64,000 nt of DNA, taken from assembly GCA_947165275.1 (NCBI GenBank), contig CAMUZQ010000006.1:1-64000 (forward strand). Direction: 5' to 3'. This DNA is from an uncultured Lachnospiraceae bacterium. Its GTDB lineage: Bacteria > Bacillota > Clostridia > Lachnospirales > Lachnospiraceae. This document shows, piece after piece, positions 1 through 64,000 of this stretch. Position 1 is the stretch's first letter; every line of letters begins with the position of its first letter. A model generated the notes under the pieces. The model did not search any database. It had not been told where the DNA came from and saw nothing but the letters and a program-made list of their open reading frames with translations. The position numbers and the translations under genes are program-made.

Positions 1-109
1 CTGAAAATTCCTCTTCATTCCTGTAATAATCGATATCCGCATGCGCAGGTATCGTATTCTCCTTAAAGAAACCGGGATCCCTGAGCAGATCCTCGTCAAA
101 TACAGCCAT
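1..109 (-). CDS. GH2 beta-galactosidase, N-terminal fragment (runs off the window)
   Basis: The minus strand is open from an ATG at 109 to the window edge and encodes about 36 residues beginning MAVFDEDLLRDPGFF. The later pattern (N-x-I-P-A-H-A-D, then Y-Y-R-N-x-E-E-F) matches my memory of the start of LacZ/LacL-type GH2 beta-galactosidases, which open with a 'DP-x-VF-x-x-N-x-LPAHSDHxYY' signature. If so, the enzyme cleaves terminal beta-galactosides such as lactose in the cytoplasm. A purine-rich GGTGGAAG lies just upstream of the ATG. It follows the MotB-like gene by 43 bp on the same strand. Only the first few percent of the protein is visible, so the family call rests on one motif. Confidence 0.6.
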   Translation of the reverse strand, partial: MAVFDEDLLRDPGFFKENTIPAHADIDYYRNEEEFS

Positions 110-152
110 CTTCCACCTTCATACTATGCAAGTACCGGCCTGCTCCGGATCT

Positions 153-1088
153 TCACTCCGCCGTGCCTTTTTCCTCCTGGCTCAGTATCTCTATCATCTC
201 ACGGACCATTTCCTCATCCTTCAGTCTGAAAAGAAACTCTACTCGTCTTGAGGCCACCATATCGATCTTTCCCTGATCATCATAGACAGGATTGCTGTAG
301 GATCTTCCTGTGGCGGAGATCAGTGTCCTCATCTCCTCAAGCTGGGAGTCTGTAAGTATGCCGCTTTTATCTCCGAGACAGTATTCTGCAACCTCAAAGG
401 CGCGCTTCTGGGAAAGATCCAGATTAAAAAGATAATCTCCCTCGGTATCTGTATGTCCTTCTATGAGAATCTCGGAAATATTATCCTTGTATTTGGGACT
501 CAGCAGCACATCCGCATATCTTGGCAGGAATTCAGCCAGAAACTCCTTTCCGGAGGGCTTCAGTGTCGATTTATTATAATCAAAGAGGATGCTGGCATCA
601 AAGGTTATGCCTCCGGTCTTCTCATCCACGGATACCTTCAGATCAGAATCATCAAATTCCGCCTTCAGAGCCTCCACAAGCTCCGTCCTGACTCCGATGA
701 TGTCATCGAGCTTCTGCTGCTGTTCGCTCATTATCGCCTCAAGCTTGTCCAGGAGCTCGTGCTGCTCCCTTAAGGTCTCCTCCTGGATCGCTATCTTCTC
801 ACCCTGCTCCGCAAGGGCCTCCTCCTGGGCATTAAGCATCTTAGCCTGTTCATCAAGGGTGGTCTTCTGCCTGGCAACCGTATCCCGCTCCTCTTCAAGC
901 TCATCTGCCTGTACTATAAGCTCCTGCTCCTTGCCCAGAAGCTCAGTCTGCTTCTCATCATACTGCATCTTGGCATGGAGCATCGTGAACGCTATGATAA
1001 GGACAAAGGTGAGCAAAAGCCCCGCCATCATGTCGGAATAGGAAAGCCAGTATGTAATTTCCTCGTCTCTGTTTTTTCTTCTTTTCAT
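153..1088 (-). CDS. MotB/ZorB-like protein with OmpA peptidoglycan-binding domain
   Basis: This 311-residue protein has a short cytoplasmic start and one membrane segment (about 20-37) led by the motif SYSDM, whose Asp19 sits where MotB and ZorB keep their proton-binding aspartate. A long Glu/Gln-rich coiled coil (about 40-135) follows. The OmpA_C-like domain (about 150-290) carries 'EGHTDTEG' and 'LDLSQKRA', the usual peptidoglycan-binding signature. It should form the plug and anchor of an ion-driven stator with the MotA/ExbB-like protein encoded 14 bp upstream. The architecture resembles ZorB of the Zorya phage-defence motor more than flagellar MotB, but no Zorya effector gene is adjacent and no flagellar gene is in the window. 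The family call is strong; the biological role is unknown. Confidence 0.8.
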   Translation of the reverse strand: MKRRKNRDEEITYWLSYSDMMAGLLLTFVLIIAFTMLHAKMQYDEKQTELLGKEQELIVQADELEEERDTVARQKTTLDEQAKMLNAQEEALAEQGEKIAIQEETLREQHELLDKLEAIMSEQQQKLDDIIGVRTELVEALKAEFDDSDLKVSVDEKTGGITFDASILFDYNKSTLKPSGKEFLAEFLPRYADVLLSPKYKDNISEILIEGHTDTEGDYLFNLDLSQKRAFEVAEYCLGDKSGILTDSQLEEMRTLISATGRSYSNPVYDDQGKIDMVASRRVEFLFRLKDEEMVREMIEILSQEEKGTAE

Positions 1089-1102
1089 TTGACCATTTCC
1101 GC

Positions 1103-2683
1103 TCAGCGTCTTCTGTAATACGATTCCGTATTCTGTATAACAGCCGTCAGCTCATCCAGGGATTTTGAAACATCACCAAGTCCCTGTCTGATCTCCCTGT
1201 ATGAATAATCAACGACCTCAGGCACTCTGTCCAGGGTTTTGTTTATATGCTCTATGGTTTCCTTGAAATGATTCTCTACCACCTGGAGATTCTCATTGAT
1301 TATATTGAAGGTCTCATTCACCTCCAGCGGCACTGCTTCCGTCAGCTTCTGCAGCTGCCTGAGCCTCTCCTCCTGGGACTTGAGCCTTGCATCAAAGGCA
1401 TCCGCCTGTTTATCGATGGACTTCCTGTAGACCTCAAGCTCCGACATATACTGGCCTGCGCCGTTGAGCATCATCTGGCTCCGCTCATTCTGTTTTCTCA
1501 GAAGCTCTACGGTATCGGAGGTCTGCTTCTCCATGGAAAGCACCTTATCAGCATACAGCCTCAGCGCATTGGCTACCGAATCTGTTCCTGTGGCTATGGT
1601 GGCCATATTATCGGCCGTAGTGACATTCTTTTCGAATATCTCCTTCATCTGCCTTTCATTTTCCTTCTGAAGCTCCATTGTAGCATTCACTGTATCCGAA
1701 AGTCTGGTAAAGGAATTGCCGAGAGAACGGTTAAGCTCGGAAATAAAGACATCAACCACCTTTGAGAGCTGCTCCATCTGGTTTCTTGTAGCCATATTGG
1801 CGAAATTCTCGAGGGTCTGGTCGAAACGGTCAAACTGCGGCTCCAGCATCTCCTTTAATCCCTCTGACAGCTGATTTGCAACTGTATCGGACAGGCTCAT
1901 TATAGCCTCCGTCTGCTGCTGCTGAAGCTCCATGAGCCGGTTTACTCCGTCTGTTGCGGTATCGGGCATGACATATTTCTTATATGCGCTCAAAAACTCC
2001 CGGACGGAACGCTCCGCATCATCCAGTCTTCTTTTATATACATAATTGAAAACAAGAGAAAACACCATGCCGTATATAGAGGTATGGAAGGCGACCTTGA
2101 TCCCGTCCATCAGAGGCTCGATACTGTTTGTTATCTCCGCCGTGGTCCCTGTATTAAAGCTCTGCAGTCCAAGTGACAGACCTATAAAGGTACCGAGTAT
2201 TCCCAGTCCTGTCATAACTCCGGCCACCTGATTCATCCTGTCCCTGTGTATCACGGAATCTATCAGATCATATCCTATATAATCCTCAATATCGCATTTG
2301 TAATAGGTCTTATCCGTATGGACTATCCTCTCTAATTCATACTGATAATCCTGATACTGCCTTACAAGGATCCTGTCATGGAAAAGCTCCTCCTTCTCCT
2401 CGCTGTATTTCTCCCAGAGGAATCTGTGCGTATGCTTTGCATCATTCTCTATCTTCTCCGTGACCCTGCCCAGATCTCCCGATATCCTGGCCACAGGCCT
2501 TAAGCTGCCGCCTATGCTGAATATCAATATCAGCCCGACTATTACAAACATCGCGACATTGACGATAAGATTCGTGATGTCACCCGCCTGGTTTTTTGAA
2601 AAGAAATTAAGATACACGCACAAAGCGGCCATGGCTATATACGTGATGATGATGATCGCTTCATATCCTTTTATCCGACGCAT
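1103..2683 (-). CDS. MotA/TolQ/ExbB proton-channel protein with long cytoplasmic tail (ZorA-like)
   Basis: The start is placed at 2683 because AGAGGAGAG sits about 7 nt upstream; the frame is open 16 codons further but without a ribosome site. The 526-residue product has two N-terminal membrane helices, a middle cytoplasmic part, and two more helices of MotA/ExbB type ('VMTGLGILGTFIGLSLGL' and 'GIKVAFHTSIYGMVFSLVF'). A roughly 300-residue, mostly helical, Gln/Glu-rich tail follows. MotA and ExbB lack such a tail, whereas ZorA proteins have one. With the OmpA-type partner just downstream it should form a peptidoglycan-anchored, ion-driven motor. No motor substrate or effector is visible nearby. 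Confidence 0.8.
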   Translation of the reverse strand: MRRIKGYEAIIIITYIAMAALCVYLNFFSKNQAGDITNLIVNVAMFVIVGLILIFSIGGSLRPVARISGDLGRVTEKIENDAKHTHRFLWEKYSEEKEELFHDRILVRQYQDYQYELERIVHTDKTYYKCDIEDYIGYDLIDSVIHRDRMNQVAGVMTGLGILGTFIGLSLGLQSFNTGTTAEITNSIEPLMDGIKVAFHTSIYGMVFSLVFNYVYKRRLDDAERSVREFLSAYKKYVMPDTATDGVNRLMELQQQQTEAIMSLSDTVANQLSEGLKEMLEPQFDRFDQTLENFANMATRNQMEQLSKVVDVFISELNRSLGNSFTRLSDTVNATMELQKENERQMKEIFEKNVTTADNMATIATGTDSVANALRLYADKVLSMEKQTSDTVELLRKQNERSQMMLNGAGQYMSELEVYRKSIDKQADAFDARLKSQEERLRQLQKLTEAVPLEVNETFNIINENLQVVENHFKETIEHINKTLDRVPEVVDYSYREIRQGLGDVSKSLDELTAVIQNTESYYRRR

Positions 2684-2755
2684 AAGACGCTCTCCTCTGA
2701 CAAATAAAGAATTATTGGAATATAATATCAAAAACGGATTCTTTTAACAAACCCG

Positions 2756-3790
2756 CTACGGCTTTTGAAAATGCTGATAATCCTTCAGGGATTTCCAGTT
2801 GCCGCCCCAGGTAAAGCCATGTGCCTTAAAGAGCTCATAGACCATATCCCCCGGTCCTATCTTATGGGAGAAATCCGCAGACCGGTCTGCATAAGGCTCT
2901 GATCCCGGAGGTGATATACGCTCCACTCCATTCGGATATGTCACATACGGATTATAAAACGGATTGATATCGACAGCCACTCCCATCGCATGCTTTGAAA
3001 GATTAGTGGAGCCTGCGACAGTTCTGTAATTAAAGCATGAGGTATTATTGTCCGCGCATGAAAGATCGTCGTCTCCGCCGTAATCATCTATCAGCCTGAT
3101 CTTTTCTATCTGATAACCGCTTTTGTACAATTCCCTGAATATCTCGATAAGATCATCTGCTATCTTTTTATTGCATACAAGCTCCCCGACCTGGGTCTGC
3201 CCGTTGAAATCATTATAGGAAAGCCTGAGATATCTCAGATCCTCCCTTGATACGGTACAGTCTGCAGGAAATGAAACTCCGCTCATCCTTGCAAATACAG
3301 CATCAGGTATCATCTCTGACGTAAATACGCCCTCAGGATCCCGGGCTGCCGATCCCGTATTACCTGCCGTCTCTTCAGCTGTGTCTCCGGCAGACTCCTC
3401 CTCATCAGATAGAGTCACGTCATTTTCAGAAACCGCATCCAAAGCCGCGGCGTTTTCAGAAACCTCAGCGCCTGACACGGTATCTCCTGTCCCGCCGGTG
3501 TTTTCACTTACGGCAATATCCTGTGATACAGTCTCCATCTCCTGCTCCTTTTCCGCATCTGCGGCCAAATCTCCTCTGTCACCTGAAGTCACTTCCGTTT
3601 CACCTGCATATACAGGTTTCACGGGAACCAGTTCAGTCACGTCCGCTCTCTCATCCGGCACCGTATCTGTTATCATATCCTTCAGGACAGCATCCTCTGA
3701 CGCTTCATCCGCCTTTTCCTTATGACTTCCGCAGCCCGAAAGGAGAAGAGCCAAAGCAATACATGCCACTAATGTCCTGGTTTTTTTCAT
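2756..3790 (-). CDS. M15-family (VanY/D-Ala-D-Ala carboxypeptidase-like) lipoprotein
   Basis: The 344-residue product begins with a lipoprotein signal ending in LLSGC, so it should be anchored on the outer face of the membrane. Residues about 25-155 are an acidic, low-complexity linker rich in VSEN/VSGAE motifs. The C-terminal domain (about 160-344) carries M15 zinc-peptidase features: 'KHAMGVAVDINP' (the S/KHxxGxAxD motif supplying His and Asp ligands) and a final 'WGGNW...DYQHF' with the third His. Such enzymes trim peptidoglycan stem peptides. A clear AAGGAGG lies 5 nt before the ATG. It precedes the ZorA/B-like pair by 72 bp on the same strand, so co-expression is possible. Confidence 0.85.
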   Translation of the reverse strand: MKKTRTLVACIALALLLSGCGSHKEKADEASEDAVLKDMITDTVPDERADVTELVPVKPVYAGETEVTSGDRGDLAADAEKEQEMETVSQDIAVSENTGGTGDTVSGAEVSENAAALDAVSENDVTLSDEEESAGDTAEETAGNTGSAARDPEGVFTSEMIPDAVFARMSGVSFPADCTVSREDLRYLRLSYNDFNGQTQVGELVCNKKIADDLIEIFRELYKSGYQIEKIRLIDDYGGDDDLSCADNNTSCFNYRTVAGSTNLSKHAMGVAVDINPFYNPYVTYPNGVERISPPGSEPYADRSADFSHKIGPGDMVYELFKAHGFTWGGNWKSLKDYQHFQKP

Positions 3791-3818
3791 CCCGGCCTCC
3801 TTTAAGCCTTCGAAGCTC

Positions 3819-3923
3819 TCACTCCTTCATAAAGAAATCATATAGTCTCCGCCTGTAGCCCGGAGCCGTATCAAATGGAGCATGTCCGAGCTCCTTTATG
3901 GCTGCCACTGTGTCATCGGCCAT
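3819..3923 (-). CDS. Small 34-residue ORF immediately downstream of malic enzyme
   Basis: An ATG one nucleotide after the malic-enzyme stop codon opens a 34-residue frame (MADDTVAAIKELGHAPFD and onward, ending RRRLYDFFMKE). AAGGA lies about 6 nt upstream inside the malic-enzyme end, so translational coupling is plausible. The composition is protein-like rather than random. I do not recognise it. It could be a genuine small protein or the remnant of a larger gene's C-terminus. Confidence 0.35.
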   Translation of the reverse strand: MADDTVAAIKELGHAPFDTAPGYRRRLYDFFMKE

Positions 3924-3924
3924 A

Positions 3925-5097
3925 TCATATCCTTGCGACGCCCGAATCAATGGCAGCCTTTGCTACTGCCTTTGCTACTGCAGGACCTACCTTAGGGTCA
4001 AAGGCATGAGGAATGATATAATCTGCACTGAGCTCATCATCTGAGATCAGTTCAGCCAGAGCCCTGGCTGCCGCCATCTTCATTTCCTCATTTATGTCTG
4101 ATGCACGGACATCAAAAGTGCCGCGGAATATGCCGGGAAAAGCAAGAACATTATTGATCTGATTGGGAAAATCGCTTCTTCCGGTGGCTATTACCGCTGC
4201 TCCGCCCGCCCTTGCATCATCGGGGAATATCTCTGGAGTGGGATTTGCACAGGCAAAAACTATGGCATCGCTGTTCATTGTCTTTACCATATCAGTGGTC
4301 ACCGTTCCCGGAGCCGAAACTCCTATAAACACATCTGCTCCCACAAGCATATCCTCCAGGCTTCCGGCTCTTTTGTCCTCATTTGTAACCCTGGCCATCT
4401 CCTCCTTGATCCAGTTAAGGCCATCTCTTCCCTCATATATCGCGCCCTTCCTGTCACACATGGTTATATGCCTGAAGCCGGCAGACAGCAGAAGCTTCAC
4501 AATGGCTACTGCCGCAGCCCCTGCGCCGGAGGTCACTATTTTTACATCATCCTTTTTCTTTCCTACGACCTTAAGAGCATTCATAAGTCCGGCAAGGGTG
4601 ATCACCGCCGTTCCGTGCTGATCATCGTGAAAGATCGGTATATCAGTCTTTTCCTTTAGCTTACGTTCGATCTCAAAGCATCTTGGAGCTGAGATATCCT
4701 CAAGATTTATCCCGCCGAAGGAGCCTGAGATGAGCGCTACGGTATTGACGAATTCATCCACATCCTTTGTCCTGACGCAGAGAGGAAATGCATCCACATC
4801 TCCGAAGGATTTGAAAAGCACGCATTTTCCTTCCATTACGGGCATCCCTGCCTCCGGACCGATATCACCCAGTCCCAGCACCGCTGTACCGTCAGTGATG
4901 ACAGCGCACAGATTATGCCGTCTTGTAAGCTCATAGGATTTATTTATATCCTTCTGTATCTCAAGACAGGGCTCAGCGACCCCGGGGGTATAAGCAAGAG
5001 ACAGATCATCCTTTGATTTGACCGGTACCCTTGATACTACCTCGATCTTGCCCTTCCACTCTCCGTGAAGACGTAATGACTCTTCTGCATAATTCAT
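3925..5097 (-). CDS. NAD(P)-dependent malic enzyme (oxaloacetate-decarboxylating)
   Basis: The 390-residue protein converts malate to pyruvate and CO2 with reduction of NAD(P). The start at 5097 is set by an AAGGAGGTCATC ribosome site; 13 in-frame codons upstream lack one. The N-terminal malic domain shows 'LAYTPGVAEPCLEI', 'ITDGTAVLGLGDIGP' and 'PIFHDDQHGTA', and the NAD-binding domain shows 'VTSGAGAAAVAI' and 'CANPTPEI'. The length is typical of short bacterial malic enzymes without a phosphotransacetylase domain. About 210 bp separates it from the preceding phosphatase gene. That gap holds a weak promoter-like TTGATG/TATTAT pair (15 bp spacer), so it is probably its own unit. Confidence 0.93.
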   Translation of the reverse strand: MNYAEESLRLHGEWKGKIEVVSRVPVKSKDDLSLAYTPGVAEPCLEIQKDINKSYELTRRHNLCAVITDGTAVLGLGDIGPEAGMPVMEGKCVLFKSFGDVDAFPLCVRTKDVDEFVNTVALISGSFGGINLEDISAPRCFEIERKLKEKTDIPIFHDDQHGTAVITLAGLMNALKVVGKKKDDVKIVTSGAGAAAVAIVKLLLSAGFRHITMCDRKGAIYEGRDGLNWIKEEMARVTNEDKRAGSLEDMLVGADVFIGVSAPGTVTTDMVKTMNSDAIVFACANPTPEIFPDDARAGGAAVIATGRSDFPNQINNVLAFPGIFRGTFDVRASDINEEMKMAAARALAELISDDELSADYIIPHAFDPKVGPAVAKAVAKAAIDSGVARI

Positions 5098-5305
5098 GAT
5101 GACCTCCTTAAATCTACAGCATATTAACAGGTTCACAATAATATAATACAGGCTTAAGCATCAATTTTACAGCCTGATTCCTCAACAAAATCATTTTTCC
5201 TGATATATCTTTCTTTCACCTGTCTCACTCATTCCAGCCGCATTTTCACATATTTTCCGGAATATTATTTACCACCCGATCCACCTTCCATGAGATGTAC
5301 AGGTG

Positions 5306-6154
5306 TTAAGCTTCGTCTGTATCTGCGTCCCTCAGGAAACGATCTCCAAGATCAAGACAGTCTCCTTCACTTACGTCTAATTCCTCTGAAAGATATCCCC
5401 GGACAGATCCATACCTTTCTTCAAGTGTATCTATCGCATGCTCCATGAAATCCCGGATCACGCCGCCTGCCATGAAGAGATATACCCCGGTCTTCTCATC
5501 GGAAAAACCAGACTCTTCTGCCTGCCTCTTTGTTTCTGCAAGTTTTGATCCGTTAAAGATGTTCGTCATCATATAATCTTCAATTATCGTCTCTCGTGAT
5601 GCTCCTAACGCAGACAAAAGGAGCATCGATGCCAGGCCGGTACGGTCCTTTCCGTCCGTACAATGCCAGAGCAGGCTGCGGCCTTCTTCTGCTGCAAGAG
5701 ACTTCACTGCTTCGAAAAATCCCCTGTAGGCCTTCTTTCCCCTTTCCTTACAAAGAAAGTCAACATAGAGAGTATTGTTTATAAAACCCTTTTCGTAGAT
5801 TGTATTGAAACGATCCAAAGGCGTGGAACCGGGATCACTTACCACCTTTACGACCTCGGGATCAGGTTTGTCCATGTCAGCCTTTTCCAGAACCGGAAGA
5901 GCGATATGCATGCACCCCGGAACTTCTATATCCGGCATACTCTCCTGCTCCTCGCTCATACGGAAATCAACGATGTATAAAAGCCGGTACTTTTCAGCAA
6001 GGACCCCTGCGGAAGACTGTGCCTGATCAAGTCTCCCGGTCCGAAGAAAAGTATCTTTCACGATCACCTTATCTCCGATCCTGTATCCTCCGAGTTCCCG
6101 GGCATTTACCACTCCGTCAAGCCCTATACCGTATTGTTCAACAGCAGTCGCCAT
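5306..6154 (-). CDS. Tyrosine/dual-specificity protein phosphatase
   Basis: This 282-residue cytoplasmic protein has the Cys-based phosphatase loop HCTDGKDRTG at about 164-173 (Cys165, Arg171), the variant typical of bacterial PTPs of the Y_phosphatase3/MptpB type. The N-terminal 'NARELGGYR' is another hallmark of that family. It may act on phosphotyrosine or phosphoinositide-like substrates. It is the last gene of a long co-directional run, 21 bp after a SpoIIE-type Ser/Thr phosphatase. Two different phosphatases ending a unit that also encodes a STAS-kinase fusion suggests phospho-signalling within that unit; this link is inference. Confidence 0.85.
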   Translation of the reverse strand: MATAVEQYGIGLDGVVNARELGGYRIGDKVIVKDTFLRTGRLDQAQSSAGVLAEKYRLLYIVDFRMSEEQESMPDIEVPGCMHIALPVLEKADMDKPDPEVVKVVSDPGSTPLDRFNTIYEKGFINNTLYVDFLCKERGKKAYRGFFEAVKSLAAEEGRSLLWHCTDGKDRTGLASMLLLSALGASRETIIEDYMMTNIFNGSKLAETKRQAEESGFSDEKTGVYLFMAGGVIRDFMEHAIDTLEERYGSVRGYLSEELDVSEGDCLDLGDRFLRDADTDEA

Positions 6155-6175
6155 AATTGCCGTTTTTCCTCCTTC

Positions 6176-8005
6176 TCACTTTCCGCCATAGCCGTTCCAT
6201 CTGACACAGAGCATGGTGATATCGTCTGACTGAGGACATCCCTTCGTAAATCTTTCTAAGTCTTCTGAAACCCTGCGGCACACCGACTCGCAAAAGGCAT
6301 TATCATCCGTATCATCTGTATCCCCCGCGCATGAAGCGAGCAGGTTCAAAAGCCTTTCTTCTCCGTATTGTCCCCCATCCGGATCCATGGCTTCATTTAC
6401 ACCGTCGGTGTACAGGAAGAGACTGTCGCCCTTTTTCAGCCTCAAAGTCTGGGTATGGAAAGCAGTGTCTGCAATATATCCAAACATCAGCTCCTTGATC
6501 TTTTTAACGGATTTTGATCCTCTTTTACCGAATACTGCAGGGAAGGTGTGGCCAGCGTGAACGTATTGGATCACTCCCGTCTTAAGGTCAAGGAAACCGA
6601 TCCAGGCCGTAACGAACATCTCCATCTCATTATCTTCGCACAGCGCCCTGTTCGTAAGATCAGCCACCTTATCCGGAGACAGTCCGCTGCTCACATAAGT
6701 CTTTATCAGTGTTTTGGCCCGCATCATGAAAAGCGCGGCCGGCACACCCTTGTCGGAGACATCGGCTATGACAACAGCCAGCTTACCGTCCGGCAGAAGG
6801 AAGAAATCATAGAAATCGCCCCCGACCTGCTTTGCGGTATCCATCATCGCAAAAAGTCCGAATGACGTCTCATCGGGAAAAGGAGGAAAAACTGACGGTA
6901 CAGCCGACGTCTGTATCTGCCTTGCAAAATCAAGCTCCGCATCCGCCCTGGCCTGCATCTCGGTCATCTCCTTATTCCTGCGGATATGATCCTCGATCTC
7001 CTGTGCCATATCCGATATACCGTCGGCCAGCCTTCCCACCTCGTTGCCTGAGCGGACCTTTCCCATCCGCGCTCTTACTTCGTCCATGTCTTTATTGTCC
7101 GCATATTCCCTGACGCCCCGGTCGACAATGGACAAGGGACGTATTAGGGTAAGATACACTATCAGAAGTATCACGAGAAATATGAAAACTGACAGTATGA
7201 CAGCCCTTTTCATGATACGATGCGACCACTCGGTGTCCATGGATTCTATCGCCTTGGAGTTGATCCCGACTATTATATATCCATATATCTCACCTTCATC
7301 ATCCGTGAAGGGATAGATCTCCGCGCCGTAGTTCTTTTCGTCCGGGTCCGTACGCGCTATCCATCTATAGTTGTCACTCAGATATACCGGCATGTCATCG
7401 TCATTAAGCCTGGTCTTATCCTCCATGGGAAGGATGTCGATCGGATCTCCCGGAGAGTAGGGATAATTCTCTTCAATAGAGACCAGGATGTATGTCCTTC
7501 CGTCTTTTACACAGGCGATCATCGGCCCGTCCACCATATACTCCTGCGTATATTCCTCATTGGATTCGAATCCTTCCTTAAAATACCAGACGATGTAGCG
7601 ATAAAAGATCTTCGCATACTCTGTTTTATCCTCTTCACTCAAAACAGAAAGGAACTCGCCGGATCCCATGGTAGTCATATCACTGCCATGTGCGGTAACA
7701 AATGCTTGTAAACTGTTGACCAGATCCACACCTTTTACATCCTCCTCTGTATATTCCATTGTCTCAGGATGTTCCAGCCAGTAGGAGAAAAGCCATTTGC
7801 ACGGAGCTATATCCATAAGGTATTCGCCGATGTACTCCGCCTCCTGATAATTCTCTCTCGCTGTATTCGTCACGGTCTGAAACATTATGCCTCTCCAGTA
7901 CATGATCGAATTAAAAAGGATAAGGATGCCGAAACTGATCATGAGCATCAGCCCCAATTCAACCAGGATATGCGATCTGCGTTTTCTTTTTTTTTCGTCC
8001 CTCAT
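6176..8005 (-). CDS. Membrane sensor with HAMP and SpoIIE-type PP2C phosphatase domain
   Basis: The start at 8005 lies 4 nt after the upstream stop codon, which suggests coupling; a more upstream ATG at 8068 would overlap the previous gene by 59 bp. The roughly 609-residue product has a basic N-terminus, a first TM helix, an extracytoplasmic sensor of about 230 residues, a second TM helix (ending IVYLTLIRPL), a HAMP linker and a C-terminal PP2C/SpoIIE domain with 'GGDFYDFF', 'VIADVSDKGVPAALFM', 'YTDGVNEA' and 'DDITML'. Proteins of this RsbU/SpoIIE type dephosphorylate STAS-domain anti-sigma antagonists. A STAS domain is encoded four genes upstream (12480-13697), making it a candidate partner. 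Confidence 0.9.
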   Translation of the reverse strand: MRDEKKRKRRSHILVELGLMLMISFGILILFNSIMYWRGIMFQTVTNTARENYQEAEYIGEYLMDIAPCKWLFSYWLEHPETMEYTEEDVKGVDLVNSLQAFVTAHGSDMTTMGSGEFLSVLSEEDKTEYAKIFYRYIVWYFKEGFESNEEYTQEYMVDGPMIACVKDGRTYILVSIEENYPYSPGDPIDILPMEDKTRLNDDDMPVYLSDNYRWIARTDPDEKNYGAEIYPFTDDEGEIYGYIIVGINSKAIESMDTEWSHRIMKRAVILSVFIFLVILLIVYLTLIRPLSIVDRGVREYADNKDMDEVRARMGKVRSGNEVGRLADGISDMAQEIEDHIRRNKEMTEMQARADAELDFARQIQTSAVPSVFPPFPDETSFGLFAMMDTAKQVGGDFYDFFLLPDGKLAVVIADVSDKGVPAALFMMRAKTLIKTYVSSGLSPDKVADLTNRALCEDNEMEMFVTAWIGFLDLKTGVIQYVHAGHTFPAVFGKRGSKSVKKIKELMFGYIADTAFHTQTLRLKKGDSLFLYTDGVNEAMDPDGGQYGEERLLNLLASCAGDTDDTDDNAFCESVCRRVSEDLERFTKGCPQSDDITMLCVRWNGYGGK

Positions 8006-8009
8006 ACTC

Positions 8010-9416
8010 TCAGTCAAAGATCTCCTTATCCTGCGCAAAGCACCACATCCTCTTAAATCCTTGTTCATTCAGGGATTTGGTCATGGTGGATCCGCCGCAC
8101 TGTCCGGAATACATGAATGATTCACATCGTGACAGAAGATACAGCGCGTAAAAATAATTCGCCGTGGAATCTTCTATGAACTGATCGTAATCCTCGCCGG
8201 GATGGCGGAGGCTGTCAAGTTCGCTTATGGTCGTGACGCCCGCTTCTTTGAAATCTTCTATGCCGTATCTCTCCTGTGATATTGCACGGATCTTCCCGGG
8301 AAATGCCTCCACCATCTGCCTTAAGATATCACTGTCCTCGGTAGCAAGGAATATCCCGTCATAGCCGTCCTCCATCCACTCACGTATCTTCGGAAGTGCT
8401 GACTCGACTGTTACCGGAGCAGATGCGCCGCTCATCCCGGAGGCTATATAATCCGAACCCCGCAGAAGTATCCCCAGCATTCTCCTGTCACCAAACACGG
8501 CATCCCCATACTCCTTCATCTCGGCTACAAAATCCGGATTCAGTACAGAGATATCAAAGTCATTGCCGGATGAATAACGGAGCATTTTGGTGAAAAGTAT
8601 CCCGTAGTAATTTATGATGTATACTGTATTGCTCTCATCCGCATCAGACGGTGTAAGCTGCATATTAAAGTACTTTGTGATGATGCTGTCAGCATATCTC
8701 GAGCTTCCTGGACGGAGCGTGACCGTAAGGTTAAAACGCCTGAAGAAATGCTTCGCTCTCGCATAGATCGTGAGCACACTCCCTATCCCCTCGCTCCTTG
8801 CGACAACTATCTCAGCGTATTTCATCCGGTCCATGGGAAGAGACGTAAGCCACTGATATACAAAGATATGATGAAACAGCACCACCATATCCATCGTATA
8901 GAAATCACAGATAAAAGCCGACGGATAGAAAGATCGTATCACTCGAAGAGTACTGTGATCCGATGAGGGCGGTATCTCCTCTGTTATCTTAAGCCTTTCA
9001 TTTTCTTCATAAAACCACAGTATGCGGGGATCATGGCAGGAGACTGACAGAGATGTAAACCTCAGCAGCACTCCGATGAGCACTGCCGTATACTCATTTG
9101 CCTCCTCAAACCATACACTGTCAAAGCCTTCCAGGATATCAAAGCAGAGTCTGTCTCTGTCATATTCGTCATAGAAAAAATACGGCGGATACAGGGGATC
9201 TTTATGAAACAGAGGAGAATCGGGATAATCGGGGCTTGACCCGGCCCAGTTCTGATTCTCTATGTATTCGAGATTATAACGAAGGCCGTTCTCTCCCAAA
9301 ACGTGAAACTCCCGCTCTCCCTTAAGCACTGCATCGAGCGCCTTATGGAAGACATCCTCCCCGTGAGGTAATATCCTGTGATTGACTTCATCACTGTAAT
9401 CCCTGATCAAAAGCAT
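8010..9416 (-). CDS. Putative O-fucosyltransferase/NodZ-like glycosyltransferase
   Basis: This 468-residue protein has no obvious signal or TM segment. Its C-terminal half resembles GDP-fucose-dependent GT23/O-FucT folds: 'GILLRGSDY' (about 315-323) where those enzymes have H-x-R-R-x-D, then 'GIFLATEDSDI' (about 354-364), and near the end 'CESFMYSGQCGGSTMTKSL', like their acceptor-loop region. The N-terminal half ('GLRYNLEYIENQNWAGSS...') is unassigned. It may transfer a deoxyhexose or other sugar onto a product made by the ATP-grasp and acyltransferase proteins encoded upstream. The gene follows the ATP-grasp gene by 11 bp. The assignment is motif-based and moderate. Confidence 0.5.
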   Translation of the reverse strand: MLLIRDYSDEVNHRILPHGEDVFHKALDAVLKGEREFHVLGENGLRYNLEYIENQNWAGSSPDYPDSPLFHKDPLYPPYFFYDEYDRDRLCFDILEGFDSVWFEEANEYTAVLIGVLLRFTSLSVSCHDPRILWFYEENERLKITEEIPPSSDHSTLRVIRSFYPSAFICDFYTMDMVVLFHHIFVYQWLTSLPMDRMKYAEIVVARSEGIGSVLTIYARAKHFFRRFNLTVTLRPGSSRYADSIITKYFNMQLTPSDADESNTVYIINYYGILFTKMLRYSSGNDFDISVLNPDFVAEMKEYGDAVFGDRRMLGILLRGSDYIASGMSGASAPVTVESALPKIREWMEDGYDGIFLATEDSDILRQMVEAFPGKIRAISQERYGIEDFKEAGVTTISELDSLRHPGEDYDQFIEDSTANYFYALYLLSRCESFMYSGQCGGSTMTKSLNEQGFKRMWCFAQDKEIFD

Positions 9417-9427
9417 ATCTTTACTCC

Positions 9428-11104
9428 CTATATGCGCCTTCCGGTTATAACGCCTTCACTGTCCATATCCGGTGCCTCTATGGCGATATCCGAAGCCTCG
9501 CAAAGGATCTCCACGGATTCCGCTCCGCAGGGGAAATTCCTGTAAGTGCTCTCGGGCACATAGATATGTCCTCCGACCCTCAGCTTGTCTGCAAGAGCAA
9601 AGAATATCTCCGTCATGGTCTCAAGATCATTGTCTTTTGCATGCGGGATATCGAGTATTGCATGGGAATATCCCTCCTTTGCGTCCGATAAGGTCTTTGA
9701 ATCAACGATCGTAACGCCCGGAAGGTCATCTGTCTCCTCGGAATATACTATTATGCTCCCTACAGGATGTATCTTCTTTAAGAATCCTTTTATGTCAGGT
9801 ACGCTGCCTTCTTCCTTGCCTGACTTCCCTCCGTTGCCGAAATAGAGCATATCAAAATACAGACTCTCCGCCCTCTCCAGAAAATCCCTGTCGCGTATGA
9901 GCTGCCTCTCGTCCGTATTGGCAAGATAGACAACGCCCGCGCTCGTATCAAGATCCACGGTACGCGCAAGATGATCGGACACAGCCTTGCCGAGTCTTGC
10001 GTGACAGAAGCTTTTCTGCCTGCGTATCAGAGAAAGAACGGGAGCGGAAGTAAAATCTCTTTCTTCGTCTGATATGAGATGCTTCTTAAGGCCCTTTGCA
10101 AGGGGCCGGAACGGATCGTCTGCATGCTTTAAGAACTCGTCGGGATGAAGGTAAGCATCAAGCGCCAGATCGGTCTCATGATGTCCCCATATCCTGTCCA
10201 GAAACTGTGCCGGCATATCGCTTCCCATGGGCCGTGCATTGACCTCTATCAGCACCGGGCCATTCTTATCTATCATGAACTCACTGTGCACATTGCCGTA
10301 TCTCACGCCTACGGCATCAAGCACGTCAAAGGCATATCTTATAAGTCCACTGCAGCCGGTCTCCAGACGGCTCAGCGTCTCGGTATAATTGTAGACCATG
10401 CCTCCGCCTTCGACCTTTTTCTTGGAATGCTTCCACACCGCGGAAAGCTTGTGCTTTCCGTCATATGAGACCGTGTTCACGATGTATTCCGTGCCCACGA
10501 TCCTCTCCTGTAAAAGCATGCCTTCCTCTTCACCGCCCATATAGTTACCCGTGGAAAACACTTCATCATAGGCAGCAATGAGCTCCTCGCGGCTGTCACA
10601 GATTCGCACATCGACTGAGCTTGCGCCTCTATAGGGCTTCAGCACGCAACCGGTCAGGCCTTCCTCGTCATAGAATCCAAGCATCTCATCCCTGTCATGG
10701 ACTATCTTTCCTCTTATGCCGCGTATCCCGGCATCAGTAAGCGCCTTGTGCATAAGGTATTTATTTGTCATCTGAGGGATATTTGAAGTGCTGTTGCCGG
10801 GCAGTCCAAGGTCTTCGGCGAGCCTTATGGCAAGCTCCACTCCGAGATCAGCTCCGGGAAGTACGATCTTGGGATCGAGGTCCCTTACCAGAGCCAGTGT
10901 ATCTTCATAGCTGTCTGCTTCTGCATAGAATCCGGCTCTGTCACGAAATCTGTGCTCGATGGGCGATCTTACTCCTTCCATAAGGGCGAAGATGTCCTCG
11001 CTCCGCTTAGTCCACAGGACCACAGGATAGTATCCCCGCATTAAAATATCTTCGATGAAATTCACTCCGGTGGAAAAAGCATCGACTATCAGTATGTTCC
11101 TCAT
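9428..11104 (-). CDS. ATP-grasp carboxylate-amine ligase with extra C-terminal domain
   Basis: Residues about 1-110 form a PreATP-grasp Rossmann-like domain and about 111-330 the ATP-grasp proper. Visible are 'GCVLKPYRGASSVDV' (ATP-binding Lys), Glu275 and the metal-binding 'EVNARP' at 287-292. The family couples ATP hydrolysis to joining a carboxylate with an amine or thiol, as in dipeptide ligases. About 230 residues follow the core, longer than BacD-type ligases; the last part ('AILDIPHAKDND', 'LRVGGHIYVPE') looks like a degenerate methyltransferase-like Rossmann fold. It starts 3 bp after a second ATP-grasp gene. The substrate is unknown. Confidence 0.85.
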   Translation of the reverse strand: MRNILIVDAFSTGVNFIEDILMRGYYPVVLWTKRSEDIFALMEGVRSPIEHRFRDRAGFYAEADSYEDTLALVRDLDPKIVLPGADLGVELAIRLAEDLGLPGNSTSNIPQMTNKYLMHKALTDAGIRGIRGKIVHDRDEMLGFYDEEGLTGCVLKPYRGASSVDVRICDSREELIAAYDEVFSTGNYMGGEEEGMLLQERIVGTEYIVNTVSYDGKHKLSAVWKHSKKKVEGGGMVYNYTETLSRLETGCSGLIRYAFDVLDAVGVRYGNVHSEFMIDKNGPVLIEVNARPMGSDMPAQFLDRIWGHHETDLALDAYLHPDEFLKHADDPFRPLAKGLKKHLISDEERDFTSAPVLSLIRRQKSFCHARLGKAVSDHLARTVDLDTSAGVVYLANTDERQLIRDRDFLERAESLYFDMLYFGNGGKSGKEEGSVPDIKGFLKKIHPVGSIIVYSEETDDLPGVTIVDSKTLSDAKEGYSHAILDIPHAKDNDLETMTEIFFALADKLRVGGHIYVPESTYRNFPCGAESVEILCEASDIAIEAPDMDSEGVITGRRI

Positions 11105-11107
11105 GCT

Positions 11108-12454
11108 TCAGCCCTCCTTTTCCCTCAGCGCAGCCGTCAGAAAGTCCGGGATCTGATCGGGATATTTCTTCTGCAGAGCATCAAAACCGTCGAGAAGCTC
11201 CTGCATGGTGGCAAACCCGCCTATCACCGTATCATTGAACCAGAAAACATCCCGGCCCGGTATCCTTACTTCATACTGGATGACGCTCTTTATCGCCTGC
11301 TCTGCCGCTATCTTCTCCAGAGTCTTAAGCTCCACCTTCGGCATCTTGAACTGGCAGGCATAGGAGAGTCTGCTCACATCATTATAATCTCCGGCCGCTC
11401 CGACTGCCTCATCCACATAGACGTCATAGGGCAGACGGCCCTGAGAAGCCGTGATAAGCGTCGTAAGCCCCGACCAGCGGTTATTGATCTCAAGGATATA
11501 CCACTCGCCCCGAACGAGGACGAGATCCACCTCCATTATCCCGGAAAAACCCATAAGCTCCGCCAGCCTCTTAAGCTCTGCCATTACCTCACCGACCTTA
11601 AGTCCCTCATCCAGTATGGGACCGTATTTCAGGGTAGTCTGACCCAGAGGGTCATTCAGCTGTCCCGGGACTGTATTGAATATCCTGAAAGGAGGTGATA
11701 CATAATAGCTGCCGCGGTCTCCATGTACTTCGGCACCATACTCCTCGCCATCAAGGAACTGCTCTACGATCACATCCTCCGTGAGCTTATCGGACAAAAG
11801 ATACTCTCTTGCCTCCTCATAGCTTTTTGCTATGAATATGCCCATCGACGAAGATCCCGTCGTGCTCTTTATCACTACGGGCATGTCCATGTTTTCGATC
11901 TCCCACAGTATGTATTCCTGATATACGTTTCCCGTGCAGACATCGCCGAGCTTATCGGTAACAAAAAGCTCATGATGCAGGTACAGGGCATCCGGTATCC
12001 TGAACCCGTTCTCCTTTAATACCCTGTGTGTCCTTGCCTTGTCAAAGCAGTCGAGTGCCGTGTCCGCGGAATAACAGATCGTATCGATCCCGCGTTTTCT
12101 CAGGCCTTCCGCTATGGCTGCATCTCTCAGTCCGTTCCAGTCATAACCGCTCACGGGCCCCGGCATGGCGACAGCCATATCCGGCTCCTGACGCGCTACG
12201 GCATCCAAAAACTCGGGTAGTTTGGCATCCATCGGAAGCGTGATGAGCTTTATGTTCTTCGGCTCTTTTACGAGTTCCCCGTTTTGTATGTCGAGGAAAT
12301 ACCTGCCGCTAAGCTGCACTACGAGAGTGATCTCAACGTCCTTATGACGTCCTGCCACCTCGTCCCATTGTTCGGCCCATTTCGGGAATACGGTACAGTT
12401 GGAGCTTTTGTCTCTGTGTTTTGAATTGCTTGAGTATAATACGATCCTCTTCAA
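11108..12454 (-). CDS. ATP-grasp carboxylate-amine ligase
   Basis: This 448-residue cytoplasmic enzyme has an N-terminal Rossmann-like domain (1-135) and an ATP-grasp domain (about 136-345). Key sites are Lys196 in 'VVIKSTTGSSSMGI', Asp310, and Glu322/Asn324 in 'LEINNRWSG'. It is only distantly similar to its downstream neighbour: the N-terminal domains and metal loops differ, so they are likely two separate ligation steps rather than a recent duplication. A small C-terminal domain (about 350-448) may bind substrate. Tandem ATP-grasp ligases without any carrier protein or adenylation domain suggest a ribosome- and NRPS-independent peptide-like product. Confidence 0.85.
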   Translation of the reverse strand: MKRIVLYSSNSKHRDKSSNCTVFPKWAEQWDEVAGRHKDVEITLVVQLSGRYFLDIQNGELVKEPKNIKLITLPMDAKLPEFLDAVARQEPDMAVAMPGPVSGYDWNGLRDAAIAEGLRKRGIDTICYSADTALDCFDKARTHRVLKENGFRIPDALYLHHELFVTDKLGDVCTGNVYQEYILWEIENMDMPVVIKSTTGSSSMGIFIAKSYEEAREYLLSDKLTEDVIVEQFLDGEEYGAEVHGDRGSYYVSPPFRIFNTVPGQLNDPLGQTTLKYGPILDEGLKVGEVMAELKRLAELMGFSGIMEVDLVLVRGEWYILEINNRWSGLTTLITASQGRLPYDVYVDEAVGAAGDYNDVSRLSYACQFKMPKVELKTLEKIAAEQAIKSVIQYEVRIPGRDVFWFNDTVIGGFATMQELLDGFDALQKKYPDQIPDFLTAALREKEG

Positions 12455-12479
12455 GTCTCTCTCCTTTGTTATCTGTCTC

Positions 12480-13697
12480 TTACCAGTCCACAGCGCCCGT
12501 CAGTTCATCGATCATCGGGATGAAATTTGCTTTTGCGTCATCCACGCTCGCCTTTATTATCTCCTCGCTTGCGCCTCTGCCGAAATACGGAGCGAGCGCA
12601 ACCTTGAGCTTTGAATAATCGCAGATCTGCTTCTCGATGCGCGCTCTCTCCTCTGCAGTATAGTCTGCAAAATATCCCTCCATAAGCCGGTCCCAGGTGC
12701 GCTTTATAAGCTCCACGGGCATGCGTGTATGAAACTCGGCATATTCGGGTGACAGCTTTACAAGATTGACCTGTGTCGCCGCAGTCGCAAGGAAATCAAA
12801 CACAGGATGTCCTGTACTCATGTCGCCCATGTCTATCAGCATCAGTTCCCCATCCTGCACCATTATGTTATTGGGATGATAATCCCCGTGGATCAGCGTC
12901 TTCCTGTCGGGAACCGCTTCCACCAGCCCCCTGAGCTTTGATACCTCTTCATCGGTATAATAAATGCTGCATTCCTCAATTGCTTCCATGTAGATATCTT
13001 TTATCGGCAGGAACGCTCCTGTATCATCCTCTGTCTCATGTATGGTCTTGTAAAGGTCGATATATTCATTCACGTATTCATCATAAGTATCGGGATGATC
13101 CTTAAGCCGGATCGAAAGCGTATCTGCATCCAGAGCCTCAAAGACTATGCCGTAACGATCGGGTTTTCCCTCCTCCTCCATGATGGATACCATATATGAA
13201 AGCGCAGTCGGGATGCCGAAGATCAAAGCCTGCTTTGCAAGCTCCCTCTCTCTTTCTATCGTTTCAATGGGAGCTTTTTCGGCAAAGACTTTGACGATGT
13301 TTTCATTATCCAGCCGGTAAACCTCGCCGTTGGCTCCCTGAGCGATCTTCTGAAGTCCCTTCATATCATAATGCTTCACAGCCTTGTGGATATCAAAGAT
13401 ACTTGTAAGTCCCGTCTGATCAAGCAGATCCATGATCTCTACCGGTACATTAATGATACTTACTTTGCCCTTCTCTTTCTTCCTGAACTTCATCAGCACG
13501 CGAAGGCCGGCGCTGGATATGTATTTCACATGTTCAAAATCAAACACCGGTATCCCTTCCCGGTTGTCTGCGCGGATCTTATCGATCTTTTTTTCAACAT
13601 CATCACAGCTGAGCTTGTTGATCACGCCTTCAAGTGAGATAACGGCTTTAACTCCATCGCTTTCCGCAAGTCTTACATCATAGTCCTTTTCTGCCAT
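12480..13697 (-). CDS. STAS domain fused to an aminoglycoside-phosphotransferase-like kinase
   Basis: Residues 1-108 are a STAS (anti-sigma-antagonist type) domain with the conserved strand-loop 'VFDFEHVKYISSAGLRVLM'; Ser61/Ser62 match the phosphorylated serine of SpoIIAA/RsbV. Residues about 110-405 form an APH/choline-kinase-like domain: 'IAQGANGEVYRL' (Gly-rich loop), 'NIVKVF' (Lys), the catalytic 'HGDYHPNN' at 270-277 and 'LIDMGD' with Asp289. The enzyme probably phosphorylates a small molecule, or possibly itself or a partner. Direct fusion of STAS to this kinase type is unusual and would let a partner switch gate the kinase. The SpoIIE phosphatase of the same unit could act on Ser61/62; this is inference. 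Confidence 0.88.
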   Translation of the reverse strand: MAEKDYDVRLAESDGVKAVISLEGVINKLSCDDVEKKIDKIRADNREGIPVFDFEHVKYISSAGLRVLMKFRKKEKGKVSIINVPVEIMDLLDQTGLTSIFDIHKAVKHYDMKGLQKIAQGANGEVYRLDNENIVKVFAEKAPIETIERERELAKQALIFGIPTALSYMVSIMEEEGKPDRYGIVFEALDADTLSIRLKDHPDTYDEYVNEYIDLYKTIHETEDDTGAFLPIKDIYMEAIEECSIYYTDEEVSKLRGLVEAVPDRKTLIHGDYHPNNIMVQDGELMLIDMGDMSTGHPVFDFLATAATQVNLVKLSPEYAEFHTRMPVELIKRTWDRLMEGYFADYTAEERARIEKQICDYSKLKVALAPYFGRGASEEIIKASVDDAKANFIPMIDELTGAVDW

Positions 13698-13710
13698 TGC
13701 CTATCCTTTC

Positions 13711-14898
13711 TTATATGTGCATCTCCTGCACTTCTTTAACATACCGTTCCAAAACGTTTATCAGCTCCTTTTTGTATATCCTGCCTCCGCAGGAGTCAAA
13801 CCCGCTTATGTACAGAGCATCTCCGACTGCACTTCCGTATACCATCAGAGGGAATATGGCCGCTCCGGCATATACTCCTTTTACATGCTCCGCATAAGAA
13901 GCTCCGGCAAGCTCCCTGCCGAGATAGCTCACGAGGATCGCGTCCTGTCCCATGAGAGCACCGATAAGCTTCATCCGCTCTCCGGTATCCTCTGTGAATA
14001 AAACCTTGCGCCATTCGTTGAACTGCCATGCGACCGGATCCCGGCCGCTCTGCTTTTTTATTCCTTCCGCAGTCCTCTTCGCAAGATCCGTCTCATCGCC
14101 CAGGATCTCGTCCGGATCAAATACGATCCGCATATTTGCGATGCTCGCATTCTGAAACGTATACGGAGCATCAAACAGGTTTCTTGCATTGACCGGCATG
14201 CGGACGGACACATGGTCATATCCCCCGGGGAAGGACGATATAAGCGCCTTCAGGCTTAATATCGTAAGCGTTGTCTGACCGGAAGCGTTCCACCTTCCGC
14301 AAAGGTCCTTAAAGCCCGCATATGGTATCCTGATCATGAATGACTCGCACTCATTTTTATCCCCGCTCATCTGAAAGCTTAGATAGCTTCCGCCCGGCAC
14401 CGATGGTTCCCGGTACTCTTCCGATACAGGAAGTTCAAAAGCCATGAGCTCCCTGTCATAGCAGGGCTCGTCCGAAAAATGATATGCCCCCTGCTCCATC
14501 CCGAAATAGTGATCGAGAAGAGTCCTCACAGCCCAGAATATCCCGCATCCGTCTGTCAGGGCATGAGTTACAGCCACTGTGATGCTGTCCCCTGTATAGT
14601 ACACTATCGCAGAATGCAGATTATTCTCCGGCGTATTGATATCCTGCGATACATGGTCTGAAAGCACGAGCGGTAAAGGATTCTCCTCAAGCTTCAGGAA
14701 GAGTCCTTCATCCGGCACCACATTATAAGAAAGAAACGGACAGTCCGCTTCCGTCTCCTCCAGCGCCTTCTCTAGTCTCTCCGGATCAACCGGACTGTCA
14801 AGCTTCACCCTGATATGGGGATTAGTTTCCACAAGATGGCGGTTCTTCTCAGACATCCCTATGAGCGATCCGGAATACAGTCTTGGATCTTTGATCAT
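13711..14898 (-). CDS. Condensation-domain/alcohol-acetyltransferase-like acyltransferase
   Basis: The 395-residue protein carries HALTDGCG (His112, Asp116, Gly117), matching the HHxxxDG-type active site of NRPS condensation domains, WS/DGAT and alcohol acetyltransferases. The start ('RLEKALEETEADCPFLSY') has the usual acyltransferase N-lobe form in which substrates are ranked by a 'P-F-L-x' loop. It should transfer an acyl group to an amine or hydroxyl acceptor. It is a free-standing enzyme with no carrier protein beside it. Its start overlaps the stop of the related upstream gene by 4 bp, so the two are coupled and may form a heterodimer. Confidence 0.75.
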   Translation of the reverse strand: MIKDPRLYSGSLIGMSEKNRHLVETNPHIRVKLDSPVDPERLEKALEETEADCPFLSYNVVPDEGLFLKLEENPLPLVLSDHVSQDINTPENNLHSAIVYYTGDSITVAVTHALTDGCGIFWAVRTLLDHYFGMEQGAYHFSDEPCYDRELMAFELPVSEEYREPSVPGGSYLSFQMSGDKNECESFMIRIPYAGFKDLCGRWNASGQTTLTILSLKALISSFPGGYDHVSVRMPVNARNLFDAPYTFQNASIANMRIVFDPDEILGDETDLAKRTAEGIKKQSGRDPVAWQFNEWRKVLFTEDTGERMKLIGALMGQDAILVSYLGRELAGASYAEHVKGVYAGAAIFPLMVYGSAVGDALYISGFDSCGGRIYKKELINVLERYVKEVQEMHI

Positions 14899-16166
14899 GG
14901 AAATACCACTCCTATATTATTCTGTTTTCTGTTCTTTTCTATAGCTTCCACTTTAAGGCCTTCTTTTTCCAGCTCTTTTATATAAGCATCGATAACGGGG
15001 GCATTTTCATTTCCGTGGAGCAATGATACAAAGAACCTGCCGTTTTGAGCAAATATCACCGTACCGCTCTTGTTTGATACCGAATCCAGTATGAGATCCC
15101 CGACGTATCTTTCAATCCCGGGAACATCGAGTCTGCCGACATAGCTGACCAGCGCGCTTGGCACCATGTCTGCTATCATGGAATTCTTAAAATAGAACTG
15201 TATCTTTTCTTCAAGCGTAGGGAGCTTATCCATTTTTGTCAGTGTATCCTGTTCTTTTTTCAGAAGCCTGTCTGTCGCTCCCGGATCCCTCTGCTCCTTT
15301 ATCATGCTCCTTCCCTTACCGCAGAGTGCTTCTGTATCCAGCTCACTGTCCTCCTTTGATATCACGAAATGCAGGAATTTGGTGACAAGCGACATGCTCT
15401 CGGATATGCCGTATCTGTCGCTCACATCGCATGCGATACCCATGTCGATGTATTCAGGAACCTCCTTAAGACAGCTTACTATCGCTCTGTAATAGATAAC
15501 CGCAAACCACACGGCAGGAGAAGCCTTGCAGGCCTTTACCCGCTCTATCACGCTTTCTTCCTTCAGCGTGATCGTTGTCCTGAAAAATCCCTCTTCTCCA
15601 CTGCCCCTAAGTCCGCTCTCAAGTACAGACGGCAGGATGGGCTTTATTTCAGGAGAAAACCCCGGCCAGAGCACCGGCGTATCATCAGGGATCTTATCAA
15701 AGGGCTGGATCAGCTCCTCTCCGGGCATACACGGCTTATAGGGCTTCCTTACCCCCTCCCAGGCAGGCTCTTCACCGTAACGGTCCGTGACATACTGATA
15801 CAGGACGGTAAGACACCATCTCAAAAGGCCCCGTCCTCCTCCCAGATTATGGAGCAGAGTGAAATAAATGCAGTCATCTTCAAAGTCCACGCACAGCAGA
15901 TGCCCGTTCATCTCATCGCTGCCGAATGAAGGCATGGGATATGACGTCTTCATGACAGGGACCGGGAGCGGATTATCCTCGAGCACAAAGGTGCCGTTAT
16001 CAACCGCGATCCTTTTCTTAAGATAGGGATAACGCTTCATTGCACTCTGTACCGATCTTAGCAGTATATCCCCGTCCACGGTATCCTTCATCCTGAAGCG
16101 GTAGCGCATGGTCAGAGCGCCTACAACCTTCATCATGTATAAAAGTCTGGTGTTATAATCGATCAT
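14895..16166 (-). CDS. Condensation/acyltransferase-like protein with altered active site
   Basis: This 423-residue protein has the same general fold signs as its downstream neighbour (N-lobe 'LLRSVQSAMKRYPYLKKRI', bridging 'ALVSYVGRLDVPGIE'). In place of HxxxDG it has HNLGGGRG (His106 kept; the Asp position is Gly110). The loss of that aspartate suggests it is a structural partner, a pseudo-enzyme or uses different chemistry. It overlaps the active-site-intact homologue by 4 bp. It follows the ABC exporter gene by 32 bp, the largest gap in the run but still short. Confidence 0.7.
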   Translation of the reverse strand: MIDYNTRLLYMMKVVGALTMRYRFRMKDTVDGDILLRSVQSAMKRYPYLKKRIAVDNGTFVLEDNPLPVPVMKTSYPMPSFGSDEMNGHLLCVDFEDDCIYFTLLHNLGGGRGLLRWCLTVLYQYVTDRYGEEPAWEGVRKPYKPCMPGEELIQPFDKIPDDTPVLWPGFSPEIKPILPSVLESGLRGSGEEGFFRTTITLKEESVIERVKACKASPAVWFAVIYYRAIVSCLKEVPEYIDMGIACDVSDRYGISESMSLVTKFLHFVISKEDSELDTEALCGKGRSMIKEQRDPGATDRLLKKEQDTLTKMDKLPTLEEKIQFYFKNSMIADMVPSALVSYVGRLDVPGIERYVGDLILDSVSNKSGTVIFAQNGRFFVSLLHGNENAPVIDAYIKELEKEGLKVEAIEKNRKQNNIGVVFP

Positions 16167-16198
16167 ATATTACTTCTGCGCCTCCGTTTCTCCTGAGT

Positions 16199-17956
16199 TC
16201 AGGCTGTGCCCGTCTCGCACAGTCTGCTGTATGCCCCGCCAAGCCTTATCAGCTCTTCATGTGTCCCGCGCTCGATTATCCTTCCGTGATCGAGGACCAG
16301 GATGCAGTCGCTGTTCTTAACTGTCGACAGTCTGTGCGCTATCACAAAGGAAGTCCTTCCCTTCATAAGATTATCCATACCCTCCTGTATGAGGCGCTCT
16401 GTCCTGGGGTCCACGGAGCTCGTCGCTTCATCAAGTATCAGGACAGGCGTATTTGCGGCAACGGCTCTTGCGATATTCAGAAGCTGCCTCTGTCCTTCCG
16501 CCAGACTGTCTGCGTCATTTGTGAGCACGGTATCATATCCGTCAGGAAGCCCGGTTATAAAATCATGTGCATTAGCCGTTTTGGCAGCCTCTATGCATTC
16601 TTCATCCGAAATACCGGGATTCCCGAAGCGGATATTATCATATATCGTGCCGGTAAACATATGTGTATCCTGCATGACAAGACCTATAAGATGTCTTAGA
16701 TCCTTCTTGTCTATTGCGGACACAGGGCTGGAATCTATAAGTATCTCGCCGCTGTCGATCTCATAGAACCGGTTGAGCAGATTGGTTATGGTGGTCTTTC
16801 CCGACCCCGTGCTGCCGACTATTGCTATCTTCTGTCCCGGATCGGCTCTCAGACTTACGTCATACAGTATCTGAATACCGGGCACATAGCTGAAGTTCAC
16901 GTTCTTCAGTTCTATCTGTCCCTCAGGCTTCCTGCCGTCGAATGAGATCTCTCCATCATAACTCTCCGCTTCCTCATCGATCATGTCAAATATCCTCTTT
17001 GCGCCGGCAAGCGCCGTCACGATCGAATAAAGCTGTCCCGAAGCCAGTATCACCGGAACGTTCATGGTCTTTGCAAGGCTCAGGAATGCGATCGTTTTGC
17101 CTATCGTCATACCGCCCCATCCGTTTATCACAAAGACCGCGCACAAAACAGCAAACGGAAGATAAAATATGAGACTTCCGGACTGCATGTTCATGGCAGT
17201 TATTATCCCCGTATACTTTATGGCTTCAAAGGCGCTCTTTCTTAGTTCCTCATTCTTCTCCCTGAATTCCCTGAGACACTCCTCTTCTCTGCCGAATACC
17301 TTTACCACCTTCTGCCCGCTTATGATCTCCTCCGTAAAACCGTTAAGACTTCCGAGATCCTCCTGCTGCTTTGTATAATATCCCCTGGCTGAAGTCAGGA
17401 TCTTCATGCTGGCCCCGGTAACAACAGCAAGGAGTAAAAGAGCCAGCAGAGCCAGCGGGATGTTCAGGATAAGGAGCACGATGACTATCGCCACTGCCGT
17501 GAGTACGGCCGAAAAAAGATATGGTATGCCCTGACTCAGCATGAGCCTCATCGCATCTATATCATTGGAATAGATGCTCATTATCTCTCCTCTCGTATGA
17601 GTATCGAAATACTTCAGCGGAAGCCTCTCCATCTTCTCAAAGAGATCCTTCCTGAGACTGTAGAGGATATCATGTGACAGCCTTGCTGCCGTGCTTCCCT
17701 GGAGATAGGTCGCGGCCCCTCCCAGGACAAAGAGCACCAGCATACCGCCAAGTGCGGAAAGAAGTGCCCTGAAGCCTTCGGCTTTATCTTCCATGTCGAT
17801 CAGAGGAGTGATATATTTGTCCACGAGTTCGGACAGGAATGCATACACAAGCACCGATGTCAGAGATGAGATCACGACACAGGCTAAGAGAAGCATGAAC
17901 AGTCCTTTTCTGTGGGATGTTATGTATCTTATGAGTCTTTTAAGTGTATCCTTCAT
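16199..17956 (-). CDS. ABC exporter half-transporter, catalytically intact subunit
   Basis: This 585-residue type IV exporter half has six TM helices (about 1-320) and an NBD (about 345-585). The Walker A is GSTGSGKTT (381-389), Walker B 'VLILDE' with catalytic Glu510, and the H-loop His541. Its signature motif is LAEGQ instead of LSGGQ. With the next gene it should form a heterodimer with one consensus and one degenerate ATP site, as in TM287/288, BmrCD and LmrCD exporters. It could export the product of the ATP-grasp/acyltransferase genes downstream, or a toxic compound. The genes are 10 bp apart. Confidence 0.93.
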   Translation of the reverse strand: MKDTLKRLIRYITSHRKGLFMLLLACVVISSLTSVLVYAFLSELVDKYITPLIDMEDKAEGFRALLSALGGMLVLFVLGGAATYLQGSTAARLSHDILYSLRKDLFEKMERLPLKYFDTHTRGEIMSIYSNDIDAMRLMLSQGIPYLFSAVLTAVAIVIVLLILNIPLALLALLLLAVVTGASMKILTSARGYYTKQQEDLGSLNGFTEEIISGQKVVKVFGREEECLREFREKNEELRKSAFEAIKYTGIITAMNMQSGSLIFYLPFAVLCAVFVINGWGGMTIGKTIAFLSLAKTMNVPVILASGQLYSIVTALAGAKRIFDMIDEEAESYDGEISFDGRKPEGQIELKNVNFSYVPGIQILYDVSLRADPGQKIAIVGSTGSGKTTITNLLNRFYEIDSGEILIDSSPVSAIDKKDLRHLIGLVMQDTHMFTGTIYDNIRFGNPGISDEECIEAAKTANAHDFITGLPDGYDTVLTNDADSLAEGQRQLLNIARAVAANTPVLILDEATSSVDPRTERLIQEGMDNLMKGRTSFVIAHRLSTVKNSDCILVLDHGRIIERGTHEELIRLGGAYSRLCETGTA

Positions 17957-17966
17957 AGATCCCCCT

Positions 17967-19676
17967 TTAAGATACTCCGCAGAGATCCCTGTATATCCCG
18001 TTTGTCTTTATCAGCTCCTCGTGGGTGCCGAACCCGCTCACGCGTCCTTTGTCCATTACAAGTATCTTGTCCGCATCATGTATGGAAGCGACCCGCTGGG
18101 TGATGAGGATCTTCGTCACGTCGGGCATGTCGGTCTTAAGACTGTGCAGGATCCTTGCCTCGGTCTCGTTATCCAAAGCAGAGAGTGCGTCATCAAGTAT
18201 AAGTATCTGAGGCTTTCTGACAAGCGCCCTTGCAAGGCACAGTCTCTGTCTCTGGCCTCCCGAAAGATTGGAGCCGCCCTGCTCTATATATTCATCATAT
18301 TTATTTTCCTTTTCCTCAATAAAGGTATCCGCGCAGGCCATGGCGCAGGCTTTGCTGCACTCATCATATCCTGCATCCTTCCTGCCCCAGCGCAGGTTAT
18401 CAATGATCGTGCCTGAAAAGAGCACATTCTTCTGCAGGACTACGGCAATCCTGTCAGACAGAGCCTTCATGGAGTACTCCCTCACATCCTTCCCGCCGAC
18501 CTTCACGCTTCCTTCGGTGACATCATACAGGCGGCTTATGAGATTAACGAGCGAACTCTTGGATGAACCTGTCGCTCCGACTATGCCTATCATCTCACCG
18601 GGAGCGAACTTAAGGCAGATATCATCCAGCACGTTACGGCCTGCTCCCCTGCCGTAACGGAAAGATACATGATCGAACTCCACCGAATTATCCTGCATGG
18701 AAGCAACCGCCTCTTCAGCCTCCCTTATCGAAGGCTCTGTTATAAGCACTTCCTTAACTCTCGCAAAAGAGGCAAAGCTTGCCGACACCTGCACAAAACT
18801 CAATACAAGCGTCGAGATGTATGTCATGATCTGAAAAGCATAGTTGATGAAACCTGCCAGATCTCCCGTCGTCATATCACCCGCGCTAATATATCTTGCT
18901 CCGATCCAGCTGATGCCCACAAAGCAGAATTCAAGCGCTGTCATCATCACGGGATTATTAAGTGCCTGAAGCTTTTCGACCTTTATAAAGCCCTTTCTGA
19001 CAGATGCTGCCGGCTCATCAAAGCTTAAGCACTCGTCCCTCTCCCTTGCAAAAGACTTTACGATCCTGATCCCCGTAACATTTTCCTGTATCTTGCCGTT
19101 GAGCCTGTCATACTCTCTGTATACCTTTTGATATATCGGCACAGTGATCCTGATGATAAGGGAAAGAAAAACAGTGATGATCAGCACTCCGATGAGCAGG
19201 ATAAAACTAAGCCGTCTGTTAAGGGTGGTCGTAAGATAAAGAGCATAGATCACGGCTACGGGAGTTCTGAAAAAGGAGGTCAGAACGGTCTGCGCAGTAT
19301 TCTGGATATTTGTCACGTCAGTCATGGTCCGGGTCACGAGACTCGCAACCCCGAACCTGTCCAGATCCGCAAAAGAAAAGGACTGTATCTTCCCAAACAC
19401 AGCCTCTCTCAGGTTTGCCGCCAGTCCGCTGGAGGCTTTTGCCGATGTAAGATAGCCAAGAAATGCAAAGATAAGCGTCCCGAGTGCCAGGACGAGCATG
19501 ATCTTACCCCAGTAAAAGACCGCGTTCATATCGCCTGCTGATATGCCGTCGTCGATTATATGTGTCGTTATAAGCGGTATCATCGTCTCAAGTATGCCGC
19601 TTATGATCATAAGTACCGGAGTCAGGATAAAGACATTCCTGTATTGCTTTATCTGCTTAAAGACGGGGTTCTTCAA
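17967..19676 (-). CDS. ABC exporter half-transporter, degenerate-site subunit
   Basis: This 569-residue exporter half has six TM helices and an NBD. It has Walker A GATGSSKSS (367-375) and an intact LSGGQ (471-475). Its Walker B ends in Asp496 (ILILDD) instead of Glu, and the switch His is replaced by Gln527 (TQRVAS). That is the complement of the partner: the consensus site would use the partner's Walker A/B with this LSGGQ, and the degenerate site the reverse. It starts 3 bp after the response-regulator stop, so regulator and exporter are co-transcribed. Confidence 0.93.
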   Translation of the reverse strand: MKNPVFKQIKQYRNVFILTPVLMIISGILETMIPLITTHIIDDGISAGDMNAVFYWGKIMLVLALGTLIFAFLGYLTSAKASSGLAANLREAVFGKIQSFSFADLDRFGVASLVTRTMTDVTNIQNTAQTVLTSFFRTPVAVIYALYLTTTLNRRLSFILLIGVLIITVFLSLIIRITVPIYQKVYREYDRLNGKIQENVTGIRIVKSFARERDECLSFDEPAASVRKGFIKVEKLQALNNPVMMTALEFCFVGISWIGARYISAGDMTTGDLAGFINYAFQIMTYISTLVLSFVQVSASFASFARVKEVLITEPSIREAEEAVASMQDNSVEFDHVSFRYGRGAGRNVLDDICLKFAPGEMIGIVGATGSSKSSLVNLISRLYDVTEGSVKVGGKDVREYSMKALSDRIAVVLQKNVLFSGTIIDNLRWGRKDAGYDECSKACAMACADTFIEEKENKYDEYIEQGGSNLSGGQRQRLCLARALVRKPQILILDDALSALDNETEARILHSLKTDMPDVTKILITQRVASIHDADKILVMDKGRVSGFGTHEELIKTNGIYRDLCGVS

Positions 19677-19679
19677 TAG

Positions 19680-20360
19680 TCATGCCTCAAATTTGTAGCC
19701 TATGCCCCAGACGGTTTTTATCATTTCACCCTTTTCACCCATTTTTGCGCGGAGCTTCTTGACATGTGTGTCGATAGTACGGGCATCACCGAAATAATCA
19801 TAATTCCATACATTATTAAGGATCTTTTCGCGGGAAAGGGCAAGCCCTGCATTTTCCATGAAATACTGAAGGAGCTCAAACTCCTTGAAGGAAAGATCTG
19901 TTTCCCTGCCGTCGATCGTACACGAATGCGCCCCCGTATCGAGTGTTATACCGCCGATCTCAAGTCTTTTTCCGTCGCCGATCGCATTTGACCTCCTGAG
20001 GATCGCATCTACTCTTGCAACAAGGATGTTTGGTGAGAATGGCTTTGAAATATATTCATCAGCTCCGAGATCAAACCCCTGGAGCTCATCCTTTTCTTCA
20101 CTCTTTGCAGTCAGCATGATCACAGGTGTCTTTGAATACTGTCTTATCTCCTTCAAAGTCTGATAGCCGTCCATAACCGGCATCATCACATCAAGTATCA
20201 CAAGAGAAATGTCCCCGTCCTCATGCTCGAAGAATATATCCACGGCCTTACGGCCGTTTTCGGCCTCCAGAACCTCATAATCCTTCTTTCTCAGGAAATC
20301 ACCTATAAGCTTCCTCATTCTTGCTTCATCATCTACGATCAGTATCTTAATCCTGTCCAT
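19680..20360 (-). CDS. OmpR/PhoB-family response regulator
   Basis: The 226-residue regulator has a receiver domain (1-120) with the acidic pocket Asp10/Asp11, phospho-acceptor Asp57 in 'VILDVMMPVMDG', Thr84 and Lys106. A winged-helix output domain (about 130-226) ends in 'TVWGIGYKFEA'. No histidine kinase is adjacent; the nearest kinase in the window is at 62792-64000. Its start lies inside the end of the one-TM protein gene (14 bp overlap), and the ABC exporter follows by 3 bp. It probably controls the run it lies in, although no operator could be identified. Confidence 0.93.
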   Translation of the reverse strand: MDRIKILIVDDEARMRKLIGDFLRKKDYEVLEAENGRKAVDIFFEHEDGDISLVILDVMMPVMDGYQTLKEIRQYSKTPVIMLTAKSEEKDELQGFDLGADEYISKPFSPNILVARVDAILRRSNAIGDGKRLEIGGITLDTGAHSCTIDGRETDLSFKEFELLQYFMENAGLALSREKILNNVWNYDYFGDARTIDTHVKKLRAKMGEKGEMIKTVWGIGYKFEA

Positions 20361-20994
20361 TTTTTATCGCTTCCTCTTTCTCTCTGAGTGCTTTTTCTCT
20401 CTCCGTCAGGGATTCCTCCCATTCGGCATACTGGTTCTCTATAGCGGTTTTATAATTTATGATATTGGGATTGTCTGAGCTTCTCGCAACCATAAACATG
20501 GCTGCGACCAGACATATTGAAATTACAGCGACTGCAACGGCTATCCTGTACTTGCGCTTAAGGTTTTTATTCTCAGCTACAAGATCCGTGGTAACTCTGG
20601 GTCTTGCCTCCGCTCTTGCTTCGTTTCTTGCCCTCTGGGTAAAGAGCGAGCCTGTCTCGATAGGCCTTATCCTCTCCGGATCTATCGAACCGCACTCCAC
20701 AAGAAATTCCCTTACCCTCATAAGAAAATCCACGCCGACAGGCGTGACAAAAAGACCGTTCTCGATCATCTTGTGATATATCGCAAGCACCTCTTCAGGA
20801 TTGTCCTTATTCATCCGCTGGCTTATATAGACCATTTTCTTATATTCTTCCTCGGCGGTCTTAGCATCTGCCAGTGCCGAAAACCTGAAGCCCCTTACGG
20901 TAAGAACATCGTCCTTGATCTTCTCTGCCCCATCCTTTTTTGCTTCTTTCGGGACGGCCCCTGTATTCTCTTCAGCTTTTTCCTGTGCTTCCAA
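20347..20994 (-). CDS. Unknown single-pass membrane protein with charged flanks
   Basis: I do not recognise this 215-residue protein. Residues 1-145 are charged and helical with a block '[32 protein letters not shown]' split here as about residues 67-98. One TM helix spans about 151-170 after a basic KRKYR stop, and a charged tail follows. The N-terminal part should be cytoplasmic. It overlaps dut by 23 bp upstream and the response regulator by 14 bp downstream. Lying where a sensor kinase would be expected, it might feed a signal to the regulator, but nothing in the sequence shows a kinase or receptor domain. Confidence 0.75.
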
Positions 20995-21403
20995 ACCCGC
21001 CCCTGTCCTGTCCGTCTAAATGCTCCGACTCTTCAAATTCTATCACCGGCTGATGCTCAAATATCCTGAACTGACATATCCTGTCATTTATATGTATCTC
21101 AGTATCCCTCAGCGCATATACAGGCATGAACCACTGGTCGTTGTCTCCGCAATATGACTCATCTATTACCCCGCAGGAATTTGTCTGTATCACGCCGAAA
21201 TTCTTAAAGGTGCTCGACCTGGGAACAACATGCGCCTCATATCCCTCAGGCAGCTGCATAGCTATCCCCAGAGGTATCAGATGAAACTCTCCGGCCCTGA
21301 GGCTTACATTCTCCGCTGAACGCAGGTCGATCCAGTCGCTTTTGCCGTCAATATACCTGAGACGCTCGATCTCATCGGAAAAATACCTGATCCTGATCTT
21401 CAT
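20972..21403 (-). CDS. dut: dUTP diphosphatase (dUTPase)
   Basis: This 143-residue trimeric-type dUTPase hydrolyses dUTP to dUMP and pyrophosphate, keeping uracil out of DNA. Motifs are in order: 'DLRSAE' (motif 1), '[10 protein letters not shown]' (motif 2), '[14 protein letters not shown]' (motif 3), 'DRICQFRI' (motif 4) and the Gly-rich C-terminal '[11 protein letters not shown]' (motif 5). The catalytic Asp is in motif 3. The gene begins 3 bp after sufS and runs into the next gene by 23 bp. It is an ordinary housekeeping gene lying between SUF and the regulator/exporter genes. Confidence 0.92.
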
Positions 21404-21406
21404 ATC

Positions 21407-22624
21407 CTAATCACCATACCCCATTATCCTTCTGACCTTTTTGACAGAGGCTGTAAACCTTTCGACATCCTCCTCATCATTATACAGATAAAGCGAAGCC
21501 CTTGCAGTATTTGAAACCTTAAGATAATCCATGAGGGGCTGAGCGCAATGATGCCCTGCCCGTATATCCACCCTGTCTGCATCCAGTATGGATGCTATAT
21601 CATGAGGATGCACTCCATCGATCGTAAATGAGATTATTCCGTTATGCCCCGCAGGATCCTCCGATCCGTATATATGAACATAAGGCAGCTCTGAAAACTC
21701 CTCAAATATCCTTGCAGTAAGATCGTCCTCCGTCTTTCTGACCTGATCAAAACCCACATTCTGAAGATATTCTATAGCAGCCTTTAATCCGAAGGCTCCG
21801 GCAGGATTCACCGTCCCGGCCTCAAATTTGTGCGGCAGCTCCGCCCAGGTCGCTCCGTCAAGCCTCACATATTCTATCATCTCTCCGCCGGTGAGGAAGG
21901 GGGGCATTTCTTCCAGCAGCTCACTTCTCCCGTAAAGCACCCCTATACCGAAGGGTGCCATGAGCTTATGTCCGGAAAAAGCGAGAAAATCCGCATTGAG
22001 CTCCCTGACATCGACCTTCATATGCGGAACAGACTGCGCTCCGTCAACGACGATGACACCGCCGTTTTTATGAACTCTGTCCGCCAGCTCCTTTACAGGA
22101 TTTACACAGCCCAGGACATTTGATACCTGGGCGGCAGCGATAAGCCTGCACCTGGGTGAGATCTTTTTATCCAGCTCCTCTTCGGTAAAGCTTCCGTCCC
22201 TTTCCGGCTCCAGATATATAAGCTTCGCCCCGGTCTTCTCTGCGACCATCTGCCAGGGGAGCATATCGGAGTGATGCTCCATCACTGTCGTCACGATCTC
22301 ATCACCCTCATGGATATGATAAAGCCCGTAGCTGTATGCTACAAGGTTCAAAGCCTCCGTTGTATTTCTTGTAAATATGATCTCGCGGTCTTCCGCTGCA
22401 TTCAAAAAATCCTTTACACAGGCTCTGGCCTCGGCATAAGCGTCAGTCGCTGCCATGGACAGCTCATACAGTCCCCTTAAAGGATTGGCGTTCATATTCT
22501 CGTAAAAGTATTTCTCCGCCTCTATCACCTTCTCCGGTCTCTGCGCAGTTGCCGCGGAATCAAGATATACGCAGGGCGCCTTTTTGAAAACGGGGAAATC
22601 ATCCTTATATATATTACTGCTCAC
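21407..22624 (-). CDS. sufS: Cysteine desulfurase SufS
   Basis: This PLP-dependent group II desulfurase of 405 residues removes sulfur from cysteine for Fe-S cluster assembly. Lys220 in 'AFSGHKLMAPFG' is the Schiff-base lysine, His118 stacks on PLP, and Cys360 in 'RAGHHCAQPL' carries the persulfide. The start overlaps the sufD stop by 4 bp. No sufU or sufE gene follows; dut comes next, so the sulfur acceptor must be SufBCD directly or be encoded elsewhere. Confidence 0.95.
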   Translation of the reverse strand: MSSNIYKDDFPVFKKAPCVYLDSAATAQRPEKVIEAEKYFYENMNANPLRGLYELSMAATDAYAEARACVKDFLNAAEDREIIFTRNTTEALNLVAYSYGLYHIHEGDEIVTTVMEHHSDMLPWQMVAEKTGAKLIYLEPERDGSFTEEELDKKISPRCRLIAAAQVSNVLGCVNPVKELADRVHKNGGVIVVDGAQSVPHMKVDVRELNADFLAFSGHKLMAPFGIGVLYGRSELLEEMPPFLTGGEMIEYVRLDGATWAELPHKFEAGTVNPAGAFGLKAAIEYLQNVGFDQVRKTEDDLTARIFEEFSELPYVHIYGSEDPAGHNGIISFTIDGVHPHDIASILDADRVDIRAGHHCAQPLMDYLKVSNTARASLYLYNDEEDVERFTASVKKVRRIMGYGD

Positions 22625-23715
22625 TTAAATGCCTCCTCCATATAATACTGTATCCGTCCGTGAGTATGCTCGTCCTTTATGAGATTTCTTACCGAGTTGA
22701 GCTTTGCTTTGGTCGCAAGCAGCTCCGCCTCATATTTTGAAAAGCCTCTTGTCTGCATATAATAAAGCATATCTGACGAGAGTCTGCCTATGGATGCTCC
22801 GTGAGTCCCCTCCACATCCTCCTCGTCACAAAGAATGACAGGCAGGGTTTTGTTTACCACCCCATCTGATAAGAGCAGTACATCCTCAAGCTCATTTCCA
22901 TGCGCTCCTCCGGCTCCTCTTATAAGATCGATCGTGCCTCTGAAATTCTTGCCGGCCCTGTCTCTCAATGCACCTTTTACATTAAGAGAAGAACCTGTCT
23001 TTCTTCCGGTATGGGCTATGTAATAATTCATATCCAGACTCTGATCATTTAAGCAGAGATATCCCATATCTCCGTTAAACTCCGCCTTATAGCCCTTAAG
23101 AGCCGCGGAAAGCCCGATGTAATTCCGTCCTCCCCCCAGACACATCTGTGTAATATCAAAATATCCGTTATCCTCTACAAAAACACCTATATCATCAAGG
23201 CATAGAAAGCCTGAGCCAAGGAGGTTAACCTTTACAAGATGAACCTTTGCATTCCTTCCGACCCATATCTTTGTCTGAACTCCGAAAAAACCTCTGGCTT
23301 CCCTTTTTGAGGAGGAGTAATCCATGATAACGGTTATGGAGCTGTCCTCCGCCGCATGTATCTCGACCCTGTCAGCATTGGAATCTCCATTCTCCATCAG
23401 ATACCTGATGCTCACAGGCTCAGTCACACTCCTGCCCGGTCTTGCATGCACCATCAGAACATCTTTGCTGGCCTCAGCGAAAAAAGCCTCAGCCTCTTCA
23501 CCCATCCCGCATTTCACGGATCTGATATTGAAGGAGCTTTTCAGGTCGCATCCTCCGCAGTCACTGCAGGATTCATTTCCTATCATGGCTCCGGCAGGGA
23601 TCTTTTCGACTGTGGCTTTTCCGCTTCCGTTCAGGACTATCTTATCCTCTAATATTACTTCGTTAAGCTTAAGTGCATTCCATGTAAGCGATTTCAGACT
23701 GTTTATCTTCATCAT
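22621..23715 (-). CDS. sufD: Fe-S cluster assembly protein SufD
   Basis: The 364-residue protein is a beta-helix scaffold partner of SufB in the SufBC2D complex. The C-terminal core shows 'EGTHGASIGRLSSDMLYYMQTRGFSKYEAE', matching the SufBD family end (positions about 308-340). The N-terminal half is diverged, as usual for SufD, and contains a 'GNESCSDCGGC' Cys cluster. Its start overlaps the sufB stop by 4 bp. It acts in the cytoplasm. Confidence 0.9.
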   Translation of the reverse strand: MMKINSLKSLTWNALKLNEVILEDKIVLNGSGKATVEKIPAGAMIGNESCSDCGGCDLKSSFNIRSVKCGMGEEAEAFFAEASKDVLMVHARPGRSVTEPVSIRYLMENGDSNADRVEIHAAEDSSITVIMDYSSSKREARGFFGVQTKIWVGRNAKVHLVKVNLLGSGFLCLDDIGVFVEDNGYFDITQMCLGGGRNYIGLSAALKGYKAEFNGDMGYLCLNDQSLDMNYYIAHTGRKTGSSLNVKGALRDRAGKNFRGTIDLIRGAGGAHGNELEDVLLLSDGVVNKTLPVILCDEEDVEGTHGASIGRLSSDMLYYMQTRGFSKYEAELLATKAKLNSVRNLIKDEHTHGRIQYYMEEAFK

Positions 23716-25127
23716 CCTATCGCCCCCTTCATCTCAAGCTGGATCAGATTGTTCATCTCGACTGCATATTCAAGCGGCAGCTCCTTCGAAACGTTATCCG
23801 CAAACCCGGAAACTATCATTGCCTTCGCATCTTCCTCCGATATTCCCCTGCTCATGAGGTAAAATACTGCATCATCAGATATGCGTCCGATCTTTGCCTC
23901 ATGGCCGACATCGGCCTCATTCGTCCTTATGTCCATGGCCGGTATAGTATCCGATCTGGATATGTCATCAAGCATCAGCGAAGCACAGGATACCGAAGCC
24001 TTTGAATCCCTTGCTCCCTCTCTGATGGTAAGCGCGCTCCTGAAGGTACTCTCGCCTCCGCTTTTTGATATTGATTTGGTATTAATAAACGACGAGGTGC
24101 GCTCTCCCAGCTGGACTATCTTTGCACCTGTATCAAGATTCTGTCCCGCCCCCGCAAAGGTGATGCCCGTAAACTCACAGTGTGAATCATTCCCCTTGAG
24201 GATCGTCATCGGATACAGGTAGGATACATGCGAGCCAAAGGAGCCCGATACCCATTCCATGGAAGCCCCCTCCTCGCATATCGCGCGCTTGGTATTCAGG
24301 TTATACATGTTTTTTGACCAGTTTTCTATGGTCGAATATCTGAGTCTTGCATTTTTTCCTACGAAAAGCTCCACGCATCCGGCATGAAGATTGGCGACAT
24401 TGTATTTAGGCGCCGAGCACCCCTCTATGAAATGAAGATCTGCTCCCTCTGATACAATGATGAGAGTATGCTCAAACTGTCCGGCTCCTGCCGCATTAAG
24501 CCTGAAGTAGGACTGAAGAGGTATCTCAACCTTTACTCCCGGAGGAACATAAACAAACGAACCTCCCGACCATACCGCCCCGTGAAGCGCTGCGAATTTA
24601 TGATCGGTCGGCGGTACGAGCTTCATGAAATGCTCACGTACCATTCCTTCATATTCTCCGGTAAGTGCCGATTCCATGTCCGTATATATAACGCCCTGGG
24701 CAAGAACCTCCTCCTTGACATTATGATATACCAGCTCGGAATCGTACTGCGCACCTACTCCGGCAAGACTCGTTCTCTCGGCTTCCGGTATGCCAAGCTT
24801 CTCAAATGTATCCTTGATATCCGAAGGCACATCCTCCCAGGCTGCCTGCATCCCGGTCTTTGACCTTACATAGGTTACGATATCATCCATATTAAGCCCG
24901 GAGATATCAGGTCCCCATTCCGGTATCTTAAGCTCATTGTATATATCAAGGCTCTTCAGCCTGAACTCGAGCATCCACTCCGGATCGTGCTTTTCCCGTG
25001 AGATCTCTCTTACGATTTCAGGCGTGAGCCCTTCCCTTACCTTATAGAAATCCTCTTCCTTTTCCTCATAGCGAAAATCATAGAGGCTTCTGTCTATATC
25101 TTTAACTTCAGAACGTTCCTTTGCCAT
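23712..25127 (-). CDS. sufB: Fe-S cluster assembly scaffold SufB
   Basis: This 471-residue scaffold is where nascent Fe-S clusters form. Family marks include 'WSGGSFVYVPPGVKVEIPLQ', 'EGCSAPKYNVANLHAGCVE' and near the C-terminus 'EADVGHEAKIGRISDDAVFYL'. It forms SufBC2D with the adjacent sufC and sufD products. It begins 12 bp after sufC. Its length and sequence are typical, and it is one of the most secure calls in the window. Confidence 0.96.
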   Translation of the reverse strand: MAKERSEVKDIDRSLYDFRYEEKEEDFYKVREGLTPEIVREISREKHDPEWMLEFRLKSLDIYNELKIPEWGPDISGLNMDDIVTYVRSKTGMQAAWEDVPSDIKDTFEKLGIPEAERTSLAGVGAQYDSELVYHNVKEEVLAQGVIYTDMESALTGEYEGMVREHFMKLVPPTDHKFAALHGAVWSGGSFVYVPPGVKVEIPLQSYFRLNAAGAGQFEHTLIIVSEGADLHFIEGCSAPKYNVANLHAGCVELFVGKNARLRYSTIENWSKNMYNLNTKRAICEEGASMEWVSGSFGSHVSYLYPMTILKGNDSHCEFTGITFAGAGQNLDTGAKIVQLGERTSSFINTKSISKSGGESTFRSALTIREGARDSKASVSCASLMLDDISRSDTIPAMDIRTNEADVGHEAKIGRISDDAVFYLMSRGISEEDAKAMIVSGFADNVSKELPLEYAVEMNNLIQLEMKGAIG

Positions 25128-25139
25128 TATGTCAAACCT

Positions 25140-25877
25140 TTATGCGCCGAATCTGTCAAATCCGTTTTCATTGATATCCTCTACCAGGGAGCCGTCACCG
25201 TTTGCAACTATCTCTCCCCTTACAAGCACATGTGTGTAATCCACATGCAGAGATTCCAGGATCTTCGTACTGTGCGTTATTATGAGCAGAGCTCCCTCTT
25301 CATTCTTCTGATACTCCCTGATCCCAGCTGACACTGTCCGTACCGCATCCACATCGAGTCCGGAGTCGGTTTCATCCAGGATCGCAAACCTGGGCTTCAG
25401 CATGAGCAGCTGCAGGATCTCCGCCTTTTTCTTTTCACCACCGGAAAAGCCGACGTTCAGATCCCTGTCTTTATAGGGTGTATCAAAATTCAGTATCTTC
25501 ATATCAGCTGCAAGCTCCTTACGGTATTCCGAAAACCTGATCTTCTCTCCGGTTTTCTGGATTATCGCATTCCTGATGAAGGACGAAAGAGTGATTCCGG
25601 GAACCTCCAGAGGATTCTGAAAGGACATGAACATCCCTGCCTTTGCCCTTTTATCGGCAGTCTCATTTCTGATATCGAGCCCGTTAAAATATATGCTTCC
25701 ATTTGTTATCTCATAGGCAGGATTACCCATAAGAGCATTCCCCAATGTGGATTTGCCGGCTCCGTTCGGACCCATGAGCACATGGGTCTCCCCTTTTCCT
25801 ATACTTAAAGTGATATTTTTCAGTATCTGACTGTCGTCAACTGAAACACATAAATCCTTGATCTCCAATAATGCCAT
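25140..25877 (-). CDS. sufC: Fe-S assembly ATPase SufC
   Basis: This 245-residue ABC-type ATPase energises the SufB/SufD scaffold in the cytoplasm. Walker A is GPNGAGKST, the signature 'NVGFSGGEKKKAEI' is the SufC-specific form, and Walker B is 'FAILDETDSGLD'. It opens the suf genes, 14 bp after a pyridoxal kinase gene. The order sufC-B-D-S without sufU fits Clostridia. Confidence 0.96.
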   Translation of the reverse strand: MALLEIKDLCVSVDDSQILKNITLSIGKGETHVLMGPNGAGKSTLGNALMGNPAYEITNGSIYFNGLDIRNETADKRAKAGMFMSFQNPLEVPGITLSSFIRNAIIQKTGEKIRFSEYRKELAADMKILNFDTPYKDRDLNVGFSGGEKKKAEILQLLMLKPRFAILDETDSGLDVDAVRTVSAGIREYQKNEEGALLIITHSTKILESLHVDYTHVLVRGEIVANGDGSLVEDINENGFDRFGA

Positions 25878-25891
25878 CTTTCATACCTCTG

Positions 25892-26725
25892 CTATATATA
25901 TTCCCTCAGTTCTCCCAGGCAGCTCTCAAAATCAACCCCGTACCACCGCTTATCAGGATCTCCTTCTGTCTCCTCTATACAACGGTTTACAAAATCAACC
26001 GCATGCTTTGATGCCTCCCCTATAGTCTGTCCATCCATAAGGCAGCCGGTCACGACAGACGAGAAAATGTCTCCGGTGCCAAGATACCTTCCGTTATGTT
26101 TTGTATTTACAGCTGATGAAACCTTATCGCATGTCCTGTCATAAGACATAGCGCCCATGGAATCATCACTGAAATGGATACCGGTGATCACTACCCTTTC
26201 CGGCCCCATATCTGACAGCTTATGCAGCATACCGGCTATCTCCTCCCCGGAAAAATCTCCCGGTTCTCTGTAATCCTTACCTAGGAGAAGGCAGGCCTCC
26301 GTCAGATTAGGTATGATAACATCAGCTTTTTTTATTAATGGACGCATATATATGACAAAATCCCGGGGAAGCCCTGAATAAAGAATGCCATCGTCAGCCA
26401 TGGCAGGATCGATCACTACCAGAGTGTCCTGTTCCCTGAACTCATCTATGAACCAGGATATCTCCTCTATCTGCTCCGTAGAACCCAGATATCCGGTGTA
26501 GATTGCATCAAAACGCATGTTGTTTTTCTTTAACTGCGCCGATATATCTTTTATCTTATCAGAAAGATCGTATGTTATGAAACTCTCAAATGCAGTATGT
26601 GTAGATAAAAGTGCTGTAGGAAGCACCGACGTTTCCATACCAAGACAGGACAATACGGGTATCGCCGCCGTCAAAGAACATTTACCGACACAGGATATAT
26701 CCTGTAAAGTAATGACTCTTTTCAT
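25892..26725 (-). CDS. Pyridoxal/pyridoxamine kinase (PdxK/PdxY-like)
   Basis: This 277-residue ribokinase-fold enzyme phosphorylates B6 vitamers towards PLP. Family marks are 'LQDISCVGKCSLTAAIPVLS', the 'GYLGS' loop, 'VVIDPAMADDGILY', 'IIPNLTEACLL' and the catalytic 'GTGDIFSSVVTG' with Asp. PLP is the cofactor of SufS, encoded in the same run, which gives a logical link. No clear Shine-Dalgarno precedes the ATG; it starts 10 bp after the L,D-transpeptidase stop and may rely on coupling. Confidence 0.9.
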   Translation of the reverse strand: MKRVITLQDISCVGKCSLTAAIPVLSCLGMETSVLPTALLSTHTAFESFITYDLSDKIKDISAQLKKNNMRFDAIYTGYLGSTEQIEEISWFIDEFREQDTLVVIDPAMADDGILYSGLPRDFVIYMRPLIKKADVIIPNLTEACLLLGKDYREPGDFSGEEIAGMLHKLSDMGPERVVITGIHFSDDSMGAMSYDRTCDKVSSAVNTKHNGRYLGTGDIFSSVVTGCLMDGQTIGEASKHAVDFVNRCIEETEGDPDKRWYGVDFESCLGELREYI

Positions 26726-26735
26726 TTAATTGAGC

Positions 26736-27593
26736 TCATGAATGAATAATAACAGTCGTGCCCACAGAAATCGTATTGAACAGGGCCTCTGCCATGCTTC
26801 TGGGCATATTTACGCAGCCATGAGAACCGTTTGTCTTATATATCTCACCGCCGAAGGAGCTTCTCCATGAAGCATCATGTAATCCGTAATTGCCTGTGAA
26901 GGGCATCCAGTACTTGACAAAAGATGCATATCCCGGTCCTTTTAAGGTCCTGTTGGTTGCCTTGTTATAAACCTGAAAGGTTCCCTGAGGAGTATCATGA
27001 TGGGCTGACTCATTTCCGGTCACTATCTCGGAAACAAGAGTCGGTACACCATTCTGATAATATGTGAGCTTCTGTTCTGTGATATTTACATCTACATAGG
27101 TCTGACCGTCGGGAACAACCACCTGCTTCTGCTCCTCAGCAGCCCTGCTCTGCTCCTCAGCAGCCTGTGCTGCAGCATTCTCCAAGGCTCCCGGAACACT
27201 TGAAACAGTCATTACGGGAACTCTCGTTGCATTTATGCCACTGTTTATGGCGCTTATCAGATACTGCTTCTCCATCTCCTGGTTCATGACAGTAACACCG
27301 GGAAACTCATAAATGGAAGCGAGACTTGAAATGAAATTGCCTACTGCAGCCTGGTCTGCACAGAAATTACCTGCCGCATCAAGGGCAAAGGAACCGTCCT
27401 CATTCCTCCGGAGCAGATTTACCATCCCTGCCTGGTCAAGAGTAAAGACTGACTGTACTCCCCCGGGGATAACATATGAACTGAAATCGTAAGCCACCGA
27501 TGCCACATTCTGCGCTTTTGCCTCTCCCGAAGGGATAACAAGTGCCAGAACAAATGCCAGAACCGCTGCGACAGATAATACAAACCTCTTCAT
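26736..27593 (-). CDS. Secreted YkuD-family L,D-transpeptidase
   Basis: The start at 27593 is fixed by GGGGAGAGGG about 5 nt upstream; the frame extends 36 codons further without sense. The 285-residue product has a Sec signal ending in GEAKA. A region with Ala/Glu-rich coiled sequence follows (AAAQAAEEQSRAAEEQ), then a C-terminal YkuD domain with 'HDASW' and the catalytic 'SHGCVNMPRS'. It should make 3-3 crosslinks in peptidoglycan or anchor proteins. It is paralogous to the divergent gene at 27889. It may be the first gene of the long run, since only 10 bp and no terminator precede the kinase gene. Confidence 0.92.
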   Translation of the reverse strand: MKRFVLSVAAVLAFVLALVIPSGEAKAQNVASVAYDFSSYVIPGGVQSVFTLDQAGMVNLLRRNEDGSFALDAAGNFCADQAAVGNFISSLASIYEFPGVTVMNQEMEKQYLISAINSGINATRVPVMTVSSVPGALENAAAQAAEEQSRAAEEQKQVVVPDGQTYVDVNITEQKLTYYQNGVPTLVSEIVTGNESAHHDTPQGTFQVYNKATNRTLKGPGYASFVKYWMPFTGNYGLHDASWRSSFGGEIYKTNGSHGCVNMPRSMAEALFNTISVGTTVIIHS

Positions 27594-27659
27594 TTTTCCC
27601 TCTCCCCAAATACAATAATAATAAACGACAAGGTCTTTCCGACCTCTGCAGTAACTATA

Positions 27660-27689
27660 ATTATATGCACGTTCCGTCTTTACTTTCAA
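27660..27689 (-). promoter_or_regulatory. Sigma-70-type promoter for the minus-strand L,D-transpeptidase
   Basis: On the minus strand, TTGAAA (27684-27689) and a perfect TATAAT (27660-27665) are 18 bp apart. Transcription would start near 27653 and give a leader of about 60 nt. The leader holds a small hairpin AGGTC-GGAAA-GACCT (27631-27645) followed by TGTCGTTTATT. This promoter could also supply the downstream pdxK-suf run. Confidence 0.7.
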
Positions 27690-27740
27690 GTTTAAAATCA
27701 CATTTGTACCATCCGCCCGGTTTTATGCCATATCTTGTAG

Positions 27741-27770
27741 TTGATTGCCCTCATTTTTTACGGGTATAAT
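27741..27770 (+). promoter_or_regulatory. Sigma-70-type promoter for the plus-strand L,D-transpeptidase
   Basis: TTGATT (27741-27746) and a perfect TATAAT (27765-27770) are 18 bp apart. It lies divergent to the minus-strand promoter, their -35 boxes about 50 bp apart. Transcription from about 27777 would give a 112-nt leader before the ATG at 27889. Confidence 0.7.
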
Positions 27771-27835
27771 ATTTTGTGACTTCCTGCGCGATAAATCTGA
27801 TTTTCGCTCAAGGACTCCGCGTTTTGCGATGATCT

Positions 27836-27866
27836 GGCAGGTTTCTCCGGAACCCTGTCGTTTTTT
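27836..27866 (+). terminator. Intrinsic terminator/attenuator in the leader of the plus-strand L,D-transpeptidase
   Basis: GGCAGGTTTC (27836-27845), loop TCCG, and GAACCCTGTC (27850-27859) pair over 10 bp with one mismatch and one G-U, followed by six T (27861-27866). It lies between the promoter and the ribosome site (GGGAGAGGGAGAG), so it would stop transcription before the gene. Two other hairpins precede it in the leader (27788-27807 and around 27817-27828), as in attenuators or riboswitches. No known aptamer class was recognised. Confidence 0.6.
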
Positions 27867-27888
27867 GGGAGAGGGAGAGTTGTATTTT

Positions 27889-28632
27889 ATGAAAAGTCTG
27901 TCTGTTCTGTGTGCCTTATCCGTATTTACCGCCACAGTCTTTATTCCCGTGCATCCGGCATATGCCCTGGAGAGCCGGGAGATTTCTTCAGAAGAAGAAA
28001 GCAGCGAAGAAGCATCTGACGTGATATCCGCCTCGGAAGCAGCTGTTATGGATCGCATCAGATCTGAAAAGATCTCCATCGAAGCCGCACATAATGCCAT
28101 TGATGAAGCCTCTGAATTAAACCGTTTCACCAATGACAGAGTCATAGCAGAGCGTATCCTGGCCGAGAAAGCCTCGATAAAGGCTGCCAGGGAAAATCTG
28201 GAAAGAGCTGCGGAAATAAACAAACAAAAGGAATATGCCGATATTATCGAATCAATGCCGGATCATACCTATATAGACATAGATCTCACGAAGCAGACGC
28301 TCACCTATTACATCAACGGCGGAGTGACCATGGTTTCGGATATAGTATCGGGTAATGTTTCAAGACGCTGTGACACTCCCCAGGGAGTTTATCAGATATA
28401 TGGGAAACAGAAAGGGCGTACTCTCAGAGGACCGAATTATGAAGCCTTTGTAAATTACTGGATGCCCTTCACCGGAAATTACGGAATACATGACGCTACC
28501 TGGAGGAGCTCCTTCGGAGGGGACATCTATCGAACTAACGGTTCCCACGGCTGTGTCAATATATCCAAATCAACTGCGGCCATCCTCTATGAGACCGCTC
28601 CTGTAGGAACAAAGGTCTTTGTGCACCTTTAA
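27889..28632 (+). CDS. Secreted YkuD-family L,D-transpeptidase (second paralogue)
   Basis: The start at 27889 follows GGGAGAGGGAGAG. The 247-residue product has a Sec signal ending around HPAYA, then an acidic, Ala/Glu-rich helical spacer ('AASKAARENLERAAEINK'-type sequence). The YkuD domain shows 'DLTKQTLTYYINGG', 'GIHDATW' and the catalytic 'SHGCVNISKS'. The C-terminal domain is close to that of the divergent neighbour, while the spacers differ. It converges on the DegV gene with 9 bp between stops. Confidence 0.92.
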   Translation: MKSLSVLCALSVFTATVFIPVHPAYALESREISSEEESSEEASDVISASEAAVMDRIRSEKISIEAAHNAIDEASELNRFTNDRVIAERILAEKASIKAARENLERAAEINKQKEYADIIESMPDHTYIDIDLTKQTLTYYINGGVTMVSDIVSGNVSRRCDTPQGVYQIYGKQKGRTLRGPNYEAFVNYWMPFTGNYGIHDATWRSSFGGDIYRTNGSHGCVNISKSTAAILYETAPVGTKVFVHL

Positions 28633-28641
28633 ATGATCATT

Positions 28642-29517
28642 TCATCTTGTGATGCCCCTGAAAAACAATCCAAGCATTCCCGGTCCCACATGAGCCCCTG
28701 ATACGGGCTCATGTTCGCATATGCATATCTCAGCCTCCGGGCTGATCCGTGATATAAGCTCCGCCAGATGTCCCGCATCCTCCAGACAGTCTCCGTGGGA
28801 TATGCATACAGGAAGATCCTGTGTTTCGGTCTTTTTCTCCTTATATTTGTCAGCAAGCATCTCTACAGCCTTACGGCGTCCGCGCACCTTATCACAGGGA
28901 ACGATATGTCCTGTTGTATCGCCGTATAATATTGGTTTAATATTAAGAATAGTGCCGATGTTTGCAGCTACGCCGCTCACTCTCCCGGTACGTTTGAGAA
29001 ACCCCAGATCATCAACGGTAAAGTACTGACAGGCATGTATCACCTCATTATCAAGTATCTCTCCCGCTTCTGCCGCCGGTACCCCGTCCCGGGCAAGCCT
29101 TGCGGCCCGTACCGCCAGAAGCCCGCTCCCGAAACCGCAGCCCTTTGAATCTACCACATGGACTGTACGTCCCGGATATTTCTCCATCAGCTCCTGTCCG
29201 GTGGCCCATGCCGCACTATAGGTCCCGCTTATGCCCGAACTCATCGAAATGTATATGATATCGATCCCCTGCTCCAGAACAGGCGCAAAGGAGGAAAGGA
29301 ATCCCTCCATCCCAAGAAGACTTGTCTGTACAGTAACCCCCGCCCGCAGACGGTCATAATACGAATGGGCGTCAAAGAGCTCCAGATTTCCGTCATAGAC
29401 CTCCATCCTCCCGTCGATCAGATATTCGCAGGGAAGAATCCTTATCCCATCCATCATTTTTTTCGGCAGATTTGCGGTGCCGTCCGCAAATACTAAAAAA
29501 GACATCCCTTCACCCAT
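28642..29517 (-). CDS. DegV-family fatty-acid-binding protein
   Basis: This 291-residue cytoplasmic protein belongs to the DegV/FakB fold, which holds a fatty acid for a fatty-acid kinase. Signs are 'ADGTANLP' near the start, the 'VQTSLLGMEGF' loop (family TSQPS-type), 'IIYISMSSGISGTYSAA', and 'DDLGFLKRTGRVSG'. FakA is not in the window. A second ATG four codons in (29505) follows GGATGGGTGAAGGG and could be the true start. Confidence 0.88.
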   Translation of the reverse strand: MGEGMSFLVFADGTANLPKKMMDGIRILPCEYLIDGRMEVYDGNLELFDAHSYYDRLRAGVTVQTSLLGMEGFLSSFAPVLEQGIDIIYISMSSGISGTYSAAWATGQELMEKYPGRTVHVVDSKGCGFGSGLLAVRAARLARDGVPAAEAGEILDNEVIHACQYFTVDDLGFLKRTGRVSGVAANIGTILNIKPILYGDTTGHIVPCDKVRGRRKAVEMLADKYKEKKTETQDLPVCISHGDCLEDAGHLAELISRISPEAEICICEHEPVSGAHVGPGMLGLFFRGITR

Positions 29518-29566
29518 CCATGATAAAAATACTGCTTATCTGACGGTCATGCCTCCACCGGCATCA

Positions 29567-32104
29567 TCAGTCCGGCTCAGGCACCCTCTTCCAGTAGGAC
29601 TTTTCAAAAATATTGTCATGTATGCTGTACCAGGGCTCATCATCCGTCGTAAACCTGATCTTATCTGCTGTATTCGGTTCATCGATCGTAGACCAGTTAT
29701 GCGATAAGGTCACATACTGCAGGTCTTCATTTTTTTCATGTCCGTCAAGCGCTCCTCCTGTGAAAGGATTCTTCGGATCCTGTATCAGATCCTTCACTGC
29801 AAGTACCGGAGTGTCCGCATTGGTCATATAATCATAGGACACCTTATATTCCCCGTCACCGAAATCCTTAAATAAAAACAGGGGATTAGCCTGCTCCATG
29901 TCAGTGCCGTCGTCCAGTATGAGTCCCGGGAAATTCCCAAGCATATCACCATGGTCAGCCACGATTATTATCCTTGTGTTTTCATACACGCCCATTTGTC
30001 TCAGTTTATCAAACCACTCGCCCAGCATTATAAGAGCGGCGGCATTGGTATGATATTCAATATAGTCCAGCCTTTCCTTTATCTCAAGGCGGTTTCCTTC
30101 CTCATCGATCCTGTAGCCCTTTTCAAGCCCCTCATTATCCACATGCCCCACCAGATCATAGTCAGGCAGCTGAAACTCTGTCTGCTGATGAGTCATTTCA
30201 TTATCCAGTATCATGAAGGTATTATTGTCGGAGTCCTCTATTTTTGTCATCGTTGACATATTCTTCAGCACACCCCAGCAGGTAAGGATATCCCAGTTCA
30301 CCTCTCCGGGCTTTTCCGCACGCAGATACCCGGCTTCATCATATATGAAGGGCTGGAGCGGCATCGGGCTCACTCTCATAAGACTGTACATGAAAAAAGA
30401 CCTTCTCCTGGCGGTTTCCACCGTTGCATAGTACTCCCTGACCGCAAAATGCCCTCTTGCATGATAGGCCTTTACGCCGGGATACTTATCGTAAATAGAA
30501 AGGTCCGGCCAGGTCGTATAGCCTGCATAGGGCGGATCAATGACGGTAGACTCATAGCCCTCATTCGAGAAAAGCACCGGCAGCACTGACAGGGCCTCAT
30601 CCTGCTTTTCACCAAGAGTCATATCAGTCCTCGCGTTGATAGCTACGGGAGAGTACTCATATCCGCCGTAAAGGGCAGCCGAGGTAAAATTCGTATGCAT
30701 CCCGAAGGATACAGTATTAGGGTAATAGGTAAAGCCGGAGAATTTCTGCTTAAGCTCCGGTCTCTCAGCCATCAGAAAAGGCACATATCCGGATATAGCC
30801 TTGTCCAGCATTATCACTATGACATTTTTTCCCCGGGTGGAAAGATTGAATTCAGGCTCGGTCTCCACATCATACAGATTAAAATCCGTTTTGGATATCA
30901 CTCTGATGGTCCTAAGCACATTAAAGGCGGAAATAAGGACAAGACTTGCCGTGACTGCGGCATATATACCTGTAATGACTGCCGGCTTTTTCTTACGGAT
31001 AAGGCTCATGATCACTAAAGTAACCACCAGCGCAGCAAGCTGGATCAGGATCTCCTTTACGGTGAAAACCGGAAATTCCTTATATTGCAGATCTGCAGAT
31101 ACGATCCCCATATCTCTGGCAAAAAGGAAATAATCCACTGCCGTTATCCCGCACAGAAGCCAGATTGAAAAGCCTATCCGCCTCTTCACCCTGTTTGAAG
31201 CAAGAGCATAAAACACCGATAACCAGCACAGGAAAAATCCGGCCGAAATGCAAAGTGAGCTCAGCACATAGGTAAGAGGATTTTTATATGCCAGCATCTC
31301 CACAAATTCCGTAGGTGAGGAAGCCACCAGAGCAGACGGGATGACCACCCCTGTAAGGCAGGTCAGTGTGACCGCTCCGCCCAGGTACAGCGAAAGAGAC
31401 GGCGCCTTATCGGCTGCTTTTCTCTCAGCAGGCTTTACCGGCTCCTTGAGGACTATATTCTTCACAAGCGAAAAGACATTATTCATCGTCCAGTATAACA
31501 CGAGTCCGGAAGGAGACTGATACAGCAGTATGAGAAAAAGGAGCGCCATCACATAGATCTGGATATTGTCCTTAAACGGAGTCCCCCATGTATAAATAAC
31601 GGCAGCTATGCAGTTTATAAGTGTCATGATCACCGGAAGTATATTTATGGCAAAGGATCCTGCCTGCAGCAATCCGTCAGCAGCTCCCAGATCAGTAATG
31701 CAAAGAAATGAGGTCCCGTTCAGCAGATTGAGATTTGACAGGAAATGATAGGCCGCCATGAAAAAAGGGATCTGAAGGAGCAGTGATACCGAGCTCCTCA
31801 GTGAATACAGAGGATGGTAGTCCATCTTTCTGTAATATGCGGAAAGCATCATGATCCTCTCATCTCCCTTGAAGACCTTCTTTAAATGATCAGTCCCGCG
31901 TTTCATCTTCTCCTGCCGCAGACGCTCCTCAGCCTGTATGGCATCTGCCCTCATATATAGCGGAAGAAGCAGGAAATTAATGACTATACTCACGCCGATG
32001 ATAGCTATACCCGGATTGTCACTGATTCGGTTTATAAGGGTAAAGCATATCTCCAACAGTAATTCTATCGGATATATTAAGATGTAATATAAGAAATGCA
32101 ACAT
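29567..32104 (-). CDS. YidC/Oxa1 insertase fused to an LtaS-like sulfatase-family domain
   Basis: The 845-residue protein joins two families. Residues about 1-230 are YidC/Oxa1-like: 'NPGIAIIGVSIVINFLLLPL', a charged hairpin with 'ERLRQEKMKRG', 'LLQIPFFMAAYHFLS', and 'SPSGLVLYWTMNNVFSLVK'. About 240-410 add five or so TM helices. About 425-845 form an alkaline-phosphatase/sulfatase fold: 'VIVIMLDKAISGY' (metal Asp), a Thr-rich nucleophile loop 'MHTNFTSAALYGG', and 'VADHGDMLGN' near the end, as in lipoteichoic-acid synthase-type phosphotransferases. The C-terminal domain would face outside. It may modify a membrane or cell-wall polymer, with the YidC part serving as a membrane anchor or insertase. 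Confidence 0.88.
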   Translation of the reverse strand: MLHFLYYILIYPIELLLEICFTLINRISDNPGIAIIGVSIVINFLLLPLYMRADAIQAEERLRQEKMKRGTDHLKKVFKGDERIMMLSAYYRKMDYHPLYSLRSSVSLLLQIPFFMAAYHFLSNLNLLNGTSFLCITDLGAADGLLQAGSFAINILPVIMTLINCIAAVIYTWGTPFKDNIQIYVMALLFLILLYQSPSGLVLYWTMNNVFSLVKNIVLKEPVKPAERKAADKAPSLSLYLGGAVTLTCLTGVVIPSALVASSPTEFVEMLAYKNPLTYVLSSLCISAGFFLCWLSVFYALASNRVKRRIGFSIWLLCGITAVDYFLFARDMGIVSADLQYKEFPVFTVKEILIQLAALVVTLVIMSLIRKKKPAVITGIYAAVTASLVLISAFNVLRTIRVISKTDFNLYDVETEPEFNLSTRGKNVIVIMLDKAISGYVPFLMAERPELKQKFSGFTYYPNTVSFGMHTNFTSAALYGGYEYSPVAINARTDMTLGEKQDEALSVLPVLFSNEGYESTVIDPPYAGYTTWPDLSIYDKYPGVKAYHARGHFAVREYYATVETARRRSFFMYSLMRVSPMPLQPFIYDEAGYLRAEKPGEVNWDILTCWGVLKNMSTMTKIEDSDNNTFMILDNEMTHQQTEFQLPDYDLVGHVDNEGLEKGYRIDEEGNRLEIKERLDYIEYHTNAAALIMLGEWFDKLRQMGVYENTRIIIVADHGDMLGNFPGLILDDGTDMEQANPLFLFKDFGDGEYKVSYDYMTNADTPVLAVKDLIQDPKNPFTGGALDGHEKNEDLQYVTLSHNWSTIDEPNTADKIRFTTDDEPWYSIHDNIFEKSYWKRVPEPD

Positions 32105-32110
32105 TCTCGG

Positions 32111-32139
32111 ATAATATCACAAAATCAAACACACATCAA
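32111..32139 (-). promoter_or_regulatory. Promoter abutting the YidC-sulfatase start codon (leaderless mRNA likely)
   Basis: On the minus strand TTGATG (32134-32139) and TATTAT (32111-32116) are 17 bp apart. Only six nucleotides (CCGAGA) separate the -10 box from the ATG at 32104, so transcription would begin at or next to the start codon. There is no Shine-Dalgarno, and the next in-frame ATG is some 50 codons in, within the conserved insertase core. This fits a leaderless transcript. Confidence 0.5.
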
Positions 32140-32206
32140 GACAAAACTGCCGCCGAAGCTGTATACAGCCACAGACATATAACGCTTGTTTTCATTCAGT
32201 TGTTTC

Positions 32207-33508
32207 TTAGCCGTCATTCTCTTTTTTTATAAAAAACTGATCAAAGCCTGTCGTTTCTATTATTTCACGGACCGCTTCATTTATGCCTGTCATTTCAAAA
32301 CCATCCTTATCCTTCAGCGATTTATACATGATAAGGAGCACGCGAAGCCCCGCTGACGAGACATAGGCCATCCTGCTGACATCAATGTGAATGCCGGTAA
32401 TGCCCTCTCCTGCTTCCTGGAAATGCTTCAAAAGCTCCGGTGCTGTGATCGTATCCATACGTCCCTGGATACTCACCTCAAACAAACCGTCCTTAAGCGA
32501 GCTTTTCACTTCAAAGGGAAGATCCGGATCAGCTATCGTTTCTGATGATCCCGCAGCATCATCCTGTCCTTTTTCCTTAAAATCAGGGTCTGCAGTGATC
32601 TTCCAGACATTTACATGCTTCATGTTTTCCTTAAGCTTTTCTATTTCCTCTTCTGTCATGGCATCAAAAAGCTGAAGCTTAATGTCCTCCCTGAAATAAG
32701 GCACCTTCTCTACCAGAAGTCCTCTTGATCTGTACCGCGCTTCGATCTTCTTATAATCCACAGCGAGCGTTCCGCCGGAGTCTTTTACGACACTTGCGTT
32801 ATTCTTATGCAGATCCGTGTCCGACTGCCCGCTGAAACCCTTCCTTGAAGCCACCAAAAGCTCCATCGCCCTGTCTCCCGCGACAGCCTTGTATACCGCC
32901 ATATAATACTCAAACGTCTCCACATCCGCATTAAGCCAGCATCCTCCTTTTTCAGACAGGATCCGTCTTATATTCACAGAGAGCTGTCTGGTTTCTTCCG
33001 ATGTCAGATAAACGGTAAGCCCCTCAGTTGCTATGCATACAGGACCTTCAGCAAGGTCTGCCGCTGCCTTCATGCTTTCGTAATTTGTAACATCTACAAC
33101 CTGAAAACTGATATGTTTTTTCTGTTCCTCATCTGTCATGGATTCAATTATCGGAGAAAAATCATTGATCACAGCAGGAAGATCGCAGCCTATATACTGC
33201 ATCCCCTTCTCAGCAAACTCAAATACCTTTGGCGTATAGCCGCACGGAAGATCGATCAGAGTCTTATATCCGCTTTCCTCGATAGTTCTGTTGATCGCAA
33301 CATAACGAAGCTCTCTGACTATATCGGAAGGTCTGTTTATCATGTCATTCTGATCCACCCCGTGGAATATCGATTCTTTTTCGACTCCCATCTTTTCAAG
33401 GATCTCCAAAGCTTTGTCATAGTGCGCATTAGCCAGCATGATAAGCGTTGTTATCGCTGTGTTGGAGGTAGGATTAACCTTAATGTTGAGTTCCTTTGTT
33501 TCATTCAT
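32207..33508 (-). CDS. SAM-dependent (leucine-carboxyl-methyltransferase-like) enzyme with C-terminal STAS domain
   Basis: The 433-residue protein starts after AAAGGAG. Residues about 60-310 are an LCM/PPM1-type methyltransferase: 'LIDLPCGYTPKV' (SAM motif I), 'YIGCDLPAVI' (acidic loop), 'CIATEGLTVYL' and 'GGCWLNADVETFE'. Residues about 335-430 are STAS: 'FEVSIQGRMDTITAPELL' and 'IDVSRMAYVSSAGLRVLL', with Ser residues at the antagonist phosphosite. A paralogue of the same layout lies at 48067-49317. The substrate is unknown. The STAS part may tether it to a partner-switch kinase or to a stressosome-like assembly. Confidence 0.85.
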   Translation of the reverse strand: MNETKELNIKVNPTSNTAITTLIMLANAHYDKALEILEKMGVEKESIFHGVDQNDMINRPSDIVRELRYVAINRTIEESGYKTLIDLPCGYTPKVFEFAEKGMQYIGCDLPAVINDFSPIIESMTDEEQKKHISFQVVDVTNYESMKAAADLAEGPVCIATEGLTVYLTSEETRQLSVNIRRILSEKGGCWLNADVETFEYYMAVYKAVAGDRAMELLVASRKGFSGQSDTDLHKNNASVVKDSGGTLAVDYKKIEARYRSRGLLVEKVPYFREDIKLQLFDAMTEEEIEKLKENMKHVNVWKITADPDFKEKGQDDAAGSSETIADPDLPFEVKSSLKDGLFEVSIQGRMDTITAPELLKHFQEAGEGITGIHIDVSRMAYVSSAGLRVLLIMYKSLKDKDGFEMTGINEAVREIIETTGFDQFFIKKENDG

Positions 33509-33553
33509 TGTATTTATTCTCCTTTAATACTATATTTTCAAATTCGTACTTGG

Positions 33554-33619
33554 CAGGTTTCTTTAGAAACCTGTCCGGTGAAGCCGGATTATGAAACATG
33601 CTTCCTTTGCATGTTTCAT
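33554..33619. other. Three consecutive hairpins between the DNA glycosylase and methyltransferase-STAS genes
   Basis: Perfect inverted repeats occur in a row. CAGGTTTC/GAAACCTG (33554-33573) has an 8-bp stem and 4-nt loop. TCCGG/CCGGA (33574-33588) has a 5-bp stem. ATGAAACATGC/GCATGTTTCAT (33591-33619) has an 11-bp stem and 7-nt loop. None is followed by a good T-run on the minus strand, so this is not a classical terminator. A weak promoter (CTGCCA, 16 bp, TATAGT) lies between the hairpins and the methyltransferase gene. Confidence 0.7.
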
Positions 33620-33643
33620 AACCTATGATATTTGAGATAGTTT

Positions 33644-34438
33644 TCAGCGCCGGGCGTAAAAAAACATATACTGCTGCAATATCCCTGCGTAGCCCGGATA
33701 TTTTTCCACCGGAAACCTGCCATGATAATGCTCATCCATAACCCTCTGAATCCATACATCAACCGGAAAGGACGCTGTACGGTGATAAGCAAAGAGCATG
33801 ACGCAGCTTGCAACCTTTTTTCCTACTCCATAAAAACTGAGCAGCTCACTTAAAAGCTCCTCATCATTATATTCCCTTAATGCCTCCGGATCGGTCTCTC
33901 CCGATGCGACTCTTTTTGCTGTCTCACTTACATATGGAGCCCTGTAGCCTAAGGAACAGCTTTTAAGCTCCTCTTCGGAAAGCCCTGCTATGGCCTCCGG
34001 CGTGGGAAAGGCATATGTATCTTTTGCTATTTTTTCTCCGCAGGTTCTGCACAGCTTATCCACTGAAGCCTGAATAGCCGGAATATTCTTTCTCTGCGAG
34101 ATGATGAAGCTGATGAGGGTCTCAAAAGGCTCCTGCCTCAATATCCTTATGCCCCTTCCGTATCCGGCAGCCCTCAGCAGGAAATCGTCACTCCTGTCTA
34201 TGGAATCAATATAAGCTCCATAGTCACTTCCAAGATCGAAATAATCATACCAGAAGCTTTCAAACTCCTTTTGGTCACAGCAAAACTCAAACTCTTCTTC
34301 TCCCGCATTAAAAACATGCAATATTTTATTGCCCGCCACTACCACTGCGGTGTTTTCATCCTGCATCCTCATTCTGAAGCACTGACCGCTCTCCGCTATC
34401 TGGCAAAGATCAAAATTTTCTATATGCTTTCTTATCAT
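33644..34438 (-). CDS. ogg: 8-oxoguanine DNA glycosylase/AP lyase (OGG1-type)
   Basis: The 264-residue protein has an OGG_N-like beta domain (1-100) and the HhH-GPD domain (100-264). The hairpin and catalytic Lys are in 'SFYGVGKKVASCVML' (Lys208), and the catalytic Asp is Asp227 in 'FPVDVW'. It removes 8-oxoguanine opposite cytosine and nicks the strand. GAGAGAGG precedes the ATG. A MITE-like element ends 18 bp upstream and may supply the promoter. Confidence 0.92.
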   Translation of the reverse strand: MIRKHIENFDLCQIAESGQCFRMRMQDENTAVVVAGNKILHVFNAGEEEFEFCCDQKEFESFWYDYFDLGSDYGAYIDSIDRSDDFLLRAAGYGRGIRILRQEPFETLISFIISQRKNIPAIQASVDKLCRTCGEKIAKDTYAFPTPEAIAGLSEEELKSCSLGYRAPYVSETAKRVASGETDPEALREYNDEELLSELLSFYGVGKKVASCVMLFAYHRTASFPVDVWIQRVMDEHYHGRFPVEKYPGYAGILQQYMFFYARR

Positions 34439-34456
34439 ATCACGCCTCTCTCAAGC

Positions 34457-34671
34457 CTAGTATAGCATTTCTTAAATAACTGTACCAAATGCTTGCCTGC
34501 TCACCTGATAGCACATTTCCAAAAGCCTCGGTGGTCTCCGCTCCGCTGCGGTCCGTGCTAAGCAAACAGCCACTGGCTGTTTAGCACCCCGCTACGCCTG
34601 CGTTTTTGAAAACGCACTCTCAGGCAAGCATTCTGCGCATTAGTCCAGTTATTTTTCGAACGCTATACTAG
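34457..34671. repeat. MITE-like palindromic element A, copy 1
   Basis: This 215-bp element has terminal inverted repeats CTAGTATAGCATTTCTTAA and, at the other end, the complement of CTAGTATAGCGTTCGAAAAA. Further pairing lies inside (GCTTGCCTG/CAGGCAAGC, GCGTTTT/AAAACGC). It has no coding capacity. A second copy is inverted at 52138-52301. Copy 1 carries about 51 extra bases in the centre, which themselves form a hairpin AAACAGCC/GGCTGTTT. Its right CTAG (34668-34671) is shared with element B. Confidence 0.88.
34459..34488 (-). promoter_or_regulatory. Outward-facing promoter within element A reading into ogg
   Basis: On the minus strand TTGGTA (34483-34488) and TATACT (34459-34464) are 18 bp apart, pointing out of the element towards the ogg start at 34438. 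The -10 box overlaps the CTAGTATA terminus, so every intact copy would carry it. The second copy has the same pair at its corresponding end. Confidence 0.45.
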
Positions 34672-34827
34672 TGTCCTGACACGTTCTTATTCGAACTAAT
34701 TGCTTGTCTGATTTCCATATGCCGCGTTGTCGTTGGTCGCCGGTGCCCGCACCGGCTCCCGCCTCCGCCTTGCATATGAAAACCATCCTGCACAATTAGT
34801 TCAGAAATGAACGTGTCAGTACACTAG
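34668..34827. repeat. MITE-like palindromic element B
   Basis: This 160-bp element is flanked by long terminal inverted repeats: left CTAGTGTCCTGACACGTTC, and right the complement of CTAGTGTACTGACACGTTC. Pairing continues through GAACTAATTG and CATATGC. The GC-rich centre holds a GCCGGTGC/GCACCGGC hairpin. It abuts element A, sharing one CTAG. Its other CTAG supplies the TAG stop codon (34824-34826) of the next gene. No protein is encoded, and no second copy was seen in the window. Confidence 0.85.
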
Positions 34828-35183
34828 GAAAGTATAAGGAAGAATACCGACAGCAGGATAAAGAAAAGTCCTGTGACAAGCTCCGGGAGAAATCCTGCTC
34901 TTTTTTCATTCCTTTTTTTTATATATTCCACCGGATCCTCAGTCCTCGCCCTCCTGAAGGTAACGGTAAAGAGGCTGTGTACACTGTAGAACATAATGTC
35001 AAAAAAACCTTTGGAAGCAGCAAACAGAAGACCTCCTGCACCTGCCATAAGCACTCCCGATGAAAAGCAGGCGTCACTGAGGCAGTGAAAAATCCCAAAG
35101 CCCCTGCCTCTCTGGATGATAAACACCAGAAGAGCTATGAGGATCCCTGAAATAATGCATCTTACAATATCAGCCGTTTTCAT
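34824..35183 (-). CDS. Small integral membrane protein (DUF3899-like)
   Basis: The 119-residue protein has three predicted TM helices (about 6-24, 38-56 and 98-118) with a basic loop 'RRARTEDPVEYIKKRNEKR' between the last two. It resembles DUF3899-type membrane proteins; its function is unknown. Its stop TAG comes from the CTAG end of element B, so the last residues may have been reshaped by the insertion. The start overlaps the end of oppF by 14 bp, so it is the last gene of the opp operon. Confidence 0.7.
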   Translation of the reverse strand: MKTADIVRCIISGILIALLVFIIQRGRGFGIFHCLSDACFSSGVLMAGAGGLLFAASKGFFDIMFYSVHSLFTVTFRRARTEDPVEYIKKRNEKRAGFLPELVTGLFFILLSVFFLILS

Positions 35184-36135
35184 TCCCTGTCCCGAAGAGA
35201 CTATCCCTTATATTTTCCCTGCACCTTACGAAGTGTCCCTCCCCGATCTCAAAAAGAGCGGTATCCTCTCCCAGAAAATCAGGATCTCCGTCTTCTCCGG
35301 GATTATACACCTTCCTTTTTCGCATTTTCTCGTATACAGGATCAGGAAGGGGGATCGCAGAAAGCAAGGACCTTGTATAAGGATGAAGAGGATGGTCAAA
35401 AAGCTCCTGTGAGGACGCCATCTCCACTATCCTTCCGAAATACATGACGCCTATGCGATCCGAAAAATACTTCACCACTGACAGGTCATGGGCTATGAAG
35501 AGGATGGTAAGCCCCAGTCTGTCCCTGAGATCATTCAGAAGATTGATCACCTGGGCCTGCACTGACACATCCAGAGCCGAAACAGGCTCATCGGCTATTA
35601 TAAGCTCCGGCTCCATTATGACGGCTCTTGCTATCCCTATCCTCTGACGCTGTCCCCCGGAGAATTCATGAGGGTAACGACCTGCGTGCCCCTTTGCAAG
35701 TCCCACCATTTCCAGAACCTCATAAACCCTGCTTTCAATTAAGCTCCTGTCCTTCACTCCGTTTATCAGAAGCCCTTCGGAAACTATATCAAAAACCGTC
35801 ATTCTCGGATCAAGACTTGAGACCGGATCCTGATATATCATCTGGATCTTTGATGCAAGCTTTTTATATTCCTGCCGTCCCAGATTGTCGATCCTTTTAC
35901 CGTTGTAATAAATCTCTCCGGATGTAGGCTTATAGAGACCTATGATGGTCCTTCCGGTAGTTGTCTTCCCGCAGCCCGACTCTCCCACGAGACCAAATAC
36001 CTCTCCCTTTTTCAGGGAGAAGCTCACATCGGAGACCGCCTTGTTTACGGACTTTCCCTTTTTGAAATACTGACAGAGATGCTCTACTCTCAGGAGAGTA
36101 TCCTGAGTATTGTTTTCACTCGATAGTTCCGTCAT
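35170..36135 (-). CDS. oppF: Oligopeptide ABC transporter ATP-binding protein OppF
   Basis: This 321-residue ATPase has Walker A GESGCGKTT, signature 'FSGGQRQRIGIARA', Walker B 'LIIADEPVSALD' and the C-terminal oligopeptide/dipeptide extension ('HPYTRSLLSAIPLPDP'). It energises peptide import together with OppD at the inner face of the membrane. Its start lies within the oppD end (20-bp overlap). Its size is typical, in contrast to the enlarged OppD. Confidence 0.94.
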   Translation of the reverse strand: MTELSSENNTQDTLLRVEHLCQYFKKGKSVNKAVSDVSFSLKKGEVFGLVGESGCGKTTTGRTIIGLYKPTSGEIYYNGKRIDNLGRQEYKKLASKIQMIYQDPVSSLDPRMTVFDIVSEGLLINGVKDRSLIESRVYEVLEMVGLAKGHAGRYPHEFSGGQRQRIGIARAVIMEPELIIADEPVSALDVSVQAQVINLLNDLRDRLGLTILFIAHDLSVVKYFSDRIGVMYFGRIVEMASSQELFDHPLHPYTRSLLSAIPLPDPVYEKMRKRKVYNPGEDGDPDFLGEDTALFEIGEGHFVRCRENIRDSLFGTGNENG

Positions 36136-37810
36136 ATCTCTCTTTCATCCTCTCAATTCTTTCCCTTATCACAGCCGGCATTTCAACCTTCGGCGCATCG
36201 GGATGCAAAAGCCAGGTAGCCGCATAATGTGTATCCGTGACCTTAAACAAAGGCGGCATCTGTTCGAAATCTATCTCCAGTGCGTATTTATTCCTCGGGG
36301 CGAATGCGTCGCCCTCAGGCGGACAGATCATATTCGGGGTGGTGCCGGGGATAGCCTCCAGCTTATCCTTTGTATCCATGTCCGGCATTGATGAAAGCAG
36401 CGCCCAGGTGTAGGGATGAGCCGGATGATAGAATATCTCATCCACCTTTCCGTACTCGACTATCTTTCCGGCATACATCACCGCTACCCTGTCCGCCATA
36501 TTGGCCACCACTCCCAGATCATGGGTGATGAAGATCACCGAGAGCTTTCTTTCCTTTTTGATCCTGTTTATAAGCTCCAGTATCTGGGACTGTATTGTCA
36601 CATCCAGAGCGGTAGTGGGCTCATCGCAGATCAGTATCTCTGGATCCGCAGCAAGGGCTATGGCTATGACTATCCTCTGTCTCATACCGCCGGAAAACTC
36701 AAAAGGATACTGACTGTATTTTTCTTCGGGATGGGGTATCCCCACCTCCTCCATAAGCTCCAGAGCCTTCTTTTTTGCCTCAGCCGCCGTCAGGGTCTCC
36801 ACCTCTCCTTCGGCAAGTTCGGTAAGGACTCCTGTGGTTTTAAGCGCTTCGATATTGTAGTCTCTCTTATCCACACTGTCCGAAAGCTCTTTAAGATGGG
36901 CCAGCAGCCTGTCTGTAAGCCCCAGAATATTAGCCCTTATCTGCTCCCGGTCTATGGATCTGTATTGAAAAAACAGCTTTATCTGCTTTCTTAAGCCCCT
37001 GGGAAAAGGAGCTATTACGGTATCGCCGTTTATGGCAAGAGGATCCATCAACTTAAGAGCCGTTTTGCTCAGAGCCTTTCCCTCTCTTTCCCATTCCCTG
37101 CGGGAAGGCTCCTTATTCAAAAATACTTCCCGGCTCTGTTTTATGATATCGGTATTCTCCCTTATCCTTTCCGCCTGGAGTCCGGCACTGTATCTCAGTC
37201 CGGACTCTGCTCCATCTATGAATTTAAGAAGCTCCTCTCCGGCATCCTGCAATACCGATACTCCCCTTGCTATCCCGGCCTTTTTGTCCTGTTTCCTCTT
37301 TATGGCATACTGCATGAATTCCTCGCACAGCTTCTCAGGATCACCGATGGCAGCTCCCTTCAAGGCAACAGCCTTCTCCATGGCCGACTGAAGGTCTTCC
37401 ATATACTTTTTCAGTCTGCGTCTGCATTCTCTTCTGCGTACCCTGACCTTAAGCAGCATGGCTTCGGTAAGCTGCTCTCCTATCCTCATGATGGGATTGA
37501 GACTTGACATGGGATCCTGGAATATCATGGAAATACGGTCGCCCCTTATCTTCTGGTATTCCCTCTCATCGGTAAGCAGCAGATCCCTGCCTGAATAAAG
37601 AATCTCTCCTGACTCCACAGCCGCATTCGAAGGGAGAAGTCCCATTATGGTCTTGACAGTCACTGATTTTCCTGATCCGGATTCACCAACTATGGCCAGA
37701 GTTTCTGCCCTGCCCACTTCAAAATCCACGCCTCTGACTGCCTGAACCCTTCCATCATCAGACTGAAAGCTCACCCGAAGGTTTTTTACACGGATCTTCG
37801 CCTCCATCAT
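36116..37810 (-). CDS. oppD: Oligopeptide ABC transporter ATP-binding protein OppD with large internal insertion
   Basis: The start at 37810 follows AGGAGGAGA with 8-nt spacing. The product of about 564 residues is far longer than the usual 330 or so. Walker A GESGSGKSV and the Q-loop 'MIFQDPMSSLNP' are followed by about 240 extra residues, charged and helical. Only then come the signature 'FSGGMRQRIVIAIAL', Walker B 'ILICDEPTTALD' and the C-terminal 'HPAHPYTWALLSSMPD' extension. The insert sits in the helical subdomain, between Q-loop and signature. It may regulate ATPase coupling or bind a partner. All catalytic motifs are intact. Confidence 0.93.
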   Translation of the reverse strand: MMEAKIRVKNLRVSFQSDDGRVQAVRGVDFEVGRAETLAIVGESGSGKSVTVKTIMGLLPSNAAVESGEILYSGRDLLLTDEREYQKIRGDRISMIFQDPMSSLNPIMRIGEQLTEAMLLKVRVRRRECRRRLKKYMEDLQSAMEKAVALKGAAIGDPEKLCEEFMQYAIKRKQDKKAGIARGVSVLQDAGEELLKFIDGAESGLRYSAGLQAERIRENTDIIKQSREVFLNKEPSRREWEREGKALSKTALKLMDPLAINGDTVIAPFPRGLRKQIKLFFQYRSIDREQIRANILGLTDRLLAHLKELSDSVDKRDYNIEALKTTGVLTELAEGEVETLTAAEAKKKALELMEEVGIPHPEEKYSQYPFEFSGGMRQRIVIAIALAADPEILICDEPTTALDVTIQSQILELINRIKKERKLSVIFITHDLGVVANMADRVAVMYAGKIVEYGKVDEIFYHPAHPYTWALLSSMPDMDTKDKLEAIPGTTPNMICPPEGDAFAPRNKYALEIDFEQMPPLFKVTDTHYAATWLLHPDAPKVEMPAVIRERIERMKERYDGTIE

Positions 37811-37814
37811 GAGT

Positions 37815-39320
37815 CTATTCTCCTCCTTTCGTGGCAGGATTGAATGCATCCCTGAGTCCATTTCCCAGAAGATTGAAGCTTATCATGAGCAGCCCTATGA
37901 AAATACTGGGCCACAGTATGGTATGAGGCGCCGTCATTACAAGGGCGCTTCCCTGTGAAAGAAGTGATCCCAGAGTAGTCCCGGAAAATGACGAAAGATC
38001 CACTATACCGAGATATGAGAGCGCGGTTTCGGAGCTTATTATCCCCGGGATGAGAAGGGCACAGCCGGTGATGATGGTTCCTGCCGCATTGGGAAGGATA
38101 TGCTTATACATAACCCTCGCATCGGATGCTCCCAGAGTGTGGGAGGCCATGACGAATTCCATGCCCCTGAATCTGTAAAACTGCATTCTCGTAAGTGCCG
38201 CGATACTGACCCAGCCTGTCAGAACAAATGCAAACAGAAATGAGCCTGCCACACCCACCCTGGCTGCAAGATGCATCTGGAAAAGAGTTGCAACTATGAT
38301 GAAAGGAACTCCGGAAAGCACATCCAGTATCCTGTCCAGTATCATATCCACAGCTCCGCCATAGTATCCCTGCAGGGAGCCGTATATCGTTCCGATAAAA
38401 AGATTGATAACAGCTACCAGCACTGCAAAAACAAGTGAAAACCTTCCTCCCACGCCTATAGCTCCGAAGAGATCCATCCCCATGGAGGATGTGCCCATGA
38501 TATATAAGGGCTCATGTCCCCAATGATAGCGGTAATAGTTGTAATAACATATTCTGCACTGCACGGAGCCGGATTTTTTTGCACTGTATATATAGCTTCC
38601 GTCGTCAGAAGGGATCCTGATGGAATCATAAGGCGCCCCCTCCTCCTCCTTATCTGTGGCATATACCGGAATGAAGCTTCCGTCCTCATTAAGTACAGCC
38701 CTGCCGTTGGGATCCACCTTATACCATAGATTCGGATTGCTCTTTATTCCCTCAATGTCCCTTGGGAGCACATAGGGAAATATCACCTGTATCCCGGTTT
38801 CATTCTGCCATTTCTGTATCCTTTCAAATTCCTCATAGGAAAAAACCCTGTAAACGATGCCCAGAGCATAGTAGTCATTGACCTTTATGTCATAGGTCTC
38901 TCTCTTAACCTCACTGCCGCGGAACCTCCCCGTCTGACTGTTTTCATTCAGTACCTTTATAAAAGGATCCATGCCGGTCTCTTCGGCTATGCCCCTGAGA
39001 GCAGTCAGCGAGATCTCATTCTGAGAATCGTATATCTTGCCTCCGTCACACAGTCCGAGATGGGCGAGGGCAGGTACAAAGGACGGAAAAGCTCTGTAGA
39101 CATTATCCTTGTCATTGATGCTGTAAGGTGAAATGACGGGTGAGAGGATAACGAAGATCACCAGAAAAAGCAGTATCCAGGCTGCCGCTACAGAGGATTT
39201 GTTCTTAGTGAACCTCAGCATCGCGTCTGCCAGATAGCTTCTGGGCTTTGTCTTTAAAACCTCATCGCTGACCCTGTCTTCCCTTTTAGCAAAAACAAGT
39301 TTTTCCTTAGGAATATCCAT
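37815..39320 (-). CDS. oppC: Oligopeptide ABC transporter permease OppC with large external loop
   Basis: This 501-residue permease is longer than the usual 300 or so. TM1 lies at about 43-66. About 200 residues follow, predicted outside the membrane ('DNVYRAFPSFVPALAHLGLC' through 'YYNYYRYHWGHEPLYIMGTS'). The BPD_transp_1 core with five TM helices comes next, including the EAA-like loop 'MASHTLGASDARVMYKHILPN'. The start of that core 'GTSSMGMDLF' is the normal OppC 'GTDxxGRDxF' motif. The extra loop contains two Cys and could contact the binding protein. Confidence 0.93.
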   Translation of the reverse strand: MDIPKEKLVFAKREDRVSDEVLKTKPRSYLADAMLRFTKNKSSVAAAWILLFLVIFVILSPVISPYSINDKDNVYRAFPSFVPALAHLGLCDGGKIYDSQNEISLTALRGIAEETGMDPFIKVLNENSQTGRFRGSEVKRETYDIKVNDYYALGIVYRVFSYEEFERIQKWQNETGIQVIFPYVLPRDIEGIKSNPNLWYKVDPNGRAVLNEDGSFIPVYATDKEEEGAPYDSIRIPSDDGSYIYSAKKSGSVQCRICYYNYYRYHWGHEPLYIMGTSSMGMDLFGAIGVGGRFSLVFAVLVAVINLFIGTIYGSLQGYYGGAVDMILDRILDVLSGVPFIIVATLFQMHLAARVGVAGSFLFAFVLTGWVSIAALTRMQFYRFRGMEFVMASHTLGASDARVMYKHILPNAAGTIITGCALLIPGIISSETALSYLGIVDLSSFSGTTLGSLLSQGSALVMTAPHTILWPSIFIGLLMISFNLLGNGLRDAFNPATKGGE

Positions 39321-39322
39321 AT

Positions 39323-40276
39323 TTACCCCTTTTCACCGATCCTTATCCTGGGATCCAGAAATCCATAGCTAAGATCCACCACGAGCCCCCCAAGAAGCCC
39401 GATGGCAGTATAAAATGCGGTAGTCAGCATGAAAATATTGTAATCAGGCCCGTTGATCGCATTCAATGTGAGGGATCCCACACCGGGGATCGAGAATATC
39501 TTTTCAATGACAAATGAGCCGCTTAATATTCCCAGAAACTCGCCGAAGATACCGGGTACTATGACCACCATGCAGTTTCTTAAGGCATGTCTTACAGTCG
39601 CCTGGACAGGCGTAAGTCCCTTTGCCCTGGCCAGCAGCATGAAATCCCTGGTAAGGACCTCTGAGAGCTCAGCTCTTGTAGTCCTTGTAAAAGAAGCGAT
39701 GACCCCCAGGGACAGAGCCAGTATCGCAGGAGCCATGCTTTTCAGCATCTCCGGGGAGAGCCAGTCCGTTCCCGACTTCATCACCAGAGGGAACCATTTA
39801 AGCCTGTAGCAGAAAATATACTGTATGACAAAGGCATAGACAAAACCCGGAACGGAGATGACCACCACGGTCAGAGTGGAAATAAGATAGTCGATCCAGG
39901 TATTTTTCCTTACGGCGGCAAAGATCCCCAGTCCTATGCCCAGAGGAATGGACAGGATTATGGAATAAAGATTGACCACCACAGTTGCAGGAAGCTTCTG
40001 CAGGAATACCGACCAGACTTCCTGTCCGTAATAAAGCTTGTCAGAAAGCCCCCAATTAAAATCCGTTACCACATTTTTCAGGAACAGGCCAAACTGCACA
40101 AGATAAGGCTTGTCGTAACCCATTGCCTGACGCTGCATCATAACAACCTTTGTGTGGGGATCCCCCGGAGGAAGCTGCGGCAGAGGCAGCATCCTTATCA
40201 GTACAAAACATATAAGAATAATGATAAAAAGCACCAGAAACATGTACAGTATTCTTTTTACAGCATATTTGATCAT
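39323..40276 (-). CDS. oppB: Oligopeptide ABC transporter permease OppB
   Basis: The 317-residue permease has six TM helices. It includes the EAA loop 'LLARAKGLTPVQATVRHALRNCM' (about 212-234), conserved for contact with OppD/F, and the terminal 'DLSYGFLDPRIRIG' typical of OppB. It starts 12 bp after oppA and is followed by oppC after 2 bp. Confidence 0.95.
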   Translation of the reverse strand: MIKYAVKRILYMFLVLFIIILICFVLIRMLPLPQLPPGDPHTKVVMMQRQAMGYDKPYLVQFGLFLKNVVTDFNWGLSDKLYYGQEVWSVFLQKLPATVVVNLYSIILSIPLGIGLGIFAAVRKNTWIDYLISTLTVVVISVPGFVYAFVIQYIFCYRLKWFPLVMKSGTDWLSPEMLKSMAPAILALSLGVIASFTRTTRAELSEVLTRDFMLLARAKGLTPVQATVRHALRNCMVVIVPGIFGEFLGILSGSFVIEKIFSIPGVGSLTLNAINGPDYNIFMLTTAFYTAIGLLGGLVVDLSYGFLDPRIRIGEKG

Positions 40277-40288
40277 AAGGTCTTCCCT

Positions 40289-42466
40289 TCAGTATTTGAG
40301 CGTTCCCCCAAGCTCCTCAACATGAGCCTTCCATTCCGCTTCATCATAGTTGTACCGTAAATATCCTATCCCGCCGAATCCCATGACCGGATTATATATG
40401 TCAGTGGGGTAATAAGCCTGCTGTGATAATAATGCCATGCTATTGCTGTACATGACCGGAATATAATCATATGTATCCAGTATTTTCTCCTCGAGCCCTG
40501 CAAGGATCCTGATCCTTACTTCATCATCCGCCATACCCTCACCGAAATTATAGGTTTTTCCCTCTGATGTCACTTCTTCACCGAGTACGGCATTTGTCCA
40601 GTCAAAAAGGCTGAGCCTTATTTTTTCCCCGTTAAGCTCAAGCTCCATATAATCTTCCCGGCTGTCATACCATGCGGCATTCACGGCATACTCAGGATAG
40701 GTATAGACGGAGATCACGGTATAAGGATCCATGATAGTGCCATTCCAGCTCAACATGCATATATCAGTGAGACCGTTCATGAACTGATTCGACCATTCAT
40801 TTCCTAAAGGCGCAGATTTTTCCACCTTTATCCTGCCCTCAAATCCGGTTCCAACTGAAGCCTTTCTCAGGATCTCATTCACGTATTCCACCAGCCGTGT
40901 GATACTGTCTGTATCCGCATCAATAGTAAAAACAAGTGTCACCGTCTGATCGCTTATGCTGTCATTATCATTATCCGTGATATAACCCTTTTCCTTTGCT
41001 TCGGCAAAAGCCTGCTGATAATATTCTGTGGCAGCTTTCTGATCGTAGCCTGTTATGGACTCTTCAGCGGAAAGAAGGCTGGGATATTCCGCGGGATCCA
41101 CAGAATAAAACTCGCACAGAGCCTCTCTGGCCACGTCTGTATCTCTGTAACGGTCGAGTGTATCGGTATTACATATATATGAATATGAAAAAAGGCCGTA
41201 TCCCCCCGAAGACCCCGGAAAGAGCGTATTAACAAAGAGCTCCCTGTCAATGGAAAGCGATAAGGCTTTTCTGAAGGACTTAAGAAGCTGGGTCTCCAGA
41301 TCCTTTGTCGATCTGTCAAAATCAGGACTTGCCTCTCTTTCTTTGATCACCTCCTCATAACCGTTCAAAGCAAGGAAATACGAGCCGCTCCCCGGATATG
41401 AATGAGCAAACTCCGAATATCTGTATTGATCAAAATCCTCGCTTGAAAGAGCTAACATCATGAGCTCTCCTGCCAGGAACATACGCTTTCGGGTAGCAGC
41501 CTCCGCCACCACCTGACAGTCGATCTCTGTAGTCTGATACATATCACAGGTTTTGTGATCCACCGGATCCACAAACACATGATTCCCGTCCTTATAGCCA
41601 AACCATTTATCATTCCGGACAAAACGTATGTATTTATCTGTCTGAAAGCTGCTGATCTTATATGGTCCGATGGAAACCGATGTAGAAACATCCGTGCAGT
41701 ATTTTGAAGTCCATACAGATCCTGAGGCGGTCTTCACTTCACTCAGACAGCTGTCATACAGATCGGGCTTTACAAGAAAACCTGCCTGCAGGCCACTGTA
41801 AAGACTGTAACCGGAGTGCGCGCTCTTAAAAACAAATATAAGCTCTCCCTCATTTGCGGCATATAGCCCTACCCCGGAATAATCGGCCGTTTCTCCATAG
41901 GCATATTCATATGCACCGACTATGGCATTTTTTCCGATGGCAAAATCAGAGGCTCTGTAGTTAACCAGCTTCGGATCCAGAAGTCTCTTAAATGACTCCT
42001 CAAAGGTGTATGCATTGACAGGAGTCCCGTCGTCCCAGCACAGGTCGTCCCTCAGTCTCACACTGAAGGCATATCCTTCCTTTGCATCTGAGGGAATGCC
42101 AAACTCAGGCCGTTCCTGTCTTATCCTGTCTGTTACATCCTCAGGATAATCCGCTGCCATCTCCGGTATGATCACATAATGGCTGTAAGGCTCTTTTCCG
42201 TCTACAGGATGAAGCTCATCATTGAAAGCGAAAGAATAAAATGAAGACTGAATATAGTTAAGAGGATACGAATCAAGGCTTGTCTTCACGATATGCGGAT
42301 TCCAACAGGTACATAACTGGACTGTAAAATCGTGATAGATATATTCCTTCTCACCACCATCAGCCTGAACCGGCACGGAGCCTCCGTTTCCCGCGCATGC
42401 ACTAAAGAGCATCATGGATATGATGACCAAAGCAGTCATCACCGCTAAAACACCATGTCTTTTCAT
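40289..42466 (-). CDS. oppA: Oligopeptide-binding lipoprotein OppA (SBP family 5)
   Basis: The start at 42466 is chosen for GGAGGAGAAGG just upstream. The product of about 725 residues has a lipoprotein signal (LFSAC) and an SBP_bac_5 domain ('LRDDLCWDDGTPVNAYTFEESFKRLLDP', residues about 150-180; 'ALSLSIDRELFVN'). It is larger than typical OppA (about 540). It delivers peptides to OppBC at the outer membrane face and is the first gene of oppABCDF. Larger OppA, OppC and OppD together suggest a co-evolved subtype. Confidence 0.93.
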   Translation of the reverse strand: MKRHGVLAVMTALVIISMMLFSACAGNGGSVPVQADGGEKEYIYHDFTVQLCTCWNPHIVKTSLDSYPLNYIQSSFYSFAFNDELHPVDGKEPYSHYVIIPEMAADYPEDVTDRIRQERPEFGIPSDAKEGYAFSVRLRDDLCWDDGTPVNAYTFEESFKRLLDPKLVNYRASDFAIGKNAIVGAYEYAYGETADYSGVGLYAANEGELIFVFKSAHSGYSLYSGLQAGFLVKPDLYDSCLSEVKTASGSVWTSKYCTDVSTSVSIGPYKISSFQTDKYIRFVRNDKWFGYKDGNHVFVDPVDHKTCDMYQTTEIDCQVVAEAATRKRMFLAGELMMLALSSEDFDQYRYSEFAHSYPGSGSYFLALNGYEEVIKEREASPDFDRSTKDLETQLLKSFRKALSLSIDRELFVNTLFPGSSGGYGLFSYSYICNTDTLDRYRDTDVAREALCEFYSVDPAEYPSLLSAEESITGYDQKAATEYYQQAFAEAKEKGYITDNDNDSISDQTVTLVFTIDADTDSITRLVEYVNEILRKASVGTGFEGRIKVEKSAPLGNEWSNQFMNGLTDICMLSWNGTIMDPYTVISVYTYPEYAVNAAWYDSREDYMELELNGEKIRLSLFDWTNAVLGEEVTSEGKTYNFGEGMADDEVRIRILAGLEEKILDTYDYIPVMYSNSMALLSQQAYYPTDIYNPVMGFGGIGYLRYNYDEAEWKAHVEELGGTLKY

Positions 42467-42524
42467 CCTATCCTTCTCCTCCATAACGATCCGAAAGCAT
42501 GCTCAAATCAAAAATCTCCTGTCA

Positions 42525-44153
42525 TCAAACCGGTCTCCCCTGAATCTTAGTTTTTTTCTTATTCTCATACATTATCCTGTCAGCCCTTCTCACCACGTCT
42601 GCCACTGCATCGTCGGAGGCAGGATCATATTCGGCAATGCCCATTGACAGATGCACCTCTTCCCATTGATTCAAGGCCGAAGCCGTGATCTCCTCCCCCT
42701 CCGTTTTGAAGGAAACTATGAGCTTCTCTCTGCTTTCATAATCTTCATTTCTGAGGAACACCGCAAACTCATCTCCGCCTATGCGGAAAACAGGACTTCT
42801 GGAAAATATAGTGCAGATCAGGTGACTGGCTGTCTTCAGATATACATCTCCCTTATCGTGCCCGTATACATCATTAATATGCTTAAGATTATCACAATCA
42901 AAAACTCCTACGGCAAATCTGATATTCTCCCTGTCCTTCTCGATCTGAATCTGGAGCTCTTCGGTATATGCGGAAAAAGCGTCTTTATTCTTGACCAGAG
43001 TGAGCGAATCAACATAGACCTGCTCATTCAGATCATTGATATGATTCCTCATATTGTTGGCCAGGCGTCTGAAGGTATTAGTAAGCCTTCCAAGCTCATC
43101 ATCCCTCTTATAATCCAGTCTGAAATCATAGTCTCCCGCATCAACCCTGTTTGCAGCCTCTGTAAGCTCCTCCAGCGGCTTGGTGATGCGTTTTGTGTAA
43201 AACATCGTAAAGAAGCATGCTGCCACAAGCACCTCCACGGCGAGGATCATGATATTCCAGATAAGTCTCTGCCAGTCCCCGTCCGTTTCGGATACAGGCA
43301 CGGCAACATTGAGTCTCATCCCGTTGCCAAGCTGCAGCCAGGCTGCTTCCTTTTGCACGCCGTCAAATTCATAGGAGATAAAGGTACTGTCGCTGACTAT
43401 ACCCTCCGGCTTTTGCGGCATCGTCTCAGGGGTAAGCATCGAAACATCGATCCTCGGATGATAAAAGAGATTGCCCTCGGAATCATTCAGAAAAGCATAA
43501 CCGTTTTCATAGATTCTTATGCTGTCAACCTGCTCTGCCATGAAGGCATAATCGATCTCTATACCCGTGACCCCGATAAATTCTCCCTTCCAGTATATCG
43601 GCACATTATAGGAGATCACACGTTTATCAAGATTATCGGTGATATATGGCGGAAGCCAGATCGATTTTGCCTCGAATTTGGGTACGGTAAACCATACAAG
43701 CGCAGAGGTATCGGAGGTATCATATAATGTGATATCGGTTACGGCATGCCTCTTAAAACCCTCTCCGTCCACATCCGTATACCAGAACCCTTTTACTGTG
43801 TCCGAAACCTCAGGATCGATACGGTAATAATATGTGAGTACTCCGTTCGTCTTGGATGCTATTTCATCAAAGAATTCCTCTACCCTGACGACATGAGCCT
43901 GAAGACTTGCATCATCAAGTCCCTCTATGTCATCCTCCGCAAAGGAAGCGACCTTTTCCACCGATCTCTGCACACTGTTGAAGTAGTAATCAAGATTCCT
44001 CTCTCCGGTCTCGCAAAGCAGGAGCAGCAGCTGATCAGATTCCCTATGCTCAGCCTTTCTTATGAATACAACGCTTAAGATGGTGACTGTCGTTACTGCC
44101 ACGATGACAACAAATAAAGTCATTATTGTTATCCTCGTTCTAAGAGATCGCAT
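42525..44153 (-). CDS. Membrane diguanylate cyclase: Cache sensor, HAMP, GGDEF
   Basis: The 542-residue protein has TM1 (about 10-30), a dCache-like extracytoplasmic sensor (about 35-290, with 'WYTDVDGEGFKRH' and 'VPIYWKGEFIGVTGIEIDY'), TM2, HAMP ('KRITKPLEELTEAANRVDAGDYDF') and a C-terminal GGDEF domain with intact 'RIGGDEFAVF'. It should make cyclic-di-GMP in response to an external ligand. No RxxD inhibitory site is present 5 residues before GGDEF. It starts 4 bp after the SBP-GGDEF-EAL gene. Confidence 0.92.
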   Translation of the reverse strand: MRSLRTRITIMTLFVVIVAVTTVTILSVVFIRKAEHRESDQLLLLLCETGERNLDYYFNSVQRSVEKVASFAEDDIEGLDDASLQAHVVRVEEFFDEIASKTNGVLTYYYRIDPEVSDTVKGFWYTDVDGEGFKRHAVTDITLYDTSDTSALVWFTVPKFEAKSIWLPPYITDNLDKRVISYNVPIYWKGEFIGVTGIEIDYAFMAEQVDSIRIYENGYAFLNDSEGNLFYHPRIDVSMLTPETMPQKPEGIVSDSTFISYEFDGVQKEAAWLQLGNGMRLNVAVPVSETDGDWQRLIWNIMILAVEVLVAACFFTMFYTKRITKPLEELTEAANRVDAGDYDFRLDYKRDDELGRLTNTFRRLANNMRNHINDLNEQVYVDSLTLVKNKDAFSAYTEELQIQIEKDRENIRFAVGVFDCDNLKHINDVYGHDKGDVYLKTASHLICTIFSRSPVFRIGGDEFAVFLRNEDYESREKLIVSFKTEGEEITASALNQWEEVHLSMGIAEYDPASDDAVADVVRRADRIMYENKKKTKIQGRPV

Positions 44154-44157
44154 AGAC

Positions 44158-47082
44158 TTAACTCCTTTGGTCTTTCTTTACAGCTTTGAGTATTATCTTT
44201 GTTTCAAAATCGGAATGATGCAAAGGTCTGGAGAAGACATATCCCTGTACCACCGCACATCCCAGATCCTTTAAAAGAGCTATCTGGGCTTCGGTCTCCA
44301 CTCCCTCTGCTATCACAGGTATATTCATATTTTTTGCTATTCCCAGGATCAGAGCCACCAGCTGTATATCCTTCTCATCATGCTCGATATTCCTTACAAA
44401 GGTTCTGTCCATCTTCAATACATCTATCGGCATAGCCGAAAGCATACTGAGGGATGAATATCCGGTGCCGAAATCATCCATTTCCACCGTATATCCCTTG
44501 TTATGCAGATCCTCCACCACCTTTATGACCTGATCCGCATTTTCCGTATAGGCTGACTCGGTAACCTCAAGCTTTAATGATGATGGCTCGAGACCGTTCT
44601 CTGCAAGGATCCTGTCAAGGGTAGCTTCAAGCTCCGGATCAAAGACATCGACTCTGGAAAGATTGATGGAAACAGGTATATTGACTCCATACTGATCACG
44701 CCATCGGGAGACCTGCCTTGCGGCCTGCTCCCATACATATTTATCCACCTCACCGATCTTCCCGTTGCGTTCAAACAGCGGTATAAAGCTGTCCGGAGGG
44801 ATCATGCCCAGTTCGGGATGCTGCCACCTTATCAGAGCTTCGGCGCTGACAAGGGCAGGTGTCTCAGCCTGGATATTATATTTTGGCTGGTAATAGACCT
44901 CAAACTGATAATTGTCCAGGGCATTGCGCAGATCATTCAAAAGGCGCTGATCCTGCAGCTCCCTGGCTCTCATCTTTTCATCGAATATTATAAGATGCTC
45001 CTTATAATGCCCTCTGGCCATACTGCACGCCGAGCGCGCCCTGTCAAACTGCTGGATCGGTTCCAGATCGGACTGCCACGGCATGACCCCCATCCTCAGC
45101 CTTATGCTTGTATTGGGACTCAGTATGTCAAGCTTCTTTTGCAGGCGGCTGAATATACCCTGGTAATCCTTCGTATGTCTGCAATATATATCAAAGCGGT
45201 CTGCACCAAACCTGCCCGCTATGCCCTCATTCTCCGTGGCGATGGTGAGGACCTCATCCCCCAGCGAGGTGAGTACCGCATCTCCGAAGCTTCTGCCATT
45301 CAGGGCATTTATCGAATGGAACTGCTCTATATCAAGCACTATGGCATCATACGGTACCACAGGACGGGCATGATACATATGATCAGCATAATGGAAGAAA
45401 TAATCACGGTTATAGAGGCCTGTGAGATTGTCGGTCTCAGTCGCCATGATAAGCTTTTTTGCCCTTTTTTCAATACCCATGCTCCGAAACAGCATAAAGA
45501 GGATGATAAGCACCAGCACAGAAACAACAGCCATGATCACCACGATATTATCCCTGATGATATCAATAAGACCTGTTTTTGCATCCTCTGTCATATAATA
45601 TGCAAGAGCGGCATCCACAGTGGAATCAGGTATCAGCCCCACTGTCTTCGACAGGATGGAGTAAAGCTCTGTATCTCCTTCCCCCACAGCCAGGCTGTAA
45701 TCAATGGCCTTGCCTGTCGTATAGGTAGTAAGATGATATCTTTCACACAGCCTGGAGATGTTATTATACCTGTAATTGCTTATCAGCACACAGTCTGCCA
45801 CACCCTCTGACACAGCCTTCAGGCATCCGGCGGTGTCTTTGAAGTATATCCTGTGCCAGTCCGGGAAATTGGAATCAAGGAAAGCATCATAATTGGTATT
45901 CCCTTCATTTACAGCCACTACCACATAATCCCTTTGGGAAAAGAAGGACAGATCCTCCCTGCGCACCACCGCATATATATCAGTCCTCATTATGGCCGGG
46001 GTTATAAGTATTCTCAGCTCCTCTCCGTCATAGGAAGTAAGATTTGCGGGGAATACACAGTCCACCTCCCCTCTCTTAAGAGCCTCTATAGCCGAGGCCG
46101 TGGTCGGATATGCGCTTTCCGTGAAATCAAGATGAGTATTCATCAGACAGTCAGAAGCGGACAGGAGATATTCCTTAAGCGCTCCGGTAAGCTCTCCTGT
46201 TTTCCGATCCTGAGCACAGAAGGCCATGTAATTGTCCTGATAGCCCACACGTATCGGACCGTGTTCCTCAAGCCAGGAGCTTTCTTCATCGGTAAGAAAA
46301 GCATTGGACCCAAAACGCCTTACATACTTTTCAAACATCGCCTGATTGTAATAGGGGTTTTCGTCCTGGATACGGCTCATGGCATCATTAAGCTCTTTAA
46401 GGATCTCGGGGTGATCCTTATTGACTGCAAAATAAAAGTCTGAAGACCCTATCTTGCAGACCGGAGTCAGACGCTCCGGATCACCGTAGGCATTGAGAGT
46501 GATGTAGGCGTCGAGATCACCCGCTTCGAGCAGCTTCAGAGCGTCTACCTCGGTGGTTGAAAGTCCCAGAAGATTGGCGTTTACATTATGCTCCTCAGCC
46601 CATTCCCTGAAGAGCCCCTCCTGAATACTGCCGCGGTTCACTCCTATGGTCTTTCCGTTCAATGTGGAATAATCTGAGGAGGTTATCTCTGTATTTCCGG
46701 GAACCGTATAGATATAATATTCCTCTGTTCCCATGGGGAGCTCGGAAAAAAGCATTTTCTCTGCTCTTTCCTCAGTATATGAAACATCGCTCATCAGATC
46801 CAGATCACCGTCGACGAGCATATCCATAAGATCCGTCCAGCTTCCCTTTACGTAATCATATTCCCATCCGGAATACGCAGCGATCTTCATCTGGTATTCA
46901 TAGGCATAGCCGGAGCGCCTGCCGGATTCGTCCATACTGTTGAAGGGGGATTCATACCATCCGACACGCACCTTTCTGTCTTTTTCCTGCGCATTAAGGA
47001 CCTTTGGCGTAAAAACTGCGATCACAAGAAAAAAACATATCAATACTGCTATTCTGCATAGGATTCTTTTACTTTTAGTCAT
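44158..47082 (-). CDS. Membrane c-di-GMP phosphodiesterase: two SBP_bac_3 domains, degenerate GGDEF, EAL
   Basis: The start at 47082 follows AGAGGT; the frame is open 37 codons further without a ribosome site. After a signal/TM helix there are two periplasmic-binding-protein type 3 domains ('VRVGWYESPFNSM...' and 'IRVGYQDNYMAFC...'), TM2, a GGDEF domain whose motif is GADRF (catalytically dead), and an intact EAL domain: 'SAEALIRWQHPELG', 'EVTESAYTEN', 'MDDFGTGYSSL'. It should hydrolyse cyclic-di-GMP under control of amino-acid-like ligands. It is coupled to a cyclase 4 bp downstream, giving opposing enzymes in one operon. Confidence 0.93.
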   Translation of the reverse strand: MTKSKRILCRIAVLICFFLVIAVFTPKVLNAQEKDRKVRVGWYESPFNSMDESGRRSGYAYEYQMKIAAYSGWEYDYVKGSWTDLMDMLVDGDLDLMSDVSYTEERAEKMLFSELPMGTEEYYIYTVPGNTEITSSDYSTLNGKTIGVNRGSIQEGLFREWAEEHNVNANLLGLSTTEVDALKLLEAGDLDAYITLNAYGDPERLTPVCKIGSSDFYFAVNKDHPEILKELNDAMSRIQDENPYYNQAMFEKYVRRFGSNAFLTDEESSWLEEHGPIRVGYQDNYMAFCAQDRKTGELTGALKEYLLSASDCLMNTHLDFTESAYPTTASAIEALKRGEVDCVFPANLTSYDGEELRILITPAIMRTDIYAVVRREDLSFFSQRDYVVVAVNEGNTNYDAFLDSNFPDWHRIYFKDTAGCLKAVSEGVADCVLISNYRYNNISRLCERYHLTTYTTGKAIDYSLAVGEGDTELYSILSKTVGLIPDSTVDAALAYYMTEDAKTGLIDIIRDNIVVIMAVVSVLVLIILFMLFRSMGIEKRAKKLIMATETDNLTGLYNRDYFFHYADHMYHARPVVPYDAIVLDIEQFHSINALNGRSFGDAVLTSLGDEVLTIATENEGIAGRFGADRFDIYCRHTKDYQGIFSRLQKKLDILSPNTSIRLRMGVMPWQSDLEPIQQFDRARSACSMARGHYKEHLIIFDEKMRARELQDQRLLNDLRNALDNYQFEVYYQPKYNIQAETPALVSAEALIRWQHPELGMIPPDSFIPLFERNGKIGEVDKYVWEQAARQVSRWRDQYGVNIPVSINLSRVDVFDPELEATLDRILAENGLEPSSLKLEVTESAYTENADQVIKVVEDLHNKGYTVEMDDFGTGYSSLSMLSAMPIDVLKMDRTFVRNIEHDEKDIQLVALILGIAKNMNIPVIAEGVETEAQIALLKDLGCAVVQGYVFSRPLHHSDFETKIILKAVKKDQRS

Positions 47083-47203
47083 AGTACCTCTATTGTACCA
47101 TATAAATCGGAAAAGACGGTATCTGACTGAAGCATGGATGAGCCAGCATTGCCACCGGTCCTCATACTCCTCCATGTCATACGGACTGATCACAGATGAC
47201 TGA

Positions 47204-48049
47204 TCATTGCGTCCTCATGACTGATGCCAGCTGGATGGTACGGATGGTTCCTGTGTCAGGATCCGCCATTCTGAAGGAATCAAAAGCAAGAGCTGTAAGC
47301 TCGATCCCCCTGAGCTTTCGAAGCATCGTGTTGGCCTCCTCCATTACTCTTTCCTGAATCTCAGGGATGAAGCCTGAAGCCTCATATGGTCTGAAGCCTC
47401 CCCCGCATACAGTCCCCGCGGCTGACAGCAGCGTGCTGTCAACATCAGCCTGCATCTGGGCAGCCAGATAGGATACCGGATAAATACGCTTTACATTTCC
47501 TATGACCTGCCTATATATCTTCTCAGGATCATATATCCTGAAAGCAAATGAGCCGGACATGACCAGCATACAGTCAATGTCAATATTGCGTGCAGCATCT
47601 CTTACTCTGACGGGAACCTCGATACCGCTGCCGAAGCGGTTGTTGGGTATCACCTTCATATTAATATAATATATCCTGTGATTTACAGCAGGAGCATCTC
47701 CTCCGAAGGATATCCTTCGCATCAGCTCCTTTCCGAATTTACCCGGGCCCGCCCCCGAGAAGATCCCAGCTGTCTCCCCTGTCCTGAATTCATGCTCCCC
47801 GCTTTCCCGAAATACCGCGATGACCCTTCCGTTGCTGACAATAACAGCGCATTGTCCGTCAGCAACGGCTATTATTGAGCCATCTGTGATAATATCCTGA
47901 TTTCCGTTATTTACGGACTGAGCCGGGGCATGTCTGCTCCCTCGTACCATTATCTGATCTGCCGGGATGGAGTCGCAATAAAAGAACTCCTTCCACTGAT
48001 CTGCTGCCATGGATCCCAGGGATGAGCCAAAAGCCTTGATTATCCCCAT
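47204..48049 (-). CDS. SPFH/Band-7-like protein (YdjI-type)
   Basis: This 281-residue protein has no TM helix. The pattern 'PADQIMVRGSRHAPAQ', 'IITDGSIIAVADGQCAVIVSNGRVI', 'GEHEFRTGE', 'IYYINMKVIPNNRFG' and 'VRDAARNIDIDCMLVMSGSFAFRI' matches the SPFH-domain family of YdjI-like proteins. Most family members I recall end in a zinc-ribbon tail; this one stops after the helical region. The family is linked to membrane-stress responses in Bacillus. It lies 17 bp after the methyltransferase-STAS gene. Confidence 0.78.
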   Translation of the reverse strand: MGIIKAFGSSLGSMAADQWKEFFYCDSIPADQIMVRGSRHAPAQSVNNGNQDIITDGSIIAVADGQCAVIVSNGRVIAVFRESGEHEFRTGETAGIFSGAGPGKFGKELMRRISFGGDAPAVNHRIYYINMKVIPNNRFGSGIEVPVRVRDAARNIDIDCMLVMSGSFAFRIYDPEKIYRQVIGNVKRIYPVSYLAAQMQADVDSTLLSAAGTVCGGGFRPYEASGFIPEIQERVMEEANTMLRKLRGIELTALAFDSFRMADPDTGTIRTIQLASVMRTQ

Positions 48050-48066
48050 AATATTCCCCTGATCTG

Positions 48067-49317
48067 TCAGCTGATATGAAAAATATCATTAAATCCGGTC
48101 TGACCCAGGATATCCGCAACCATATCGTTTATTCCGGAAAGTGAAACTCCGTCCGGGCACTTTTTATGCATGATGAGCAGGACCCGTAAACCTGCTGACG
48201 ATATGTAATCAAGTCCGGAACAGTCTATCGACACACCTTTAATATCCTCTTTTGAATCAAGCGTCTCAAAATCCTCCAGCAGCCTGGGTGCCGTTAATGT
48301 GTCCACTCTTCCTTTAAGACTCATATTGAGAATATCTCCGTTCAGATCTGTTTTCACATCAAAGCCTTCGATATCTTTTTTATCCGTATCACCTGAAGTG
48401 CCGGCACAGGTTATCTTCCAGAATGCACACTTTGACATGGCCTGTTTATGAGCAGCCTGCAGTTCGGGCTCATTCTTAAGGAAGATAAGCTCAGGAATAT
48501 ACCGGTCAACAGGAAGACGCTCTGCCTTTAGGCCGTGGGATGCCAGAAATGCCATGGCCTGCTTCATGTTTTCCCGGGAGTCTTTTCCGGGAGACACGAT
48601 GATCTGTGACTTTCCGATCTCCACATCCGATTTGTCCTTTACATTCTGCGCCGAATTCTTCATGATCTTTTCAAACTGGTCCCCATATACGATCATTGCA
48701 GTCATGACATACTGCAATGCCGTCTCGGGATCGGCGGTGATCCAGCAGCCTCCATGCTTTTGCAGTATCCTTCTTACATTGTCGCAGAGAGCTCCTGCTT
48801 CGGAGTCGGTAAAATACATCAGCAGTCCCTCTGTGGTGATACAGACCTCCCCTTCAATGCCTTCCAGTGCTTTTTCCAGGGAATCATAATTGGTAGCGTC
48901 CACCCCGAAATATTTTATAAGTTCACTCTTTTCAGGATCTGTTATCGATCTCACCACCGGTTCCAGCTCCGAGATCGTAGCCGGAAGATCCAGGCCGATA
49001 TATTTCTGTCCCTTTCTGGAGCAGATGATACCTCTGGAGGTATAGCCACAGGGCAGATCGACAAGGTTTTTTATGCCGGTTTCCTCCGCCATGGCAAAGG
49101 TTGAACGAAACCTGGTCTCCATTATGATATTGGATATGCGCTTCTGATCCGCCGTGGCGGTGGTCGTACTGCTGCTTTGTGTAGCTTCGGTAAGCCCCAG
49201 TTTGTCACATATCAGAGCGGCATCCTCATCTCCTGCTGACGCCAGATTAAATGTTGTCATTTTGGCTGTGTTGAAAACCGGATTTACCCGTTCCAATAGT
49301 GTCAGATCGTATTCCAT
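48067..49317 (-). CDS. SAM-dependent (LCM-like) methyltransferase with C-terminal STAS domain, second copy
   Basis: The start at 49317 follows AAGGAGCAGG. The roughly 416-residue product is a paralogue of the one at 32207. The methyltransferase part shows 'LVDLPCGYTSRGI', 'YIGLDLPATISEL', 'CITTEGLLMYF' and 'GGCWITADPETA'. The STAS part shows 'MSLKGRVDTLTAPRLLEDF' and 'IDCSGLDYISSAGLRVLL'. The two differ at the N-terminus and in the linker, so the duplication is old. The SPFH gene follows by 17 bp. An extended -10 promoter lies at 49407-49415. Confidence 0.85.
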   Translation of the reverse strand: MEYDLTLLERVNPVFNTAKMTTFNLASAGDEDAALICDKLGLTEATQSSSTTTATADQKRISNIIMETRFRSTFAMAEETGIKNLVDLPCGYTSRGIICSRKGQKYIGLDLPATISELEPVVRSITDPEKSELIKYFGVDATNYDSLEKALEGIEGEVCITTEGLLMYFTDSEAGALCDNVRRILQKHGGCWITADPETALQYVMTAMIVYGDQFEKIMKNSAQNVKDKSDVEIGKSQIIVSPGKDSRENMKQAMAFLASHGLKAERLPVDRYIPELIFLKNEPELQAAHKQAMSKCAFWKITCAGTSGDTDKKDIEGFDVKTDLNGDILNMSLKGRVDTLTAPRLLEDFETLDSKEDIKGVSIDCSGLDYISSAGLRVLLIMHKKCPDGVSLSGINDMVADILGQTGFNDIFHIS

Positions 49318-49406
49318 GTGCCTGCTCCTTTCAACTGATAAAGCTTTCATGTGCTCTGACAGCCGCATCCTTCACAATGCCGCCGAAAGATGTAATAACC
49401 TTATAA

Positions 49407-49415
49407 AGTATAACA
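49407..49415 (-). promoter_or_regulatory. Extended -10 promoter for the second methyltransferase-STAS gene
   Basis: On the minus strand TGTTATACT (TG-N-TATACT) lies about 90 bp before the start codon, without a good -35 box. It is the only promoter-like element I see in the gap between this gene and the terminator at 49452-49484. Confidence 0.4.
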
Positions 49416-49451
49416 CAGCAATAACTGCCGCGAAAATATAATCGGGCAATC

Positions 49452-49484
49452 AAAAGGAGCCTGTGGGAAATCCGCACAGGCTCC
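49452..49484 (-). terminator. Rho-independent terminator after the truncated Cache protein
   Basis: On the minus strand GGAGCCTGTG and CACAGGCTCC form a perfect 10-bp stem (49456-49484, 9-nt loop) followed by TTTTGATT. It begins 19 bp after the stop codon at 49504 and insulates the gene from the methyltransferase-STAS gene. Confidence 0.88.
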
Positions 49485-49503
49485 ATATATCTGAGCTGTA
49501 TTA

Positions 49504-49899
49504 TCAGAGAGTGAAGGAATCCACGAAACCGCCGTCTATAAAAGTCTTATCCGGGAATGCAACATATACATCATTTACCATTCCCGGATATTTGGTCATT
49601 CCGGGCTGAATGGCAGCCTTGATGTCATCATTGCCGGTAAGCGGCGTGGACTCAAGCAGATCTGAAAGTCCGTCATAGTATCCCTTGATATCCGCCATAG
49701 TGCTCGCAATATCATTTGAGTTTGCTTTGGATTCCTGCTCCAGAAGATTCTTTGCCTGATCCGTGATTATGGATCTGGAATTAACGAAAATGATCACAGC
49801 TACCAAAATGATAAAAGCAGCTATCATCGGGATCAGTACCCTTAGGAGCTGTACACTGATCTTACCGCTCCGCCCTCTTGACAAGTCCTGTTGATTCAT
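49504..49899 (-). CDS. Truncated methyl-accepting-type sensor: TM plus partial Cache domain
   Basis: The 131-residue product starts after AGGAGGG. It has a basic N-terminus, one TM helix (about 17-42), a helical stalk, and the first half of a dCache domain ('AAIQPGMTKYPGMVNDVYVAFPDKTFIDGG'). It then ends in 'FVDSFTL' just where Cache domains normally continue to a WxPP/DPxxRxWY segment. No second TM, HAMP or signalling domain follows; a terminator comes 20 bp later. It has its own good promoter (49979-50007). It may be a decayed chemoreceptor or a genuine short sensor. Confidence 0.65.
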   Translation of the reverse strand: MNQQDLSRGRSGKISVQLLRVLIPMIAAFIILVAVIIFVNSRSIITDQAKNLLEQESKANSNDIASTMADIKGYYDGLSDLLESTPLTGNDDIKAAIQPGMTKYPGMVNDVYVAFPDKTFIDGGFVDSFTL

Positions 49900-49978
49900 T
49901 ATTTGATTCCCTCCTGAAAAAAAAACTCTCCATCATTCCTGTGGAACTGAAAAAGAATAATAAGAAATGACATTATCT

Positions 49979-50007
49979 ACTATAATGCATATCACTTTTT
50001 TTCTCAA
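49979..50007 (-). promoter_or_regulatory. Promoter for the truncated Cache gene
   Basis: On the minus strand TTGAGA (50002-50007) and TATAGT (49979-49984) are 17 bp apart, giving a leader of about 75 nt to the start at 49899. It is in the 192-bp gap between divergent genes. Confidence 0.6.
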
Positions 50008-50091
50008 CAACCACATACCCCTGACAGCCCGATATGGTGTATAATGATGAAATTCAAAAAATCGTAAACAAGAGGCGGAAAGCAAAACGGA

Positions 50092-52098
50092 ATGCTATAC
50101 TCGATAGCTCCTGCATCGCTGCTGATAATAAATCTGATCTTAAACCGGGAATTACTTAAAAGAAACGGATTTCATGAAAAGAATAAAGATGATAAAGAAA
50201 GAGTATCCATACGCTATAACCACTTTATTCTGTCCGCAACCCTGTACTTTATCGTAGATTCGGCATGGGGGCTCATGTACGAGCACCATGACATACCGGA
50301 GCTCTTCCCCGTCATATATTCATTAACTGTCTTTTATTTCATCTTTATGCTCTTGACCATGCTGACATGGACGCGGTATATAGTCGCATATCTTGACAAG
50401 GGCGGCCGCCACAGTGTGGTGCTGCAGTACGGGGTATGGGCAATGTTCGTGACAGGTATTGTATGTCTGATGCTCAACCGTTTTTATCATTTCATGTTCT
50501 CATTTAATGATGCTCATGAATATATCGGAGAGACAGGCAGGAATATCTCCTTCCTCCTGCAGATCGCCTTCTATACCCTGATCACCACCTACATGCTTTA
50601 TGTCACGCATAAAAGCACAGGACGCGAAAAGATAAAATACACAACAGTGGCAACGACAGGCGCAGTCCTGGGAGCCTTTCTTGTACTCCAGATACTTTAT
50701 GCGTTTCTGCCCCTCTATTCCGTCGGACTGATGATCGGTGTATGTCTGGTGCATTGCTTCGTAGAGTCCGGTGAGAAAAAAGAAAAAGAAATACACGATA
50801 TCATCGCTTCCGCCATGGCGGAAAGCTATGAAGCCATATTCTATATCGAAACAGGATCAGGTGAATATCTTACATTTTCCAAAAGCAGACAGTATATGAC
50901 AATGGATGCCTCGGCGACAGGAAAAGATTTCTTCAGTGATGCTCTGGACAGTATTGAAAACTGCGTTTACCCGGATGATCAGGAATATGCCAGGAGCTTT
51001 TACAGCAGGGAATATCTGCTTGATAAGCTTGAAGGCAGACGTTCTTTTTCATTCAAATACAGGGTTTTGATAAACAAAAAGCCAAGGTTCTTTCTTTTCA
51101 CCGTGATGTGTGAAGATAACGGCAGGTATCTTATCTTCTATGAAAAAGACATCGAAGACGAACTGAACGCAGAGAAAACGCTGAAAGATAATCAGAAGAA
51201 AACCGTCACCTTCGGTCAGATCGCTGAAAGCCTTGCTTCCAACTATGACGAAATCTACTATGTGGATGCTGCTGATTCATCATATGTATGTTATCAGGTC
51301 AATAATATCTACGGACAGCTGGAGATCAATAAATCAGGAGAAGACTTCTACGGCGAATCCTTTTCCAATATACCCCATATCGTTTACAGGGCAGACCGCG
51401 ACAGGGTGAGTGAATTCATTGCCAGGGACAATATGATATCCTCCCTTGAGAACCACAGGGACTGCAGTATAACCTACCGCATCATGATCTCAGGCAAACC
51501 CCAGTATACCAGGATGTCAGTCAGGAAAAGCAGTGACGGATCGCATTTTATCATCGGTGTCGAAAATGTCAATGATGAGATACAAAAGGAGAAACAGCAT
51601 CTTAAAGAGCTTAAGACAGAGAAGGAACTGGCCAGACGCGACGAACTGACCGGGGTCAAAAACAAGACCGCATACAGGGAACTGGAAAGATCTGTACAGG
51701 TAAATATCGACAATGGAATGGATTATCTGACATTTGCTCTGGTCGTATGCGACACCAATAACCTGAAGCAGATCAATGATACTCAGGGACATGCTGCCGG
51801 AGATGAATATATACAGGCATCAGCGCGTCTTTTATGTGACATATTCGTTCACAGTCCCGTATTCAGAGTGGGCGGCGATGAATTCGTGGTATTCCTTCGC
51901 GGAAACGATTATTCATCAAGACACGAGCTTATGGAAAGACTGCATTCTCATGTCCTGGAGAATAAGCGAAAAGGCTGCGGCGTCATCTTAGCCTCCGGAA
52001 TGTCAGAATACAACCCTGAGGGCGACAGCTTTGTGACGGATATATTTGAGAGAGCCGACAAAGAAATGTACGAGGACAAGCAGAAACTGAAGGCCTGA
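50092..52098 (+). CDS. Membrane diguanylate cyclase with multi-TM N-terminus and two PAS-like domains
   Basis: The 668-residue protein begins with about six TM helices (residues 1-230). Two related sensor modules follow ('AMAESYEAIFYIETGSGEYL' and 'SLASNYDEIYYVDAADSSYV', each about 130 residues), PAS-like and probably an internal duplication. A coiled linker leads to the GGDEF domain with intact 'RVGGDEFVVF'. It should make cyclic-di-GMP. No RxxD inhibitory site is present. A TATAAT at 50040-50045 lies upstream without a good -35. It stands alone on the plus strand. Confidence 0.9.
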   Translation: MLYSIAPASLLIINLILNRELLKRNGFHEKNKDDKERVSIRYNHFILSATLYFIVDSAWGLMYEHHDIPELFPVIYSLTVFYFIFMLLTMLTWTRYIVAYLDKGGRHSVVLQYGVWAMFVTGIVCLMLNRFYHFMFSFNDAHEYIGETGRNISFLLQIAFYTLITTYMLYVTHKSTGREKIKYTTVATTGAVLGAFLVLQILYAFLPLYSVGLMIGVCLVHCFVESGEKKEKEIHDIIASAMAESYEAIFYIETGSGEYLTFSKSRQYMTMDASATGKDFFSDALDSIENCVYPDDQEYARSFYSREYLLDKLEGRRSFSFKYRVLINKKPRFFLFTVMCEDNGRYLIFYEKDIEDELNAEKTLKDNQKKTVTFGQIAESLASNYDEIYYVDAADSSYVCYQVNNIYGQLEINKSGEDFYGESFSNIPHIVYRADRDRVSEFIARDNMISSLENHRDCSITYRIMISGKPQYTRMSVRKSSDGSHFIIGVENVNDEIQKEKQHLKELKTEKELARRDELTGVKNKTAYRELERSVQVNIDNGMDYLTFALVVCDTNNLKQINDTQGHAAGDEYIQASARLLCDIFVHSPVFRVGGDEFVVFLRGNDYSSRHELMERLHSHVLENKRKGCGVILASGMSEYNPEGDSFVTDIFERADKEMYEDKQKLKA

Positions 52099-52137
52099 AC
52101 ATATCAGAGCATTGTCATCCTCTCCAGTACTCACAGA

Positions 52138-52301
52138 CTAGTATAGCGTTCGAAAAATAACTGGACTTATGCGCAGAATGCTTGCCTGAGAGTGCGTTTT
52201 CAAAAACGCAGGCGTAGCGGGCTACGCCGAGGCTTTTGGAAATGTGCTATCAGGTGAGCAGGCAAGCATTTGGTACAGTTATTTAAGAAACGCTATACTA
52301 G
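52138..52301. repeat. MITE-like palindromic element A, copy 2 (inverted relative to copy 1)
   Basis: This 164-bp copy begins CTAGTATAGCGTTCG and ends with CGCTATACTAG. Its reverse complement matches copy 1 (34457-34671) almost base for base outside the centre, where it has a short GGCGTAGC/GCTACGCC hairpin in place of about 60 bases. It lies between convergent genes and codes for nothing. The outward promoter (TTGGTA, 18 bp, TATACT ending at 52299) points to the right, where no plus-strand gene follows. Confidence 0.88.
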
Positions 52302-52306
52302 GCTTC

Positions 52307-52391
52307 CTTACCCACGGGTATGCAGAAGTCGGTATTGCTCCTGATATCTTCCATCAGGCCGGGATCCCTTCCCCACGGCTGTGCAGAAGTC
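52307..52391. repeat. Two imperfect 24-bp direct repeats next to element A copy 2
   Basis: CTTACCCACGGGTATGCAGAAGTC (52307-52330, shown here as one unit of CTTACCCACGGG plus TATGCAGAAGTC) recurs as CTTCCCCACGGC plus TGTGCAGAAGTC at 52368-52391, 61 bp apart. They fill the gap between the element and the YbjN-like gene. On the minus strand an 18-residue frame (52354 to 52298) reads through the left repeat and stops at the TAG of element A. Otherwise I see nothing in this 300-bp stretch. Confidence 0.55.
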
Positions 52392-52402
52392 CCTGGCACC
52401 CT

Positions 52403-52933
52403 TCAGATACTGTCGATAACATCCTCAAGAGTTTTTTCTCCGCCCGCCACCTTGATCAGCATATCCGCATACAGATCGGCTGAAGTAAGTGCATTTGCCA
52501 TGCAGACATTCATCTGGGAAAAAAGCGCATCTCCCGAGACTCCCGCCGGTATCGGGGTGACGAGCCTGTAGCAGAGAAGCGATGCATCCCTGTCTACCGA
52601 ATAGCATCCAAGAGGAAGCCTGAAATTGATATAGGACATGAGCTCGAAAAGCTCAGGCAGATGCTCCCTGTTCAGATCATCCAAAAGAGTTATCACAGAG
52701 CAGAAATGCATGACCGTATCATTTTCTGTTGCGGGCGGGATAAAAAAGAATTCCCCTAATCCTCCCTCCTTTTCTCCCGCTTCACCGATCCCGTCAAGGA
52801 CCACGGTCAGGATTTCCGGCTCATTCTCCTTTTCCGCCTCCCTGATATCACAGGCGATAAGTCCCTCCTGAAGGGAATCCCTCATTTTGATCAACAGCTC
52901 ATGTCTTTCTTTCATAACAGCCTCAAGGTCCAT
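52403..52933 (-). CDS. Acidic YbjN/secretion-chaperone-like protein
   Basis: The start at 52933 follows GGAGG with 5-nt spacing. The roughly 176-residue acidic protein has an alpha-beta pattern like YbjN or type III secretion chaperones: strands 'EILTVVLDGIGEAG' and 'LGEFFFIPPATENDTVMHFCSVITLLDDL', then 'LPLGCYSVDRDASLLCYRLVTPI' and a final helix. It follows the 1234-residue gene by 33 bp. A small acidic chaperone-like protein next to a very large protein fits a chaperone-substrate pair. The fold call is tentative. Confidence 0.5.
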   Translation of the reverse strand: MDLEAVMKERHELLIKMRDSLQEGLIACDIREAEKENEPEILTVVLDGIGEAGEKEGGLGEFFFIPPATENDTVMHFCSVITLLDDLNREHLPELFELMSYINFRLPLGCYSVDRDASLLCYRLVTPIPAGVSGDALFSQMNVCMANALTSADLYADMLIKVAGGEKTLEDVIDSI

Positions 52934-52966
52934 TTTATCCTCCATTCCGTGCTTATTCTTCTTATT

Positions 52967-55900
52967 CTACTTCCCGTTCATCCTTCGTGCGAGAAGGTCG
53001 GGGTTCGGTATCTTTTTCGTTTCATCATAGGGAAGTCCGAAGCTCTTTACGATCTGGATATAACCGGCCCTCTGCTCTCCCTCCACTCTGTCCTCTTCAC
53101 CGCCGAAAAGCCCCCTGCAGATCAGATCCGCATAGGTTTTAGCGATCTGATCGCAGGCCGAGATCACATCCGCGTATCCGGCAGAGGCAGCGACGACTCT
53201 CCTCATCCTTACCTTGAATTCCTCCGGATCACTGACAGGCTGTCCCCTTTTTTCCATTTCCTCATACGCATCCTTCAAAAAACTGTCAAACTGGAAATAC
53301 TGATCAAACATTCTCTCACGTATCCCGGTCAGACTCATCCCGCTGAAGATACCTGTAAGGTTGCTGACCGCCATTCCCGCAAGACTCAGGACGGAACCGA
53401 CTACCGGAACGGTAAGTCCTGCAACCGTCATGAAGGAGCCAACAGCCTGTATACCCGCAAATTTTCTCTTTCTTTCACCGATTTCCCTGGACAGCTTCAG
53501 CATATTTTTTTCAAACCTGGCAGTCTTAAAATCCCTCTCGGTTTTAGACTTCTGCTCCTCAGTTTCGGCTCCGGGCCCCGGGCCGTCCTGGTTAGAATCA
53601 TATCCCTGATCTATGAGTTTCCTGAGGAACCTTTCATTTATCTTATCCTGAAGGAGCTTTTTGGCATTATCTGCATTTCTGCAGTCAAGATGTCCCGATA
53701 CGGTGGAATACAGATCTTTCCCGGCCTTCAGTCCCGAAACAGAGATCCCGACAGTTTTTGTCAGGGTGGATGTAGTGGCTTCAAGTCCCTTTGACAGATC
53801 CTTTGCCGTGTCCACAGTGGTCATTACCGTATTGACCGCAGAACCTCCCGTCTGCAGTATTTCCGAGACCGTGGCAGCCCTGTCATATGCATGCATATTG
53901 TCCCAGTTTGTGACAAGATTATGTACTCCGTAGCAGACCCCCAGGAGACTTCCAAGGGAGGAAATAGTGGCAGCCGTAATGGTGGAACCGTAGGTTGAAG
54001 GGTTCATGAAGCTGTTTTTATTCTCCCTGAGGCGCCAGAAGGTCGGATTGTATCCCTTCCCCTTTGCAAGGCTGAGCCCTTGTTTTACGGAAGCCTTGTA
54101 AAGGATCGCACCGTTAGCGATGATATGGACATTCCGGCTGATTCCTTCCCCTGCTGACGTATACGTACCTGTATTGCTGGCAAGGTCTGTGCTGTTTGTA
54201 TTCTTTACACTGTAGTATTTATCATTTTCCTTCAGGGAGAGCCCACCGTCCTCACTCTTAACTGTCTCTCCAAGGCTTTCTCCATACCGGACGGCCTCTC
54301 CTACGGCATCGTCCGCACGTATCAGCTCATCAAGATCCTTCAGGAAAGCCTGCTGTTTTTGATTCAGTGAATCCCGGTCTGCCTTCGTTGCCTTTTTCCC
54401 AAGCCCCTCTACTCTTAAAGCCTCGTCCCGGAAGACCTTGGTGCTGTGTGCGGTTCTGGCAAGAGTATAGGTTCGGTACTCTTCCTTCTTCTGCTTTAAT
54501 GCCTCCAGCTCCTCTCCCTTTACCTCATCCACGCCCTGGTCAAGTCTCGCGCAGTCCTTTATCAGGCTCCGGTAATCCTGGTTTACCTGTATGGCCTCTG
54601 TCACCTTTCCCATATAGGTATAATCTCCCATGATGTGTGACATGATCTTGAATTTTGAGGCGAGCATCTGATCCTTGAATCTGTCAAGGTTGGGGATATA
54701 AGTCTGGGACGAAAAAAGATCCATCACTCCGGGATTTTTCCGCTTCCCGGTCTCTATCAGGTAGTAGATGAAAAGCCTCTCTCTTTTCGTTTTGCTGAAA
54801 AGCTCCGATACGATCTCACCGTGGTGGTTCCTTATGTTTATCAAAGATCCGACCATACCACCGTTATTGTAGTTTCTCAAAAACCACTGATCAATGAAAT
54901 CCAGCCCTCTCAGCTGCTCAGGTGACAGTTTTGCATCGACCTCCCTTGGATCAAGCTTCTGCTCAGGCGCTGTCCTGCCTGTGATAGTCTCCACATGCTT
55001 TTTTGCAAGTGAAAGAAGAGGATCCTTCATACCGCCGTTGTACTTTTCATAGTTTTCGTGCACACGGTTCTGAACGCTGTAGAAGGATGCGTCCCTTATT
55101 GCCTCCTCTATCTCCTTAGGCCACTCCTCCTTTTTATGGGTTGCCTTATACATATCTATATACCGCATGTAGGGACCAAACAGCTTTGCCCTGTCCCTTA
55201 CCCTGACTCTTTCAAGCCCCTCCTGGAGAGCAAAATGCTTTTTCCATTTCCCGTAGACCTTTGAAAGCTCCTTCATTTTCCAGTCAGAGACGTCACGATG
55301 ATCCTTCCCGGTTTTTTCACGGCTCTGCTCCACGGCCGTATCGCTTAGGCCCGTACCTCCCATGGCGGCATACATCCTGTCATAAAACTCCTTTGTGATC
55401 TGCCTCACCATATCGCAGGCCTTACGGCGGTCCTTGCCCTTTTGGGAATACTGATGTCCCCTGTGGGTGTCATAGAAAGCATTGGCTGTTTCAGAAAGCC
55501 TTGCCATTGCAGCCATAAGCTCGGCCGCGCCGGGACGGACTTCCGGATCAGAATCCGATCCTGACTTTTGAACAAGCTTCTTCACCCTGAGGACTGCACT
55601 TCTGAAATGATTGTAGGTAACCGAGTCCTCATTGTCGCGGACACGGATCCTGCTCCAGATCTCATCCTCCACTACCTTGTGGGTCTTCCTGTCATAGTGC
55701 TCATCCTTTATCACGCCGCACAGGCCTGTAAAGAGCTCCGTGACCTGCTCATCCCATTTTGCGGGATCAGTCATCTCCTGTTTTGCTTCCTTCTGCAGAG
55801 GCTCAGCCTTCTGTACCTCCTCCTCACCGTGAGGGCTTACTATTTCAGCGATCTTACTGTCTGTCCCCGCATAAAGCTCTCCCCTGAGATACCCCGGCAT

Positions 55901-56671
55901 AAACCGGTCCGCCTTGTTATAAAGGGGGTGGGCCTTGATCTTTGCCACTATTTTTGCGATCTTCTCCGGCCTGTCCTCATCCGGAAGCCCTGCGCGCTCC
56001 TTTTCCATGTAATAAGAAAGATCTGCTGCCAGATCAAGATAATCCTTCCGCTGCCGGTCAATATAACCGCCTTTTTCTTTATAAAGTGTGTTTATGTATG
56101 CTTTGATGCAGGATCGCCTGACAGTTATATATTTTTTATTCCTCTTATCATAGGCAGCCTTTTCCCTGGGATCATTCACGGGCATGGCATCAAGCTTCTT
56201 TTTTTGCTTCAGGGCACTCTCCATCTCCTTGGGCGGCTGATATAATGCCCTGTCCTGCTCCGCCTCAGCCCCGGGATTTGTCTTCCTGATGCTCTGAGCA
56301 TTAACTCCGTCCTGTTTCTGAAGAAGACCGAGCTTCGTTACGTGCTCACCTTCGACATTAACTTCATATTTCGAAGCCACAGAATGATAAGAGGCGGTTT
56401 CCTCCGCTGATACCGCCCCTGCATCTTCGATCCTAAGCTCATCGGAAACCCTGTAGCGTTCCCCTTCCAGTTTATTCCCGATAGCGCTGAGCACAGGATT
56501 GACGGGTTCATTCTGTCCTTTGCCGCCAGGCTCCCGGGAATTCCCATTAAGGAACCGGGCATAGGACTGATCCGTGAGGAACCTGTTATCCTCCAGTCTC
56601 TCCTCCTGACGTACTGACACTGATTCCTGAGTTTTTGCCTTTATTTCCAATTCTGAGGGATTATCGCTCAT
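52967..56671 (-). CDS. Very large protein of unknown function with two late hydrophobic stretches
   Basis: The 1234-residue protein starts after GGAGA. Residues 1-880 are highly charged and mostly helical (many Lys/Glu, blocks such as 'KKKLDAMPVNDPREKAAYDK'), without signal peptide or Cys. About 892-925 ('GSTITAATISSLGSLLGVCYG') and about 1069-1112 ('VGSFMTVAGLTVPVVGSVLSL') are small-residue-rich hydrophobic stretches like membrane-inserting segments of translocators or pore formers. A charged tail follows. I recognise no family. It lies between a GNAT gene (22 bp upstream) and an acidic chaperone-like gene, which suggests an exported effector, but no secretion machine is in the window. Confidence 0.8.
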   Translation of the reverse strand: MSDNPSELEIKAKTQESVSVRQEERLEDNRFLTDQSYARFLNGNSREPGGKGQNEPVNPVLSAIGNKLEGERYRVSDELRIEDAGAVSAEETASYHSVASKYEVNVEGEHVTKLGLLQKQDGVNAQSIRKTNPGAEAEQDRALYQPPKEMESALKQKKKLDAMPVNDPREKAAYDKRNKKYITVRRSCIKAYINTLYKEKGGYIDRQRKDYLDLAADLSYYMEKERAGLPDEDRPEKIAKIVAKIKAHPLYNKADRFMPGYLRGELYAGTDSKIAEIVSPHGEEEVQKAEPLQKEAKQEMTDPAKWDEQVTELFTGLCGVIKDEHYDRKTHKVVEDEIWSRIRVRDNEDSVTYNHFRSAVLRVKKLVQKSGSDSDPEVRPGAAELMAAMARLSETANAFYDTHRGHQYSQKGKDRRKACDMVRQITKEFYDRMYAAMGGTGLSDTAVEQSREKTGKDHRDVSDWKMKELSKVYGKWKKHFALQEGLERVRVRDRAKLFGPYMRYIDMYKATHKKEEWPKEIEEAIRDASFYSVQNRVHENYEKYNGGMKDPLLSLAKKHVETITGRTAPEQKLDPREVDAKLSPEQLRGLDFIDQWFLRNYNNGGMVGSLINIRNHHGEIVSELFSKTKRERLFIYYLIETGKRKNPGVMDLFSSQTYIPNLDRFKDQMLASKFKIMSHIMGDYTYMGKVTEAIQVNQDYRSLIKDCARLDQGVDEVKGEELEALKQKKEEYRTYTLARTAHSTKVFRDEALRVEGLGKKATKADRDSLNQKQQAFLKDLDELIRADDAVGEAVRYGESLGETVKSEDGGLSLKENDKYYSVKNTNSTDLASNTGTYTSAGEGISRNVHIIANGAILYKASVKQGLSLAKGKGYNPTFWRLRENKNSFMNPSTYGSTITAATISSLGSLLGVCYGVHNLVTNWDNMHAYDRAATVSEILQTGGSAVNTVMTTVDTAKDLSKGLEATTSTLTKTVGISVSGLKAGKDLYSTVSGHLDCRNADNAKKLLQDKINERFLRKLIDQGYDSNQDGPGPGAETEEQKSKTERDFKTARFEKNMLKLSREIGERKRKFAGIQAVGSFMTVAGLTVPVVGSVLSLAGMAVSNLTGIFSGMSLTGIRERMFDQYFQFDSFLKDAYEEMEKRGQPVSDPEEFKVRMRRVVAASAGYADVISACDQIAKTYADLICRGLFGGEEDRVEGEQRAGYIQIVKSFGLPYDETKKIPNPDLLARRMNGK

Positions 56672-56693
56672 ATTACAGATCTCCTGATTTCAC

Positions 56694-57596
56694 TTATGAA
56701 AAGAAGCCTCTTCTGACCTTAATTGTATCCATATCGGGTAAGATATGCTTTGCAAGGTTGACCGCCCTATCCGTTTTCAGAGTCACATGTATCTTCGTCT
56801 CCTCCGGATAATTCATGTAATAATAGCTTACAAGATACCTTAGAAGGGCCAGGAGTTCCTTCGGTCTGTCAGGAACAAAAGACAAAAGCCGCACCAGGTG
56901 CAGATCACCGTCCCCATATCTCTCAACCAGTACCATGGAGGAGATATCATCACCATACTTGATGACACAGCTCAGATCCCCTGCATAATCCTCTCTGCTT
57001 TCCGAAATCTGAACAAGGGCTTCGCTTTTGTTATTCTCCCTGGCAGTCTTTACCGCCTTCTTAAAGACTGACTCCGGAATATCAAGTATAGACACCATCC
57101 CCTTTGGTTTTTCGACCCCTGCGACAATATTCGTTTCGATCGTGATATCCTTTGATCTGGCCTGTCTCCTGCAGTCCTCCTTTGAAATTATCATCTCATA
57201 GGTACTGGCAGTCTCAAACTGAAATCCCCAGGACATAAGAACCGCTTCTGCAAGATCATATTCGCTGTCAAGGGGGATATCGCATATGATGCCCTCTGCA
57301 GGACTGCCATCGAGAACATCCGAAAGAGCATCCATAAGCTCATTCATATATCCCTCCTGCCTGTGCTCCTCTGACACATAAAACCACTGGAGCACGATCA
57401 GGTTTTCTGTCTCCGTCCCGTTGATCTCTCCCTTCTCGACCGAGAAAACAAGCACTCCAACAGGAAGCTTTGCATCCCCGTCCTCCTTCAGAGCGCCCAG
57501 GCAAAAGCTCTGTCCGCTCTCCAGCTTTGCAATATACTCCCCGGGTATCAGCGGTGCAAAAGCTTCAATAAGTTTATGATCAACGTTTTTTACCAT
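56694..57596 (-). CDS. GNAT-family N-acetyltransferase-like protein
   Basis: The 300-residue protein has a GNAT N-terminal half: 'VGVLVFSVEKGEING', 'IVLQWFYVSEEHRQEGYMNELMDAL' (the acetyl-CoA-binding V-x-x-x-x-Q/R-x-x-G region, with Gln/Glu-Gly), and 'AVLMSWGFQFE'. The second half (about 150-300) repeats a similar but weaker pattern, so it may be a tandem GNAT. It is the first gene of the unit with the 1234-residue protein and could acetylate it or its target. This is inference. Confidence 0.7.
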   Translation of the reverse strand: MVKNVDHKLIEAFAPLIPGEYIAKLESGQSFCLGALKEDGDAKLPVGVLVFSVEKGEINGTETENLIVLQWFYVSEEHRQEGYMNELMDALSDVLDGSPAEGIICDIPLDSEYDLAEAVLMSWGFQFETASTYEMIISKEDCRRQARSKDITIETNIVAGVEKPKGMVSILDIPESVFKKAVKTARENNKSEALVQISESREDYAGDLSCVIKYGDDISSMVLVERYGDGDLHLVRLLSFVPDRPKELLALLRYLVSYYYMNYPEETKIHVTLKTDRAVNLAKHILPDMDTIKVRRGFFS

Positions 57597-57688
57597 AGGA
57601 TCACTTCCCCCTCTGTAATGCTTAACTCACACCTGTCAATAATGATAATCCTCAGAAGATGATAGCATAATCTATGCAGTATATAAAG

Positions 57689-57718
57689 GAGTGTCAGGGT
57701 ACTGTATGCCTGACACTC
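57689..57718. other. Strong hairpin between divergent GNAT and potassium-channel genes
   Basis: GAGTGTCAGG (57689-57698) and CCTGACACTC (57709-57718) form a perfect 10-bp stem, extendable through AAG/CTT, followed by TTTC on the plus strand and by CTTTATAT on the minus strand. It looks like a terminator but lies upstream of both divergent genes, so it may be an attenuator or a binding site. Confidence 0.65.
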
Positions 57719-57786
57719 TTTCATCCGACGATAGATCTGTGATAGAATAATTCTGACAAAAACGGATACCGGAAGGCAGGCAAAGC

Positions 57787-58149
57787 GTGAATTACTCTTT
57801 CTTCAGGAAAATGAAAATACTTAAGACGATACTGAAAAAAACCGGAGCAGGCAAAATGCTCCTGTCATTTGTCTGCTTCATCTTCTTTGACGCTTTGATC
57901 ATCTACATCTTTGATCCCGCTATCAGTACCTATAGAGATGCCGTATGGTACTGCTATGGTGTGATCTCAACGACAGGCTTCGGTGATGTCGTTGTCTCAA
58001 CCCCGATCGGCAGGGCCTGCTCAGTGATACTTACACTCTATTCCACCCTTGTGATCGCCATTGTCACCGGCGTGATCGTAAGCTTTTATACAGAGCTTAT
58101 AAAGGATAAAAGAATGGAATTGGAGGATGAGATCCGGAAAAAAGAATAA
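57787..58149 (+). CDS. Small two-TM potassium-channel-like protein
   Basis: The start is GTG at 57787, with AGGCAGG 6 nt upstream; the in-frame ATG at 57811 has no ribosome site. The 120-residue protein has TM1 (about 25-45), a pore helix and filter 'CYGVISTTGFGDVVVSTP', and TM2 (about 78-100). The filter is TTGFGD rather than TVGYGD, a known variant of K+ channels. A short charged C-terminus ends 'EDEIRKKE'; no RCK domain is present. A tetramer would conduct K+. Confidence 0.85.
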   Translation: MNYSFFRKMKILKTILKKTGAGKMLLSFVCFIFFDALIIYIFDPAISTYRDAVWYCYGVISTTGFGDVVVSTPIGRACSVILTLYSTLVIAIVTGVIVSFYTELIKDKRMELEDEIRKKE

Positions 58150-58177
58150 AAGGGAATAATATGGCTCCTAAAACCCG

Positions 58178-58214
58178 GAAAAGCCTGCAGGGACTCCCTC
58201 CCCACAGGCTTTTC
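58178..58214. terminator. Bidirectional terminator between convergent channel and repeat-protein genes
   Basis: GAAAAGCCTG (58178-58187) and CAGGCTTTTC (58205-58214) form a 10-bp stem. A-rich and T-rich ends lie on both sides, so it can stop transcription from either gene. It lies between the two stop codons. Confidence 0.85.
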
Positions 58215-58259
58215 TTCTTCTCCTGCCATCCTTGACACGAAACAGAAAACAGCGGAAAG

Positions 58260-59636
58260 TCAATCAAAATCATTCTTTTGGTATAGTCTTCTTTCCCTTA
58301 CAGCGGACCCTGCTGTAAGACGATGTTTTTTTATTGCTTTCCAAAATGCAGAGACCAAAAGCAGTATGGTGATAAAAGCCGCCACGATCAAAGCGATATG
58401 TCTCTTTTGAGCCTTTCCCTGAGCCGGATCATCATCAGATGCTGCGGTCATGTATTCTGTCTTCGTATCCGAAGCCTGCTGTCCGGTGCCGGCAGACCCG
58501 CCTGACTCATCCCCTGTAAGAGGTGATACATCTGCTTTGAAAAGATCTGTTTCATAATCCGACAGGTCGATTATATTCTCCAGAGGCTGAGGTCTGACCA
58601 CGGGCTCGCCTGTATCGGTATACGGCTCATACCATGCTTTGGTATCAGCCCGCCTGTTTTTCTTCTTCAGCATGCTCCAGTCGCTGTACTTCTCCGTGGA
58701 AGCCTGCCCGTCTGTATTCCTGTTTCCGTTTCCGCTGCGAACAGCATATCTTTTTCCGGAAAGACTGCCTGCAGCTTTCCTGACTGTACCGGCAGCACCG
58801 GAGACTCCGCCGAATATCACCCTGGCCGGCTTATCATCTCTTTTTTTCCATTCCTCTTCTTCTGCAGCTGTGGATCTGATGCCGGCTTTCCTGTTTTCCT
58901 GAGCTCTCCTCAGATAATCATCTATGGATCCGGTCTTAAGATCATATATATTCACCCTGCATGAATCCGTGTTTCCGTTTGTATCATATGCATAAAACAC
59001 ATAGCTTCCGTTGGCTGTGACCATGAAATCAATACTTTTAGAAGCTACTTCTGGACGGTATAAGGTCTTTCTGACTCCGGCGCGGGAGTTTTCAACCTGG
59101 ATCAGAGCGATGTCTCCGCCGGTGCATTCAGCCGCTATGCTTACGACTGCTGTATGCCCCCTGTGAGAGATCCCGGTGCATTTTACCGATATCCCTTTTC
59201 CGGTATCACCGCCTGCCGAAGGAGTCTCATTCCCTGAAACCTCGTTCCCTGAGACCTCATTGCCGGAAACCTCATTGCCTGATACTTCATTGCCTGATAC
59301 TTCGTTTCCTGACACCTCATTCCCGGATACTTCATTTCCGGATACTTCGTTTCCCGATACTTCATTTCCGGATACTTCGTTTCCTGACACCTCATTGCCC
59401 GATGCTTCATTTCCGGACACACCATTCCCCGACACTCCGTTTCCCGAAACCCTCTTCCCGGATAAGCCGCTTCCGGACACTCCGCTGCCTGATATCCTTC
59501 CGAAGGTCATCCTGCCGCCTGAAATCCTGCTCCCGGATATCCTTTCTCCTGCAAAAATCCTTACATTCCCATGAAATAATATAAACAGACTCGCAACCAG
59601 CACTGTTATAATATTTATATAATATCTTCTCCTCAT
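58260..59636 (-). CDS. Secreted or surface protein with VSGNE pentapeptide repeats and C-terminal TM anchor
   Basis: The 458-residue protein has a Sec signal (about 1-30), an Ile/Val-Ser-Gly-rich opening, 15 pentapeptide units of V/A-SGN-E/G (about 63-137), then a beta-rich domain of about 90 residues ('VKCTGISHRGHTAVVSIAAECTGGD') and a long Lys/Arg-containing linker. One TM helix ('HIALIVAAFITILLLVSAFW') and a short basic tail follow. It would be held on the outer face of the membrane with the repeats exposed. It is the last gene of the HK-GerMN-ComEC operon, 1 bp after comEC. Its function is unknown. Confidence 0.82.
   Translation of the reverse strand: MRRRYYINIITVLVASLFILFHGNVRIFAGERISGSRISGGRMTFGRISGSGVSGSGLSGKRVSGNGVSGNGVSGNEASGNEVSGNEVSGNEVSGNEVSGNEVSGNEVSGNEVSGNEVSGNEVSGNEVSGNEVSGNETPSAGGDTGKGISVKCTGISHRGHTAVVSIAAECTGGDIALIQVENSRAGVRKTLYRPEVASKSIDFMVTANGSYVFYAYDTNGNTDSCRVNIYDLKTGSIDDYLRRAQENRKAGIRSTAAEEEEWKKRDDKPARVIFGGVSGAAGTVRKAAGSLSGKRYAVRSGNGNRNTDGQASTEKYSDWSMLKKKNRRADTKAWYEPYTDTGEPVVRPQPLENIIDLSDYETDLFKADVSPLTGDESGGSAGTGQQASDTKTEYMTAASDDDPAQGKAQKRHIALIVAAFITILLLVSAFWKAIKKHRLTAGSAVRERRLYQKNDFD
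59226..59450. repeat. 15-bp tandem repeat array coding for VSGNE units
   Basis: Fifteen exact-length 15-bp units lie in register, coding V-S-G-N-E in twelve of them, A-S-G-N-E in one and V-S-G-N-G in two. Third-base variation between units shows they are not all recent copies. The unit is a multiple of three, so slippage would change the repeat number without a frameshift. Confidence 0.93.
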
Positions 59637-59637
59637 T

Positions 59638-61860
59638 TCAGCCTCCTTTCCGGTTTACATAATTCTCAACCCTTATATTGTTTCCCTTTATATCCATCCT
59701 CACAGCACCCCTGTCCTTTGTCGTATATATCCTTGTGCCTGTATCCTCAAGCCTCTCTATAAGCTCCCTGTGCGGATGCGAATATGCATTGTCCACTCCG
59801 GCAGAGATGAAGGTATAGGCAGGCTTTACAAGCTTGAGCAGTTCCTTTGGCGTCGAATATCTCGAGCCGTGATGAGCGCATTTTAAGAGCGTATACCTTC
59901 CTCCGCTGCTGTCTTTTCCAAGCATCTCCATCAGTATCATCTCCCCCTCATCCTGTACATCACCCGTATACAAAGCCCTGAAGCTGCTCCCCTGCATGCT
60001 GACCTTAAGACAGACGGATGAGGCATTGATATCCGGATAAGCAACGCCCTCCTTCGGATTCAGGCATTCAAGACAGACTCTCCCCACCGTAAATCTGTCT
60101 CCTGCCCTGATCTTCATTATTTTTACCCCTTGATCTGAGGCAAGACGGACCAGCTCGTCATATCTTTCATCCCTACCGGCTATATCCGGAAGTATCAGTG
60201 TCTTTATCCTGAGCCCTCCCTTATCCCTGCCTTCAAGCATCCCGATATACCCGTTTATATGATCCTTGTCTGAATGAGTGAGCACAGCGTAATCCAGGGT
60301 ATCATATCCTCTGTAAAGGACATATGGCACAACCCTGTACTTCGCCACCTCATCCACATCACTGCTCCCGCAGTCTATCATCATTGTCTTATCTCCCCCT
60401 GCTTCCAGAAAATGACAGTCCCCCTGTCCCACATCTATCATGGTCAGCGAAAGCTCAGGTCTTATCCTGACAGACAGAATGAAAACAGCAATAAAAGTCC
60501 CCAAAAGAATCCCTGTCCTCATATAACGGTCCGCCTCCCTCCTCCTGCCGGTAAAAAGAACCATGACCGCCAGGATCAGGTAATATAAAAGGATCTGCCA
60601 CAGTCCCGGACGCCCGGTGGTGATAACAGAATACGGAAGATGATCATTCAGAAAAGTCACTTCCCTGTATGCTGCAAGAATGACTCTCACGGGAAAGCCG
60701 GTAAAAACTCCCAAGGGCATGCACAGCCCTCCGAGAATGACAGAGATCAGAGAAAAAACAAGCAAAACACCAAGCATAGGGATCACAGCCTGATTGATAA
60801 GAACAGAAAACAGAGAAACCTGGCAGAAGTAATACATGACCTCCGGCAGCATGAAAAGCGTCACGGAAAGCGAAGTCCTTAAGGATCCGAAAAAACCTCC
60901 CCCTGCAGGGATCAGTTTTTTCAGAGGTGGACCAAGCATCCCAATCCCGCATACCGCAGAAAAAGACAGTACAAAGCCGGCATCGAGAGCATAAAGAGGA
61001 TGCATCAGGAGGATCACCGAAGCCGCCACCGCCATGGAAGACATCAGATCAGTGGTGCGCCCCAAAAGGTCTGCCGTCATCATCAGAGAAAAGGTGATAA
61101 GCGCTCTCACTGTGGATACTCCGGAACCGGTGAATCTTCCATAGATCGAGATCATCGAAAAAGCGATGATATATGCGGCTGCTTTGTTCATTCCCGTCTT
61201 CCTCAGAAGCTTTAATAGTCCCATCCCAATAAGTGTGATATGCAGGGAGGAAATACATAATATATGACTCATCCCCGCCCGCCGGTACCCAAGGCTCAGC
61301 TCCTCCGTAAGCCCGGTCCTGTCTCCCAGCAGCATTGCCCTTACAGTACCCGCATCATCCTCCTCATACAGTCTGTCTGCCGTATCGGCAAGCCTCTCCC
61401 TTAAAAGGCACAGTCCCTCGTCGATATACCTTACACCATGTCCGCCGGAAGCCTCCAAAACCTCAGCCTTGTAAATTTCAAAATCCATTCCCCTGATCAT
61501 CTGATACCGTGCCTGATCAAAGTTTCCCGGATTCCTTGCTTCGGGGAATTCCATCCCCTTTCCGGATACCACTACCGCGGATCCGATCATGGGCGCCTCC
61601 CCAAGGCTCTCCTCTGCCTCTTTTAATTTTACGATCACTTTGTATTTCTTTTCGGATTTCATGCCGGAGATGATACCGGCTTCCTTAACTGTAAGATATG
61701 TGTTTTCTTTTTTTTGATATTTGTCATCGACTATGCCTGATATTACGATGCGTTTTCCCGATATGTCCGCCAAGGATACGGGCTGCGGCGGTTTCAGATA
61801 AAAGAAGAGTCCGAGAAAAACAAGAAGACAGCAGCCGACGACACAGGCCGGTCGTTTCAT
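59638..61860 (-). CDS. comEC: ComEC/Rec2 DNA-uptake channel with metallo-beta-lactamase domain
   Basis: The 740-residue protein has an N-terminal DUF4131-like OB region ('ISGKRIVISGIVDDKYQKKENTYLTV'), the competence TM domain (about 200-470, 'HILCISSLHITLIGMGLLKLLRK'), and a C-terminal MBL domain ('IDVGQGDCHFLEAGGDKTMMIDCG', 'LTHSDKDHINGY', 'KCAHHGSRYSTPKE'). It forms the channel for single-stranded DNA entry, and the MBL part may degrade the other strand. Full-length and intact. It overlaps the GerMN stop by 4 bp. Confidence 0.95.
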   Translation of the reverse strand: MKRPACVVGCCLLVFLGLFFYLKPPQPVSLADISGKRIVISGIVDDKYQKKENTYLTVKEAGIISGMKSEKKYKVIVKLKEAEESLGEAPMIGSAVVVSGKGMEFPEARNPGNFDQARYQMIRGMDFEIYKAEVLEASGGHGVRYIDEGLCLLRERLADTADRLYEEDDAGTVRAMLLGDRTGLTEELSLGYRRAGMSHILCISSLHITLIGMGLLKLLRKTGMNKAAAYIIAFSMISIYGRFTGSGVSTVRALITFSLMMTADLLGRTTDLMSSMAVAASVILLMHPLYALDAGFVLSFSAVCGIGMLGPPLKKLIPAGGGFFGSLRTSLSVTLFMLPEVMYYFCQVSLFSVLINQAVIPMLGVLLVFSLISVILGGLCMPLGVFTGFPVRVILAAYREVTFLNDHLPYSVITTGRPGLWQILLYYLILAVMVLFTGRRREADRYMRTGILLGTFIAVFILSVRIRPELSLTMIDVGQGDCHFLEAGGDKTMMIDCGSSDVDEVAKYRVVPYVLYRGYDTLDYAVLTHSDKDHINGYIGMLEGRDKGGLRIKTLILPDIAGRDERYDELVRLASDQGVKIMKIRAGDRFTVGRVCLECLNPKEGVAYPDINASSVCLKVSMQGSSFRALYTGDVQDEGEMILMEMLGKDSSGGRYTLLKCAHHGSRYSTPKELLKLVKPAYTFISAGVDNAYSHPHRELIERLEDTGTRIYTTKDRGAVRMDIKGNNIRVENYVNRKGG

Positions 61861-62795
61861 TTTATGATCTCATCGTTCATTTCATAAAGCTCATCCAGCT
61901 TCATATGCTCCATAAATACCCCTTCAGTTGAACCCTCTATGGATATCTGGACCTGATCTATGCCCGGAAGCGACGTCAGCGTATCGACGATGGAATACAG
62001 AGCCACCTCCTCCTGGACATTATACGGCTCCTCCTTTACGGAAGAATCAAAATTGGCATATGCGATCCTGTCCTTTACTGTTACAGACAGGAGCTTGGTA
62101 TCCGGAGATAATGTTGGGAAGGCCTTCTGCTCATTGACTCCCTGCGGTCCGCCGATCAGAGTTTCCACTACGAGTTTCTCTATTGCCATATTGGTATTGT
62201 AAACGACATCCTCGTCGTATCGCTTGAGGCTCTTGCCGTCGATATCGGTAAAATACAGCGTGACATTTACCCTTGCATAGGAATTCAGCTCCACTCCGGT
62301 ATTGTTTATGAATGAATCAGCCGTCATATCCCCTACAAGATCTCCGTCAGAATCCCGCAGCTCCCTTCCATCCACCAAAAAGGACACTGTACGTACATCC
62401 TCAAGCTGAGTCACCGTCTCCACTATAGAAGCCCTGATCAGTATCTCCTTTGCCCGGTCCAGCTCTCTGTAGGCTGAGGGAAAATCGATAATGACCTTTT
62501 GATTTGAATAGCTGTAGCCCAGGGGTATGATATCGCCGCTTATAGGCGCATTTCCCTTTCCGTCAGCAGGTGTTTCCTTTAAGAGATCAAGGAGAGCTTC
62601 AAACATCACGGCCGAATTCCCGGATACCACACGTCTCTCCTCGCTAACTATCGAGGAGTAATCCTTATCCGGATAAAATATCTTATAGACACTGCCGCTG
62701 TCAGCCTCCCTGTGTCCACAGGCAATGAAGCAGATCGCAGCAAGAATCGCCGCCGTGATGAACCATATTCTCTTTACTCCCAAGTCTCTTCTCAT
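61857..62795 (-). CDS. GerMN-domain lipoprotein
   Basis: The 312-residue protein has a lipoprotein-like signal ending in CFIAC (Cys26) and two GerMN repeats ('PLGYSYSNQKVIIDFPSAYRELD...' and 'LLSVTVKDRIAYANFDSSVKEEP'). GerMN proteins such as Bacillus GerM and Mycobacterium LpqB act at the cell surface in spore or envelope functions. Its start overlaps the histidine-kinase stop by 4 bp. LpqB is also linked to a sensor kinase (MtrB), so kinase and GerMN lipoprotein here may form a similar pair. The pairing is inference. Confidence 0.88.
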   Translation of the reverse strand: MRRDLGVKRIWFITAAILAAICFIACGHREADSGSVYKIFYPDKDYSSIVSEERRVVSGNSAVMFEALLDLLKETPADGKGNAPISGDIIPLGYSYSNQKVIIDFPSAYRELDRAKEILIRASIVETVTQLEDVRTVSFLVDGRELRDSDGDLVGDMTADSFINNTGVELNSYARVNVTLYFTDIDGKSLKRYDEDVVYNTNMAIEKLVVETLIGGPQGVNEQKAFPTLSPDTKLLSVTVKDRIAYANFDSSVKEEPYNVQEEVALYSIVDTLTSLPGIDQVQISIEGSTEGVFMEHMKLDELYEMNDEIIK

Positions 62796-64000
62796 ATATC
62801 CTGCCTGAGAGGTATCTTTACCGTAAAAGTCGTTCCCTCTCCCAAAATGCTTGATGCCTTGATGGCGCCTCTGTGCAGCAGTATGGCATTCCTGGTTATG
62901 GCCAGGCCAAGCCCTGTCCCGCCTATCTCTCTCGAGTGCGATTTATCCACCCTGTAAAACCTGTCATAGATCCTGTTAATCGACTCCTCGGGTATTCCCA
63001 TTCCCGAATCCGATACCGTTATGACCGCAAACTGCAGATCCTGATCCAGCGTTATCTTCACCCAGCCGTTTTCCTTATTATACTTGATGGAATTCTCTAT
63101 CAGATTCATTATCGCAAGAGAAAGCTTGGTTTCATCTATCTCCGCCTCTACAGCCGCCTTTTCCTCATACAAAAGCTCTACACCTGATTTCCGGGCCAGA
63201 GGAGTCAGCGTCTTTATCAGCTGCTGAAGCATCGGTGACAGGGCGTGGAGTTCCAGCTTCACATCCTCCACATCGGTTCCGTCAAGCTTGACAAGAGAAA
63301 GCAGATTGTTGATGATCTTATTCTCCCTGTCCACCTCAGCGGCTATATCAAGCATAAATTCCCTGTAGGTTTCGGCATCTACAGAATCACCGCCCTCTAT
63401 CAGCGAATCCGAAAGCACCTTCATGGAGGCCAGCGGAGTCTTCAGCTCATGAGACACATTTGCCACAAATTCCGCTCTGGAATCATCGACCTCCTTCATG
63501 CGTGACATCAGATGATGGAAGGCATCCATTATATCCTTTGTCTCCGTATAATCAGGAACCTCTATGCTCTCCACCCCGGGCTCGAATCCCTGCCTGACCG
63601 AATCCACAGCCTTTATGACCTTTTCAAAGGGCTTCATGAGTGTCGAGGACAGAGCATATGCTATGACCATCACCACAACGAAGATAATAACCTCTATCAC
63701 ACGCGCCCGGCGCGATAGGACCTCCGCATTTGCATGTATACCATCAGTGGACGCACTGGCAACCAGCGCCCCGTACAGCTCTCCGCTGTTTTCGCCGATT
63801 ATAGGTACTGTTATCTCAAGGTATCTGTTCTCCTCATCAAAGCCTGACATATTACGGCTTCCGTTCATACAGGATATCACCTCGCCCGAAACCAGGTATT
63901 TGCCCTGTGATTTGCCGTATGTATCCTTTATTATGAGATAATCATCATCTATGATAAGGATACGTCCGTCATACAGATTAGCCATCTGAGTAAGCTCGTC
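62792..64000 (-). CDS. Sensor histidine kinase, 5' end beyond the window
   Basis: The frame is open to the right edge; an ATG at 63985 is not the likely start because coding continues upstream (DELTQ) and the first TM helix is missing. What is present: the end of an extracytoplasmic sensor domain, TM2 ('IEVIIFVVVMVIAYALSS'), HAMP, the dimerisation H-box 'FVANVSHELKTPLASM', and the ATPase boxes 'NLIENSIKYN' (N), 'VSDSGMGIPEE' (G1), 'DRFYRVDKSHSR' (F) and 'GTGLGLAI' (G2). All catalytic motifs are intact. It leads the operon GerMN-comEC-VSGNE protein. A response regulator probably lies just outside the window. Confidence 0.93.
   Translation of the reverse strand, partial: DELTQMANLYDGRILIIDDDYLIIKDTYGKSQGKYLVSGEVISCMNGSRNMSGFDEENRYLEITVPIIGENSGELYGALVASASTDGIHANAEVLSRRARVIEVIIFVVVMVIAYALSSTLMKPFEKVIKAVDSVRQGFEPGVESIEVPDYTETKDIMDAFHHLMSRMKEVDDSRAEFVANVSHELKTPLASMKVLSDSLIEGGDSVDAETYREFMLDIAAEVDRENKIINNLLSLVKLDGTDVEDVKLELHALSPMLQQLIKTLTPLARKSGVELLYEEKAAVEAEIDETKLSLAIMNLIENSIKYNKENGWVKITLDQDLQFAVITVSDSGMGIPEESINRIYDRFYRVDKSHSREIGGTGLGLAITRNAILLHRGAIKASSILGEGTTFTVKIPLRQDI

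Follow-up and report, generated by a model that had tools for sequence, protein, structure and literature searches.

A Co-Conserved Ten-Gene ATP-Grasp, Acyltransferase and Exporter Cluster with a Predicted SpoIIE/STAS-Kinase Phospho-Switch in Lachnospiraceae

Introduction

What would a tightly packed run of ligase, acyltransferase, glycosyltransferase, exporter and phosphatase genes make in a Lachnospiraceae bacterium, and how might its output be controlled? The run lies in a 64,000-nucleotide stretch of DNA from an uncultured member of the family, termed the window below. A preliminary description took it for a small-molecule assembly and export line under phospho-control. The gene calls in the window are real, and most of the domain assignments made there are correct.

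Extent of the Cluster

All open reading frames at 5306–20994 lie on the minus strand and are separated by gaps of at most 32 bp, as the preliminary description had stated. Its count of thirteen genes did not hold; there are 12 reading frames in this interval, and 13 are reached only by counting in a dUTPase gene (20972–21403) that overlaps the TM end of the stretch. From RR to PTP, the successive gaps are 3, 10, 32, −4, 13, 25, 3, 11, −59 and 21 bp.

The two genes at that end, a one-TM protein (TM, 20347–20994) and an OmpR-type response regulator (RR, 19680–20360, Pfam), had been counted as parts of the control system. They were rejected as cluster members, since they belong to a genus-wide dUTPase–TM–RR group that is independent of the cluster. 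Of 48 genus genomes, 33 contain TM; RR is found near it in 13 of 14 other genomes inspected, and dUTPase lies upstream of it in 8 of these 14. In one relative (G033), the order is dUTPase–TM–RR–malic enzyme without the cluster, and this arrangement represents the empty site of the cluster. The actual unit is therefore ten genes, running from the exporter gene ABC1 to the phosphatase gene PTP, at window positions 19676 to 5306 (5306–19676).

Conservation and Related Loci

Whether the genes are co-conserved had been posed beforehand as the test of the preliminary description. The genes passed it: the ten form a co-conserved cluster whose core genes occur together, in shuffled order, among genomes of the genus, and recur in another genus. 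All ten are present in the relative Lachnospiraceae AC3007, and the core is present in AD3010. The rare ATP-grasp gene AG1 and the glycosyltransferase gene GTx co-occur in 8 of 48 genus genomes, the window's own included (Fisher p 2e-8), and a ninth contains GTx with a cut AG1. The second ATP-grasp, AG2, and the acyltransferase C2 are not universal, because AG2 is missing from the cluster of one genome (G391) and C2 from that of another (G006).

AG1 adjoins SpoIIE or STAS genes in 18 of 19 loci, several of which are closely related to one another, and the ligase together with the switch is therefore a module common to several assembly lines. Proximity of AG1 to SpoIIE is partly expected by chance, because the window genome alone has 14 SpoIIE matches. 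The AG1 loci near SpoIIE or STAS include NRPS clusters as well as clusters with a MATE exporter that bears an RsbW-like tail. Three NRPS-containing loci carry AG1 relatives. In L046, NRPS domains were found by Pfam and AG1 is accompanied by the STAS-kinase fusion gene (STASK) and SpoIIE; in L184, the NRPS was found through BLAST to that of L045, and STASK and PTP are present; in L045 (NRPS by Pfam), no switch gene was seen on the 10.5 kb contig. Because AG1 relatives occur in NRPS-containing loci, the cluster, itself free of NRPS genes, is related to a wider family, and the earlier statement that it fits no biosynthetic class has to be softened.

Ligases and Transferases

AG1 (11108–12454) is recognized by generic ATP-grasp models only. 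It is among the most conserved core genes, with 69–92% identity in full-length orthologues and 46% in a G013 paralogue. A wide spread of AG1 was rejected: with no more than 4 or 5 candidates scored in each genome, which may leave some copies unnoticed, it is found in at least 3 of 397 genomes of the family and at least 1 of 299 of the phylum, the latter being the window's own genome. AG2 (9428–11104) is an L-amino acid ligase-type ATP-grasp that is extended at its C-terminus. Its match to PDB 30vh (E 1.2e-42) covers profile positions 65–406, the ATP-grasp core, and indicates homology to L-amino acid ligases. AG2 scores 122.7 bits versus 840 for DdaF and 18.2 versus 850 for BacD. Pfam agrees with the two ATP-grasps of the preliminary description.

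C1 (14895–16166) and C2 (13711–14898) are stand-alone proteins that had been called condensation-like acyltransferases, which stands for C1 by fold and for C2 as a profile relative of C1. The structure model of C1 (pLDDT 76.6) has 247 matches in the PDB at E≤0.001 and identifies a two-lobed condensation/CoA-dependent acyltransferase fold. Among the best 50 of these 247, TM-scores are 0.42–0.55, and the titles name NRPS C, E and Cy domains, PapA5, wax-ester synthase, BAHD and similar proteins; the AzeD dehydratase is the sole entry among these 50 whose title leaves the superfamily unevident. The C1 profile reaches only 12% against NRPS C domains (hhalign). C1 has the motif HNxxxGRG, in which the His of HHxxxDG is kept and its Asp is absent in 8 of 8 aligned rows. 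C2, which matches C1 at 98% and NRPS C domains at 83% by hhalign, conserves His, Asp and Gly of its HxxTDG motif in 8/8 rows. Its predicted place in the condensation superfamily, as a relative of C1, comes through the hhalign match to C1 only. The acyl donor is fixed by none of the cluster genes.

GTx (8010–9416, 468 aa) had been described as fucosyltransferase-like. Less firmly than for C1, its model suggests a resemblance in fold to the GT-B fucosyltransferases NodZ, FUT8 and POFUT; the model is weak (mean pLDDT 54, Foldseek TM-scores about 0.2–0.3) and the match is limited to residues ~194–465. One GTx homologue has a FUT8_N_cat match below the cut-off (18.7 versus 27.6 bits), and the window GTx has none. 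In sequence searches against the PDB, the profiles of C1, C2 and GTx gave no significant match, and none of the three proteins reaches a Pfam or NCBIfam cut-off. No GTx relatives were confirmed in viral contigs.

Exporter and Predicted Phospho-Switch

Pfam agrees with the remaining assignments of the preliminary description, namely the two ABC exporter proteins, the STAS-kinase fusion (STAS plus APH), SpoIIE, the tyrosine phosphatase and the OmpR-type regulator. ABC1 (17967–19676; ABC_membrane plus ABC_tran) and its partner ABC2 (16199–17956) are exporter half-transporters. Orthologues of ABC1 stand at 63–96% in cluster loci and at 57% in one fragment, and those of ABC2 at 66–94%.

STASK (12480–13697) fuses a STAS domain to an APH-like kinase and is related to TIGR02172, below the cut-off. 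The SpoIIE-type PP2C phosphatase (6176–8068; Pfam E 2.3e-48) has an N-terminal half that weakly matches histidine-kinase linker regions, and it is likewise found in clusters of other genomes. PTP (5306–6154) is a Y_phosphatase3 protein with the motif HCxxGKDRTG, and its Cx5R is found in 7 relatives (L038, L184, L040, L041, L044, L082 and L187, with L183 left out). The PP2C phosphatase and the STAS protein with its acceptor Ser form a predicted phospho-switch pair, the predicted phospho-Ser lying in the sequence YISSAGL. No HATPase_c_2 kinase of the RsbW/SpoIIAB type was matched by Pfam in the 12 window proteins; elsewhere in the same genome there are 11 matches, 7 of them above the cut-off. 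The canonical partner switch is incomplete, because the cluster contains neither this kinase nor a sigma factor.

Proposed Pathway and Alternatives

The arrangement of ATP-grasp, acyltransferase, fucosyltransferase and exporter genes with SpoIIE/STAS-kinase phospho-control is correct as domain anatomy. The gene content, the co-conservation, the C1 fold and, less firmly, the GTx fold, the catalytic motifs and the recurrent AG1–SpoIIE/STAS linkage are shown by the analysis; the substrates, the order of the steps, the product, the kinase target, and the direction and target of control are inferred. The cluster is probably an NRPS-free pathway to an acylated, fucosylated small peptide, with an ABC exporter and a SpoIIE/STAS-kinase phospho-switch. 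The product would be a small derivative of an amino acid or peptide, both acylated and glycosylated, and the cluster would supply no adenylation domain or carrier protein for its assembly; in line with the preliminary description, Pfam (E up to 0.05) matched neither in any of the 12 proteins. AG2 and AG1 would each convert a carboxylate to an acyl phosphate and then form an amide bond. C1, C2 or both would transfer an acyl group from CoA or a housekeeping carrier to the product, GTx would attach a deoxysugar, most probably fucose donated by GDP-fucose, and ABC1/ABC2 would export the product. The APH-like kinase domain of STASK may phosphorylate the conserved Ser of its own STAS domain, replacing an RsbW-type kinase, and the SpoIIE phosphatase, sensing a signal, would dephosphorylate it. 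The state of the STAS domain would then gate assembly or export through partner binding.

A more tentative proposal, to which we give appreciable but minority weight, places the cluster in a family of assembly lines coupled to export, whose SpoIIE/STAS switch would have a transporter or ligase, and not a sigma factor, as its direct target. Sister clusters have a MATE exporter that ends in an RsbW-like HATPase domain, with STAS, SpoIIE and an AG1-type ATP-grasp next to it; in the window's cluster, an ABC exporter and a STAS-kinase fusion would fill these positions. Synthesis and export would be switched post-translationally. If true, direct gating of export would be a testable new output of partner switching, and AG1 with STASK would be markers for further clusters.

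It is rather unlikely that the cluster instead serves to decorate the envelope, building a surface lipid or polymer unit that carries acyl and fucosyl groups, with the ABC pair as a flippase and no diffusible product. The best NCBIfam models are of the MsbA type for ABC1 and MsbA itself for ABC2 (all below cut-off), the fold matches listed for C1 include a mannosylerythritol-lipid acyltransferase, and acyltransferase and fucosyltransferase pairs fit glycolipids too. However, two ATP-grasp amide ligases suggest peptide chemistry, as does the company of AG1 with STASK, SpoIIE or PTP within NRPS-containing loci, and Pfam found no polymerase or sugar-nucleotide enzyme in the ten proteins.

We consider it improbable that the switch genes form a self-protection cycle, in which the STASK kinase would phosphorylate the compound inside the cell, PTP or SpoIIE would dephosphorylate it around export, and the STAS domain would merely dock. 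The kinase has an APH-family fold with HxD..N and DM-type motifs largely retained, and SpoIIE and PTP-family genes are present in most of the fuller clusters. Yet 40 of the 397 family genomes contain STASK or the kinase domain of it, and 25 such loci outside the cluster have no AG1, AG2, C1, C2, GTx or NRPS match within 4 kb, while SpoIIE is found in 7 of them, a small STAS gene in 6 and an HD gene in 5. The acceptor Ser pair, moreover, is invariant (40/40 rows, 36 distinct loci). Finally, a chance operon of unrelated genes, which fits TM and RR as once counted in, was rejected and can hardly be right for the other ten; contrary to it, these remain neighbours, though rearranged, in further species and in a second genus.

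Comparison with Known Systems

NRPS-free peptide pathways built on ATP-grasp ligases include those of bacilysin (BacD) and dapdiamide (DdaF). Like these, the favoured peptide pathway has an ATP-grasp related to the L-amino acid ligases and lacks adenylation and carrier domains, but the cluster differs in its two different ATP-grasps, two condensation-type acyltransferases, fucosyltransferase-fold protein and STAS-kinase/SpoIIE pair. Nod-factor decoration and export by NodA, NodZ and NodIJ also combine acyl transfer, a NodZ-type fucosyltransferase fold (here a fold match) and ABC export; the cluster has ATP-grasp ligases instead of a chitin synthase or deacetylase match, and the comparison is one of working principle only.

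Partner-switching modules consist of SpoIIE/RsbU, SpoIIAA/RsbV and SpoIIAB/RsbW proteins. The cluster shares with them a PP2C phosphatase and a STAS domain with an acceptor Ser, and differs in having an APH-like kinase fused to STAS and neither a HATPase_c_2 protein nor a sigma factor. The NRPS loci L045, L046 and L184 share AG1 (3/3), STASK (2/3), SpoIIE (1/3) and PTP (1/3) with the cluster. They carry adenylation, carrier and condensation domains, the first two of which are absent from the cluster. In the SypA/SypE system, the STAS protein SypA is the downstream part of the switch, according to PMC10120452.

No description of this gene combination was found in the titles and abstract openings of the papers listed by literature searches, subscription papers being outside the scope. 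In rumen and gut Lachnospiraceae, the cluster sets out a compact peptide/acyl/sugar type that is free of NRPS, and it links such assembly lines to a phospho-switch whose usual field of study is the control of sporulation and of stress sigma factors. Tools whose domain rules depend on adenylation or ketosynthase domains may miss such clusters.

Other Sequence Features

A role in anti-phage defence was rejected; PADLOC gave three weak partial matches (16–20 bits) for the 10 proteins compared, which were all of the 12 except ABC1 and ABC2. No tRNAs or Rfam families at the gathering threshold were found in the window. The GC content of the cluster (0.47–0.51) is near that of its flanks (0.44–0.49). 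Promoter-like sites are uninformative (25 observed, 25.2 expected), and terminator-like sites number 27 versus 13.1 expected in shuffles, the majority being intragenic.

Extent and boundary of the cluster

The region 5306–20994 holds 12 ORFs, all on the minus strand; gaps are 32 bp or less, the spacing that the preliminary description had given. They are transcribed in the order TM (a one-TM protein, starting at 20994), RR (an OmpR-type response regulator), ABC1, ABC2 (exporter half-transporters), C1, C2 (condensation-like acyltransferases), STASK (a STAS domain fused to an APH-like kinase), AG1, AG2 (ATP-grasp ligases), GTx (fucosyltransferase fold), SpoIIE (a PP2C phosphatase) and PTP, which ends at 5306. 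Pfam recognizes Y_phosphatase3, SpoIIE, two ATP-grasp domains, STAS plus APH, the ABC exporters and the response regulator, while C1, C2, GTx and TM give nothing above its cut-off and HATPase_c_2 is absent from the cluster. Upstream lie a dUTPase gene (Pfam) and SufC/B/D/S-like genes, and downstream a malic-enzyme-like gene, the latter two by reading of the sequence.

The proposed thirteen-gene system stands as a coherent cluster but not in its size: 12 ORFs are present, and the true unit is ten genes, ABC1 to PTP. TM and RR, formerly counted as members, recur together in the genus, also without ABC1–PTP (genome G033). Homologues of TM occur in 33 of 48 genus genomes. RR lies near TM in 13 of 14 other genomes examined, adjacent except in G027 (~1.5 kb apart); in G005 the locus ends there and RR is not visible. 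A dUTPase gene precedes TM in 8 of these 14 (G044, G022, G023, G033, G005, G026, G013 and G029). Window positions 19680–21403 are a genus-wide dUTPase-TM-RR group, with an uncharacterised one-TM protein near an OmpR-type regulator. G033 carries dUTPase-TM-RR-malic enzyme, the last two genes being ~65 bp apart, and homology to the window ends within the last codons of RR; the simplest reading is therefore that ABC1–PTP, between RR and malic enzyme in the window, is an insertion. In the sister species G041 none of the 12 genes is missing, their order is unchanged and the RR-ABC1 junction is shared; its outer flanks are unlike the window's, and its dUTPase gene is on another contig.

The ten-gene cluster is real and coherent, of a recognisable kind, and apparently undescribed; none of the papers listed by literature searches describes it. 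It is best read as an amide/acyl/fucose pathway that works without NRPS and whose export is governed by a STAS phospho-switch, for which we infer substrates, product, step order and direction of control.

Conservation and gene order

That the genes belong together is borne out by homologue co-conservation: AG1 and GTx co-occur in 8 genomes of the genus, and the core recurs in another genus (G391). Among the 48 genus genomes, AG1 (at least 76%) is found in 8, its G004 copy divided between two contigs, GTx (at least 70%) in 9 and C1 orthologues (at least 53%) in 8; the C1 search covered 99 genomes, of which 28 gave any match. G022, which has GTx but an AG1 cut off by a contig end after 83 residues, is left out of the overlap. 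With the 48 genomes treated as independent, Fisher p values are 2e-8 (AG1-GTx), 4e-6 (GTx-C1) and 6e-5 (AG1-C1). In G018 a short contig carries ABC2-C1-C2, and neither AG1 nor GTx has a match in that genome.

Gene order varies. The window has ABC1-ABC2-C1-C2-STASK-AG1-AG2-GTx-SpoIIE-PTP; G027 and G025 have C1-C2-ABC1-ABC2-STASK-AG1-AG2-GTx, then a PTP-family gene and SpoIIE; G006 has the same core without C2. Locus L039 reads C1-C2-ABC1-ABC2-AG2-GTx-STASK-AG1-SpoIIE, and G391 ABC1-ABC2-STASK-AG1-GTx-SpoIIE-PTP-SpoIIE-C1-C2, with no match to AG2 in its cluster. Between window and G391, C1 (41%), C2 (29%) and SpoIIE (32%) are most diverged, compared with 59% for STASK and 70–74% for AG1, GTx, ABC1 and ABC2. 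G391 groups with the window clade in the ABC2 tree (support 1.00), with the G027 clade in the GTx tree (0.99) and with RUG14180, RGIG4371 and G013 in the AG1 tree, a pattern that suggests exchange of cluster parts.

Fusions of a GTx-like fucosyltransferase domain and a condensation-like acyltransferase domain (~890 aa) occur in 12 of 48 genus genomes (L085:5113–7788; relatives L096–L100 and L102); the L085 protein has no Pfam match.

The wider switch-coupled family

The cluster is one member within a larger switch-coupled family. Nineteen AG1-family loci were examined: the window, G041, RUI433, Tb.RUG.8, G027, G028, G006, G025, RUG14180, RGIG4371, Tb.RUG.371, G040, G004, G022, G391 (two), G013, G003 and G012. 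A SpoIIE or STAS/STASK gene lies beside AG1 in 18; the lone exception, RUG14180, is a contig of 10.5 kb on which a 1958-aa NRPS immediately precedes AG1. Since nine genomes carry 3 to 24 SpoIIE matches each, any single AG1-SpoIIE adjacency could be chance, and several loci are close relatives and so not independent; on the counts alone, chance is nevertheless unlikely to account for 18 of 19. RGIG4371 has SpoIIE-STASK-AG1-GH3-GT2-NRPS (Pfam), after which the sequence reads as a pair of ABC exporter genes and then the beginning of an AMP-binding-like gene. G013 (locus L184) combines an NRPS (BLAST), AG1 (46%), STASK, PTP (55%), a MATE exporter with HATPase and a 448-aa AMP-ligase-like protein whose match is below cut-off. 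G003 has STAS-MATE-AG1 (35%)-SpoIIE, G012 STAS-MATE-AG1 (31%)-SpoIIE-HATPase, and the second G391 locus PPTase-MATE-AG1 (30%)-SpoIIE.

Of 397 genomes of the family, 40 encode STASK or its kinase domain. In an alignment of 40 sequences of at least 340 aa, which represent 36 loci because four were entered in duplicate, the YISSAGL Ser pair is present in all 40; most also keep the HGDxHxxN and DM motifs, with clear deviations in L086 and L112_345. Near 25 STASK loci outside the cluster, several of them short contigs, SpoIIE (7), small STAS (6), HD (5) and MATE (2) genes lie within 4 kb, against 0 SpoIIE, 1 STAS and 1 MATE beyond it. The PTP Cx5R motif is kept in seven relatives examined. L087 (G000:C75:3795–4646) is an APH-like kinase that is related to STASK but not fused to another domain; two large ABC exporter genes nearby resemble, by their sequences, bacteriocin exporters, so that kinases of this family may be tied to export here as well.

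Pfam supports a HATPase_c_2 domain at the C-terminus of the MATE exporters in L113, L127, L184 and L197; the L185 tail has no Pfam call. The tails of L185, L186 and L084 appear to have lost an Asn and an Asp that we take to be those of the N-box and G1-box. Among 199 phylum genomes, 5 contain full-length matches to the MATE-HATPase profile: G000, the window's genome, has four, G508 has two, and the others are in G291, G494 and G613. Outside the window, G000 encodes MATE proteins with RsbW/SpoIIAB-like HATPase_c_2 tails at L195:8576–10429, L196:5128–6954 and L197:10184–11944. L197 (G000:C68) is a second switch-linked cluster in this genome, with two SpoIIE genes (one partial), two STAS genes, a 1995-aa NRPS-like protein and the MATE-HATPase exporter.
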